DNA of 64,000 bases from Phlegmacium glaucopus (taxonomy: Eukaryota > Basidiomycota > Agaricomycetes > Agaricales > Cortinariaceae), in assembly GCA_015039465.1 (NCBI GenBank), contig MU130532.1, positions 603,582-667,581 of the forward strand, written 5' to 3'. Position 1 is the stretch's first letter; every line of letters begins with the position of its first letter. The position numbers and the translations under genes were made by a program. Of the stretch, positions 1 through 64,000 are shown one piece after another. The notes under the pieces were generated by a model. It had not been told where the DNA came from, did not search any database, and worked only from the letters and a program-made list of their open reading frames with translations.

Positions 1-279
1 TTTCCTTTCATATCTAGGGCGTTAAAACTACGTTATACTCTGCCTATTCATATCCCTTCGCAACTCTCTGGAAATCCATCCACACCTCTTAGCTCTCCTT
101 CCGCTAAAATGCAGTCATTCATATTCCCAGTAAAACAACAACCGAATCATCGCAGAGAGTCTCCAATCGTATTCGATGCGAGAATGGTGGCGAAGAAGGA
201 GGAGGGTTGGGAGGATATGTTGGAGAGCGTGTTGATGAGGTGGGTTGATAGAGTTGTGGAAGAGAAGAGGATAGCTTGA
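1..279 (+). CDS. 3'-terminal fragment of an unidentified coding region
   Basis: Frame 1 is open from the first base of the window to a TGA at 277-279. The last 57 codons begin at an in-frame ATG (109) and end in a charged, amphipathic stretch (WEDMLESVLMRW, RVVEEKRIA). That composition, and an uninterrupted frame running to the window edge, suit the final exon of a gene that starts upstream of the window. Only about 92 residues are visible and I do not recognise a family. It could also be a chance open frame, because the first 36 codons are not strikingly protein-like. Confidence 0.4.
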   Translation, partial: FPFISRALKLRYTLPIHIPSQLSGNPSTPLSSPSAKMQSFIFPVKQQPNHRRESPIVFDARMVAKKEEGWEDMLESVLMRWVDRVVEEKRIA

Positions 280-2896
280 ATAGTGGACTGATTGTTGAGT
301 GCGTCAATTTCCCGAGCGGGGGATACCTGTCGTTCTTTATGTCTTTGATTCGTTTTAGTTTTGTTGTCGTCGTACTTACTATTTTTCTCTTCTATTTGTT
401 GCTTTCATTACTACCGGTCCACACATGCGTATCTCTCTCTCAAATACCTCTTTTAGATATCTATCATTCTGGACCATACACAAGGAATATACAATAATAA
501 TCGAATTTCTGCCTTCTCGATAAAGAAGGGTGTAAACTCTGTTTACACGATATCTATCATTACTAGACCTGCAAGGCTTTTCATGAAGCACTTCGACGGA
601 TCGCATGGATTCATGCTATATATGTCACGAAATCTCACTCTTTCTCCAACTTTCCCTATTCTTAATATGTCTGATGCCGAATTGGAACGTGCGGCTACTG
701 TTCCATCTAGATAGATCCCGTTGTCCATCTTTGGAGAATAGAAACGACGATGGGTTTTTTATCGAGTCGTACGACCCGAGTCAAAGCGTCCGCAGATCTC
801 ATCGTCAAGGCGTATGATACGTTTCAGACGGTGATATGTCCTCGGATGAGAATCTGATGAACAATGCCAGTGTGGACCGCCACGATACAGTGCATTGAAA
901 TTTTTTCATCCGACTCTTGATGTCCGGTATCCGAATACTACTTACCTCTATATTTCTTCGAGATATACCCCCAAGAGAGACTCTTGAGCCCGCAAAAATT
1001 TTGGAGCTTGTCCTCAACTTCCAAGAACAAGAAGATACGATTTACTCTTCAAATGAAAATAGAGTCGTAATCTACAGTCGCGAGAAAGGGACTGTAGACA
1101 GTATGGGACTTCCTGGCGAGCACTGCAAGTTGGTCGATTAGCAATGCCACAGGCTCTTTGCTTTTTGCTTCCATCGGTGCAGGTTTAAAACAGATAATCC
1201 AAGTTACAAAAATGGTCATCATAATCGGTCCTCCCTGTGGATATTCCAGATCCCCCCTCTGACAATAAAAACCCCAACCATTCGACATTGCCCAATCCTC
1301 ACATTTAAATAGCCCGAAGCGGCTTTATCCTGGTGTCAAAACCTGGTAGCTGGTACTCTACGGCGATCTCTGCTTTCCTCCACTCATTGATGTCTGATCA
1401 AGAGCCATTAAACTGGTGATTTTGGCCGGTGCAAACTTGATATTGCCTGTGATCTGAGTAACGTCTCCCTCGTACCAATCGCCAACGCAACCTATGAAAT
1501 ACCCAATAAATGATTACGAGCTACATTTATCGATAGTGAATAGGATCTATGAGGACGGGATTCGTGGATAGTTGTGCAACCTTTCAGCACTAAGCCTGGC
1601 AGCTGCATTATGACTTGCTTCACTACGCTTCGGGAATGTTGCACACCATAATATCATATGAGCCACGACGCAAATACCCCTGTAAAAGGTTTTAGTCAGG
1701 CAGAACCCACCAAAAAAACGAACACCCTAAAACGCCAACCTCGATAGATGTACGGCTTATGTATCACAGAGGGAGTTGAAGGCGTCATGTCGGAATGCAT
1801 TTCGTCCAAGCAATAAAGTATCCAGGACATATTGAGACAGAAGCGGTTCCATTAGCATGTAAATTTTGACATTCTTTCTGTATAAGGCGAATACCGGTAG
1901 GTAGAGCATTGTTTGACATAATAATTGTCAATGGTCGTTGAAAAAAAGCATGAAGAAAAAGATGCATGGCCATACTAATTGGGATGCTTCCAACGCACGG
2001 CACTACTTGTCGCATACGTTTTCTCAACATCAAGCTGAGCTCACCATTAATCCTATGTATAGTCGCATCTCTGGTGTTTATTCTCATAGAATATATCATG
2101 ACTATAAAATCGAGTACAAATAGATCTGGGGGTAGAGGTACGCACGATCTTTTGGACTAATGGTTCGTTAACGGGACTGACTGGAATACATCGTCTAGGG
2201 CCTCGTTGTGGTCGCCAAAAGGACTTTTATGTCCTGTCCAGGTACCTTGCTATGTTCACACAGATGTGCGTAGGAATGATTTGAGTCCTCTTCAACTAAC
2301 GACACCGCACTCCAGAGTCCGTTACTGGCATTACAGCTTGGTCCAGATATGTCTCCACCGTGGTCCCGTCAACCGCAACAATCCAGAACTAGTCAGTAAG
2401 CATTGCGGGTCCTACAGCTGCAACAAAGGCGGAGAGTCTCATTGTCACGTACATCCATGCAGGATAGGGCTTGAATTAATTCTAAAGGGTACAGCGTCAG
2501 ATTCAAGCACAGTTCCTCAGAATAGAGTAGAAAGTTGCCTTTCGAATCCCAGAATGAGCAAGCAGAAAAGGTGTGCACGATGTTATATCCTGACGAAGAA
2601 GAAAGAGACGCTAGGTCGCAAAGGTGTACGAAATTGCAGGAGGGAGAGCGCTTTTGGTCGGCTGCGATAATGCCTTATTCTTGTCTTTTGATTTTGATTT
2701 TGATGATCTGGAGATGCAGGCAGCAGAAGGCCAAACGGGACCAAGGTAGATCGACCTGGACGTGCAGTTGATAGGCAGCCGAGCCTGTCAGTGTGATACG
2801 GCACTATGGAAATCCAAACCCTTGTGGACCCACAAGCCCCATTAAACTTAACCAGACGCACAACATTTTGTTGTTTTACGTGGTCATGCTTTAATC
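280..2896. other. Gene-poor stretch left of Helitron A
   Basis: I see no supportable gene here. The longest open frame (2206-2670, plus strand, 154 codons) has no recognisable motif, no convincing splice context and a composition like translated non-coding DNA. The stretch ends at the 3' hairpin of Helitron A. A palindromic CAACATTTTGTTG lies at 2861-2873, just outside that hairpin. Confidence 0.5.
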
Positions 2897-2916
2897 ACCT
2901 TGCTGTAAAGCAAGGT
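2897..2916 (-). repeat. 3' terminal hairpin of Helitron A
   Basis: A perfect 7-bp stem with a 6-nt loop, identical over all 20 bases to the hairpin at 31000-31019 in element B. On the element's own strand it is preceded in both copies by TTTAGACCYGG. Sequence just after it differs between the copies, which places the 3' terminus at or within a few bases of GCAAGGT. Near-palindromic CAACATTTGTTG-type sequences flank it at 2861-2873 and 2935-2948. Confidence 0.85.
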
Positions 2917-3719
2917 CCCTCCCGGGTCTAAAGTCAACATTTGTTGTGTCACGTTCTCATGAATCAATACAAATAAATACTCCACTTTTTCTTCCTGGTC
3001 GAAACTCGCAAAAGCTTCCGCAATGTTGAAACACTCTTTGTACTTATTTGTTTTATCGGTTTATGGTACAATTCATCCTCCTTGTACATGTTCCTACAGC
3101 CCAAAATGAAGGTTGTCGCCTTAACACATACTCACACCCCAAAAATTCCTTAGTTGGATTATGAAATTTTCATATATAGGCGCAAATGTCATTATCGACG
3201 ACCACGTGCGGGCACGTGTGGGGTTTTGGATTGATTCCCACGTCCACCGAACCGAGGTGTCCCTTTCATTGTTCTAAAGCTCGTGTTTAACATTCTATGT
3301 TTCGTCTAATAGGTCTATAATGCGACGCTGTCTGCGATCTGTTTTCCAGTATTCACCTTTATCTAAACTTATCGTCTCTTTCGTTTGCAGCCTCTTCCCG
3401 GCCTCTTTTCCGACCGCGCTGGTCGACATTAAATCATCTGGAGTTGTCGTCGGCCCCGCTCTTTTAATAGGTGCGTTTGGTATGAAGTCGCCTTTCATTT
3501 GTATCTTACACCCCATGTCTTAACCCTCAAGGTTCCCTTTCTGCACCAGTCGCGCTTCACCTCAACATGCTATCGCCATCCACGATTATGAAGTTTTCCT
3601 TATCATTTCGATGCGTTTTTATGCTTATTTTCAACACGAACTTCATCTTTGTATGTTAATCATTGAAAGACACTTACATACGAACCCAACTTTTGCTTTT
3701 CCCTTCAACCAGTACGTTT
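2917..3719. other. 3' non-coding part of Helitron A
   Basis: This lies between the helicase stop and the terminal hairpin. A short frame on each strand at 3295-3523 has no counterpart in element B. I see no gene here. Just inside the hairpin, a TTTGTATTGATTCATGA-like stretch on the element strand resembles the equivalent position in B. Confidence 0.5.
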
Positions 3720-6700
3720 TCATACACTTCTTCTCTCTCCACTTTCAAACTCTGCTTTGCTCTCCATGTCCAGTCGTTCCAATCTTTGCATGTCCTCTCT
3801 CAAATCCTCCGACGGATGATGCATGAATAGCTCTGCGTCGAAATCCCTCAGAATTCGAATCGTCTTGCGTCCTCTGCTCCTAGAAAGCGCAACGTATACA
3901 CTAAATGGTGACAATTTTCCGGAAGGTGGTTTCGCAATGTCGACTAATACGCATTCTAGAGTCTGTCCCTGTGCTTTGTAGTCCGTGAACGCATACCCAG
4001 GAACGATCGCCACTTGTCTTCTTTGTACTTTTATTTTTTGGCCATCAACCCCCACACTGAACGTTGTCAATGAAGGCAAAATTGGGATGATGCCTTTTGG
4101 AATTCCGTCAAAAGTAATGTTGGTTTCCATGTCAGGCTTGAAATAAATCACTGAAGGCGGATATCGCAGATGAACACAACCGTCCTCATCCAATGACATA
4201 TTTGTCTCCCTCGGGTCCAAAACAATGCCATCGACCGTTCCTCGCGTACCATTTGCGACGTCCGCTTCCGTCGCAATGTTCAGAGTCACCATCGCCTTCA
4301 TCCCCACCGATAATTCAATTCGTCTCTTTAGATTATTCGTCGCTTCATCTTTCAATGCGGCCACAGCTAATTTTGTTTTCATATCTGGAATGTCTCCCAA
4401 CTCTACAACCGTGTCCTCCGCTGAGACTATGTATTTTCGGTTTCCTGTCATTCGGCAATGTTTTTCCAACGCAGCGGAATTCCACATATCTTTTGCCGCA
4501 TTCCTTGGAGTAATAAGGGTCACATCACACCACGGCGCTGTTTCGAAATCGGGCACTTCGCATTCAGGGTTCGTTAACACAAGCTTCCGCACCTCTTTGA
4601 TGTCATCCATTGTACATTCCCCGACTCTAAGCCTGCCCAATATCCCTGTCCATATCTCATCCGTCACTCTCATTTGCTCACGCAATATCACGACCTTATC
4701 ATATTCCAGAAAAATTGACCTTCCTTTCAGCCCATGCGCGTCGTCTGTATCTGGTCTGTCACAGTACAATGCCGCACTCGCGTTTCCCACTGGTGGGAAT
4801 TGATGAAAGTCTCCAAAATCGATGGTATCCATTCCACCGAAACTCTCTGAACTCTTCCCAACCCCTTCCACCGCCCTTACTCTTGAAACGATCTCTGATC
4901 CTCTATATTTCAACTGTTTTGTACACATCGACACCTCGTCCAATATCAAGAACTGACGATGTCCTATATTTTCTTTCCTGCGTTTTTGGAGCGCTCAATT
5001 GCTTGTATCCACCCAGTTATCCTTGCGCGGGCTATTGATCGGGATACCTGCCCATGAATGATATGTTTGACCTCCAATAATAACTGCCGCAACTCCAGAT
5101 GTCGCACATTTTGCAAGCATTTCCTTACAACCGAGGCCGTTGAACGTCTCTGTAATGGCTCGTATCAACATCGATTTCCCAGTTCCTCCATGACCTAGAA
5201 CAAGCATCCGCAGCTGAGTTGGCTCTTCACCTGCGAAAATCATGAGTTTGGATAATTTGTATCGTTATCGGATCATGGAATACCTGCTAAACGCTTTAGA
5301 AGCTGGTTTTTGATAATATCATGCGCACGCCGTTGATCGCCATTCAGAACACTGGTTTTGAGAGGCAATAGTGGCTGTTCGCTCATCGCTATATCGTCGA
5401 CCCTTCCCACACCTTCGCCACCTTCATCGTGAACACCCGTCATTTGTCCGTAATTATCATTGTTTACAAACAATCCTCCTCCGTTTTCAACTGCTTCCCT
5501 TCTCGTCGCTGCCTTCAATTGGTCTGCCCAACCTTGAAAGATTTCCAACTCCTCAGTAGCGGCTCTTTCAGCCCCGGGAAAGAAGACCGTGTCTGATTTA
5601 ACTTCATAAAACACACCACAGTCTATCGCTGTCGTCATCGCAACTTGCGCATAAAGGCATTCTCTCATCGCACTCCTCGACTCATACGCTAGTTCCACAT
5701 CCTCCTCTGTCACTTCTTGTGCCTCCTGATCAAATTCCATTGCATTTGCTGTCAAGTCCTCTGACGATGTGTCCTCCTCATAATCTATTGTTCTCTGCAT
5801 GTCTTCAGCTTGCACTTCTTCCCGTCGTTTTTTTGCTCCGTCATAGCATTCGTAATAATATTGAATATTTTCAAGTATGTCTCGGATTTTTTTGCTGCTA
5901 TTGGCGACAAACTGATCAAAGCTTTCCTCGAAAGTTTCTGCATGTCCTTTAAGATCGGACAGATCTGTCCACGGCTTTAAAAGAGCAAGCATACTTCCAC
6001 AGTACATTTCTCTATCATTTGGCCTGTCATTCCTCGGCATCCACCTACCCACAAATTGTGGCAAGGTTTCATGCCCTTCTGTTCGGAAAACACGGGTGTG
6101 ACCACACTTGTCAAACCCTTGTCGGTACGCTATTCGTCGGTTCCGTGGCCTTCCAAAACCCCTTCCTTCATTTCCGAACGTTGCGTCCTCATTTCCGATG
6201 TCCTTTGCCGTGTGCTCCGCTTTTGTGTCGTATGTGTCAAGCACAAAGGTGAATAAATTCAGTTCTATCATCTCCTCACCCCGAAACATATACTCATGAA
6301 GTTGATCTTTCAAAGCGATCACACCGTCAACCATCGTAATGATATGGTTACTGGCATCTTCATTCCCATCTACTCGACTCTCCCCTACGACTGCCGGTTT
6401 AGGAATGTGCGTAGATCGACCCTGTGGCCACCTTGGATTTCTCAAGCCAGGAAATTTATCCTTCAAGGCAGACGTGATTGCATCCACGTATATCGTCACA
6501 TAATGATGCGATTCAAATCTATCACCCCAACCCATCAAATAGCTGATGATTTCCGGACCACTGAACTCCCTGTCCCGTGTGAGCGTATTTGCACATCTCT
6601 GGATCAAGCGCTTGTTGACATCCGTTAGGTCTCTACGCCTTCTTTCTTCCACCAAATGAAAAGCAACACGTTTCGCCAACAAAGCAGACACGTTGGATGA

Positions 6701-9700
6701 TCTCTGTTGTTTTTTGCTTGCGTAATTGGTAATGTACCATGTTAACACGCTAGTCTCTCCTCCATTCATGATGAGCTTTATATCGTGGTTGGATCTGATA
6801 GACATCAACAATGGCGGATTCCAATTGTTCAGATAGCCACACAGTCGTCTTGGCCCCCATCTTCCAACACTATCAACCCAATCATCCACTGCTAAAGGAA
6901 ACGGAGCGCGTCGTTTACATACGGCTCGCCCTTTCACGATTTTCAGACAGTTCGCATACGAACATTTATGCAGTTGAGTCATACGCGCGATGTCTAATTC
7001 CGCCGTCTTCCTACTCCTAACATCTGACGGATTTCGAGGATCCAGGGGTCGTGAATAACAAACCGCATCTACTTTCTTCATCGCCATTACCTCCTCTCTT
7101 TCCTTCCCATCCAAATCTGCTCGAATCGTTTTACTGATATAGTGTTTTATTTTTTCACGGAACGTCACGTTTGCTAACGCTCGTTTTAGTTCCAATGCTG
7201 TCGGAGCGCCTGCCAACCACAATAACAGGTGCAAATGCAGAGATCCCCTGCCCTGTGCCTCTACTGTCCCCACATAGCTCTTCACTATTCCCAATATACC
7301 TTCCTTCCTCACAATCGTCCCATTCCGCCGTTTAGATACTCCTATCAAAACCTCCAATATTGTTTCAATCATGAAATGAAAGAACTTCGCAGACGCATAT
7401 GGGTCTCCCGCCATATTTAATGCTCTGTCAACACTATCTGGCCCCGCGGTGTTACAAAATCGGTTCAGATCGATCTCGACTCCCGCAAAAACCTGTGCAA
7501 TAGGATCTTGCATATCTGATGGATTGATTGTTACCCAAAGGCTTGGTGGGTTATGGAGAATATTCGTGCCCCAAATTTTGCTTCTTATCGAATTTCGAGA
7601 CTCGTCTGACCCTTGCACTTTAGTTTTCACGGCGCTCAACTGATTGCGAAGAATTCGAACTGCCAGATTGGAGAAAGGAACACCTCGGGTCTCCTCTTCG
7701 CTTGCTTTCGTTAAGTCTTTCGTGGTTATAGTCGACAACATATTTTGATGTTGGAAATAGGAATGTCTCTTCATTTGAAGCATTGACGCTCGACACACTT
7801 GTCTTTTTTGACAGATGCCAAAAACTTGGAATGGGAAATGAGGATCTTTCCTGAATCGTCTGTCTTCATATTGCAATGCCCACCGAACGTGTGCTTCATA
7901 TGGGACATTAACCGTCCGTTCCGTTTCAAATCCGCCTCGTCCAAATGGAAACAACGTAGGAAAACATCCTAATAAATGGTTGGCATCGCTGGGTCCACCA
8001 TCATTCCGTTGTCCAGTTGCAGCATCTACCCTCGCATACTCATTTACAAACGCACTTCCTCGTCGAATCATATAGTCTTCTTCTTGCGTACCTTGAGAGC
8101 AGTTTGCTAATGCATGTGCCATGAGTTCGGATTCAGTGACCTCCACCCCGTCTACATCAACAACTCCCAAGTGTGCCAAAGGCACTACCCCAGGTTCCAT
8201 GACCGTTTCATCATCGTCGACATCTATTGCCATGAAAATGACCCCGGAAAGAAAAATGATAATAAAAACCCCTGTTTGTTAGTAATGTCCTGAATTAGGT
8301 ACGCCCTGAATTTTTACCTGTATCTTCCATTGACGCTGATTCTACACATACAGGATTTTGTTGAAAATGCAGTCGTATTCCAATATGGATCACATACCTT
8401 CTTCGTTGTCCTCGTCAATCACCTCTTGAGATGGCACATACCCTTCTTGTTCCGCGTAGAGCGTATTCACATCCGTCGAAAATTTTGTCGTCGCCAACAA
8501 CTCGTAAGGTATGTCGTCCTCTGGTAATTGTGCGAGTCTTGATGCTGATATCGTAATGTCCTTGTAAAGCGGGTTATTCTTCTTCAGCCACTCCAACGCA
8601 CTCTTCACACGAGCCCTCCTAACCTTGAACATATTCGGCAAAGTCTTCTCGGGAAGATTTTTAGGTCCAACAAACGTGATACCTACAGTCGCGGTGAGAA
8701 CCTTCGCTCCTTGCGGCATAATAGAACCATCAATCATAGTAGAAATTTGTGATTGGTGCAGTCGATAAGTTGACACATTGCCTCTCAAACCACTGTACAG
8801 CTGACGGCTATCCCATCGACGAGCGCCGGTCTTTTTTGGATACAGTTTAATGATGTATGCGGCAGGAAAATATTTGGCAATGAGAATTCGTTCGGGCAAT
8901 GTCAAAAACACCAATTCCTGTGGAATATCGCCTATCCACAATCCATTTGCGAGCGCGAACATGGGCGTCCTGTCTGACTTAAGTGCTCTTATACACTCTG
9001 AACACATATTGGCGAATTCATCACCCCTAACTCCATGTGGATGAAGTAACATTCCGTTAAAGATATTATGGAATGCATGACGTTCCATAGGCTTTAATCG
9101 ATGATGATTGGGAATAAAGTCGAGCCGATGTACTGAGAGGTCTTTCACCACCGTTTCTCGAGCACATGCTGCGCAAATAGCAGTGGCAAGCGCCTCATTG
9201 CTCGTACGATCTATAAATTCTGCTATTGCACCGTTGACAACTTCTTCGGAAGGTGCTTTCATGAATTGATTTTGACATAGCAACTCGGTGATCCCATCCA
9301 CATCACTCGCTTCAAGGGCACAACATTCGCTTTTGTTTGAAAGTTCACCCCGCTGGTCGTCTTCCACAAACCCACCTCTCCGAGAATACATTCGTTCACC
9401 CATCCGAATACTGGTAACAACCGATTGACGAATCGCTTCTTGAATCGGAGTGGGAGCTTGACTTATAATTAAGTATATTGCTGACCGCGTGGAAGCTCTC
9501 GATCCGCGTATAAATCGTTGACAAGTCTTCTTGAGGTTTGCCACCGAATATAAGTGGCATACCTCATGTATGCTTCCCCCGTCAAAAAATAAGGGTGTGT
9601 AGTCAATGGTTTGTTTCCTGTTAATTACACACGTCTCTCAATTTTGTTCACAACAAAATTAACAGGATCCAACTCACCACGAATCAATTGGAATCAATGG

Positions 9701-10054
9701 GCGTGGCTCAATTTCGCCTCTGTCCAGGGTTTCATTACAACTCCCACTTGTACTCACATTGGAATCAATACTTTCATACACGGATCGCATATCGTTCGTA
9801 GCCGTCAACAGGCGGATTGTCTGCCGCATTGCATGTTGTGTGTCTTCATCGGACAAAGCAATAAATTGATATAGCCTTCCTCGTGAAGCGATTGTTGTCC
9901 ACTTTGTCCTACTCTCCCGATTGCATACCGCCCTTATCTTACTGACTTCGACATTTTCGAGCTCCTCATGAACTGACACTCCATCTTTGAATGTCCAATG
10001 AACTAAACCGTCACTTTCACACAAAGTGAGCACTTGTCCTGCATTGACCATCAA
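3720..10054 (-). pseudogene. Helitron Rep-helicase (HUH Rep + PIF1 helicase), one in-frame stop
   Basis: This is the rolling-circle replication initiator fused to a PIF1-type helicase. In order it has: an N-terminal repeat unit (HWTFKDGVSVHEE) and a second copy (FFDGGSIHE) joined by an intron near 9673; a DUF6570-like domain with two CxxC pairs (ICAACARE, CSEC) and LPERILIAKYFPAAY; the Rep domain with the HUH motif GSLHLHLLLW and the tyrosine motif WYITNYASKKQ; then helicase motifs GHGGTGKS (Walker A), LILDEVSM (Walker B), GDFHQFPPV and YVALSRSRGRK. Small introns lie near 8390-8234 and 5272-5244. A single TGA at 4997-4995 falls between Walker A and Walker B. The same frame continues open on both sides, so this is a point nonsense change, not a frameshift. 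It is the partner of the gene at 23849-30208 and roughly 80% identical by eye in the Rep part. Confidence 0.9.
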
Positions 10055-10397
10055 ATCGATTACTCACCTTTCTTCAAACATTCTTTCTCGCAGCATTGTG
10101 TATAGTAAACTGTACTCCCTCCCGTTCGCATTTTCTATCCTCCCTTTTACACATCAACAATTTGTTTGTTATTTGCCACCCGTCGATCGATATCCATTAC
10201 ACACTATGCTAATGATCGAATACCATTCAAAACATTCTAGATCACAACCACGATTAGAGAACACACATCGCCTGACTGACGAAACCTTAAACGGACTAGC
10301 GATGTACTGGTATCAATGTATTCTTACTCTGAAATGAATCGCTTACATTGGAACGATTTTATTTTATTTTATTTTATTTTTTTGCCACCGTCTCAAA

Positions 10398-11212
10398 TCA
10401 TCCAGTTAACATAACGATGCGCTGTAAGCTACCCAAGTGATTAATGACATCTTCTACAACCTCACCATCAAACGAATCCACAGCTGCAAATATGTGAAAC
10501 GTATACGCCTCCATCCAATACGTCTAACGAACGTTTTTAAAGCCAGTAATTAACATGCAATGAAAAATACTCACTCTATCGAACATCAACAAATCATTAC
10601 TAACGTCTTCACACCGAAGCTCCACCACCGCTAATATAAATGAACCTATGTCCGATGGAGACAGCGAACAATTCAACAAATTATATTGACTGCATGACTT
10701 CAAAACCAATTGATTGCTTGCAGTACGCCAATGTGAATACTACATCACCAATCAACGATTTAGTTCAAATTTTTTAGCAAGAAAATAGTAAAGATACCTG
10801 TGTTTTCACACTGCCCATCCTTTTATCGTCATCTTCTATTCCTCGGAGAGTATCCATTTGGTTACGAAACACGTCTCCAAAAGTTGAATGGTCATTGTGA
10901 TCACATTGCCGAACGTTGACTGTTAGATACCGCCCAAACTATTAATAGACACCAACATAACTCAAAATTTAAGATTTTCCATACAATTCATACCAAACAT
11001 ACCGCATGCTCAATCACCTTAAAAGACATGAGCTGCCCAACCACCAAAAATCGATAAGGCACTCCCTCTATGTTGATAAATGACTGAAAACGTTGAATCG
11101 GAGTCGAAAAAATTAAATTGGGATGCCCAAGATGAAAATGACGGCCGTAAGCTGCATGCGCGAGGGTGACGTCTGGATATGCTGAAATGAACCTTTCGAG
11201 TGTTGTTGTCAT
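10398..11212 (-). CDS. Helitron accessory protein 2, copy A (unknown function)
   Basis: I do not recognise this family. Exon 1 (11212-11003, 70 codons) begins MTTTLERFISAYPDV and ends KVIEHA at a GTATGT donor. A later exon holds HWRTASNQLVLKS and CSLSPSDIGSFILAVVEL. The last exon begins TYWMEAYTFHIF and ends at TGA 10400-10398. Each block aligns with the gene at 20242-21060, including the same exon 1 length. The acceptor of exon 2 (around 10850-10930) is ambiguous. A further in-frame ATG lies at 11257. The gene sits between A1 and the Rep-helicase, in Rep orientation, and ends 344 bp before the Rep start. Conservation in two diverged Helitrons argues for a role in transposition or its control. 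The predicted protein is small (about 190 residues) with no signal peptide or membrane segment. Confidence 0.7.
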
Positions 11213-11913
11213 GATGCAAAAGAAAATAAACCCCTGCTTAGTTAAAAACCGGTTCATAGACAGCGCTTTTTCTTATGAGACCGCCGGAGAATGTCTGAGA
11301 CATTTGCGAACAAATGTCGTCAGATTAATAAGCAATAAGAGAGCTGAATGTGATTTCTTCCTTAATGTTTTAACCATCCCGCATTTTAAAAGGACATCTA
11401 AGTTATCAAATAAGATCATTGATTTTGAAGTTCATATCTCACTTTCTCCATTTCCTTCCAGACACATTTTCAAAAGTAAAGAAATGGGCTAAAATCAGTC
11501 GTTCGCAAAAAGTTGAAAACCATATGATTTTACGTTTGATCAAAGGAACTGCGATCGCTGAGTAATATTGGAGTCTCTTCATCGATCATCCAGGTTTTTG
11601 ACATTAGTAATATAGTTATGACCTCAATCATTTGTCATCTAAACAAATGCTTTCAAATCTTCAAAAAAAAAAAAAAAAAGGTAATACAAACGAACGATGT
11701 CATGAAGAAAACTTACAAGAAATGTCATGTCAAACACCTTTCGATCCCTTAACAGATCTGAAATTCCACGTCCTCGATCATGAAACGCCACGAAACACGC
11801 GATGAAAACATAAAGACGTCACAAAAGAAACCCTACCATCCCATTAAAACCCCAAACAAAACCCCGTCAATTCTTTCCCTCCATTCACATCGTCAGTTAT
11901 CATTGCGCTAAAA
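11213..11913. other. Divergent spacer between A2 and A1
   Basis: About 700 bp between the starts of A2 (minus) and A1 (plus). It contains an A16 run near 11664-11680 and no supported gene. It presumably carries the promoters of both accessory genes. The equivalent spacer in element B is 19154-20241. Confidence 0.45.
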
Positions 11914-13257
11914 ATGGAAAATAAAAGGTATGTCTTTCTTACAAATCCACGACAAACACCACCTAATCGACCTGACCACCCCCAAAAAAAAAGTACAACG
12001 ACTCCTTCACACGATTCGGAATTCAGTGCCGCATGGACGTGAACGACTTTACTAAACACCGCTACATATCTTGGTTCACCCGATTTTATGTCTAACGTCA
12101 TGTGGATGAAATCGGGAAACGTTAACGATCTGATGATTGCACCGAATAACCTCAACGATACACCATCCAATCGAGCGACATGCGCAATCGTTGGGACCGT
12201 ATCTCCCCTTCGACTTTTCTTGGAACCACATGGCAACTTCAATCCCACTTTTGAACATTCCACATTTGAAACATCAAAAACACAGTTTCAACTCGTGTCG
12301 CCAACCAGCTACCCAGAATTCAATGCCGATTTCGAACTCGCAATAAAACATGTCGAGGACCTTCAAACCAAGGCAATCACAGATGGCCCTAATGCTAAAT
12401 ATTTCGTAATGTGGGATGACAAAAAAAAAGCGTTAAAGTTCTCTTCGCCATTATTCGAAAGAAGGGTATGTAAATATTTAATTTCAAATTCATATACGCA
12501 CTAACACTGAGCATAATCGTATAGACGAAACAATATGATCGTAAGTTATTTCCATTTTTGATAGCTACAATCGATTTAAACCCGTAAATCCCAGCAACGG
12601 ACGAAGAAGATTGGACAAATAGTTACCCAATGACCGAGCGCTATAAAGACGCGTTCCAAGATATTATTCCTAGATGGCGCGTCTCGCCATTACCTGCATA
12701 CGACACTACCAAAAAGTTCATCAAAGCGAACGATCTGGAAACCAAACTGAGAGACTCTTTGGTGCTTGTTTACTTCGAATTAAAACACTACGCTATCAAG
12801 GACAAGACGACGAATAGCATTGGGACCAACACCTTCACAGCACTTGCTACCCAAGTTACCGTCCTTGACCATGGAGCGGAACACAGTCCAACGCCTTACA
12901 AAAGCCGAATGCTGAAAGGACCGACATCCCTTCCGCAATCACCCACAAAAAAAAAGGAGCAAAAGACCGCTGTCAATGCTTTTCACCCCGGTAATACACC
13001 TTCCCTCGTTATTTTTAATTCCATTCTCTATTCTAATGTTAATTTTAATAGCTGCCGCATCCAATTCCAATATAGGCGTCCTCGACCAATCGATTACCGA
13101 CATACACAACCCGACCTTACCTCAAAATGAACGTGTACTTTCAAAAGCCGATGGAAAAAAAAGAGCACTAGACGAAGACGCAGAGGCTACCGCAACTGAT
13201 GGTGAGACCTCCCTCGCTGAACATCCATCACCCAAAAAAAAAAAGCAAAACAAATAA
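11914..13257 (+). pseudogene. Helitron accessory protein 1, copy A, with nonsense codon
   Basis: This is the copy-A partner of the gene at 19153-17798 and is of unknown function. A short first exon (MENK) is spliced at AG|GTATGT to an exon starting STTTPSHDSEFSAAW. The same arrangement (MDTA, then STPAISSESNFSAPW) is found in copy B. A TGA at 12040-12042 interrupts the frame where copy B has CGG (Arg). After it the frame runs open through MWMKSGNVNDLM, HGNFNPTF and SSPLFERR. A tiny exon (TKQYD) follows, then TDEEDW and LVLVYFELKHYAIKD, and the gene ends with an intron and a basic tail (GKKRALDED, SPKKKKQNK) that looks like a nuclear localisation signal. It reads opposite to the Rep gene. An alternative start at M12088 would bypass the stop but lose the first conserved exons. 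Confidence 0.7.
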
Positions 13258-13346
13258 ACACCGAATACTCATTTGTCACTCTTTCACTTCTTTTTCTCCT
13301 TAATGTATAACACCGAATGTATCAATACAAAACGTCCTTAGTAATT

Positions 13347-13379
13347 CAGCAAGGTGTCTGTCGACGAAGTCGACCGCTA
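13347..13379 (-). repeat. 5' terminus of Helitron A: hairpin and asymmetric inverted repeat
   Basis: Read on the minus strand from 13379, the end is TAGCGGTCGACTTCGTCGAC. GTCGAC pairs with GTCGAC across a TTC loop. After AGAC comes ACCTTGCTG (13355-13347), which is the inverse of the last bases of the element's own 3' hairpin. The first 20 bases are identical to those of element B (17548-17567), while the adjoining sequence outside differs. Confidence 0.85.
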
Positions 13380-14330
13380 TACAAATAAACACAATCACTG
13401 TCAATCCCTTTATAATCACGTGACATTGGTTGTGCATGGAAGCAGATGGAAGCCGTTCTAAGTACGTAGTACAGTAGAAGTTCTCATACTGCATAGCCTC
13501 GGGACCGGCCATTGGGTTATGCATTAATAGATTTATGCAGGACGAAAGTGTCACAAATTGTGACATATGTGACCCTCTGACCAATTGGGCGACAGCGTTA
13601 CTCGGTTTTCGTAAAATAACTGGGTCAACAACGTTTGAGTAGAGCTAATAAGATTTTCATGCAACAACTGGGCTCTGTACTTGCGTAATTGACAAGGCAA
13701 TTCTAAGGAGAAGCTCTCACCTCCTGATACCTGGCACAAACTTTTTCGAGCCTTTCACAGAGCTTCATGAGTTCACATCGCGAGGGCAAACCATCGACAT
13801 CATCATCCTCCGAGTCCGAATCATCAAGTTTGATGACTTCACCACAGGCAACTATGCATGATAGTATTCTTTGTAACAGAGCCTTAGGCTTTCGTATGTA
13901 AGGTTTTGCTTTTGCGCGAGCCTGTTTACGGGTGGTTCAGGACCAGCAGATATTTCCATCGACTTTGTATCCATGGTGTTCGCTCAACTTTTTATGAGGA
14001 AAATTCTGTCATTCCACCTTAGTACCGTACCCTGTTAAGTTAAGCATTATTCTAATAAATCGCAAGCAGTTGGTGGTGTTCCCGACCCTATGTCGTCGCC
14101 ATTCATCAGTATAAACAAAATTCCCACCTACTCCGATAATGCATATTGGGGTCCCCAGGCCTATGCATTATGCATTATGCAATATGCACCCCATTTCCCT
14201 GCGTCCCATGGTGGTTCCGACGCCAGACCTATGCATTAATAGATTTATGCATCATGACGTTATGCATTATGAAAACTTCTACTGTAGCAGTCTATGCCCA
14301 ATACAGACATCCTGAACTCAAACCACCGCA
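13380..14330. other. Intergenic stretch with ATGCATTA-rich repeats
   Basis: No gene is supported. A 22-bp sequence with core ATGCATTAATAGATTTATGC occurs perfectly at 13518-13539 and 14230-14251. More ATGCATT units cluster at 14160-14190 and 14262-14272, just upstream of the mitochondrial carrier gene. Confidence 0.6.
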
Positions 14331-15827
14331 ATGTCAGCAGGGAGAGCAACCAAACTGCCTGCCTCCGTTACTTGCGATGAATGTCAACCTTTACTAGCTG
14401 CATCCAGAAGCGATGAAGATATCACTATTATTACTTCTACCGACCCCGAAGATCAAAGGAAACTTGAAAGATCGGACGAACTAGGCTGGAAATTATATAC
14501 CTTCTATGGGATTTCAACCGCTGTAGGTCTCCTGGGTCTGACTTTGCTCATTAAACGGTGCATCCATGCTGGAGATATGAAAGTGAGAACCTTTATTCCT
14601 GTTCAACTTTCAAAGCAAATGTTTGACATTTTTGCCTCATGATTTAGTTTGATTTGAGAGGAGCGTTGATGAGCGCACTTGGCGGAGGACTAAGTGGTGC
14701 AGCAGGTAGAGTAAAATATTTTATACCCACTTTCATCATTTCTGATTCTTTGAATTCCGGAATGGTTAGCAATGGTACTCCAAGTTCTTACCCTCATGGT
14801 ACGTTCATAATTCATTTGAATACCAATTAATTTCATAATAATTGTTTTAACCGACCTTCAGCCATTGCGTACAGTCATGAACTACCAATACCGTTACGGC
14901 ACAACCGCAACCCAAGCCGTCCACACCCTTTATGAGGACGGAGGTTGGACGCGATATTACCAAGGTCTCACAGCTGCTCTCATCCAAGGCCCTGTATCTC
15001 GCTTCGGAGACACAGCAGCGAATGCAGGCATCCTTGCCTTGTTGCAAAGTAACGCGTACATGAAGAAGCTCCCCATACTGATACAAACAATCTTTGCCAG
15101 CCTTGCCGATATTCCCTTTCGAATGATCTTGACTCCTGTGGACACAGTGAAGACGACATTACAGACCCAAGGAAGGCCGGGAATGCGGATCCTTCGTGCT
15201 CGGGTAAGGCTCTTTTCTTTCATCTTGAATGTTTCTTTTCAAGATGATATTCTAACCTTTCGCAACTATAGGTCAAGATGTATGGTATCGGAAGTCTATG
15301 GTACGGTGCTCTTGCAACTGCGGCAGCCACCTTTATCGGGCACTACCCAGTCAGGCATGTTGTTTAATGTCATACTCTATATGATTAATGTCCTCGCAGT
15401 GGTTTGGGACCTACAATTACCTAGAAGCCAAGCTTCCTATTGCCCACACCGTTTTCTTAAACCTCATCCGACACGCTTTTATCGGATTTATAGCCTCCGT
15501 GATTTCTGACTGCGTATCTAACTCTCTTCGCGTGGTCAAAACATATCGACAAGTCAATGAGACCCGTATAGGATACATAGCAGCCGCACAAGCTGTTATT
15601 GCCGTAGATGGTATAAGTGGTCTTCTCGGCCGCGGATTGAAGACTCGTATTTTGGCGAATGGATTGCAAGGGGTGATGTTCTCGATACTTTGGAGGTTCT
15701 TGGATTTGTGAGTTCCTTTTTACTTGCATTCGACTTCGCACAGAGTGTGGTGGGATGTGTGGAAAAGAGATTCTAAAAATAACTAACATACACATATGAT
15801 TGCAGGTGGAACAAGAAAACAACGTAA
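14331..15827 (+). CDS. Mitochondrial carrier family protein (SLC25-like)
   Basis: A predicted inner-membrane solute transporter; the substrate cannot be told. Spliced exons give an N-terminal soluble extension (MSAGRATKLPASV), a hydrophobic segment (GISTAVGLLGLTLL), then three repeat-like units. The unit signatures are PLRTVMNYQYRYG, PVDTVKTTLQTQG (the canonical P-x-D-x-x-K carrier motif) and SNSLRVVKTYRQ. The EDGGWTRYYQGL and VDGISGLLGRGLKTR stretches match the G-x-x-G-F/L-Y-R-G part of carrier repeats. Introns fall near 14580-14647, 14706-14770, 14799-14862, 15205-15271, 15353-15400 and 15710-15805. The final exon encodes WNKKTT and stops at 15827. The gene lies in the host island between the two Helitron 5' ends and shows no break. 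The weakly canonical first repeat suggests a divergent subfamily. Confidence 0.8.
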
Positions 15828-16589
15828 GAAGTCAAATGCACTGGACAATGGGCCTTATATAGGACAGGAAATGGGGATGACTGAGCGTCCAGACGAATCT
15901 GCATGCCCTCCAGACCAAAAGACGATTGTGGATGCTTCATCTATATGCCCCCGCAGCGAAATGTCCACCTCAACAAAATAGTCGTATATTCGAACAAATG
16001 TGAAGAACGTGTGGTCATAGTCACGACGTTTTGATTTCATACAATAAATGTTTATCACGAAAGCTCGGGTTCAACATTTGAACGATTTCAACGATCGCCA
16101 TGGCCCCTCATGTTTTCAAGATCATCCGGCCTCAAATTCGACCCTCAACTTCGACATCCTTTAAGCTGTCCACAGCGTCTCAACTTTCGTGTGCTCGAGC
16201 CACATGTCCGCCCTTGACAATTTTTATCCCGTTTACTGTCAGCTTTTAACGTTTGCGCTGTCCCAATCATCACTGGCCTCGCAGGGTTTTCCCCGGTTTA
16301 GTGATGACTACGCCTAAATCATTGTGGAATGCAAGAAATAGAACAGTATTGGAACAGTACTCCGAGTGGACTACAATTTGCAATGCACGCGCCATCCTTA
16401 AACCTTGCAACTTGCAAAGCTGCAGTTGCCACATAGCTGGTTAGGGAGTCCATAGACGAGAGCTACATCGTGCACCATCCCATTCAATCTCTTCGTTATC
16501 TGACGTTCTCCGGGATTACATTTCATCACTTCTCAGATTACATTGACTAGGAACCAAATAGGAACGGTTAAATACTCGGGGGTGGCTCA

Positions 16590-17489
16590 TCAAGCTACTA
16601 ACGACCCGATTTGAGAAAGTCCATCGAAATCAGATATGACATGTTCGAGACATGTAAAACTTACCATAACAAACTTCTTGAATGCTTCGAAGTACTGTAG
16701 GACGATGCGCCTATTCTCCAATGGCCGCATCCCCTTGCCACGATCCACGTAATGGGTACTGTCTGGTACACGGGGAACAAACTGCAAGACAACCGTCTTG
16801 TTTGCAGGGTAGGACGCCGTTGATATCGCATCAACCAGGGTATCGGTAACGGGAATCAAGTAAAAGACTGCAGCGGTACCGATCATCACGATACCGGGCA
16901 TAAGTTTGTGGGCCAGCTTTGGTAGACCCGCTAGCCTACGAATCCCGTTGTTCTGATGAAAGGCGGCGATTGCCTCGGCGACGAGCTGGGGTTCAAAATC
17001 CTGGTTGTAGCCTTGGCGCTGTGAAGTCATCAGAAAGTTTGATTCTGCAATCTGACAGAAACTCGCCTTGCCTTCCTGCACAAGAAGAATAAACCGACCA
17101 TCTTCGATCACGCAGACGTCGGTTTTGGCATCTACTCGGTGCCCTGCCATGATGAATGGGATCTCCTTCCTGGAACGGATCAGGCGCTGCCGGCCACTAT
17201 TATACTTCATCAGGCGCAAAAGGAGAGCGGCAAAGTCGTCAACTGCAGATTCTTCGAATCCGTTCTCCACAGATGACAGATGCAGAAAGAAGTCCCGCTC
17301 GTCGTCCAATAGGTCGCCATCTGGCATATCCAAGTTATTGAGGATTGTCGGGGAGATAAAAGATTGGGGAAGCTCAGGATTTCCGAAGAATATGGTAGTG
17401 TCGGTGTCGACCACCTTGATGTTGAATGCGAGAAGCTCGTTACTGGTCCAATCACTTCCCGACTTAGCCGATCGTATGAGGTTTGCCAT
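16590..17489 (-). CDS. Uncharacterised fungal protein, possible PD-(D/E)XK-like fold
   Basis: An open frame of 299 codons starts MANLIRSAKSGSDWTS. It contains KTDVCVIEDGRFILLVQEGK, then QLVAEAIAAF, GIVMIGTAAVFYLIPVT and PLENRRIVLQYFEAFKKFV. The pattern D...(Q/E)-x-K followed by an Ala-rich helix resembles PD-(D/E)XK nuclease-like folds, but that is inference only. The family seems to be one of the multi-copy Agaricomycete families. A GTAAGT donor after KKFVM (around 16670) suggests the true end lies in a further exon, so the last 25 codons here may be intron. The start codon is only 59 bp from the 5' end of Helitron B, so its upstream region is now transposon DNA. Confidence 0.6.
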   Translation of the reverse strand: MANLIRSAKSGSDWTSNELLAFNIKVVDTDTTIFFGNPELPQSFISPTILNNLDMPDGDLLDDERDFFLHLSSVENGFEESAVDDFAALLLRLMKYNSGRQRLIRSRKEIPFIMAGHRVDAKTDVCVIEDGRFILLVQEGKASFCQIAESNFLMTSQRQGYNQDFEPQLVAEAIAAFHQNNGIRRLAGLPKLAHKLMPGIVMIGTAAVFYLIPVTDTLVDAISTASYPANKTVVLQFVPRVPDSTHYVDRGKGMRPLENRRIVLQYFEAFKKFVMVSFTCLEHVISDFDGLSQIGSLVA

Positions 17490-17547
17490 GATGATGATCG
17501 TAAGGATGTGGGGCAGGATGTGAATGTTTGCAAGAGATTTAAGTCAC

Positions 17548-17581
17548 TAGCGGTCGACTTCGTCGACAAAAAACCTTGCTG
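17548..17581 (+). repeat. 5' terminus of Helitron B: hairpin and asymmetric inverted repeat
   Basis: Twenty bases are identical to the 5' end of element A and include the GTCGAC-TTC-GTCGAC hairpin. A run of A and then ACCTTGCTG (17573-17581) follow, the latter inverted relative to the 3' hairpin. Confidence 0.85.
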
Positions 17582-17797
17582 AGTAATCCTCCTTCCTTTT
17601 CGCAACATAAAATTAAGAGTTATGTATACAAAGTTGAATATATGATTTGGGATGTTAACATACAAGCACATTTAGCTATTGAAGACAGTGTATGTAAATA
17701 ATAGTCGGCTTTGACTCATTGCAAAGCTGTATGATTATCTAATTCCATTGCAAGAATTCGTATTAATTCAGTGGCCATTCGATGGAGTTGAAGGTAT

Positions 17798-19153
17798 TTA
17801 CCATTTGTTTTGCTTTTTTTTTTTTTTGGCTGGACCTTCGACGAGAGGGGATTCACCCTCGGTTGCTGTAGCATCATCATCTTCATCCACCGCCCTCTTT
17901 TTCCCGTCCACCTTCGTTAACAAACGTGCATCGGCATATTGAGTGAAAGGGAGTTCGCGAATGGGCCCTGAATTATCATCTTCAGAACTGATGGTGGTGC
18001 TGGGGTTGGGAGTTGATGCCCCAGCAATGAGTGCTGTTTATATAAAAATGAATTTTGTAATAAGTATTGATGTCTTTTGTCGTTACCTGGGTGAAAGGAG
18101 ATCGCGGCACTTATTTGGTCTCTCCTTATGCTGGGGGATTGAGGAAGGAATGTTGGGCCCTTTAACGCCAGGCTTTTATAGGGAGACGGAGTACGTTTTT
18201 TGGCAGGTTCGAGGATTTGAATCTCTGTAGCCGTGGCGGAAAATGTGTTGCTTGCTTTTCCATTGTTATTCTTTTCTCTGATCGCATAGTGTCTCAAGCT
18301 GAATTGAATGAGGACGAGTGATCCTTTGAGCGAGAGTTCCAGGTCGTGAGTCTTGATAAGTTTCCCCTGAGCATCATACACACGCATTGGGTCCACTCGC
18401 CATTTATGAATTATATTTTCGAACATGGTCTGGAACCTGTCTCCGATTGGATATCCGTTAGACCAGTCCTCGTCGTCCGTGGCTGCGATCAGAATGATTA
18501 AAATTGTGAGTATCTCAAAGTTTAGCCTACGTACAATTGTACTGGATGGTCTGGATACACAGTGTCAGTGTTGGGATGAATTTAACTTATCAGCAAAATA
18601 AGCACTCACCCTCTTCTCGAACAAAGGCCAAGAGAATTTGATCGCCTTTTCTCGCTTTGATGTATCCCAGACAATGAAATGTTCTGGGCCAGGTCCATCA
18701 GTCGCCGCCTTCCTTTGAAGATTCTCGATGCGTTCAAGGCTGGTTTGGAAGTCTGTCTTGAATTCTGGGTGGGTTTGGGGGGACACGATTTGGAATTGTG
18801 CTTTTGCGGTCTCTAAAGTTGAATTAGGGAAGCTGGGATTGAAGTTGCCATGGGCGTCTACGAAAAGTCGATCACTGGAGATGACGCCGACTACTGTACA
18901 CGTTGCTTTCTCAGAGGGGGTATGCTTGTTATCGAGCGGCGCATTCATGAGATCGTTCTGGTTGCCGGTCTTCAGCCACACCACTTCCGAATCAAAACCA
19001 GGTGAAGCAACATAATTGCGTGTATTTATCAACGTCGCCCGCATCCATGGAGCACTGAAGTTGGACTCGCTGGAGATTGCTGGCGTGCTATTGAGGACAT
19101 TGAGTTTTGATTCGCTCCATAAGAAACAAAGTTTCGCACCTAGCAGTATCCAT
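17798..19153 (-). CDS. Helitron accessory protein 1, copy B (unknown function)
   Basis: I do not recognise this family. Exon 1 encodes MDTA (from 19153) and is spliced at AG|GTGCGA to STPAISSESNFSAPWMRATL. The long second exon has VVWLKTGNQNDLM, LFVDAHGNFNPSF and IVWDTSKREKAIKFSWPLFEKR. Later exons encode WRVDPMRVYDAQGKL, LVLIQFSLRHYAIREKNNN and TFSATATEIQIL. The C terminus is acidic then basic (DGKKRAVDEDDDATATEGE, PAKKKKKQNKW), a likely nuclear localisation signal. The alternating beta-rich pattern of the LVLIQFSLRHYAI block could be an OB-type fold, which would parallel the RPA-like ssDNA-binding proteins of plant Helitrons, but this is only a guess. A 14-base A run near the end (17814-17827 on the plus strand) encodes the Lys tract, so its length sets the reading frame of the stop. 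The gene is transcribed toward the element's 5' end. Confidence 0.75.
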
Positions 19154-20241
19154 TTTTTTTTATTGGAGGGAAACGAGGAGTGGCTGAATTTTTTTCAATC
19201 TTAAACTTAAATGTCTTATATTCGTCCGAGTCTCTTCAAAGGTTGGCATACGATAGCGGATGTCTATTTTTAAAAATGTTAGTGTTATTCATTGTCCATT
19301 GTTGTTGATTGCGCCTACAGCCGTAGCCAATAATCAAAAGATCGGAGATCGAGATTCATGGTCGCTGGCCGTGAATTGATTCTAGAGTGTATTCGGTCAG
19401 TCTGACATGTATAATGAATCTTGATATGAACATCGGGTATGTTAAAGCGACATACATGGCAAATGCTTGTTTCATAACATATATGTTCATGTCGGCATCG
19501 TTAAGTTGGGAAACCGGGATTTGCACGACTAACAAAATGGGTATTCATGAGAAATGGTAAGCATCGTGATTCGCTGTCTCACCAAAAGCGATGAAGGAAG
19601 GATTAGTGAATCAGGTTGGTGATAGCGCTTTGGACCTTTGATAAAGGAAGTTAGGTACTGTGGTATAACGCCGTCGAATACTGACTTGTTTGGTCACTGT
19701 GATGCAAACAAAGATCCCAAATTTGCTCAAATCATGAGGGTAGCGTTGTGAGACATTCCGCATGGGTACCTCAACTGTGTAATGGAAATCGATCGACGAC
19801 GGTATTAAAACTTTTGCAGCTGAGAATTGTTGGTATCGTGACCTTTATAATTAAAGGATGAGTTCATAGACCTTTCAATTACCAAACGTTAGAAACCAAG
19901 ATGTCTACGTTATACATTAATAACAGTACCATACCCGGCATCGCTGAGGAGATTAGGGTCGTCAAGTGTTTATAGTAATGAGCGTTGAAAGACGTATGAC
20001 ATTTTGAGGTCGGGTCGTGTTCTAAACCCTTCGTACCCTTTAATGTAAAAGTGCAATGATGACTTACCGATCCTCATGGTTATATTGGGTTATAGGATCT
20101 GAGACTTATATCCCCTTTGAGGAGGAGTGCGAAGAACAGTTACGTGCAAATCCTTTCAACGCTTGTGGTGTTGGCCACATTCACTTTGTCAGATATTTGA
20201 ACCACCTATATCAGTCCAACAAAAACACCTTTATCTTGATT
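19154..20241. other. Divergent spacer between B1 and B2
   Basis: About 1.1 kb without a supported gene. It holds the outward-facing starts of B1 and B2 and therefore probably both promoters. An in-frame ATG at 20056 could extend B2 upstream, but the paired gene A2 does not support that extension. Confidence 0.45.
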
Positions 20242-21060
20242 ATGGCGACTATGCTTAAGGACTTTATTCTGGCTTCTCCCAATGTTTCTCTTTCCCATGC
20301 TCATTACGGTCACGATTTTCAATTTGGCAATTCTACCCGTCTGTTTTCGTCACCAATGCAACATTTTCAATTTGCTGTTGAACTTGAAGGCTCTGAAAAT
20401 CGTTTTATTGTCCTTGGGCAACTTACTGGTTTTAAAATCGTGGAAGACTCGGTGGGTGACTTTTCATACATTACCTTATTGACTTTTAATTAAATATAAA
20501 TTTTCTTTTGATGTTGAGTTCGGTTTGTGTTTGTCGCTCGACTTAGGACAAATTGGATCATCGTGTTTTTTTGCTGGCCTGTTTCAGGCACAGCTAGAAA
20601 CCCTGGAAAGCGTAGAAGAGCAAGATGCGACGGACTGTGCTGTGAAAGATCAGGTATGTCATTCTTTAACTATAACCCTCGATTGTAGCATATCATTTGT
20701 TCGCAGCATATAAAATGGCGCAGTTCTAACAATCAGTTGAATCTAAAAGCTTATGGACGACAGAACATTGCAAACTGTTCCTTGTCCTTGTCTGATGTTG
20801 GATCTTCCATAGTCGCAGTCATGAAGCTTTGCTGTTTAGATGTTAGTTGTGGTCCATCCACGTATTCAAGGGTAGGTTCTTTGATCTTACTCTTTTGTTT
20901 TAAACATTGTGTACTGAGCGCTTACAAAAATTAGACATATTGGATTGAGACGCATAGTGTCTATCCGTTCACTGCAAATGAATTAATTGATTCAGAACAT
21001 GTTCAAGACATCATCAGGCACTGGCGGATGACGAAGGAGTTCATAAATTCTGATATCTAA
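20242..21060 (+). CDS. Helitron accessory protein 2, copy B (unknown function)
   Basis: Four exons can be joined cleanly: 20242-20451 (70 codons), 20588-20653 (22), 20707-20871 (55) and 20935-21060, giving 188 residues. All introns are phase 0 with GT-AG ends. The start MATMLKDFILASPNVSLSHAHYG aligns with copy A (MTTTLERFISAYPDVTLAHAAYG). RFIVLGQLTGFKIVED aligns with RFLVVGQLMSFKVIEH, CSLSLSDVGSSIVAVMKL with CSLSPSDIGSFILAVVEL, and TYWIETHSVYPF with TYWMEAYTFHIF. The conserved exon layout and reading frame point to selection on the protein. There is no signal peptide, membrane segment or known catalytic motif. The gene lies in Rep orientation between B1 and the passenger genes. Confidence 0.78.
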
Positions 21061-21522
21061 GAAACATCTCTCTTTATGACCGCAAATAAAAAATTCTTTG
21101 ATTAAACATCGTTGTTTTTAATTGTAAGTCGGAAGGAGGTAAAATTGTTGCTAGGCTGGTTATGGGTCCATTTTTTTTTCCTTCACCTTCTGTCCAATCA
21201 CTGTCCATTCCCATTTTTTATTGATGTTATTGACTGCGGTAATTTCAGTAAATGATCTTCATTGCTCGCAAGTGGTTCTCAACTTCAAATGGAAGATAGG
21301 TGTTGCTTTGATAATGCATGTGCACACCAGCCTCGTTCCACCTGCTCTGATCTGACTCAGGTTCAGGAATTTCGGGAAGGTCTTCTCGATCGTACTGGCT
21401 CAGCTTTTTCACGGTTTGGACTCAAGCAGCTATTATTTTTTGTGGTCCATTAGAATTTCATGACACGCTGAATGAAACGTTCAGTGTAACGGTGTTCATT
21501 GTGTATTATGACAAGCGAAATA

Positions 21523-22551
21523 TCAGACAAGAGTTACATTTTTATGATTTGGACAAGTTGAGTTAACACATCGCAAACCCAGTCTCCACTTGTAATTTGA
21601 ATCACCAATGTCATCGGTCAATGAATTGATATCCTGGTGGTTATTGTTGTCTTCATACCCTCCCCAGCGCATGATTCCTACGCCATCAAGTGCTTCAGTA
21701 CATCTCCAAATGGCTAGACAGGCTGTACCACAGACAAAGGCACGTTGGGTCCTTGGATTGACGCATCGGATACCCCTCTGTGAAAGTCGAACGAGATCGG
21801 ATACAATGAGCTGAGCCATACCTCGCATTGTTTCTCTTTGTGATAACAATTTGGGATAGAAACAATACATTCTCTTTGCTGTGAACGCATTGAACTGACA
21901 AGTGAACGCTGATGAAATTACGACTGGAATGATTGAAGGTCCTTTCGCGGCGGTGATTGTGATGGTTGTACCCTAGACCATGTGTAAAACATTTAGATTT
22001 TGGCTGTTTTAATGGTTTTACAAGTGGGAGGTCCTTACCGAGCTTTGTATCAACCTTATGAATCGGCTGGCGCATTCATTGTAGACAACACTGGGGGGTC
22101 CATCATATTCGACGAGTGTTCCCGATCCGCTAAGGAAGTTCTTCAGTCTATCAACGGCGTAGGGCGATTTGTTTGGAACAACGATGTTAAGGTCTCGTGG
22201 TGCAATTCTATCCACCGTCATGACATTCAATGCAGTGGAACCGACAACCGCGGAATTGGTCTCTTTAATCAAGTAGAAAAAGGCCGAGATGTCATTGAGA
22301 AAGGGTGTAAGAGACTTTTGCATGCGCTGTCGAACTGAAGTGTAGACGATCTCCCTGGCGTGGATGCTGGTATGAGTGAGGTTGACCAAAGTGGTCCATG
22401 AACATTGGAGGAGGATTTCAGTCATGAGTTCCGTAACGTTGAAGACGACGGCTGCTGCTTTTGGCTTGTTTGAAATGCCAAAAGCCTTTTGAAGGAGTCG
22501 TGCAGATTTCCTTGTATGGTGTTTTAGCATAGGATGTTGTATGTGAGGCAA
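21523..22551 (-). CDS. F-box-like protein with nucleotidyltransferase-like region, passenger gene
   Basis: Two exons (22551-22039 and 21972-21523) are joined at TCG|GTAAGG...CTAG|GGT. The N-terminal part (VFNVTELMTEILLQCSWTT, then LVNLTHTSIHAREIV) is F-box-like. It is followed by SAVVGSTALNVM and RDLNIVVP, which resemble the GS...DLN/V pattern of nucleotidyltransferase-like folds. The C-terminal exon has FTAKRMYCFYP, RCVNPRTQRAFVCGTACLAIWRC and a closing CVNSTCPNHKN. The architecture recalls multi-copy F-box/nucleotidyltransferase-like proteins that I associate with Agaricomycetes. The gene lies antisense inside Helitron B, between B2 and Rep, where element A has nothing, so it was probably captured. 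It looks full-length and unbroken. The enzymatic function is not established. Confidence 0.65.
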
Positions 22552-22590
22552 CAGCGAGCGCCGGCAGACACAGTGTTATTTCCAAATAAA

Positions 22591-23313
22591 TTACAGTCTG
22601 ATATAAGAACAAATTTGTGTAGGTCTGACGTCGTCCATTTTTCCATGTGAAAACTTATGGAAGAATCTGGAACAGATAAATTTTAATACTTTAAATGATG
22701 CGGAGTTTGCGTACATTTCTAATTTTTGACGGATCATTGGAATGTCGGAATGGTGGATATTCATCATGCCTTCAATTGTACTCCACTTCAAGACCAGCAG
22801 GTCTCCCAACCAAGTAAAACTCACGGTTGGAAGCATGTTCTTCAATAGATGATTGCTATCACACCGTCCAGGGTGCTGCGTTGGGGTCTAATGATATGTC
22901 AGATGACGCACACACTTGAAGTAACATCAAGCAACGAACTTGTGACTCCATCACCAATGTGTAGTGAATGGCTTCGTCCACGTCATTTAATGGTACGTTA
23001 GGAAGATTCTCGAAATTCGTTGCTAAGTTGATGACTTTTTGAGTTCCATACATAGCATGAGACAGCCAGAATTCGACCGCCATGTCCTGAGGTGTGCGAG
23101 CGTGGTCGATACCGATGTCGACAGGCACCGACACTATGTTGATCCTGGAGCAGTGAGTCCCCAACAAGATACCGTAGTAAACGTTTGTTTGCTATCGGTT
23201 GGACTTTATTCAAAACCCCAAAAAGGAAATAGAAAGCAAAACATTATTGGGGGGCTTACTGGAGTTTGAGTCCTGATGCGTTTATGAATTATGTTGATGT
23301 CGTAGTCCTCCAT
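22591..23313 (-). CDS. Uncharacterised fungal protein, second passenger gene in Helitron B
   Basis: The first exon starts MEDYDINIIHKRIRTQTP (ATG at 23313) and ends at a GTAAGC donor. The next exon has TNVYYGILLGTHCSRINIV and EAIHYTLVMESQVRCLML. The frame then shifts unless a short 40-bp intron (GTGTGTGCG...CGCAG) is removed, after which NHLLKNMLPTVSFTWLGDLLVLKW follows. That last block resembles the WxGdilVlKh motif of small fungal proteins often found near repeats. The 3' exon boundaries are unsure and the true stop may differ from the one given. If the 40-bp intron is not real, the gene is frameshifted. Confidence 0.45.
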
Positions 23314-23848
23314 AGCTGTTAGTTCTTGGAAGAAATGACGAAAGGGATGCAAAGACGTTGGAGTTATTTCATAGAACGTATTGACAGAGTGTTTGTTTGG
23401 TCCATTTTGATAGAGTTGTAGACAAGGAGTGGATTTGATCGTAAGATCGATGACTGGTCAAGGGTCTGGTTTCAGATTTTGAGGGTCTTTATGTGCGTCT
23501 CTGTTTTCATTCCCCTTTATAAGCCAAAAAGGAAAGGAAAGTAATGTTTAAGCGCAGTCATCAGACCTACAGGGGTTTGCATTCTGAATTGTTTGTCACT
23601 TGAATCTTTATCGTGGCGTTGTGTGAAAATAGCCCGCGTTTGAATAGATGAAATGATTTGAATAAACAAGTGGAATTTTAACAATGCAAATAGCAAATAG
23701 TATGCAACAAAGTTGTTATCAAGTTACAGAAATAGTGGAGGAAAACGGCATATGGAGTTTGTCAACTCTGATTAAAAGAAAATGCTACCAAAGAAAAAAA
23801 AAGAACAAAGGTTTGCTTTTCTTGGGTGTTCAGGTCTTTACATGATAG
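23314..23848. other. Spacer before the Helitron B Rep gene
   Basis: About 530 bp of AT-rich DNA between the start of the second passenger gene and the Rep-helicase start. No gene is seen. It probably contains the Rep promoter. Confidence 0.4.
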
Positions 23849-26800
23849 ATGCTTACTGGTGAACAAAGTGAACATCTGGCTCATTGGACGTTCCACGATG
23901 GGGTGCCTATCCATGAGGAATTCCATAAAACCAATATGAATAAAATTCGAGCTGTGTATAATCAGCAGAGCAACACTAGGCGGCCAGATGTCGGTTCGCG
24001 GGCTAAGTGGGCAAATATCGGTTCACGTGAAACATTGTATCAGCTCATTGCGGTGTTGGATGAGGCAACGCAACTTGTGATCCGTGAAAAGTTGCTGTCG
24101 CACTCAATGGGGGCAGCTGCCCCTCCCCAGTCGCTTTCCGATAGTCCAATGGTAGACTCTGCCGGTCCTTCAAGTTTTCAGGTCAGCGAGAACCCATCAA
24201 TGGGAAATGATGTTCAGCACCGGACCCCAAGGTATTAATCATTGCTAACAAATACACTGTCAACGAGACTTAATTATCGTGACTTGTCAGAAGGGTGAAT
24301 GTTGACTATACACTCACCTTCCATGACGGTCAAACCATGCATGAAGTGCTAAATCAATGCACAGTCACAAATCTAAAAAAAAATTGTCAACGACTCATCC
24401 GCTGCTCAAGACTAACAACACGATCTGCGTTATACTTGGTCATTGCACAGGCACCGGCACCAGTACAAGATGAGATTCGACGTACGGTTGTAGAGGCCGT
24501 TAGGTCAGGTGTGAAGAAGTTTTCACGGCAAAGCGGATCCATCCCAGGGGGCCAGCACAATAGCCAGGTTCAAACAGAGGATTTGTTGTTACCTCAAGTC
24601 CGACTAGCGGATGGCGACATGGTTCAGCCAGATTCGGATCCTGTAATCGAAAGATTATGTCAAAACTCGTTTATGAAATCACCCTCGAAAGAGGTGGTGG
24701 AAGCTGCGATGGCCGAATTTATCGATCGGACGAACAATCTAGCGCTGGCCACTGGTGTTTGTGCAGCATGTGCTCGTGAAATGCCTGTTAAGGAACTGAC
24801 GACACATACCCTCAATTCTATTCTGAATCCTGCTCGTTTAAGGCCTGAGGAGAGCCATCCGCATCATGACCTCTTTCAGGATATGCTACTGCATCCGCCA
24901 GGAATCCTGAATGCCAGATTTGCATATCTTTGTGATGATTGTGTCCGGGCCCTGAAATCGGATTCAGTTCCGATGTTCGCACTCGCCAATAAGCTGTGGA
25001 TTGGGAAAATACCTCACGAACTAGCGTTTTTAACACTCCCTGAACGGATCCTGATAGGAAAATATTTTCCTGCTGCATACATCTTTAAACTCTTTCCCAA
25101 AAAGACTGGCGCTCATCGCTGGGAAAAGAGTCAGTTGTATAGTGGCCTGAAGGGAAACGTATCCACATACAGACTTGATCAATCGCAGATTTCATCCATG
25201 GTTGACGGCTTGATCCTACCACCGATATCCAAAGTTCTGGCCGCAACAATTGGAATTACTTTTGTAGGCCCAAAGAATCTGCCTGAGAAAAGCATGCCGA
25301 AGATGTTCAGAGTCAGGAGAAGTCGTGTGAGGGAGGCATTGGAATGGCTTAGAGCAAACAATCCTCTATACAGCAATATCTCCATATCAGCTTCGAGGCT
25401 TGAACAGCTGCCAGAGAATGGCATACCTTATGAATTGATGGCGACCGTGAAACACTCTAGTGATATGAATATGCTCTACGCAGAGCAAGACGGCTATGTG
25501 CCTCCACAGGATATCAGCGACGGAGAGGCAGATGAAGGTAAGAAGGAAAGTTTGCTTAAGCTAAGTAATTCACCGAGATTCCAAATAGAGGTCTTCACGG
25601 ATTCAGATGAAGAGTCAATGAGTAAGCATACTTTTTTTTTTATTTTTCTTCTTTTTTATTTTTCCGACTATTTTTTTTTGATTGAATGACATTATGTTCA
25701 CAGATGTTGATGACAATGAACCAGATTTGTTCGCGGAACCAGGGGTGGTACCATTGTCCCATTTGGGTGTCGTTGACATTGACGGGATTGATATTACGGA
25801 GTCTGAGCTTATGGCCCATGCCTTAGCTAATTGTTGCGAGGTCAGGCAAGATGAAGACTACTTGATTCGAAGAGGTAGTGCCTTCGTTAATGAATATGCC
25901 AGAGTAGATCCTGTCACAGGACAACGGAACGATGGGGGACCAAGCGACACCAACCACCTGTTAGGGTGTTTTCCTACTCTCTTTCCCTACGGACAGGGTG
26001 GTTTTGAGATAGAGCGGCCGGTAAACGTGCCATATGAAGTCCATGTTCGGTGGGCGTTACGCTACGAAGATAAACACTTCAGAAAGGACCCTCATTTCCC
26101 GTTTCAAGTGTTTGGAGTCTGTCAAAAAAGACAGGTGTGCCGCGCATCGCTGCTTCAGATAAGGAAAGGATCCTACTTTGAAAATCAAAATCTTCTTTCC
26201 GCCATCACTGCAGAAGATCTTACCAAGGCGAGCCAGGAGGAAACACGGGGGGTCCCATTTTCCAACCCTGCTGTTTGCATGCTTTGCAATCACTTGAGCG
26301 CCGTTAAGACAAAGGTTCAAGGCTCGGACGAATCTCGGAAATCGATCAGGGCCAAGATTTGGGGAACTAACATTCTTCATAACCCTCCAAGCCTCTGGGT
26401 GACTATCAATCCGTCGGATATGCAGGATCCAATCGCACAAGTCTTTGCTGGGGCCGAGATCGATCTGGATGCATTCAGCAAAACGGCAGGGCCGGCTAGT
26501 GTCGACAGAGCTTTAAATATTGCATCGGATCCTTACGCGTCTGCGAAATTTTTCCATTTTTTGATTGAAACTATACTTGAGGTCTTGTTTGGAATCAATA
26601 AACGACGGAATGGAATAGTGATGAGAAAGGAAGGCGTTTTTGGGGTTGTGAAGAGTTATATAGGGACCGTAGAGGCACAAGGGCGAGGTTCACTTCATTT
26701 GCACCTCCTGGTATGGTTGGATGGGGCGCCAACGGCGAAGGAGCTGATTTATGCGTTGACAAATGACATATTCCGAGGCAAGATAAAGGATTTCATTCGA

Positions 26801-29800
26801 GCGACCATACGAGCAGACTTGGATGGCAGGGACATATCTGCAATTCCTCCAGTTGATGCTGTTTCTTACTCTCGACCTCTGGATCCTCATAAACCAGCAG
26901 ATGTAAAGCTGATGAAAACTAGGGAAGTTGAGCTTGCGCGAACGACACAGCTTCATAAATGTTCCTTCTCAAATTGTCTGAAGGTGGTAAAGGGTCAAAT
27001 TCGGTGTAAGCGACGAGCGCCTTTTCCAATAGCCCAAGATGACTGGGTCGACAGCAGTGGAGAGTGGGGTCCTAGGCGGTTTTGTGGATTCCTAAACAAC
27101 TGGAATCCCACATTGTTGATGACGACTCGAGCAAATCACGACGTAAAGCTCTTCATGAATGGAAGAGATACAAATGTGCTGACATGGTACATCACCAACT
27201 ACGCCAGCAAGAAGCAACAGAGATCATCAAATGTTTCAGCTCTGTTGGCGAAACGGGTGGCTTTTCATAGCCTAGAGGAAAAAAAACGAAAAGATGTGAC
27301 GGATGTCAATAAGAGATTAATTCAACGTTGTGCCAACACGCTTACCCGCGATAGGGAATTCAGTGGGCCTGAGATTATGAGCTATCTCATGGGCTGGGGC
27401 GACCGGTTCGAGTCACACCACTACGTTGCCATTTATTCGGATGCAATCATTTCGGCACTGAAGAGCAAATATCCTGGACTGAGGGAAACAAGGTACGCGT
27501 TGGAAATGTTCTTTGCCAGTTACGGTCTCAAACCGGATGAACACACAGATGTGTAGGCGCGTCGGACAGTGTGGATCGAGACCATGGGCAAATTATCACT
27601 ATGGTGTCCGGCGTTATCACCATGAAGGATCAGCTTAATGAGTACGTGTTTCGTGGGGATGAATTGGACGGAATGGACTTCCTGAGTTTTATGCTTGAAA
27701 CGTACGATGGAAAGGCTGAGCACTTTGACAACCTTCAGCCGAATCGACAACTGGCAACTACTGATACCCCGCAAAGACCGCGGGGAAGACCGCCAAATCG
27801 ACGAGTCCCTTACCAGCAAGGGTTCAATAAAAGCGGCCGCTGCCGTATTTTCCGTACAGAGGGCCACGAGACTCTCCCACAATTCGCAGGCAGCTGGATG
27901 CCAAGAAGCGATCGGCCACAGGATAGAGAGATTTATTGCGCAAGTATTCTTGCACTCCTCAAACCGTGGAAAGATCTTTCCGACCTGAAGGCAGACACAG
28001 AAAGCTTTGAATCCAGTTTCATTTTTTTTTCGGAGAATATCGACAAACGGAAGCGGGACATCATCGAAAACATCCAATATTACTACGATTGTTACGATGG
28101 TGCTAAAAGACATCAGCAGGAGATGTCGATGAATGGTGCTGAGAGGACTATTGATTATGAAGAGGATGCAATGCCGGAAGACTTTATGAATGAGTCCATA
28201 GCGTCCGAGCCAACTGAAGAAGATATAGCACAGGCATATGAGTCGAGGGGTACGATGCGGGAGCGATTGTACGCACAGGTAACGATGAATACAGCTATAG
28301 AATGCGGGGTGTTCTCGGAAGGCAAGGCAGATACAGTTTTTTTGCCAACTGCGGGCAGGGCCGATAACGAAGATCTGAAGACATTCATCGAATGGGGAGA
28401 GAAGTTGAGGGCTGCCGTTAGGAATCAGGTCAATAGTGGTGGTTCAGGTCTTTTTGCGAGCGATGATGGCAAGCGAGTGTTGACAAATGATATGATTGAG
28501 GGTGTTGAAGAAAATCGAGGGAAAGATGTCGAGGTAACTCTTGGGGATCCAAGCCATCAGCCAGCTACGATTCTTCGACATAAAAGAAGCCTTTTGAACA
28601 AGGCTCAAAGGCGTGCACATGACATTGTTGAAGGACAGCTGCTGAGACGATTAGCAGGTAATATTTTCGTCAACATTGACCAAAGTGAATTAACTCACAA
28701 AACGGGCAGGTGAGGATACCAACCAGTTGCGTATGCTTGTGTTGGGGCACGGAGGCACCGGAAAATCAATGCTGATAGGTGCAATAACTGAGACTTTCGA
28801 GGCCCTAGGCTCGCAGGATAAACTCGCTAAGTGTGGAACATCAGGCGTAGCCGCAGTCATAATCGGCGGGCAAACATACCATTCTTGGGCTGGTATTCCA
28901 ATCAACAGCCCACGCAAAGAAGACTGGGTGGACACAAACAGTCAAGAGGTCCGAAAAAGAAGAAAACGAAATATCAGTGGCCGACAATTTTTGATTCTGG
29001 ATGAGGTGTCGATGTGCACGAAGCAGCTGAAATATAGGGGATCAGAAATCGTTTCGAAGGTAAGGGCGATGGAGGGTATCGGAAGGCCCTCTGAGAGTTT
29101 CGGGGGCATGGACGTCATCGATTTTGGGGATTTTCATCAGTTCCCACCAGTTCGCAACCCAAACACGGCTTTATACTGTGATAGGCCAGACACTGATGAC
29201 GCGCACACGCTGAAAGGAAGATCGATTTTTTTGGAGTACGACAAGGTGGTCATTCTACGCGAACAGATGAGGGTGACGGACGAGGTATGGACCGGTATTT
29301 TGTCGAGGTTAAGGGTCGGTGAATGCACGGCGGATGATATTAATGAAGTCCGGAAGCTGGTTCTGACGAACGATGACTGCGAGATACCAGATTTTTCGAC
29401 GGCCCCGTGGTGTGATGCAACTCTTGTGACGCCAAGAAATGCAGCGAAGGACATGTGGAATGCCGCAGCCCTGGACAGGCATTGTCGCATGACTGGAAAC
29501 CGAAAGTACATTGTTCCGGCTGAGGATACGCTTAATGAGACGGGTGAAGAACCGGACGGGAAGACTAGGCTGGCAGTTGCATGTTTAAAGGATGAGGTGA
29601 CGAGGAATCTGAAGAGACGGGTCGAACTTGCGGTAGGAATGAAGGTTATGGTGGTATTGAACATTGCAACGGAGGCTGAGATCGCAAATGGAACCCGAGG
29701 GACGGTGAACGGCATTGTTCTGGATCCAAGAGAAGACGACACGATGCCTGACAAAGAAGGCAATATTCATCTACAATATCCTCCCTCAGTAATATATTTC

Positions 29801-30208
29801 AAGCCTGATTTAGAGCCCAAGATCGTATTTGACGGGCTGCCACGTGGCATTATTCCCATTTCTCCATCCCTTGTCAGCTTCAGTGTTGATATCGAGGGGA
29901 AGAAGGTGAAACTGGAAAGGAGGCAGCTCGCGATCGTTCCTGGCTATGCCTTCACGGATTACAAGTCTCAGGGCCAAACTTTGGAGTATATTATCGTGGA
30001 CATTGCGAAACCACCTTCGGGAAAGTTGTCACCGTTCAGTGTGTATGTTGCGCTCTCAAGAAGCAGGGGCCGGAAGTCGATCCGTATCTTGAGGGATTTC
30101 GATCCTGCTTTGTTTATGCATCACCCGTCCGAGGACCTGCGACAGGAAATGGCGAGGCTTGAACAGATGGATATTAACACTAAGGTGTGGTTCGAGCACC
30201 AACATTAA
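23849..30208 (+). CDS. Helitron Rep-helicase (HUH Rep + PIF1 helicase)
   Basis: This protein of about 2010 residues nicks, unwinds and replicates the element. Exons are 23849-24231, 24291-25537, 25589-25621, 25704-27492, 27570-28657 and 28710-30208. The order is: two copies of a roughly 70-residue unit (HWTFHDGVPIHEE... and LTFHDGQTMHE...); a DUF6570-like domain with CAACARE and CDDC pairs and LPERILIGKYFPAAY; a Helitron-like N domain (PFQVFGVCQKRQVC); the HUH motif GSLHLHLLVW; the Rep tyrosine motif WYITNYASKKQ; Walker A GHGGTGKS; Walker B LILDEVSM; GDFHQFPPV; GYAFTDYKSQGQTLE; and YVALSRSRGRK. All key residues are present. The intron at 27493-27569 replaces a segment that element A reads as coding, so that junction is the weakest. 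If it is not spliced, the gene has a stop at 27554-27556. The C terminus is NTKVWFEHQH, with no extra endonuclease domain. Confidence 0.92.
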
Positions 30209-30697
30209 TACATGATTATATCGGAAAAGTTTCGGAACATACACGAGTTGACTCTTAGCATAGTCACGATCCTCAAGGGCTCTTCAGCCTTGAGTATGAA
30301 ATCCAATTGACATGCCAAGGTTGGTCGATCGGTTGATCGATTGATATGCTGACTACGTCATGCGTTCGACGTTAGCTCGAGACGGGGAGGGTTTGAGCGT
30401 CTCAGATGATGGACGAGTCTAAGACATCAGTCAGTCAACGTTGATTATACGAGGTTTTTTTTTTTTTTTTGGGGTACATACTCGAGATTTGGGTCAACTT
30501 TGGGTAAAGCAAGAAAGATAGACCAAAACTATAATAAAAGGGAAGGCGCAGCGATGAAGGGTAAGATTTTGGGTTTTGTTAGGTTTGATATGAAGATTTT
30601 GGGGTTTTAATTTTGGTCGGGTGTGTGTGTGTAGTGGGTGGGGGGTTGTAGTCGTGGTCGCACATAAAAGAGTAAAGAGAACGGACATGGGAAGGGC

Positions 30698-30855
30698 CTT
30701 GAGATCAACGCTGGGCAACCTAACGGGCCTACATCGTTGATGGATGTAGGATATTTAAGCCGAGGTGTTTTGTGGTCTTGAGATCTTCGCTGGGCTACCT
30801 AGCGAGCCTACATCGTTGATGGATTTCAAATATTGAAGTCGAGGTGTTTTGTGCC
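30698..30855 (+). repeat. 79-bp tandem repeat, two units, near the Helitron B 3' end
   Basis: Two direct units (30698-30776 and 30777-30855) share CTTGAGATC, CGCTGGGC, CCTACATCGTTGATGGAT and CGAGGTGTTTTGTG. They differ at scattered bases. They lie between the Rep stop (30208) and the terminal hairpin (31000). A GT-rich run is at 30620-30633. I see no such repeat in element A. Confidence 0.7.
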
Positions 30856-30936
30856 TCGAGTCGGTGGCGTGTCCAAACAAGTACAAAAAGGTGTTATCAA
30901 CTTTCCGAACGTTGAGCCATAAGCGAGATCGTATTG

Positions 30937-31038
30937 TATTTGTTTATGTTAGTTCATGACGGTGTAAAGCAACAGATGAGTAATTTAGACCTGGCGGAAA
31001 CCTTGCTTTACAGCAAGGTAATTTAACATAAACAAATA
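30937..31038 (+). repeat. Inverted repeat enclosing the 3' hairpin of Helitron B
   Basis: The arms TATTTGTTTATGTTA (30937-30951) and TAACATAAACAAATA (31024-31038) are perfect 15-bp inverses. With a 5-nt insertion they extend by 4 bp to 30933 and 31047. The terminal hairpin (31000-31019) lies in the loop. The right arm is outside the inferred 3' terminus, so either the element end is slightly further out or the flank happens to match. Confidence 0.7.
31000..31019 (+). repeat. 3' terminal hairpin of Helitron B
   Basis: ACCTTGC-TTTACA-GCAAGGT, a perfect 7-bp stem identical to the hairpin ending element A. It is preceded by TTTAGACC. The bases that follow (AATTTAAC) differ from A's (GATTAAAG), and no CTRR lies 10-12 nt downstream, unlike canonical Helitrons. 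Confidence 0.87.
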
Positions 31039-31318
31039 AGATACAATGTGTCTCAGTAAAACACTCAAGGAATGGCAGTCACAAGACGAATTCGAATGAA
31101 ATTTGGACGATGAAAGCTATGTATGGATGTATGAGGATGTATAGGATGATATCTAGGATCCGGTAGCAACAATAAAATAAAATAAGATCGTGTTCACTGA
31201 AGAACAAAAAAAGGGCCCGGGTTTTCCAAAACCAAAGTCGCCTCTTCTCGCCTCAGGTGCCGCCCGCCCAACCAACCAGGCAAAAAAAGGGAAGGGAGAC
31301 AGCAACAACAGGCCAAAA

Positions 31319-34300
31319 TCACAAATAACACCAACCAAGCGCACTCCCAATATCCCTAACCCCTCTCCTCTCCGACAACTCCAACGCCAATCTCAAAGTC
31401 TCCTTCTCCTTCTCCTTCCTTCCTTGTAATCCATAAGCTTTAGCTAAATAATACCATGCCTCAGGAACATCCCATCCTTTGCCTTTTGTTAAATACGATA
31501 ACATCCCTGCGGCAAGATCGATGTCGGAATTTGGGAGTGGGTGGTCGGAGGAGTTGGTTGTTGTTGATGATGATTGAGTCTCGGTGGATTGATTGTTGGA
31601 AGAGTGTAGACGGGTATTGAGGTCTGGGTCGAGGTAGAGTCGAGAAAGATGAACAGTAGCTGCTACATCATCTGGACGTATAAACAACGCTTTCTGAAAA
31701 GTGTCTACCGCATGTTGATAGTACCCAGTAGCGATATAATATAACCCAAACTATTTTTTTTTGGTCAAAACACTCTGGAGACCGCGAAAAAGACTACAAC
31801 ATACCTGAACCCAAACAGCCGGATTATTCTCATCCATAACCTCCGCTTCTTGAATAGCCCCTTTAGCTTGCTCAATCTTCCCAATTCTTCTGAAAGTAGC
31901 AGCCGACATGAGCCATAAATCACTCAATAATCGGTTTTCATTCGTCAAACTGATGGTAAGATCTTGATGACCAACTGTAGTTGTAGGTGAGGGTGATGAT
32001 GAGGGTTGTTGTTGAGTGGTGGTGGTGGGAGGAGGTGGGAGTGGAGATTCGGTTGGTAAAGGGCTGGTGATGGTACGTTCTCGTGCAGCACTCATAAAAC
32101 TGAGTCGTCTACGAGAATGGATAGAAGATGCTTGATATGATGTTTGCTGTTGGAAGACAACGTGGAAATCTAGGAGGAGAGGGGCAGAAAAAAGGGAGTT
32201 AAAAAAAATATCCTCGAAAAAAAAGAAAGATTCCCAGAAAACGAACCAGGTGTAGAAGTCGATCTTCTCAACCCCCGTGGTCTAACAACACCATGTCCCA
32301 GTTTTTTAGTAGCGGCTGTAATACCGGCCCTACTCTTCTTTACGCTACCTTTTAACATCTGACTTACGTTTTTTTTTGATTTTTGAACATCGAGTCCGAG
32401 TCCAAGTCGGTTACTGTTGTTGTTATCGTCAATGGAAGTTGAACGTTTGGGTCGGAAGGTGTTGTTGAGTGTTCTCTTTTCTTTTCCTTGGTCTTTCTCT
32501 TTCTCTCGTCCTTTCTCTTTATCCATCCCTTTCTCCCTCTCTTCCAAAATCTTCAAGAACCCCCCGTCATCTCCACCCTTTTCACCATCAATGGGTGAAG
32601 CAGGACTAATTGTAATGGGAATCAAAATAGGTGGTGGTAACGAATCCGTAATCGATCCGTTCGTGTCCAGATCGGAAGAACCGTGGGCTAGAGTTTGGGT
32701 TTGGTACATCTGGTTGGTTGGTGCGCCTGGGTAATTAACTTGCTGTTGTTGCAATTGCTGGTGGTGGTGGTGAGCATTTGGGTTTGGATGTAAGTGGTGA
32801 GGAGAGGCGTCGATAGTTGTCGTGGTATGATGCTGAGAACTGCTGATATGATCACTTGACCGTTGAGTAATACCATCTATAGATCGTCTCTGAGCCCCTC
32901 CTCCTCCATCCGCCGCCGCCGCACTTCTCCTCTCCGCAACCCATCCAAAAACTTCTAACCACAATTCCTCCGCGCCTTCCGCGCCTTCTACAATTTCCAT
33001 TAAAGCTCCTTGGGTCATACGGAGTTGGAGATGGGATTCGAATAAATCATGTGGGGCAGGTGGATATTTGGAAGGTGGGGGTGTGAGGAGTAGGGTGGAA
33101 GCTGGGGGAAGGGATGGGGAAGAGGTGGGGGATCGGGGTTCAATGAAGACGTAGGTGGGTTGGGGTGGGAGGTTGTTGACGTTGTTTGAGACAATGGGAG
33201 GGGGAATGTTTCGGATACCGTTTATTTTGATCGTAAGAGTACCTCCATTCGTAGTTGGGTTTGGGGGTGTACGTCCTAGAAGAGTTCTAGTATCCATTTG
33301 AACAGTCCGTTTATCTTCAATAGTGCTCGAGTCTTTATCCCCATCCTCACTCCCCATCAGTAATCCTTTCCCCACACTTTCATCACCAACCTCACCCTCA
33401 TCCGCCACATCATCATCATCATTGATACCCAAATCAGCACCCCTCTCCAAAACCTCTCTCGCCTGCTCCCATCTCTCCTGAGCAGTAAGCAATAATCCTA
33501 AGAGGTGCCAATATCCGACGTCTCCTGGGTCGGCTTCAAGGGCTAAACCGGCATATTCGATTGCTTGTTGGAGGTTGTAGTTGGCGTTATTGGCATTACT
33601 GGAAGTGGAAGTGGATTCTTGTGCTGCTGCTGTACCTCCTGGGATGGCGTAGGAGAGAGCGAGGTGATAATACCCGCTTGATGTTGGATCTGTCTGGACC
33701 GATTGAAGAAGAAGAGAATGGGATAGAGAAAGGTGTGTTGGCCTAGTTAATGGGTCTTGACCTGTCAATTTCAGTTAGTTGGTAAAAAAAATTCCCGTCC
33801 CCAAGAAACGAAAAAAAAACATACCTTTAACACCAACAATCATCCAATAAACGCCTTCAGCTAAACAAACTTTAGCAACTAGACGTTTGTCCTCCTTGTT
33901 TAACCTCGTTTTTGCTTTTTCGATGATTTGGTGTGCTTCGTTCAAGTCGTCCATTTCGTTTAGATAGGATGAAGTTGGGGAGGGGGAGGGGGAGGGAAGG
34001 GAGAAAGAGGATTTGAATAACATGATAGCACCGAAAATAAGAGTGTCGACCCAATTTGAATCCGTATCAATATCTTCACCTGCACCCTCTTCTCCTCCTG
34101 CACCTTCACCTCCTGATCCCAGGTTGGCAACACTAACATTACCGCTAGTCTCGTAGGCTTTCCCAACAACTTGAATATATAATTTCAAAGTCCGTTTCGC
34201 AAGTTTCGTATCACCAGATAGGTAAAGTAGTCTGCTCATGTGTCGTAGGATTCTTGAAGAGTTGAACGTGAGACGGATTGCCCACCATAGGATCTGTGTG

Positions 34301-35887
34301 TTTTTTGAGTCAGGAAATGCGGGGAAATTCGGAGAGAAAGAAGAAAGAAAGAGGGAGAAAGAGGAACGACCGAGAGAGAGAGAGAAGACAGGCAAGGGGA
34401 CAATGAATGATACGTACATCAATAACCCACCCAACCTGTCCTGCTCCTCCCCCTCCCCCTCCCCCTCCAAAAACACTACTTTCCCAAACAGCAACACAAA
34501 GATCCACAAATTCCTCTACCTTCTCATTACGAGTCCCAGCGCGGGGGAAAGTGGTGGATATACTTAAGATGGCTTTGTAATTTTGAATGACTAGGTGGGC
34601 TCGGTGAAGCCATGCTGGGGGCATTTTTTTAAAGGTTCTGGGTGAGGGTGAGAGGGACGGAGATGGGGAAGCGGGAGTGGGAGTGGGAAGGGAGAGGGAG
34701 GGAGAGGGACGGTGGACGAGAATTAAAGCTCGTATGTGGATGGAAGAGATTGTGGACCTATGAGAGGTACGGAATGCGGGTGGCCAGTAAGCACTGTAAT
34801 AGGTGTAATGGGACAACCAGGTCCATAACGAATCTCCTTCAATTTCATTTCCATGTTCATTTTCGATTTCTTCGTCTCCACCCTTCCAACCGTTCCTAAC
34901 ATCACATACCCTCGCACAAAGTACGACCGCTCTCCAAATAATCCTCTCTACCCACCTCCACAGCTCTCTCAGTTGATGAAAGGTTGTGAAATCTGGTTTA
35001 CCCGATGGGGAGGATGATTTGTGGTTGGGGTTGTGGTTGTGGTAGGGGAGGAGGGATTCACGTGTGAATTGAGATTTGAGGAATGGGAAGAGGTGTGGGA
35101 AGACAGAGCGGTAGGTTTTGAGAGCGATTGAAGGGGTGGTGGGGTGAAGGTGTTCGAGGGCCATACCTGAGGGGGGTGTTAGAGGCGCCTTTGAGGGGAT
35201 AGTGAGAGCAAGGGACCTTGGAGACAGATAGATCTGAATGATTCTGCCATTGCTAATCCTCGTCCATCGCGTACTTCAGGTACTGTGCTGTCCACGACTG
35301 ACGTAAAGCTGGGAGAAAAAGAAGAAGCTGTAGAAGGCGCATAAGTCGAGGGTGACAGGAGGTTTGCACTGGAAAGGCTAGCACTGAGGCTTGTTGGTAT
35401 ATGGCTTCGAACTTGATTTAGTTCGGGTACATTTTCGAGATGAGCGATACAGAGTGCTGGATTTCCGGAGGCGTAAGCGTAGTATGCCAGAGCAAATTGA
35501 ATCGTCTATTGAAGGGTTGTGAACGGAGAAACCATGGATTGAGGGTATACTCACGTCGAGGTTGGATGACTGCAAGGACTTGAGCTGTTCATAACCGGCT
35601 TTAACTCTCTCAGCCTTTCCTTCTGAAACCAAACACTCTGTATCGATACCTAACGAGTCATAGTCGGATGAATCATCCGAAATCAATAGAGCAAGGGTAT
35701 GAGTATGTGAAGCAACAAGTGCCACATCTTGAGCTCCTCGACAGTGTTTATTGAATTTGCGGAACAGTTCTGACCACGAGAGAGAGACACCCTTTGGTGT
35801 TTTTGCTGGAGAATTGGAACGCCAATGACCTGCTGTTAGAGCTGCTCTTAATTGTGCCCAGTAATGTCGCTCTTTGGGGTTGGACAT
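31319..35887 (-). CDS. TTC7/Ypp1-like TPR protein
   Basis: A large intron-containing gene (about 1250 codons) starting MSNPKERHYWAQLRAAL (ATG at 35887) and ending GSALGWCYL at 31319. Spliced exons give helical repeats. These include IQFALAYYAYASGNPALC, LYLSGDTKLAKRTLKLYIQ, LAEGVYWMIVG, YNLQQAIEYAGLALEADPG, YWHLLGLLLTAQERWEQA, LWLMSAATFRRIGKIEQA and AWYYLAKAYGLQGRKEKEKE, which are TPR units. A long low-complexity Ser/Asn/His insert (about 32.4-33.4 kb) separates the N- and C-terminal TPR blocks. Family knowledge: TTC7 and yeast Ypp1 scaffold the plasma-membrane PI4-kinase (Stt4) with Efr3. An upstream ATG at 35980 is rejected because it lies inside DPH2. The 3' end is 300 bp from the Helitron B terminus. 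Some exon borders in the insert are uncertain. Confidence 0.75.
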
Positions 35888-35930
35888 AGAGTTGGATATG
35901 TTTGTCACATGTGACCCCACATAAACTCTA
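35888..35930. promoter_or_regulatory. 43-bp bidirectional promoter of the TTC7-like gene and DPH2
   Basis: Only 43 bases separate the two divergent start codons. The centre holds a perfect 12-bp palindrome GTCACATGTGAC (35904-35915), an E-box-like CACATGTG. The shared promoter must extend into one or both coding regions or use very short 5' UTRs. Confidence 0.6.
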
Positions 35931-38151
35931 ATGGCGACGGCGTTCTCAACGTCTGAGCAAGATGCAATAACCCGTGTCATACATGTGCAACAAGATCAGT
36001 TCTCGTATGAGATACAAAGAACAGTCGACGAAATAATTAAAGGCGATTATAAACGGGTAACGTCGCTTCCTACTTTCACCCAGAGTATTTTTTATTTGGT
36101 AGATTGCTCTCCAATTTCCAGATGAACTCTTACACGACTCTGTCCCTATCTATCGACATCTTAAAAGTCATTTAGGTGATGGTCGCGAGCTTTATGTATT
36201 AGCAGACACTTCATACGGCAGGCACGCCTTTGCGTTTCTTGCTCGACTCTCGTCTGACTTTGATCTTATCTCTGTGTGGCCGCAAAAGTTGTTGTGTGGA
36301 TGAAGTGGCTGCTCAACATGTGGACGCCGATGCTATGGTTCATTATGGTCATGCTTGTATGAGCCTGTACGTCTCATCCCGATAACCCCTCGCTTCTTCA
36401 CATCGATCTTTTTAGAGTAGAACGTCGCGATTACCTGTCATCTATGTCTTTGGCAAAAAGACTATCGATATCGATCTTTGCGTCCAAAAATTAGTAGAAG
36501 CCTTTGATGCCGACATTCCTGACCTAAATGATGGTAATGGTATGCAGAGATTGGCGATTCTGCTCAAACATGATGTCGTGTTCACACACCAAGCTGGTAT
36601 TTATCTCATCTCTCTCCCTCTCTTCTACCCACCTGCTAAAGCTGGAACTAGATGCGATCCTAGAGAAGCTTCAAAAATCTCTAGATCCCCGCAACATCGC
36701 TATCCTGTACCACAAAATCCCCACAAAAACCACGCCAACGCCTACCAACCAACACCAACAACCCTCAAAAACAGATGCAGATACAACTACGACCCAACAT
36801 AATTCACAGATCCCATCAGCGTATACAACTATCTTTTACATCGGTTCTGAGAGTATGGGACTAACAAACCTCCTAATGACCAACGCATCATGCAAAGTAT
36901 GCCCTCTGCCTCCCTCACAAATCCAATCACTTACCCAAAACCCCACTCAAAACCTCAGATCTTCTCATTCAACCCAACGTCCCAAACTGTCCGTCTCGAA
37001 TCTTCACGTACTAACAAACTCCTCATGCGTCGATACGCGATGGTTCAAAAAGCGAAGGATGCAGATGTGTTTGGAATACTAGTTGGTACACTTGGCGTTG
37101 GTAAGTCTTTTTTTTGGTATCCTTCATTTTCCCCATCCATTGCCTTCTGTTCACCTTGCCTATTGCAAAAAAACGAAACTAACCCCTCCAACTCCCCCAT
37201 CACATATTAGCATCCTATCTCCCTTTAATAACCCACCTCCGTAAACTCTTGACAAAAAAACAAAAAAAGAGTTATACAATCAGCGTAGGTAAATTGAACC
37301 CTGCGAAATTGGCTAATTTTTTGGAGGTGGAATGCTTTGTATATGTGGCTTGTGGGGAAGGTGCGGTGGTTGTTGGGGATAAGGTTGGTTTTTTTCGGCT
37401 ATGGATAATAATAAGCAAGCTTATGTCGTTCGTTCATTTGGATGATATAGGAATATTTAAGACCGATCATTACGCCTTACGAATTAGAGATCGCATTAGG
37501 TGCTGGGCGGGGTTGGACAGGAGAGTATATACTTGATTTTGAGAAAGTGTTGGGTGATTCTATGGAACCAGGTGCGTTTCACTCTTTTTTTTTGTTGTTG
37601 TGCTGAAGTATCGATTACAAGATGTGTGTGTGGACGAGGTGGATGAGAGAAGTGGGTCTGGTAATGGCGACGACAACGAGGATGGGGAAGATGATAGCGA
37701 GAGGCCAGTGTTTTCGTTGGTGACGGGGACATATAGACATCCAAAACGTTATGGTCGTGGAGGTGAATCTTCCCCTCCTCCCTTCCTTCCTAAATGTTAT
37801 GACTGATAGACGTTGTTGCCCAGATCACCAACCTCAAATCGGAGGGACATCAGATTCTCAATCCACAGTCATACTTCGGAATCAAGATAGTGCGGTAGCT
37901 CAATTGGATAGTGCAGCAGGTAAGGACCTCACTTTTCTTTCCTTCCTTCCTGTCTCCCATCCACCTTTCCCTCGCTCCCCTCCTTTACTCACGTCAACAT
38001 CCTTCCCAATCCCATCCTAGGTCAATTCCTCCAACAGCGCACATATCAAGGCCTTGATATGCGTATTGGACAAGACGCGCCGAGTGTGTTGGAGCAGGGA
38101 AGGAGTGGGATTGCGAGAGGGTATCAGGATGATATTGACAGAGTCAGTTGA
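35931..38151 (+). CDS. DPH2: Diphthamide biosynthesis protein 2
   Basis: Acts with Dph1 in the first step of diphthamide formation on elongation factor 2, transferring the 3-amino-3-carboxypropyl group from S-adenosylmethionine. Spliced sequence gives [51 protein letters not shown], a Ser/Thr/Pro insert, [62 protein letters not shown] and [12 protein letters not shown] closing [15 protein letters not shown] follows. These match the Dph1/Dph2 family. Intron 2 (36222-36288) begins GC, not GT. Using it restores the conserved YGSCCVDE exactly. Other introns lie near 36056-36104, 36370-36427, 36597-36651, 36897-36957, 37101-37210, 37387-37451, 37572-37621, 37764-37825 and 37920-38020. DPH2 is divergent from the TTC7-like gene. 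Confidence 0.92.
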
Positions 38152-38873
38152 GGAGGGTCGATTTTGGGTTTAAAATTTCGGGTTAACGATTCAAGTATTC
38201 AATATAATATTCAATATCCAATCCCTGATTGGTGTGTTGTTGGGCCATTTCTAAGATCTCTTTTCTCGTATGTCATCCAAAAAAACGAAGGAAAAATCTT
38301 AAAATTCTAAGGAAAATCTAGCTCAGCAGAGTTATGGTAACATATATATATAATCTGATCCCGAATCGGGTAACGTCTGGTTTCGAGACTAGCTCAGCAG
38401 CAGCTTGAATCTAAATGACGGCCGTATGTAGAAGACATCTATACCATATTTTGAACATGGCAGGTTTAATCTTCTCTCCTTATTTTATCAGCAGATGTTT
38501 GCATCGTCTTCTAATGAGTACCCTTGCAACATCGTCATTGGTCCATTATTCTTGCTTTCAATTTTAGCTTCAATGCCGGCCATCATCGGAGTCTGAATGT
38601 TCCTCGTTGCTTAGTAAACAGTTGTGAAAGAACATCCTTTAGCGTAAGGTCTCAGGCGAACATATCTGGGTTATTTTTTCTGGGTTATTTTTGAAGCTAT
38701 TTTTAACACTCTAATAGCCCATAAACCATACCACTGTCTGCGGAGGTTCGACTTGGAGTGTTATCTCCAGAGAAAGGCCTTTTAAAAAATTAATTAATTA
38801 ATTTGACGTATAATTTTCCCACGTAGTAGAAACCAATCTTTTTTCTCGACGCGTTTCTGCTCGGCTTCACAAC
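38152..38873. other. Intergenic region between DPH2 and TOM70
   Basis: About 720 bp with no open frame of note. It contains a short AATT repeat run (38786-38803), and the TOM70 promoter is presumably near 38800-38870. Confidence 0.5.
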
Positions 38874-41516
38874 ATGTCCTCCTCAGACTCAACTCCCGTA
38901 TCCATCATCGACCGCGTTCAGGACTTTGTCTCGGAACACAAAAAGGCCATCCTCCTCACAACCGCCGCCGCTGCCATTGCGGCTGGGGGAGTTGCTTATT
39001 ATGCCTCCACGTCTTCAAGACCTAGAGGTTCTGGCGGGGATGTAGAGAGAGCGGAGAAAAAGGAGAAGAAAAAGTCGAGTAAGAGCGGGAAGAAGAGGAA
39101 AGGTGGGGAAAAGGATAGCGCCGAAGGACCTATCCTTGAGGAGAGGAAACCAAAAATCGAGCCAACGTCGGAGGGTATGTGTTTTGTATGCGCCATTGTT
39201 TCGTCTGGGGACAAGGAGACTGAAGTGCCGTCCTTCTGTTGTTTTTCACTCTTATAAGACGGGGAAGATGTCCAAATGACGACGGAACAGATACTCGCGC
39301 TACCCGATGAGGTTCGTCACTGCTCCACTCGTCACATACAGCCTTCATCCTCATGCCTAATCACTCATACAGGAGCGCATCAAAAAAGCTTCATCCTTAA
39401 AGGCTCTAGGAAACGCTGCGTACCAAAGCCGCAACTTTGAACGTGCCATCGAGTTGTACACTCGTGCTATCAACGTCTCGCCAAAACCAGAGCCGGTGTT
39501 TTACAGTAACCGTGCTGCATGTAAGTCTCACAATCTAGACAACTTCGTCTGCCGGATTCGTGGCTTATCTTCTGGGACAGGTTATATCAACTTATTACCT
39601 CCGAAACTTGATTTGGTTGTTGAGGATTGCAATGAAGCACTCAAACTTAACCCTGACTATGTAAAAGCCTTGAATCGGCGTGCGACTGCACTAGAACAGC
39701 TCGGACAATATGGAGATGCTCTCCGAGGTATGTCTTCTCTCTACCATGCTTTGCAGAGGAACATCTTTAGTTGACGGGTTTTCAACCCTAGACTTTACCG
39801 CTGCGACGATTTTGGATAGATTCCAAAACCCATCTTCCGCTACGGCAGTTGAACGTGTCCTCAAAGTGATGGCATCTGAAAAGGCCAAAGAAGTACTTTC
39901 TGTATGTACGATTTTTTTGTCTTTTTGTCTGTAAAAGATTGACCGGCCATTATAGAAACGAGAACCTCGTTTACCGTCATATACATTTATCTCTGCCTAT
40001 TTTGCCGCTTTCCGATCTCGTAAGAGTCCATGTCCTCTCTATATATTTCTGTATGTATCAACCACACTTTTATCTAGGTGCTCGTCCTACGCCCCCAACG
40101 GATGAGTGTACAGCCGACTCGACTTTACAGCTGGCTCTAGACGCCCTTGATGCAGCAGATTACCCGCACGCCGCGTCACTGATCAATGAAGCTCTTGACC
40201 AAGGTATCTCATGGGATGAAGGTAAAGCTGAAGCTCTGAACCTCCGGGGTACCTTCAAGTAAGTTTAAATTCAAGCCTCCTCCCCAAAAGTTTGAATTTA
40301 TTTTTTATCTTTCTTTTTATCGTACAGATTTTTGATGGGAGAGGTAGCTGGTGCCAAAGAAGATTTATTGGAGAGTGTGAAGATCGCACCCTCAAACACA
40401 CAAAGTCTAGTCAAGATAGCTAGCGTTCATATGGAACAAGGCGATCCTGCGAAAGCATTTGAGTGTTTCGAAGAAGCGATCAAGCATAACCCTAACGATC
40501 CCGATATCTACTACCACCGTGGTCAAGGTTTGTAATCCTGCTTTTTTTCCTCACAGAGTCCGCTCATGGCTGAACATTGGGTTATGATTTCCATAGTTTT
40601 ATTCATCATGAACGAATTCTCAGATGCCGCTGAGAATTACACCAAATCTTCCGAGCTGGACGATCAGTTTGTGTTCAGCCATATCCAGTTGGCTGTAGCG
40701 CAGTACAAGTCGGATAAGTTGGCGAATAGTATGGCTACGTTTAGAAGAACATTGAAGGCGTTCCCGCAGAGGAGCGAGCCATACAATTATTAGTGAGTTC
40801 TCTCCTCTGACACCGTATATTGGATAGTTATTGTTGTTTCGAAGTGGCGAACTGTTATTGGATCAGCAGAGGTTTGAAGATGCGGTAGAGAAGTTTGATA
40901 AAGCGATCGAACTCGAGAAAGCCAAGTACGTTCTTATATTCTCCTAGTCACTTCATTCTCGACAATACACATTTATGTAGAAACCCACCCAACGTCCTAT
41001 CCCTTGTCAACAAAGGTCTGGCCCTCTTCCAATGGAAACAAGATATAGGCGCTGCGGAACGGTGCTGTAACGAAGCCCTCCGTATTGATCCATCGTGTGA
41101 AGCGGCGGTAGCTACGCTTGCCCAGCTCAACCTACAACAAAGTAAGATCGAGAAAGCGGTGGAGATGTTTTCCAGACAGGCGGAGTTGGCGAGGAGTGAA
41201 CCAGAGTTGGTTAATGCTTTGACGTATCAGTTTGTGAGTTTTTTTTTCTTTGGTGTTGGATGGTTTTCTTTTGCATATTCTTTGTTATTCTTCATCTTTA
41301 CCCTAGATATTAATCAACTTTTTCCTCGCCCGTCGTTCGTTTTTTGTGTCCTGTTCTTGCATTTCTGTTGTTCTGGATGGATTCTTACATTACCCGACGT
41401 CCAACTCATACTGATGATTCTTTTTCCAGGCTACAACTGCGCAAGTCGAATTCTTGCGTAACTATCCAGCTATGGCCGCTCAGTTATCGCAAATGGCTCA
41501 GACTATGATGGGTTAA
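38874..41516 (+). CDS. TOM70: Mitochondrial import receptor TOM70
   Basis: An outer-membrane receptor that hands Hsp70/Hsp90-bound precursors, especially carrier proteins, to the TOM pore. An N-terminal membrane anchor ([19 protein letters not shown], residues about 24-42) is followed by a Lys-rich linker. TPRs then begin with [26 protein letters not shown] and [15 protein letters not shown], the dicarboxylate-clamp region. Further TPRs include [65 protein letters not shown] and [20 protein letters not shown]. The C terminus is [12 protein letters not shown]. About ten short introns are removed. The predicted length, near 590, is close to fungal Tom70. The start ATG at 38874 places the anchor correctly. 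Confidence 0.93.
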
Positions 41517-41885
41517 TTATAAAAGTAGCAGAGACGACTTGTCATTCTTGTCTTCAAGTCTCCATACGTCCGTGGCAGCGGCTTGCTTAGTTCACATGTG
41601 TTAGAAGGCTTAAGCAGCACTTTATTTCCTTTCCCTCAACAGACTCTCTCCCGAGTTGAGTCTTGCTTCCATAATTATTATATTTTCCGGTACCTATATC
41701 ATCGCTTGCTTTTTGTTATTTCTAACTCATCCAATCCACCATCACCACCACCACTCACTCACTCAATTATAATCCCTACTTTCATCTGAATCATTTATTC
41801 TATAGCATGATGTGACAGAGCTTGTGTAAAATCACATCTGGATATTTTTGGGATATTTCCAACCCTATGCCCAACCTTACGCTTA

Positions 41886-42763
41886 ATGCACCTACCTCTA
41901 GCAATGACTAGCATGTCTAAGGTTGACAACAAAAGTCCTGGATTCAAAACTTGTGGCCATAACTGCCATGATCCATATGGCAAGAAATCTCGGGTAGTGC
42001 CAGCAATGCGCAATATCCACATCTTTAACACGTGAGTCTCTCACTTGTTGATCATACCCATTTCAATGACAAATGGACAATAACATATATTTTTATTGTA
42101 CCCAGGGCAGGTAGTGGTCAGATGTGTCATGAGAAAAGGCACCGCTGCACTCAGGAGACACGTTCAGCCCATGGATGCCCAGTGGATGTTTCAGAGGATT
42201 ATTGGTTAACAACAGATGAGGAATACATCAAATTCTCTGGTTGTTTGGTAGTTGGTAGGAAGGGTATCACATATGAAAGGACGGTAAAAAGATACAAGGA
42301 AGCCTGGAAGAAATTGTACCCCAGCCAGGAAGTGCCACTGACCTCTACTGGCAAACCCCTGGACTTCCTCTGGGATCCTGCCTACCCCTGTCCCAAGGTG
42401 CCCTGGCTGAAGGATATCCCCAACTCCCCATCCTCTTCTAGTTCCCCCATCCCATCCTCTTCTGGGACCTCCATTACCCCCCCTTCTGGTGTCCCCACTT
42501 CTTCATCTGGTTCTCCTGTCCCATCCTCATCTGGCTCTCCTGTCCCCTCCTCATCTGAGGCTCCTATTCATACTCAACTATATGTCCTGGAGGAGGGGGA
42601 TCAACCCTCCTTGATTGAGCCAGAGAGAAGTGATGGGATGGTGCTCATCTCTGCAGATGAGCTTGCAGCCCTGAGGGCCAGCAAGGCCTATCTGGATAGG
42701 TTGGAGGCAGTATTAAGGAATGGGCAAGCAGTGGAGGCAGCAGTCTTTTCTCAAAACCAATGA
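41886..42763 (+). CDS. Cys/His-rich protein with Ser/Pro repeats, possibly transposon-derived
   Basis: Two exons (41886-42031, 42106-42763) are joined in frame by a 74-bp GT-AG intron. The N-terminal half has TCGHNCHDPYGKK, MCHEKRHRCTQETRSAHGC and YIKFSGCLVVGRKGITYER, a possible zinc-binding arrangement. The middle has degenerate SPVPSSSG-type repeats, and the C-terminal end has a helical segment (LAALRASKAYLDRLEAVLR). I do not recognise the family. The coding sequence after 42283 contains no CpG at all, unlike every other gene here. This suggests an old methylated repeat whose open frame has nevertheless survived. ATGs at 41904 and 41913 are alternative starts. Confidence 0.5.
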
Positions 42764-43200
42764 GGATAAAGGAGGGAACAGGAAAGGGGTAACAAGGACA
42801 AAGAGGGGCATGGAAATAATGGGGAATGAGGTGAGGAAGAGTATGCCATTGTACAGTTATGTCCACAGTCCCTTTCATAGGCTAGTCTCAATATACAGGC
42901 TTACAGCTGATAAAATAGTCACTGAGGCTTGTTGAGCCCAACATTAAATTGGCCCAAAGGTAAATTTAAACTTATCAACCTGGTTTAAATTTCATAGATG
43001 TAGTGTACATCTAGATACTAGGTCCTATATATGATTTCTCTTGAATACTAAAAACACAAAGTGATTGGTGGTCCCATTCTTGAGATGTGCATGGATTGTT
43101 TGATCTTACAACCTGACCTAACAACATCTTGACCTTATGAATCAGAACTAAATTTCTCAGCAGTTTATTTTATCCTGAGATCCAGCTTTGAGTGACATTT
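42284..43200. other. 917-bp stretch without a single CpG
   Basis: I read every line from 42284 to 43200 and found no CG dinucleotide, although the stretch is not especially AT-rich in its first half. CpG is frequent before 42000 and returns at 43201-43208. The stretch spans the end of the gene at 41886-42763 and about 440 bp downstream. Confidence 0.85.
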
Positions 43201-45303
43201 CGGTGTCGTTTTTGGCATTTTGTCTCTCAGCATCTATAAATATGATGGCTTGAAAACAATCCACAACATTCGCAGGATAGGTAAATATCAACAAATAATC
43301 ACTACAAATCAGGCGTTCATGTCGACTTTCGCTAAATCTCAACCAGCTCCTGCGCAACGGGCCCTAACCGGTGGGGCGGCTTTGTGATGCCCAGAAACCG
43401 CTGGGCAATGGGCCTCACGGCGAAGAGCTGCATCCACTTTACCACGGTCCCACCATTTGCAACGTCATTCTCAACGAAATAATATGCCTGTATCGAGTTA
43501 TTAATTAACTTCAGGCTCATCGGAGAAGTTTGACGTGAAGAGACCCAAGATATATATGATCGTTACGCAATATGGGAAGTTTGTCGGACACATGTGCATA
43601 GATTCCAGCAAAATTCCGTAATTTGAGGAATGCGAGCGCGAGAGGCCACATTGCTCGACAGTTGTTAGAGAAAGCAGGTGCGTTATGCGGCAAGCTTGGG
43701 GTTTAAAATCGTTTATCTGATACAACCTCAAGAGTCAATGATTATGAATTTATAACGTTTCTTCGTGACTGAATATTGATCTGTGGCGAATACCAAACTT
43801 TCTGATCGGTTCAAATGAAATCACTTAGGGTCATGGGGAGTCCTCGATGCCCGGGGCTGCCAATGGACAACCCTGGCTCATAACCTTAAGCTTTCTGTTT
43901 TGTATGAATGTTTACGGCCACTTTCTAATGCATCTTACTTTTCACTAAAACACTCGCTAGCTTTCTCTAAGTTTTATCCCCTCCACACAAAAAGTAGAGT
44001 TAGAGCTTACTGTGTCCTCGCCGTCTCTCTCGAGAACACCGCAATATAGCTTAAATGGTTCATTTGCATGTACAGAGCCCGATGGCGTTATGCGCTAGAT
44101 CCCCGCCGACGCCCCACAAGGCCAAATAACTCTCGCGAATTTCGGCAAGTTTGACGACCTGTACATGTAGGGTAAGTGACAGCTAGACTCACTTGCCCCA
44201 TCGCCTTTGACCCTTATTTGAGCCTACTGGCATTTTGCTCACTTTAGGTTGGACTCACCTGGAATCTTTTTTTGTTTTACTGAACTTCGCCTGCAATCGT
44301 ACTCTTCAAACGAGAGCCTCGAGGTCGGTCTATTAAAGTAATTGTATGTGAGGGTAGGACGGAGTCATATCGCCGCATTGAAGTCTGTCAAAGATGTTCC
44401 GAGACCACAAGTAACGCCAGCAAGGTCCGAAGAGTTGTCCACGTGCATATGTCATTGGGTTTGAACTTCGAAGCTTCAAAGCGAAACAACGCTCACAGCA
44501 TAAATTGTAATTCCTTGGGTATGCGTCTTTGTCGAGTTCTACATGGTCGTGGACAAACGTAACGAATTTTTACGAAACAGTTTATACAATACACATTACA
44601 TATAGCCTCCATCACGGCAGGTACGAAATAGCTATGAATCAGTAAGCCTTTGTATCCTTTTTGCATTTTGATCACTTATAATCAATCATGGGTCCGTCAG
44701 GTAGAATTGGAAGTCTATTGTTTAAGGGAATGTAGAAGCCTCGAGCAGTCGAGGCTCAACGTCACAATCCTTCATCTGTGAGTCCGCTACGTCGTCAACT
44801 GAAAATATTCTTGACAAAATCTCGACATGTGCCACCGTTCGACATGTCAGAACCTTTCGACAAGGTACAATGATGGTACCTGGCCGCTTTCCGACACGTA
44901 ACCAACTGCATTGGTGGACAGCGCGCACTATCAATATCTTGAGAAGACGAGCAAAAATTCAACTATGTTCTTGTGGGGGACCAATTACTTGTAGCTTTTT
45001 TAACCTCTCGGACGCAGGAAAGATCGATTGGCACGACTCGCACAAACATGGTCAATGGTAAGCTGAATATGATCCCTACCTTGTCAGTTGTCAGTCAAAC
45101 CCTCTCTTGCAAAGTTTCCATCAGCTTCACTCACGTAACTAATAAAAATACAAGGTTCCGAACGGTCAAGTAAATATAAAGTATTGCGATGTCGTATTTT
45201 AAGTGGTCTGGACCTGATTTGATTTAATTTCAGGTCACCGATCTTTTCCCGCCCCTGCTCACATTTGGTAATGGCTTTTGACTGTGGCAGACGGGCGAAC
45301 ATT
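43201..45303. other. Gene-poor stretch
   Basis: About 2.1 kb with no supported gene. The minus-strand frame at 43520-43332 (AYYFVENDVANGGTVVKWMQ, then GITKPPHRLGPVAQELVEI) has a protein-like composition and might be a relic exon, but no partner exon was found. Other short frames look random. Confidence 0.45.
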
Positions 45304-45311
45304 TATAAAAG
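45304..45311 (+). promoter_or_regulatory. TATA box of the secreted-protein gene
   Basis: TATAAAAG lies 107 bp upstream of the start codon at 45411, a good distance for a core promoter with a short 5' UTR. The strong consensus TATA suggests a regulated or highly expressed gene. Confidence 0.6.
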
Positions 45312-45410
45312 GGAGGAATAAATCTGCAGTGTTTTTCCTCAGTGCTCTCAGTCTTCGCTGATACCACCCCTCGAGTTGTTCATCCAGTCGATTTTTTGCT
45401 CATCCCAATC

Positions 45411-46249
45411 ATGCGCTTCTCCGTTGCCTTTGCCGCTATTGCTGTTGCCCTCTCGGGCGTCGTTGCCTCTCCATCCGGCCTAGGTGATGGTGACCTCGAT
45501 GATATCCTCAAGTTCGACTTGAGCCTCGGTAACAAGTATGGCGCACCCCATGCTCCTTGGGAGAGTAATTCACATCCCGGATGGTACTACGGGGACAAGC
45601 CAGGCAAGGGGGACAAATTCCCATGCCTTCGGCCAGTAAGCCATGTTCTATGTTTACGACTGACACTGAGACTTACGCTTTCCTGTAGAAAGTTTGCAAG
45701 CACTTGAAGCTTTACCCCAATAAACTCCACTGCCCTCCCCAGTACCCCCCACCACCCCCACCACCCACTGGATATACTCAGACCTTCAGTAATCTTGATG
45801 GCGCTACTCAGGCCTCTGACTACATGACCTATGGTTTGGTGGATACTGTTGCAGGTCAATACTTTCCGTTTTACATATATTGGATATCCAACTGATTCCT
45901 CTGGTATTATTTATATAGATTGCCAGGCGATGTGTGACTCTGTTGCTGGGTGCAAGTTCGTCAACAGTAAGCTTATTAGATTTTCCGTTCCACTCCTTGC
46001 CACTAATGGCCAATTTTGCAGCTTATCATGATGTCAATGGCAAAGTTCGTCCAAGCATTATTATTTTTTTCCCTTGCTATAGATTTGTTTACTGACGTTT
46101 TTCTCTTGCAGGATGGTAGCCCCAAGCTCACTTGCTCGTTGTTCACGGCCTGCCATACTGCCGCTGATGCCGACAACCGTGGTGGTCAGACTCAACCCGA
46201 TGGTAGCGTCGATTATATTACCAATTCCGACGGATGGTGCAAAAATTAA
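45411..46249 (+). CDS. Small secreted Cys-rich protein (PAN/apple-like)
   Basis: Starts with a clear signal peptide (MRFSVAFAAIAVALSGVVA, cleavage near ASP). The mature part has PCLRPKVCKHLKLYP, a poly-Pro linker (CPPQYPPPPPPPTGY) and a domain with DCQAMCDSVAGCKFVN and LTCSLFTACHTAADADN. It ends PDGSVDYITNSDGWCKN. Cysteines are spaced as in a PAN/apple-like fold. Four introns (near 45635-45690, 45854-45919, 45967-46021 and 46044-46111) have GT-AG ends, and the last is preceded by a 22-bp exon. Similar secreted proteins occur in mushrooms, some linked to fruiting bodies, but the function is unknown. The predicted length is about 190 residues. It is convergent with EOS1. Confidence 0.75.
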
Positions 46250-46677
46250 GCGTTGCCGCATTGATTTGATCTTTACTGTGGGTCCTGTTAGTTTTTTTTT
46301 GGGTCATTATCTTGGGTTTTATTCTGGGCAGTCTAATTACGGTTGATGAGCTAATTACGGACATTTGTCGTTTGGTATATATATCCATTTTTGTTGCTGC
46401 TTCAAGTTGCGCAAAGTAAAATGCAAGGAATGGCTATTGTTAAGCTTAAGTGTGTAGGCGAATTGGCAAGGCTGAACATGATTTTCGAACGACAATGATA
46501 AGTAATGTTACATATGGCGACTATAGCTGTACTTTATATGTAGTGGATGAGCAGTGAAGCATGGTGCAGAGAATAAATACTAATAGCAATACGCACGGAT
46601 TTGGTTTATCATTCGGGAAGCGGCGAAAAAGACGAGGATTGATGCTTAGCTTGGAAATAAAATTTAAAAAAACCACG

Positions 46678-47842
46678 TCAACAAACTTGCGAGACGGACC
46701 ACTCCCTTCTCAACTGCTCCGCCCATGCCATGATGAAATAAAGCACTCCTGCAGGCAAGACGCACTTGAGTCCCACTTCTTTCCAATTCCATCGTCTCCC
46801 ACCCCATTTCCCACCCCCACCCCATCGTTTCCAATATGCACGCCGGTTCTCTTCCGCAGAAGTCGCATTGATGGCATCTGTTAACTTTCCAGATGAACCG
46901 ATACGTCCTATGCTTGCGATAACTGAAGAAGGGCCCAGAGAGCCATTACCAGAAGGCTCATGTCCACCATCCCTATCGCGATCTTTAGTGTGTATGTCCC
47001 GTTTCTCCCACCACAAATTACTCGTTACCCAGATCTGGACGCTACGGCTCATGCAGGTTGTGGTGGCTATGAGGGCCCAGGTAATGACGGGTCTTTTTTC
47101 GTGTTCGAGGATGGTAAGGGTCAGGTGGGTGGCAGGCCAACATATGCCTTGTAGTGCGAGGAGACGAACGAGGGTGGATAGAGGCGGATAGTACAGTCGC
47201 CAACGTGTGAGGAGTCCAGTAGTTAAACTGAGACATTGGTAGCCAGTCAGGATTGCCTGTGAAAGAGGAAGTGTCATCAAGATTTCGTGGGTATTATTTT
47301 ATTTTCGAATGGAGACCCTACCCAGAGAGCTGAGATAAAATAATCCACACGTTCTGGAGGTGGACGGTTATTATTGGTATTATAAGTTGGAGGTCGGTAT
47401 ACGTGGTATAGGTTGTAAATTGTGCCAAAAATAGCGGGAACTACTGATAAAAGACGAGAGAATTCGAAAAGGAGTGGTGTTAACTGTTGTTGTAAGGGGT
47501 TCGGAGGTACAAGAGGACCTGAGGCGCGAATGATTCGAGATGTTGGAAGATGTCGTGACTAGAGAGGACGATAGTGAGTGGTCATGTTTATGAATCATTA
47601 GTGTGGCTTGAACTCACCGGTTCGTCTGTTTCTGTTTCCGTCTCTCCAGCACAGAGTTCTCCAGGAGTAGTGCAAATGGGCTTATCACGGACCCGTGGAG
47701 CGCCATTCACCGACGCCATTCCAAAGAGACGACCTCGGAGATTGATGTTGCTGCTTGAAGTTGATCTTGACCCCAGTGCTGGGGGTGTACGCTGTGGGAT
47801 GGTATTTCGACCTCTTTCATCGTCTTCCGTATCGGTATTCAT
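46678..47842 (-). CDS. EOS1: Eos1-like N-glycosylation protein
   Basis: An ER membrane protein required for N-glycosylation and oxidative-stress tolerance in yeast. The last two exons give SRLLSVVPAIFGTIYNLYH, ERVDYFISALWAILTGYQC, LTTGLLTRWRLYYPPLSTLVR, TWALIATTTCMSRSVQIWV and, near the end, LKCVLPAGVLYFIMAWAEQ. These are several membrane segments plus the family's TTTCxSRSVQIWVTSNL signature. Introns lie at about 47541-47618 and 47280-47327. The first exon here starts at MNTDTEDDERGR (47842). The same frame stays open upstream to 48502 without a stop, so a longer Ser/Pro-rich N terminus (for example from M48334) is quite possible. A low-complexity TETETDE stretch precedes the first intron. 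Confidence 0.82.
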
Positions 47843-48502
47843 GTGATGTGTCAATGATGATACGCTCTGGGCGGGTTGGGAGTAAGAAGGCGGTAACGTC
47901 TGAAAGGGGAAAAGCGGCGGGGAAGAGATAGATTTCTTGGTGTAGAAAAAAACTGTTGAGCGAGATGCAGCGATCGGAAACACTTGTGCAGGGGTGAAGA
48001 CTGGTACGGATGACTCAAAGAAGCTACTGATGTCGGTCTGAGAAGACTTGGTACAAAGTAACTCGTGTTGAGATAATGGCCGATTTTGGAGCGAAATGAA
48101 ACTTTTTGAGTTTGAACTTGGGTATATAGAACGAGCCTTAAGACGCCTTAAAGCCTTAGAGTCAGCCGACCTAGGAGGAAATGAATCGACGAGAATATTA
48201 TCAGAGTCGGAGTTGTAGCAAGTAAGCGGCGGGTTGAATAGTTTCCTGCGCCGTCGACAAGACTTTATCGGTTTACAACCATGAGCTTCAGCAACGATAA
48301 ACTCCCTTTGATGTCCTACGGGAGTGGGGAACATTGTCAGTTTGGAAGAATAGAAGATAAGAATAGCAAAATACTTTATATGTAGGAGTATAGAAAAGGT
48401 GCTGTTGACCGTGAGTGCCCAGTTTGAATTTGTCAGCATTGTATTACTCGGCGCTTTTATCGGCATCTTATTACATAAACTCCTCGGCTTTATGCTTGTC
48501 AT

Positions 48503-50349
48503 GTTTCCTTGCAGAAAGCAGCGCTGTCTTGTATCAAGATAGAGTCTTCAAGTTGTCTATGATTTTTTACTGGAAACATACAACCCTATATGATCTCAGA
48601 CGACTCCCTTTGTTAACATGAACCTTTATTCTGGCAATGATACTGCAGGGCTCAACCGACATTTTATGGGAGTCTTAGATATTCATTCCGCGACAATCTC
48701 TTGTGTTATACAACGTTCCGACATCGAAGATTCTTTAAGGGTCACATGGAAATCACAGAGACCCTCGGAATGACAACCATAAGCCTGCAAAGTCATCATA
48801 AATGAATCGTCAAGAAGATCCCTGAAGACATTGAGCAATAGGCCAAGAAGGTGCGATTCAGTACGATTCTTGTCCGGATTGCACATTGCACCTAGGTTCC
48901 CAAAAATTTCCAAAAAAATGTCCGGATCTTTGGCCTACCTACTTTTCGGCCCAATTTTGTCTGGATGGGTAGATCAGACCTTCTAGGGCTTGAAAAGGGT
49001 CTGTACTGCTCTCGCCCGCCTCGAAACAGCACAGCTCTGGCTTAGAATGAGTGCTTCTTATCGTCTACGTGTAAATGAAAAAATTATCTGGGTGTCGTTA
49101 CTGAACCGCTTGTCAGTTTGGGTCGTAATCAATTCAGATGAGACACGGGGTAATTTATGGGTAACAAATTGGGTTACGGAGATGCCTTGCTTGAGTTTCA
49201 CGGGTATTGCGAGCCTTTCCAACTTTTTTTGCACGTACAAAATCCGGAGAACCGGAGGCGCCATATATCTTCCCAACTCTTGATCCATTCATTTTTAATA
49301 AAGTGTCATCAACAAGTTCACTTCGTCCATAATAATAGAGCGGTTGACTGAAAGCAGCTAAAGGAGTTTCTGGACTGGTGAGGACTGGTGGGTCAAGAAT
49401 GCCTAACTAAGAGATGCCAGTGGCCTTCTTCGAATCTTTGTTTTAGAATTATTGTTTTACATAAGTCCAGAATAACAGAAAAGGAAGAAAAAATCAGAGG
49501 AGGGAATCGAATTCAACGTACGCTCGACAGACTACATTGTCCGCATAGGCAACTAACCTATCCCAATTTCCTCAAACTTGTCCGGATTCCGGCACTGCTG
49601 CCCAACAATTTCGGCAAATCTTGTCCGGATTGACCCTGTCCGGATTCTGACCGTGCCGTGCATTATTTTGAACCGAACTCCAAGTAAGTAATTCTCCTTC
49701 GCTTTCCATCATCAAATCTCAAACTCTATCCTATGAAACGGTGAAAGGATATGGACAATGCATTATGCATTGAAGAGTATACTGGGTATTTCTCCCTCTA
49801 TAGCACAGGCTTCTCGTGGACGCGTTTTATCGACTATATCAGCGACTAATATCGAAATCCATCATACTGCGACATTGCTCTATAAATGCCTACACTGCTT
49901 TCTATTTCTGGGTCATACGTCTCTCTCAAGTTGCACAGCGAATTATAGCTTGCAAGTGTCAAGGAATGCCTCAGGTCGTATGTTTACCCCTGGCTACTAC
50001 CATCGTACCGAAGAACTTAATGAGGTCAGTCCTGCCCAACTTTAGATCATGATGTAACAACTCACATGCCAAATGATACCAACCAAGACCTTAATAACTC
50101 TTACTCCTACAACAGACCTCTGGACAAAATACTGTCAAGTCTTATCACATTCTGACATTCCGACCACGGGTTTCTTGCATACTGTCGGCAGATCTCGACT
50201 TCTCCTCTTCATCTTACTAGTATGCCGCTGCATGGCACACATTTAGTACGGAAACTAGGTACGTAGAGACTATGCATCATATCACTTGCCATAACAGTTG
50301 CTGTGGGAGGTCAACACCTGCCGAGTCGCGCTAAGCCTTGATCGTGGTA
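48503..50349. other. Gene-poor stretch with repeated TGTCCGGAT motifs
   Basis: No coding region is convincing. Five direct copies of TGTCCGGAT(T/C) lie at 48871, 48919, 49579, 49622 and 49637. They cluster at the two sides of a roughly 650-bp interval, as subterminal repeats of a small non-autonomous element might. Confidence 0.45.
48871..49646 (+). repeat. Possible short non-autonomous element marked by TGTCCGGAT repeats
   Basis: Two copies of the motif at the left (48871-48880, 48919-48928) and three at the right (49579-49588, 49622-49631, 49637-49646), all in the same orientation. I found no terminal inverted repeats or target duplication, so the element call is tentative. Confidence 0.3.
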
Positions 50350-50732
50350 TCAGTATGCTATCCCGTTCTTTTCGATTCCCATCGTGTCATCGTCAGTACT
50401 CGTGGATTCTTCAACTCTACGCCCACTTTCGTTGAATTGAATAATGGCTGTGCGTAATAGCTCCAGTCTCTCGACCTTGACTCCAGACTTTATCTTTACT
50501 GGGATCTTTGAGCCATTGGGGCCCCACTTACATGCCAGTCAAGCTGCTTATTAATCTCCTCAACAGTAATATTTTTCTCGTTGATCACGGCTGGGTTAAG
50601 ACGGATGATCAAATTTCTCAGCAACTCTTCTTTGTCGTCCCACTTCTGCTGTGGATGCATCAGTCTCGTGCTTCTCCACATGCGATCGTATTCAATCTGT
50701 TTATGTCGGGTTACAAAGTCGCATATCAACAT
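50350..50732 (-). CDS. Small two-exon gene of unknown function
   Basis: Exon 1 (50732-50532) contains KWDDKEELLRNLIIRLNP and KNITVEEINKQLDWH. A 56-bp intron with GTAAGT donor and CAAG acceptor follows. Exon 2 (50475-50350) reads VERLELLRTAIIQFNESG, then acidic residues and IEKNGIAY. Frame and phase agree across the intron, and both exons have strongly protein-like helical composition. The KWDD...LL start is reminiscent of SANT/Myb-like helices in fungal regulators, but that is weak. The start is unclear; ATGs at 50732, 50681 and 50660 are possible, or an upstream exon may be missing. Confidence 0.45.
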
Positions 50733-51006
50733 CCTGCGGTTAATGTTGGTATTTCTGCTTTTCTAGCGGCTCTGGCCTTGACGCCATTTATGTCAGCCCT
50801 CAGATGTCCGTTCCGAAATCCTGAACGGGAAATTATCCTGCTATGATCTCGACCGAAAGGGAGGTTTCACGATTGTCTCCTGCATCTTCTGGCCACCTTA
50901 TTTCGTCTGGCCCGGCGGTCCTATTACTTGCGCTGTTCAGCATGCACCTATAGTTCTCTTTCAAATATGCCGATACTTGACACTCCTTGTCAGCCTCTTC
51001 AAGAGG

Positions 51007-51014
51007 TATAAAAT
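51007..51014 (+). promoter_or_regulatory. TATA box of the gene at 51115
   Basis: TATAAAAT lies 108 bp upstream of the ATG at 51115, the same spacing as in the secreted-protein gene at 45411. Confidence 0.5.
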
Positions 51015-51114
51015 CCAGGCTAAGGGACTAGTTTTAGCAGCCAACTCGTAACTTTCGGGCTTTCTCGTTCTATATATCTCGCACTCTCCATATCTACCCA
51101 TCTATTACCAAACG

Positions 51115-53282
51115 ATGGCTGATACAACCACGTTCTTTGCACAATTTTCATCCTTCTTTTACACGCTTTGGGCTTGCGTCCTTAGAGTATTCTCCTCGAA
51201 ACTTACGTCGGCGACTCCTTCCGACGACCTCGAAATCGGTATCCAATCTGACCCTGTTAGCCCACGGGTATCAGGTAAGTCAATCGACGCTGTTCCAATG
51301 CAGGTAAATTAAACCAAAATTTGACTTCCTAAGGCCATTTCAACACGGCCATGCCTGTCGTCTCGTGTTCTCGTTCAATTGACAGGTTTGTCAACATAAA
51401 CTTGAACTCAGATAGCAAGATCAAGGAAGCGAAGGCCGTTTCAATCACTCCCCATATTATTCCGGCGAAAGTCAGTGTTATCAATACGGACTACAGCTGT
51501 CATTATCAACCAACTGGTAAGCGTCTTGGATTTCTGTCAAGGAAATCTGGCGGCTGACCTTGTTCAATCCAGTAAAAAATGTCATAGTTGTTCCCGCCTC
51601 GTTTCCATCCATTTCTATGAATGCCCAAATCCAAGCTCTTGATAATCGCAGGAAGTATCGAGGCGTTCAATTTGGTATGTTCCACGATGTACTTCTAATA
51701 GAAGGCGAAACTCATGCGATATATCACAGGTCCTTCTTTCGATCATAAGCTCCCTGAAGACTATCCCAAGTCAAAGTCAAGGAGGCATCAAGACTCTATC
51801 AGCGATCTTCTTGATCAATTCCCGGTCCCTCCGACGCATATCCCGCATCTCCCTCCTGTAATTAATCGGGACGTTTTCCCACAAACTGTTGAGAAGACTC
51901 CTCTCTACCCCACCAAAAACTGTCCTTCTCCTACTATCAGTGAAGAGTCGACAATTAACTCAAGTTCTGGATCCGACAGCATTTTGTCGACGGATCCCTC
52001 CATCTCAATCTCCAATGAGACCGCGAACACTTCTGTTCATGATGAAATCCTTCAATCTGTTCCCTGCAATTCCGCTGTTTCCAAAGTTCTTTCCTCCGGA
52101 ATCGATGTTAAGGATAAAAACATAGCAAGATTCACCCTCATTCACAACCCCGACACTCTTGTCCTTCCTGTTACAGACGTTGTCCTTCCTGCCACAGGTG
52201 TTCGTGGTCGTGCCCGATCGCAATCCCTCTTCACATCCAAACCGAAAGCTCCTCCCAAAGCATATTACGATGTTGTTGACAGCCCTAAACAAGCTGATCT
52301 TCAAAAAGGTGATATTCCAAAGGATACGCTTTCCAAGGAGAGGGAGAGGGTCGATACTCCTGCTTTCATTTCGCAAGACCATATTCCCCGAGGCACGAGG
52401 GATGAGACAGATCTTCAATGTTGTCATGTTGAACATTTTTTGGTGACTATCCATGAACTCAAGAGCTCTTCTGATCGACTCTTGGATAAAGATACGTCAG
52501 TTCGAGCGCCCGTTCAGGTTATTCCTGCAGTGCCAACGCAATCGACTAAACCCTTCGTTGCTCCTCTTCGCATCGTCAAGAAGAACGAGATCCAACCCAT
52601 TGAGGCACCTGTTCAGGTTGTTCCTGCAGTCCCAACAGAATCGACAAGACCCTTCGTCGCTCCTCTTCGCATCGTCAAAAAGAACAAGGCTCAACCCATC
52701 GTTGTGCCTTTGGAGTCTCCGGTCGGTCCCAGAGGTCCCAGAGCCGACAGTGGAAACTGGGAGCTCGCTTTGGATCATATTTTACAGGCTTTCAGAGATG
52801 TTGAAACGGAGGACCGAGACTTTCGTGGCTTATTCTATGGGGATAGCTCTTTTGTCTCGCAGAGCTCTATAATCGACGATGACAGAGGTGATTTGGATGG
52901 TCGTGACGAATATGATGGAGATTGTGAGAAGCCTCTAGAAGACAGCTTTTACAGCAACGAAAAGTCTGCCGACGAACATTCGTCAATGCATATAGCACCG
53001 CCTGAAGTTGTCGCCCCGAAGGTTGAGGATCTTGCTAGTATCTCTCTGTCGTCGGAACGAGCAGTTGAACACCGGATTATGGAGGTCAAGGACGACGTAA
53101 AAAACGTAGCTCTGCCTGTGCTTCGACTCCGTGATTGCGATGGGTATGAGGACTCCTATTCATGGACTGCAGCGACCGATGATGACGATGATGATGACGA
53201 CGACGACGACGACGAGGCTTATTACAGTTCAGAGGAGGATCATCCATGGAGCGATAGGTTAGAGTCAGTGGATTCAAGTTGA
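51115..53282 (+). CDS. Acidic orphan protein with internal repeat
   Basis: I do not recognise this family. Exon 1 (MADTTTFFAQFSSFFYTLW) has a hydrophobic N terminus that may be a membrane anchor. Two further short exons (SIDRFVNINLNSDSKIKEA; VKNVIVVPASFPSISMNAQ) precede a long last exon starting near 51730 (GPSFDHKLPEDYPKSKSRR). That exon is disordered and Ser/Pro/Asp-rich. An imperfect tandem repeat of about 32 residues appears at 52503-52700 (VQVIPAVPTQSTKPFVAPLR, then VQVVPAVPTESTRPFVAPLR). It ends with an Asp run (53178-53214) and DSS. The introns are short with GT-AG ends. It is probably a lineage-specific gene. Confidence 0.65.
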
Positions 53283-53683
53283 TTCCCAAGTTTTATTTTT
53301 GCAATCATTTTCTATTTTGATGCTCTAGTTTACGTTTCGTGCTTCAACCTTCATGATTATTCTTTGCATATCCTTTTCTTACTCTCGTATTTCTTTGTAG
53401 ATTTTATTTTCGTTCGAACTCAGAGTATATATGGTCTCTATTTACTGCCTCATTAGCTTAGACTTTCATTTCTCGTCGCAAAGCCTCAATAATAAATCTT
53501 AACTTCTTATGAATAATTTAGCTGTCTCCATGCGGTCTGTTATCTCGACCATGACAATGGCCCCTTTGTTCTTATCTTTACCTATCTTATTTCTCTCCAT
53601 TTTCCAATCTTTTTATCACATGTTTGTTTTGTGGGGTATTTAGTAACCTGAACTCTACGCGGTTACACTTTTGGCCCACCACC

Positions 53684-55438
53684 ATGAACCACGACGAACT
53701 AGAGAAATATCTTGAAACCAATATCCCTCCCTCGGAGGTCGACTATACCCGTGCACGTGAACTCCTCCGCTTGGAGGAAGAGAAGCTCCAACTCATGGAT
53801 TCACTCGTAGAAGACTTGACTCGGCGTAGGAACCAGATCAATAATCGACTCCATTCATACAAGAACATCATATCTGTGGCCCGGCGGTTCCCCCCTGAGA
53901 TCGTCGCTGCAATCTTCCGTTGTAGTATTGCGCTGGAACCAAAGCGAGACGTCCCCTCTCCCCACACAGCACCACTTCTTTTGACCCAGATATGTTCCGC
54001 TTGGAGGCAGATCGCTTTACGGACCCAAGAGCTCTGGAACCACATCCACATCAGAGTGAACATGTTTAGCAATGTACGCGCGCAGGTATCTCTAGCGCAG
54101 GATTGGATGGAACGGTGCCGGACGCTGCCCTATACTCTCTCATTATTCATATCTGGCACAAACCCGGATTTTCTATCCAAGATCTTTTCAACCCAACCAA
54201 CGACGCTTGAGGGGCTTGTGATTTCCCTCCCCTACGATCAACTTCGCGCATTGGGAAACCTCCCTGCTGGGATGACCTTCCCCGCGCTGCGTTCACTCAT
54301 TATCTATCCGGATTTGCATGATCAGGGAACCGTAGTTGATCCATTTCAACCGTGGCCTGATACGGCGCGAATTTTTGAATCCGCTCTGAGACTGCAATCT
54401 GTTGAAATTATCCTTCCTAGCGCGACATACGATGTTTGGGGATTGCGCTTGCCTTGGCATCAATTGACAGACCTCAAGCTACATCGATTTTACTGTTACG
54501 GCGGTCGAGCTCAACCAGAAGATATACTCGATGTTTTGGAAATAAGCAGTTGCCTTAGAACATGCGCTATTGCACTAATCGGTGTTGAATTCGAATGCAG
54601 CCGTGTTGTTGAACTCCCACATCTTGAAAGATTGGACGTTGATTTTACCAGAGTAGCCGGGACGGTTCCCTTCTTCGACTCATTGCATCTACCTAATCTG
54701 AGGGAGCTGCGATTCGGAATCGTAACGGATTACTCTGGTGATGATGACGATGACGATGACGATGACGATGACCCATTTTCATTGGAATGCTTAGCCGCCT
54801 TGCAGCGACGGTCCAAGTTCGATTTGCAACGATTTGCAATAAGCGGAGCAAACATCGTCAACACGACACAAATCCTCAGCTTCCTCACCCTCGTTCCCAA
54901 CCTCCAATCCATCTTTCTCACTTTCATGCACTGTGTAAACAGCGAACTCATCACTGCCTTGACCTATGATGACGATCGAGAAACTCTGCTCCCTAATCTT
55001 ACCGAAATGACTCTTACGATTTTCTTGGAGGACGAAGGTGGCATAACATATTACCTGGAAAAGATGATTCGCTCTCGTATGCGCTCTGTCTACTTTTATG
55101 AGGACGATAAACGGGTGTCAGGAGAGAATATTAAGGGCGGTAGACGCGTTGCAAACTTGGAAACCCTGAAGCTGGGAGCTGCTCCAAGGGCGTATTTCAC
55201 TGAAGGGGAGATAACACGCCTTAAAGAATTCTTGTACGATGGACTTCAATTGAGCATAAAGGAAGACACTCCGTTTTTCCTTCAATTGATTAATGATCTT
55301 GGATGGCGTAAATGTTTTCGTTGCTCTTCCTTCCTTGCATGTCCTAATTCCTTTATTTACAGATATTCCAGATTGACGGCGGTTCGTCGTCCGGAAACCC
55401 CTCGAAGCCAAACCTCGATATTATCAAGTAAATTATAA
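53684..55438 (+). CDS. F-box protein of the Agaricomycete type
   Basis: A single long frame starts in a good context (CACCACCATGA) at 53684 with MNHDELEKYLETNIPPSE. A coiled-coil helix (RLEEEKLQLMDSLVEDLTRRR) leads into the F-box: RRFPPEIVAAIFRCSIAL and TQICSAWRQIALRTQELWN. Leucine-rich segments follow (FPALRSLIIYPDL, LPNLRELRFG, LVPNLQSIFLTF, NLTEMTLTIFL), typical of the substrate-binding half. An Asp tract interrupts at about 54738-54770. F-box proteins recruit targets to SCF ubiquitin ligases through Skp1; the target is unknown. The Skp1-contact prolines and the CSAWRQIA motif are present. An upstream ATG at 53624 is less likely. The last 40 residues are unusual and a terminal intron is possible. 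Confidence 0.85.
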   Translation: MNHDELEKYLETNIPPSEVDYTRARELLRLEEEKLQLMDSLVEDLTRRRNQINNRLHSYKNIISVARRFPPEIVAAIFRCSIALEPKRDVPSPHTAPLLLTQICSAWRQIALRTQELWNHIHIRVNMFSNVRAQVSLAQDWMERCRTLPYTLSLFISGTNPDFLSKIFSTQPTTLEGLVISLPYDQLRALGNLPAGMTFPALRSLIIYPDLHDQGTVVDPFQPWPDTARIFESALRLQSVEIILPSATYDVWGLRLPWHQLTDLKLHRFYCYGGRAQPEDILDVLEISSCLRTCAIALIGVEFECSRVVELPHLERLDVDFTRVAGTVPFFDSLHLPNLRELRFGIVTDYSGDDDDDDDDDDDPFSLECLAALQRRSKFDLQRFAISGANIVNTTQILSFLTLVPNLQSIFLTFMHCVNSELITALTYDDDRETLLPNLTEMTLTIFLEDEGGITYYLEKMIRSRMRSVYFYEDDKRVSGENIKGGRRVANLETLKLGAAPRAYFTEGEITRLKEFLYDGLQLSIKEDTPFFLQLINDLGWRKCFRCSSFLACPNSFIYRYSRLTAVRRPETPRSQTSILSSKL

Positions 55439-55549
55439 AATGTATATAAACCCGTGTTCCTTGTCATTGTTCGGGTGCAGACATTCTGTATCTAATAATG
55501 AATATACTAAAAATGTCACCAAAATTTCCCAAGCCTGACTGAGAATCAA

Positions 55550-57389
55550 ATGCCCCTTCGTGTTGCCATCATGTGCGTTCCCTACTATCTATCCAAATTG
55601 CGCAGCCTTTCAATGACTTAAACAGAGGTGGAGGCATCGGAGGGTTGACCTTGGCCGTTGCCCTCAGCCGCATCCAGCCATCAATTGATTTAATCAATGC
55701 TGTCCAGATTGATATTTATGAAGCATCCTCCGAACTGACACAAATCGGAGCAGGCATTACACTGTGGCCACGAGCATGGAATATCCTGGAACAGCTTGGA
55801 TTGAAACCATCCCTACTTGACCATCTCGCTCCAGGTCAACAGGTACCAAACCGTGATGACGAGCCGCGTAAGGTCGCTAGAAAAACATTTGGCATATGAT
55901 ATTGATTGTATTTCTTTTTCAGGTCTTGCGTTTCAGTTTAGAAAAAGTGATCAGGAAAACGGGGCTTCCATCCATGACCTTATTATTTCTGGTGAAGTCC
56001 TGCCAAGTCCAAAATTGACCTACCCCCCTGAACCTTCTTCTGATACTTTGAAGGTGCTGCACTCTCTTTTCATCGAGCGGTAGTACAAGAGATCCTTTTA
56101 AACCACCTTTCTGCGTCAATTCGCTGTCATTTGTCAAGCCGCCTTACTTCTTATGACGAAATACCCGAATCAACCTCTATTCGACTTGTATTTGAGGACG
56201 GAAAAACTACGACGTGCGATCTTCTCATCGGAGTCGATGGTATAAAATCTATCGTCCGAAAGAAGTTCGTAGCAGATCATCATTCTACGGAATTTGGTCC
56301 AGTTCCCAATGCCGATCCCATGTGGAGTGGAACTTTCGCATATCGCGGGATGGTCGAAAGCAAGGTCGTGGCAGAAAAGATGCCTAACCATCGTGTTCTT
56401 ACGACTCCCGTTGTGGTAAGTCATCATATATTACAACGATCCACTGCGAACAATGTACTTAAGGCTCGCCTTAGTATTGTGGTAAAAACAAGGTCGGTAC
56501 ATTTATCAATTCAACTTCAAACCGGTACTTAAGACATCTTCCTCATCAACAACAGCACGTAGTGGCATACCCAATTCTACAAGGTCGAGTAGTCAACGTG
56601 GTGGGGTACCTATCCGATCTACGCAAAGAAGGCGCGGTATACGACGGCCCATCCTTTGTGGACGTTAGCAAGGACGATGTAATTCCAATCTTTGATAAAT
56701 GGGAGGAGGAGGTTCGCGTACTCATAGAGGTGATTTCTCTTTCCTCTATTGAACAACATCTCGACCTGAAGCTTTTTTTGAGCATATGGACAAGCCTTCT
56801 CGATGGGCTATACATGCAATAGAACCTCTTACAAGTTATGCTTCAGGTTCAGTAGTCCTTCTGGGCGATGCTGTATGACAAGTCTACCTTTTCACTTTGC
56901 AACGTCAATAAGAATAATCTCGGCTATTTTCTAGGCTCACGCTATGACACCTCATCAAGGCAATGGTACTGGACAAGCTATCGAGGTAATTCCAGTAAGA
57001 ACTCTGAAATGTAACATCCTAATCAAATCTTATTCTAGGACGCGTATATTCTGGCTCATCTTCTCTCGAAAGCAATCCGGGATGGCATCCCTATATCAGC
57101 TGTAACCAAAGTTTACGATGACATCCGCCAGCCTTTCGGGAATTTTGTCCAGAGTGCATCCAGGTCTCATGGCTTATTATACGAGTTCAATGCACCTGGG
57201 TTTGAGGATGTGCAAGAATTGGATAATTCACTTTCGTCGGACAGATTAGCCAAGTTAGGCCAGCTGATTACTAGCGAATGGGAGTATGCTTGGTTGACAT
57301 CTGCGGAGGGAGACTGTCAGAAGGCACTTGCAATGTTAGAGACGTATAACTCGTTGATGCTAAATGCAAGTAGGGATCTAGATCTATAA
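55550..57389 (+). CDS. FAD-dependent monooxygenase (salicylate hydroxylase-like)
   Basis: A group A flavoprotein aromatic hydroxylase. Exon 1 (MPLRVAII) splices to GGGIGGLTLAVAL, the dinucleotide-binding GxGxxG. Further exons give YEASSELTQIGAGITLWPRA, the second FAD motif TTCDLLIGVDGIKSIVRKKF and, split by an intron, LLGDA plus AHAMTPHQGNGTGQAIEDAY. That last block is the conserved GD...P motif contacting the ribityl chain. The C-terminal region follows (YDDIRQPFGNFVQSASRSHG). About seven short introns are present. It stops at 57389, 150 bp from the convergent ABC1 kinase gene. All FAD-binding signatures are intact. The substrate cannot be inferred, and no biosynthetic cluster surrounds it. 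Confidence 0.85.
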
Positions 57390-57539
57390 AAGGGCCTCTA
57401 GTTATTACATCCAAAGTTATGAAGAAATAGAATACATTTAAATATTCCGAACCCAATTAACAAATGCAGTAGGACAAAAAAAGGTGCTAGTCCCAGCAGC
57501 CCGTTCAACTTTTTTGAGTCAGGCATCTAGTAATAACCT

Positions 57540-59685
57540 TCATCCCGCAAAAGCGTTTTCGCTCACTTCAAAACCCAAACTATCCTTCGCAAAACCGCGC
57601 ATAGTCTTCTCCAGCTCTTCCTCAAACCCAAGTGGGCCTTTCGCATCTACATTTCCCAAATGCAACCTCATCTGAAGACCTCTGAGCCAAGTGACGAACT
57701 TGACCTTCCAGAAAGCAACGTCCAGGCTGAACATGACGGTACGGAAGACGAGATGGTGCCACCATTCTTTAACTCGTTCGACGATGCCAAGGTTGGTGTT
57801 CCGAATTTGAGAACGAGAGGCCCAAAAGCCGGTGATTTTGACGCGATTAACGGGAGATCCGAAAGCTTGATTGTTCCCTATGAGCATTTCTACTATCAGA
57901 AAATGTGGGTCTAATGGATGAGGTAGACAACAGACCTTGCACCATACGCATGTTTCGAGTTAGGAAAATCAACACCTTCGGCATACGATCCGTGTCGGTC
58001 AGGAACTCTTTAAGCTTCGCCTTCATCCTCACGCTCATCTCGTACTGGGTCAAAGGCTTCTTCTGCTCATCATCGGCTTTCTTTTCTTTCTTCTTTCTAC
58101 CCCTTCTCAATATGGTGGGTCGCATCAAGGTAAAGCTTGCCATCAGATCAGGCAGGCCCATCCCCCACCCTCTTGTCACTACATCGACTCCCTGATAGTC
58201 ACCCACCAACATTGCCCGCCAAAGCCTGACCCAGTCGCGTTTAAAGTCTTCTGCGACATGAACGTAGAGCCCATGATCAAGAAGTACGACCTGCGGACGA
58301 CTTGGATTTGACGGCAAAGGACGGACAAGAACATTGCCTGGATGAGGGTCACAGTGCACCCATCCCCACTCGAACATCTGTGCGGAGAAAAGTTCAACCA
58401 TGGTTTGCATGATGGCCTTGACACCACCTTTGAGTGGTTTTTCCGGCATAATGAGCGATGAAGTTGGAGATGAGACGGAAGATGCGACGAGGGAAGCAGC
58501 CGAGAGAGGGTCTGGAGATGAGGATTGTTGGTCAAAGCGTAGTGGCGGTTTTTCGCCCATGAGACGGAATATTCCTGGTTTGTCGCTCAGCCGTACGCCG
58601 TCAATCCATTCCGCTACCATGACTTTCTTGGTAGAGTATTCTGGGTATACTTTGGGAATATAGACCCTGTCCCTCAGCGTAGGTTCTTTAGCCACAAATT
58701 CAGCCGTCTGTCTCGCGTTGTTAGCTTCCCTGACAAAGTCTAGTTCTTGTCGAAGATGATCTGAGACGAAATCTTGACATTGATTTGAGAAATGAGATGT
58801 GATTAAGAAAGCTGGGAATGTTATTACGACTTACCAACAACGAAATAAACAGGCAGGTCAAATGCCCAATGTTCGAACATCCACATGACCATACGATAAG
58901 CACCGAGATCCCATTCCATCTGCTTGCTAACATCTGGCTTCTGGACTTTGACGGCGACCCATCGGTCTTCTTTTTCGGGTTTCCCATCCGGTCCCAACCT
59001 CGGCCACAGTTTTGCCTTGTGTACTTGAGCTATGCTAGCACTAGCCACGGCGTTTTCTTCAAAGATCTCGAATACACCACCGGGACCACTTGGTGGCCGA
59101 CCGAGCTCTGATACGAAAACTTTGTGGACGACGGAGTAGGGAATTTGAGGTGCGTCGTCGAATAAGCTGGCAAATTTAACTTGCATAGGCCGAGGGAGAA
59201 GAGCTGCGTTTGCACCTATTGCCTGACTGCGGGGTAGTAGTAAGTAATCATGATAGTGAATATCAAAAGAATGAATCGCACCCTATTTTGATGTACAGTC
59301 CGCCGTTGGATGTAAACAGGTTGAACACCCTTTCTGCAACCCGTTCGTGAAGTTGGGGAATAAATTCACTTTTTTCTTGTGTAAAATTAAGTTTGTAGTC
59401 GAGAGTGATTATTGCACACTATCATTTTTTTTTAAAAAAAATGGCCGATACAAGAAAAAAAGGAAGACGCACTGTCCATAGAGTTCTAAGGTTTCGTAAA
59501 ATCGACGATGCATTGTAGGTCTTGTCAATTGCGTATGCCGTGCCCAATCCAACAATAAGATAACCACTCCTTCTGATATACTTTGACAGTCGACTAGGTG
59601 GTGTTAGATTTGGAGTTGTTGTGTATCGTCTAATGATGGTCTGCTGAGGTAGAGACCTTGTGAGGCGTAGGATTAAGGGAAGCAT
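57540..59685 (-). CDS. Mitochondrial ABC1/UbiB-family atypical kinase (ADCK1/Cqd2-like)
   Basis: Starts MLPLILRLTRSLPQQTIIRRY, a basic amphipathic mitochondrial presequence, followed by a hydrophobic segment (GYLIVGLGTAYAID). Spliced exons give LYIKIGQAIG (the KxGQ motif), ENAVASASIAQVHKA (the Ala-rich loop), WVAVKVQKP (nucleotide-binding Lys), DFVREANNA, MVAEWIDGVR, WVHCDPHPGNVLV (catalytic loop) and LLDHGLYV. The last is a DHG in place of the kinase DFG, typical of the ADCK1/Mcp2 (Cqd2) branch, which affects coenzyme Q distribution and membrane lipids. A polar insert lies at about 58540-58440. The ATG at 59685 is chosen because it begins the presequence; another lies at 59745. All ABC1 signature residues are present. 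Confidence 0.88.
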
Positions 59686-61049
59686 AACTCGGCTGCATAT
59701 GTCCAGGCTACGAGTATATGAGCAGTCATAGAAGATGACGACCAAGCACGGCGTAGCACTATTTTAAATCTCCGACTCTTACTGCCCAAAGCCGAGCTGA
59801 GTAATCGTGTTATTATTCTTTCCCACAACCAAACAAGGATTGGTGTGTTAGTCTTTTATTTTCAAAGCAAAAACAATACATCCAACCTTATTGGTGGGGT
59901 TGGGTACGTGCTTTGAGGATCCCCCGACGAATACAGACTGTACCAGCGAGTGATGAGAATCCTCATCCATCAGACCATTGTTCTTTGAAGGGCGGTAAGG
60001 AAGAAAGGAGGATTGGGGATATGGAATTTTTTTTCAGCCTACACGTTTGGTCCATATTGGGGATATGCTTTTTTGTAACGAAGTTCGATCGGAGGCGTTT
60101 CTTGTTCCCACTTTCTACGCCCCCGACACTGGTTCCCGGCCTACAAGATGCTTCCGATCGCCCTAATTGGCGTTGGTTTTGGTGCGCTCCACTTGACAGC
60201 CTGGAATCTAGAGTTCCATCATGAGCGTAGTGGCGCGTATCAGCGTCCATCATTTCTACTCTCACTCTCCCTGTGAACATTCCCTTCTCTCTCTGGGTGC
60301 AACACGGAACCTTATAAAAGTTGCTTTACGACCATGGGTCAATAGTCTCGCTCAACTTGGCTTTTGTGGATTTCCAGGTTTGCAAAGGCTGACCCAATCT
60401 GTTGTCCATTGTTGAATCTATGTACGAAGGGTGGTAGATGTGATAATCAGTTTCAGAAAAACGTCTGAATGACAAGGTGATTTACACCGTTATAGCATGT
60501 CTTTACAATCGCAGCTACTTCTTGTGCTAAGTCAGGTCTTATGACCTCAGTCGCGCTTTGAATTCAGCAAAGGTTACTTACGAGCTCTTCCGAATAGGAT
60601 GCCTTTACAATAAACCAAGACGAATCACATTGCAATCGAATATGAATAAACACTAGAAGGTTAAGTGAACAAAGGATGCTTCGCAGACGTACCACCTGAT
60701 GATATCCTTTGTAAATGTTATACAAGCTTTGTTCCTCCAGATAACGATCATCACCTGTAATCGATGGTTAAGGAATCTCCTTTTGAGTTATCATACAAAG
60801 GTTGTCGAGTGAGATGGACCCATTGTTTTACTATTTGGACCCTCTCCGATCCTCTTTTGTCTAATTTTTCTCCATTTAGAGGTAATCGTGTTTGTGTTGC
60901 ATCACGTGTACAATAACAATGCACCCTTGCTTAACAGCAGTTAACACAGCCAAGTGGCCTTGTGCCCCGGGTCTGGGCGCTAACCTCATGAGTATTAAAA
61001 ACCTGACAGTTGCCATCATGGAGTCAACTTTTCTCTGACTCAAACCACA
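59686..61049. other. Intergenic region before the Argonaute gene
   Basis: About 1.36 kb. Short frames at 59913-60280 on both strands have no motif. No RNA gene is recognised. The Argonaute promoter must lie in the right part. Confidence 0.5.
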
Positions 61050-64000
61050 ATGAGTGATCGAGGCAATCCTAGAGGTAGAGGTGGTCGTGGTCAAGATTTT
61101 CCAGCAAGAGGACGGGGCTATGACGGTGGCCGCGGCAGCCCAGGAGACAGAGGTAGGGGAGGTGATGGTGGCCGTGGCAGCCCAGGAGACAGAGGTAGGG
61201 GAGGTGGTGGTGGCCGTGGCTTTGACGGTGGGGGTGGTGGACGAGGGAGAGGGGGCTTTGGTGGGCCAGTCATCTTTGCAGAGAACGTTCCTGCACAGGT
61301 TCCTCCACGACTATCACCCGCAAACCTTCAAAAACATATTACAGGATTCAAATCTTGTAAAGTCAGGCCTGAAAGGCCACTACGTCCTGGGTATGGTACT
61401 GTAGGAACCGAAGTCACCCTTCGAGCCAATTTTTTTGCGGTCAAGGTTCCACAAGGACCTATCTACGACTATACAGTAGAGATCTCACCAACGACAGACC
61501 TTAATAGGCTGAAAGCTCGCATCTTTGAGTTGCTTGAGCTTTCTCCTCTTTGTCAACCACATCTTCCTTATATCGCCCATGACCGTAGTCAAAGGCTCGT
61601 TTCAGCTCGCAAGCTTCCCCAGCCTTTGGACATTCAGATTCCATTCTACGACGACCACCAGGATGGTCCTTCGCCTAAATCAAAGATATACACGCTCTCG
61701 ATCGTCCTTCAACGGGAACTCGATCCTCGTCAATTGACACGGTATGCGTACAATCATTTTGACCCATAGTATAAGTGTATTGAATGATCTTGTCCTTGTA
61801 GGTATATGGATGGAGCCACAGAATCCCGCGATTACGACCCTCTGCCTCTTATCTCGGCACTCAACATTGTCCTTCAACAACATTCCACTCGTACTGGGGT
61901 TCGGGTGGGCAAGAATCGTTTCTTTTTCCCTACCTCAACGGAAAGGATCGAACTCGGCCCTGGTGTTCAAGCGGTTCAAGGGTTCTACGCTTCTATACGT
62001 CCTGCATTCCAACAACTGATGGTAAACGTGTATGTCATATCATTTTTACTGCAACGATCTACTTTGGAACTAATATATATTCACTCGATCAGGAATGTTT
62101 GCATGACCGCTTTCATCGAACCCGGAAATCTTGCAGATAGACTCAACTCCTTCCACCAGAGTTCAAGAGGAGCCATGCCTACACTCCCAAAGGCCATGGT
62201 CCAAAGCATCCGGATAAAGGTAAAACACCTCGGATATAAGAGAAAGCTAGTCGCTATAGGAACTACGTCCGCTCGAAATACCTATTTCGATTGTGAAGAA
62301 TATGGAGGAAAGATATCTGTAGAACAATACTTCTTGAAAAGTAAGTCGCGCCGTAAAAAACAAGGATCTAGTTCGCTAACGGCTGTCAAACAGAATACCA
62401 AAGGAAATTGAAATTTGCCGCAGACTTACCGGTCGTCAATCTCGGCTCAGCGACGCGAAAGAATTGGGTTCCGGCCGAATTATGCGATATCGAACCTGGA
62501 AGTGCTTACCGCGGTAAGCTCAGCGACAAAGAAACCGCTCAGATGATCCGTTATGCATGCAACCCTCCAAGGCGAAACGCAGAAGCCGTCGTCGGTAGTG
62601 GGTTCCCTTTACTTGGATTAGCTCCTCTCGCACCGCCCACAGATGGATTCGGTATGGCAATCAACACTGCTATGGCTGTCGTCCCAGGCCGCGAGCTCAA
62701 CCCCCCTCGTTTGACGTACAGGGCCGGCAATGCGAGGGTCCAGAACGGCAGTTGGAATATCCTCGAGGTGAAATTCCATCGGGGCGCTACCGTTTCGAGC
62801 TGGTGGCTTCTCGTCGTGCAAGATGGAAGACACGTTTTGAAGGGTCCTGCAGACCCGAATATGCAGGGCATTGTTAATGGGTTTAGAGAGAAGTTGAAGA
62901 GGAGTGGGGTCGCTATACCGGATGGGATGCCTAAACTCCTTCCGCCGGCCAAGTTTCAGAGCCCCCATCAGGACCCAGGGAGGGTGGAAGGCCTCAATAA
63001 TATTCGACAAATCCTCAAGGATGCGTTAAAAACAACACCGAAGCCTAGTTTCATTCTCGTCCTTTTAGAAAACAGGGACAATTTTATCTATCCCGGTATC
63101 AAGGTGAGCAATCCTTGTTTTTTTTTTCTTTCTTCCAAATTTTGATCCTTCGTCCGTAGCGCATTGGTGATGTCGAATTCGGCATCAACACTATTCATAT
63201 GCAAGTAGACAAGGTCTTGGGCGATGCCAAGAAACAAGATCAATATTTTTCGAATGTTGCTTTGAAAGTCAACACAAAACTAGGAGGTGTGAATCATTTG
63301 GTAAGTTTTTTTATCTTATCCCTCGTCGTTTGAATTTTTTATTTTTTTTTACTTAGTTAGATGACAGTGCTATGCGGTGGTTGACGAAGAAGAAGACGAT
63401 GATGGTCGGAATCGACGTTACTCATCCTGGTCCGGGAAGTAGAGAGGGTACTCCGTCCATTGCGGCCGTTGTGGCCAGTGTCGATGACTCGTTCGTCCAA
63501 TTCCCTGCAAGTCTGAGAATCCAAGCGAGCAAGAAAGAGGTGGGGCTACCTCTATTCTACATTAACGCCTAACACTAATTTCCTGGCGGTGTCAGATGCT
63601 GGACGAATTGACGTCTATGTTGGTAGAACGATTACAAGTCTATGAACGGAAGAATAAGCTCCTTCCAGACCGAATCTTTATATACCGTGATGGCGTATCA
63701 GAGGTGAGTATTCATCCTTTTTTTGTGATAATTTCGTTGATGAATGATAATGTTCAGGGCCAATTTGACTCTGTGATAGGGGAAGAGCTTCCACAGATCC
63801 TTGACGCTTTCAAAAAGCTCAACACTAAGGATCGTAAGAAGGCTTATAGACCTCAACTATCAATTATCATCTGCGGGTGAGTTTCTTTTTGATTAGTGTT
63901 GTCGAAAGACCGTTCGTTTATACCATTCTTTTTCTCTTCTAGGAAACGACATCACGCCAAGTGAGTTCTTCCAAACCTATACATTAGAAAATACATCATC
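61050..64000 (+). CDS. Argonaute protein, 3' end beyond the window
   Basis: The small-RNA-guided effector of RNA interference. It starts MSDRGNPRGRGGRGQ. An RGG-rich tail (about 70 residues) contains a 42-bp/14-residue tandem unit (GGRGSPGDRGRGGD). The N domain follows (YGTVGTEVTLRANFFAVKV, ISPTTDLNRLKARIFELLE), then linker and PAZ (RFFFPTSTERIELGPGVQA, TYFDCEEYGGKISVEQYF). MID comes next (PPRLTYRAGNARVQNGSWN, KPSFILVLLENRDNFIY). PIWI begins MMVGIDVTHPGPGS (first catalytic Asp) and continues RIFIYRDGVSEGQFDSVI (second Asp) and LSIIICGKRHHAK. Introns are short, for example near 61742-61800 and 62030-62092. The last visible exon ends near 63960 at a GTGAG donor, so the rest of PIWI, including the final His of the catalytic tetrad, is not in the window. 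Confidence 0.93.

Follow-up and report, generated by a model that had tools for sequence, protein, structure and literature searches.

A recurrent set of accessory genes in one fungal Helitron2-type lineage, perhaps kept because it helps the element

Introduction

The RPA-encoding Helitrons of plants carry a fixed extra gene beside their Rep-helicase, some Helentrons carry an endonuclease domain, other Helitrons encode OTU-type extra proteins, and gene-capturing Helitrons occur in fungi such as Pleurotus. To our knowledge, little is known about the proteins that eukaryotic Helitrons need beside the Rep-helicase. In its passages on Helitron2 ends and on extra proteins, the description by Bao and Jurka (2013, PMC3627910) gives as a Helitron2 trait a 5'-terminal hairpin that includes the 5'-ATIR and lies 0-2 bp from the end, presents an example with a T at its 5' end that was inserted beside a T without target duplication, and names Fanzor1 as an extra protein of some Helitrons.

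Here, we analysed a window of 64,000 nucleotides from a contig of the fungus Phlegmacium glaucopus, which holds two Helitron2-type elements, A and B (Table 1). Beside Rep, both elements carry the genes that we call ANTI (antisense; A1 and B1) and SENSE (A2 and B2), and B also carries a third accessory gene, X.

Table 1. Features of elements A and B (positions in the window)
Feature	Position	Strand	Details
Element A, Helitron2-type	2896..13380	+	Helitron polarity: 5' end 2896, 3' end 13380; Rep on -
A 5'-terminal hairpin with 5'-ATIR	2897..2916	+	
A Rep-helicase	3720..10063	-	Helitron_like_N matched
A2 (SENSE)	10398..11212	-	four exons, exon 1 from 11212; exon 2 borders uncertain
A1 (ANTI)	11914..13257	+	exons 11914-11927, 12027-12469, 12595-12990, 13052-13257
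A 3' end	13347..13380	+	signals as in B, but terminal CTAT
Element B, Helitron2-type	17547..31020	-	Helitron polarity: 5' end 31020, 3' end 17547; Rep on +
B 3' end	17547..17581	-	3'-ATIR CAGCAAGGT, hairpin GTCGAC-GAA-GTCGAC, terminal CTAG
B1 (ANTI)	17798..19153	-	364 aa; exons 19140-19153, 18606-19054, 18087-18482, 17798-18033
B2 (SENSE)	20242..21060	+	188 aa; exons 20242-20451, 20588-20653, 20707-20871, 20935-21060
B gene X	~21523..23457	-	several exons, approximate borders; between SENSE and Rep; absent from A
B Rep-helicase	23849..30208	+	DUF6570 and PIF1 matched
B 5'-terminal hairpin with 5'-ATIR	31000..31019	-	ACCTTGCTG

Results

The pair formed by Rep (HUH, two Tyr) and a PIF1 helicase, which defines the Helitron superfamily, was recognised through PF14214 in A (1.8e-34) and PIF1 in B (7.8e-21); the strings HLH and YITNY, found by eye in Rep, are presumably its motifs. 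The termini agree with the layout published for Helitron2 elements, Rep being in reverse orientation, and the 5'-terminal hairpin with its 5'-ATIR is present in both A and B. The ends of A are fixed to within one base, and the termini of B recur in the genome with differing flanks, as 18 left ends (found among 24 pieces; ATIR in 18/18, exact hairpin in 16/18, terminal CTAG in 17/18) and 22 right ends. The right ends were chosen by their exact hairpin, which is followed, in the orientation of Rep, by one purine and an A in 21 of the 22. A T lies outside or at the end in 21/22 right ends and 17/18 left ends, a host T and an element T being indistinguishable there. Throughout the genome, the 5'-hairpin pattern occurs at 84 exact places and the same pattern read backward at none. 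In the search for an empty site, A gave a single partial match, 43 nt long at 91%, and B gave none. Because Rep runs against the polarity of the element, the accessory genes adjoin the element's 3' end in the Helitron2 convention; the sequence-only reading that preceded this work had placed them between the 5' end and Rep, which is wrong under that convention.

ANTI has four matching exons in A and B (14, 449, 396 and 236 nt in B1). Its tiny exon 1 consists in both elements of ATG, three further codons and two bases, followed by GT, and in 15 of the 18 copies tested a loose form of this pattern precedes exon 2. Between exons 2 and 3 the frame is kept by a donor 4 nt past the obvious one, which was our choice. 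A1 has an in-frame TGA at 12040-12042 (codon 10), where B has Arg. ANTI and SENSE are arranged head to head, with 701 bases between their starts in A and 1088 in B, and SENSE exon 1 spans 68-70 codons in the 14 aligned copies. The exon structure is preserved despite the divergence, as the earlier reading had noticed. Gene X was overlooked in that reading. All 11 matches to one X exon fall inside elements of this lineage, and X lies in 11 loci between SENSE and Rep on the opposite strand, facing the start of Rep in B. X appears to be dispensable, since it is missing from A and from the clusters C222, C36, C1 and C237.

The genome searches gave at least 127 matches for ANTI (112 of 133 candidates scored), 54 for SENSE and at least 58 for Rep (71 of 80 candidates scored), and the clusters (numbered C1, C13 and so on) were built from 85/127, 41/54 and 43/58 of them, respectively. 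The 13 SENSE and 15 Rep matches left aside are further pieces of the same loci, and the 42 ANTI matches left aside comprise 22 that were added for the terminus tally and 20 that were not used. SENSE and a close Rep occur together in 14 clusters, 12 of which also have ANTI; these 12 hold ANTI, SENSE and Rep within 10 kb, and eight of them X as well. One of the 12, on the contig of the window, contains A as well as B. The strands agree in 65/65 exon hits. Within 10 kb, 23 of the 24 SENSE loci have ANTI or Rep and 15/24 have Rep, about 0.2 Rep neighbours being expected by chance, and queries from another subfamily recovered essentially the same loci. The claim that both elements share the same two non-Rep genes holds, and far exceeds what chance would give; both genes lie inside the termini of A and B, with the TGA in A1 and the additional gene X among the corrections. 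The predicted proximity to the Rep-helicase was likewise found, in this genome. As for the proposed two-gene module, ANTI and SENSE do recur, but many elements hold three genes.

Loci with an incomplete set were also found. Neither ANTI nor SENSE lies within 15 kb of any of the 18 distant Rep loci. Of the nine Rep-only clusters, C77 and C14, which run into N (C14 retaining SENSE exon 4), and C123, which is interrupted by an apparent LTR retrotransposon, were inspected; C128, which begins 2.9 kb from the start of its contig, was judged by position; the remaining five are a broken, nearly full-length match in C148 near 128 kb and partial matches in C45, C164, C182 and C225. C105 and C148 retain SENSE exons 3-4, and neither SENSE exon 1 nor ANTI was found in the 5 kb examined there. 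The SENSE locus C13 stands alone, all others lying within elements of this lineage. Outside these elements, ANTI occurs mostly as broken or partial copies, and at least 23 of the 45 ANTI-only clusters have a recognised terminus nearby (a lower bound, as 50 of the 84 hairpin places were used). C140 has all main exons and the 3' terminus, and stops at the end of its contig. The genes of C36 and C60, and those of C184 and C140, are near-identical with different flanks, which shows recent movement.

Purifying selection acts on ANTI, SENSE and X. The median dN/dS values are 0.206 and 0.180 for ANTI exons 2 and 3 and 0.250 and 0.152 for SENSE exons 1 and 3 (pairs with pS 0.05-0.65 only, i.e. 39/210, 27/136, 54/153 and 24/91), and the values for X range from 0.14 to 0.44. 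At that pS range, 5/66 Rep pairs are usable. The closest pair, B and C240a, gives 1.11, 0.85 and 1.26 in three exons. Copies free of in-frame stops amount to 19/21, 15/17, 18/18 and 13/14 for the four exons, these copies having been filtered for coverage, which favours intact ones, with frameshifts uncounted. With medians of 0.15-0.25 spread over many divergent copies, far from the values near 1 that neutral genes would show, the earlier view that the genes are probably functional is sustained. In Rep, 11 of 16 stops fall at columns where other copies have a CGN Arg codon, a CpG-type decay that hints at methylation. Among 11 elements, in-frame stops number 14 in Rep versus two in the accessory genes (p 0.02); we rejected selection as the meaning of this excess because 9/14 of these stops lie at CGN columns and 4/14 at alignment edges, and because Rep has 128 CGA codons versus 47 in the accessory genes.

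The protein distances of the three genes in 11 elements are correlated (r ~0.53), but the correlation vanishes without the two closest relatives (r 0.03-0.24, p 0.10-0.42). Co-inheritance of the three genes as a block was therefore dropped; judging from these distances, the genes may be exchanged between elements.

No named family was recognised for ANTI or SENSE, in agreement with the earlier reading: Pfam gave nothing above curated cut-offs and NCBIfam no match. Neither Pfam, NCBIfam nor the PDB sequences showed similarity to RPA or SSB, and IMG/VR yielded no relative when scanned with an ANTI exon 3 profile and a SENSE exon 1 profile. The best match of ANTI in PHROGs was weak (0.0037; best in 6/14 rows) and led to a PHROG of unknown function. 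Other scattered matches (IL2RB_N1, 0.004; BrnT; CSF-1; protein phosphatase chains, 0.032) were weak or below curated cut-offs. AlphaFold models of ANTI exons from two-row alignments had pLDDT of 43 and 37, i.e. no usable fold, and the poor model of ANTI exon 3 had no Foldseek match below E 0.5. Hence, the specific functions that had been suggested (single-stranded DNA binding, regulation or host-factor recruitment) gained no support from these searches. We did not accept homology between ANTI and SENSE (hhalign probabilities 0.1-4.4%); in one comparison just 3 of 200 column shuffles scored as high, but it covered no more than 12 columns.

Discussion

Extra genes that recur under selection suggest something useful to the transposon itself, and we consider it probable that the accessory genes benefit the element. 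That they form the accessory set of one fungal Helitron2-type lineage, kept because it is helpful, seems to us about evenly balanced, and the chances that the proteins act directly in transposition look, from the sequences, roughly equal either way. We propose that they would act in the nucleus beside the Rep-helicase during rolling-circle transposition, ANTI as a cofactor binding the single DNA strand peeled off by Rep, SENSE as a partner or regulator of ANTI, and X as an optional third factor. Binding of single-stranded DNA by ANTI is a tentative suggestion, and so is the complete scheme, in which the lineage would depend on two core proteins and an optional one, of undescribed families, that work with the Rep-helicase and are exchanged between elements.

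The genes could instead serve the element indirectly, by countering host silencing or regulating element transcription, with no part in the DNA steps. The head-to-head arrangement of ANTI and SENSE, the nuclear-signal-like tails noted on A1 and B1, the CpG-type decay of Rep and the faster change of the accessory genes (median pN 0.23-0.28 versus 0.14 for Rep, in different copy sets) are all consistent with such a role, but fast change is by itself weak evidence and Pfam revealed no domain typical of silencing suppressors, so that we regard an indirect role as somewhat doubtful.

A use to the element, direct or indirect, is also to be weighed against readings that deny it. Helitrons are well known to capture genes, and host genes taken up once by an ancestor might have been merely inherited by the copies, as the confinement of X to a part of the lineage and the commonness of ANTI fragments, many near a terminus, would allow. 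Such hitchhiking is improbable given the low dN/dS and the scarcity of in-frame stops in the filtered exon copies; moreover, no single-copy host gene or host donor was recognised in this genome, where one of the ANTI-only loci lacking a terminus (C215) was inspected. Random capture, dismissed already in the earlier reading, would not account for a lineage whose elements share gene content, order and strand. Slightly less probable still is that some copies were domesticated and that selection acts on those which serve the fungus. Some ANTI-SENSE loci indeed have no Rep in reach (e.g. C60, C147 and C198), but C125, C173 and C193 are each placed at the end of a contig, C225 runs into N, and many divergent copies share the low dN/dS. 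No copy was recognised as both intact and devoid of element remains; C215, the one inspected among the 22 ANTI-only clusters with no recognised terminus, is broken and split by an insertion.

As compared with the Helitron2 group, whose description (PMC3627910) names Fanzor1 in the passages on extra proteins, ANTI, SENSE and X are not described in those passages. A lineage that keeps extra proteins under selection provides named candidates for Helitron cofactors. Like the RPA-encoding Helitrons, it has fixed extra genes beside the Rep-helicase, though ANTI and SENSE show no detected similarity to RPA or OB-fold proteins in sequence searches. The lineage-specific extra coding sequence recalls the Helentrons and the Helitrons with OTU-type proteins, though ANTI, SENSE and X have no endonuclease or protease domain in Pfam. 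Like the gene-capturing Helitrons of the Pleurotus type, the present elements are fungal and carry non-Rep genes; unlike them, they have no recognised host donor, and they combine selection with a gene order that recurs across divergent copies, a caution against treating every extra gene of a fungal Helitron as a passenger.

Termini and orientation of the two Helitrons

The Rep proteins of the two Helitrons, A and B, match the Pfam families Helitron_like_N (A; 1.8e-34) and DUF6570 and PIF1 (B; 4.1e-38 and 7.8e-21, respectively). The genome (60.5 Mb, 259 contigs) has 11 hydrophobin matches above the family cut-off, against none in 14 control genomes, and is taken to be fungal. In it, the same ends recurred in copies with different flanks: 24 pieces yielded 18 left ends, and 22 right ends, those of A and B among them, were chosen by their exact hairpin. 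In Helitron polarity, both elements start (5') with T[C/T]ACCTTGCTGTAAAGCAAGGT and terminate (3') with CAGCAAGGT, then 25-26 bases with a GTCGAC-GAA-GTCGAC hairpin, then CTAG (CTAT in A). The 5'-terminal hairpin pattern was found at 84 places in the genome, and its backwards-read version at none. These termini have the layout published for Helitron2, namely asymmetric terminal inverted repeats with, in some elements, a reversed Rep (Bao and Jurka, PMC3627910). It follows that Rep is antisense to the element polarity, and that the accessory genes, which the sequence-only reading had placed between the 5' end and Rep, are located in the interval from Rep to the 3' end.

Coordinates of the Helitrons and of gene X in the window
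Feature	Position	Strand or direction	Description
Element A	about 2896-13380	opposite to B	Helitron
Element B	about 17547-31020	opposite to A	Helitron
Gene X	21523-23457	-	reverse-strand frames in B, searched with one exon of 185 residues

A, with ends at 2896 and 13380 in the window, seems to have landed in a subterminal part of a related, older Helitron, and an apparent empty-site relative is present at C195:485720-485763 (43 nt, 91%). Directly outside the B 5' hairpin, the flank and subterminal sequence of B itself make up an inverted repeat (window 30928-31047; 45 nt arms, 76%), perhaps another Helitron relic. Between A and B, a 401-base query gave 37 genome matches, mostly to a dispersed repeat at 14000-14288.

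Structure and recurrence of the accessory genes

As first read, A and B carry the same two non-Rep genes with matching exons: ANTI, on the strand opposite to Rep, and SENSE, on the Rep strand. Their starts are head to head, 1088 (B) or 701 (A) bases apart. In B, ANTI (364 residues) and SENSE (188 residues) have four exons each, and the ANTI product includes an acidic stretch and finishes in a lysine-rich tail. ANTI of A has the same exons, yet an in-frame TGA at codon 10 (Arg in B). Splice sites are mostly conserved between copies. In the element at C240:533297-541358, the ANTI-SENSE distance is 6.3 kb in place of about 1 kb, an unexplained insertion or chimera.

Single-protein searches of the genome returned at least 127 ANTI, 54 SENSE and at least 58 Rep matches, of which 85, 41 and 43, respectively, were clustered at 10 kb. 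Strand relations were consistent in 65 of 65 exon hits.

Composition of the 10 kb clusters
Content	Clusters	Also with X
ANTI + SENSE + close Rep	12	8
ANTI + SENSE, without Rep	8	2
Rep + SENSE	2	1
ANTI + Rep	1	
SENSE alone	1 (C13)	
ANTI alone	31	
Rep alone	9	

No ANTI or SENSE hit occurred within 15 kb of 18 distant Rep loci (30-35% identity). Among the nine Rep-only clusters, C77, C14 and C123 were inspected: the first two continue into N, the last SENSE exon being still present in C14, and the third is interrupted by LTR-retrotransposon-like sequence. C128, also Rep-only, is close to its contig start. At the Rep-only locus of C148 near 128 kb, the Rep match is broken but spans almost the full length, so this locus could be an element without the accessory set. 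C105 and a second C148 locus have SENSE exons 3-4, exon 1 and ANTI being absent from the 5 kb fetched. Counting short tails, ANTI-only clusters number 45, at least 23 of them with a recognised terminus nearby, which fits short derivatives keeping the element's 3' end. Similar reading frames (..NK.IHSTIT..) beside the Helitron of C123 and inside ANTI of C215 are regarded as a repeated insertion.

X is a third accessory gene. All 11 genome matches of its searched exon (E 0.001) are inside elements of this lineage, antisense, and between SENSE and Rep wherever Rep exists; in B, X faces the start of Rep. Conservation extends to the following exon in the eight copies compared, and the first exon has dN/dS of 0.14-0.44 (computable pairs). 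A, C222, C36, C1 and C237 yielded no X; their SENSE-Rep gap is 2.4-3.1 kb, versus 4.0-8.3 kb in the elements with X. By eye, X resembles an F-box with a nucleotidyltransferase-like motif (VGSTAWN...PRDLNI) behind it, a tentative label, as X has no Pfam match.

Selection and history of the set

Median dN/dS (Nei-Gojobori) was 0.206 and 0.180 for ANTI exons 2 (21 copies) and 3 (17 copies), and 0.250 and 0.152 for SENSE exons 1 (18 copies) and 3 (14 copies). The comparison of A with B was informative for ANTI exon 2 (0.20 at dS 1.6), synonymous sites being saturated elsewhere. A and its closest relative, C222, gave 0.13-0.54, while the ratios of B and C240a in three exons (1.11, 0.85 and 1.26) argue against selection in that pair. 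Among copies pre-filtered for coverage, in-frame stops (frameshifts left out) were absent from 19/21 and 15/17 for ANTI exons 2 and 3, and from 18/18 and 13/14 for SENSE exons 1 and 3. Rep has 16 stops in 12 copies, 11 of them at columns where other copies have a CGN Arg, a hint of CpG methylation. In the Rep of C241, C36 and C203, most stops occupy CGN Arg columns, and three copies have a stop in one shared column, a signature of CpG decay.

Pairs of almost identical copies whose flanks differ (C36/C60, C184/C140) show recent movement. Rep, ANTI and SENSE distances correlate (r about 0.53, 11 elements), falling to 0.03-0.24 without the two closest relatives. C36 has a SENSE near that of A (0.19) and a distant Rep (0.26), and C203 an ANTI near that of C241 (0.28) and a SENSE near that of C184 (0.34). 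From these discordant distances, the genes seem to have been exchanged between elements with the layout conserved; saturation may blur the distance signal as well.

Possible function and relation to known Helitrons

The accessory set probably helps the element, a proposal much better supported than single-stranded DNA binding by ANTI. The basis for the latter, a tentative and rather unlikely reading, is a hydrophobic, strand-like stretch conserved in ANTI exon 3, together with the charged tail and the precedent of RPA-bearing Helitrons. No fold or activity of the accessory proteins was identified by anything tried, including two AlphaFold runs on the window sequences alone. Helitrons with extra genes, such as the RPA-bearing ones, are already known; provided that no earlier description exists outside the part of the literature covered, what is new is a conserved, selected gene pair with an optional third gene, for none of which a known family was recognised.
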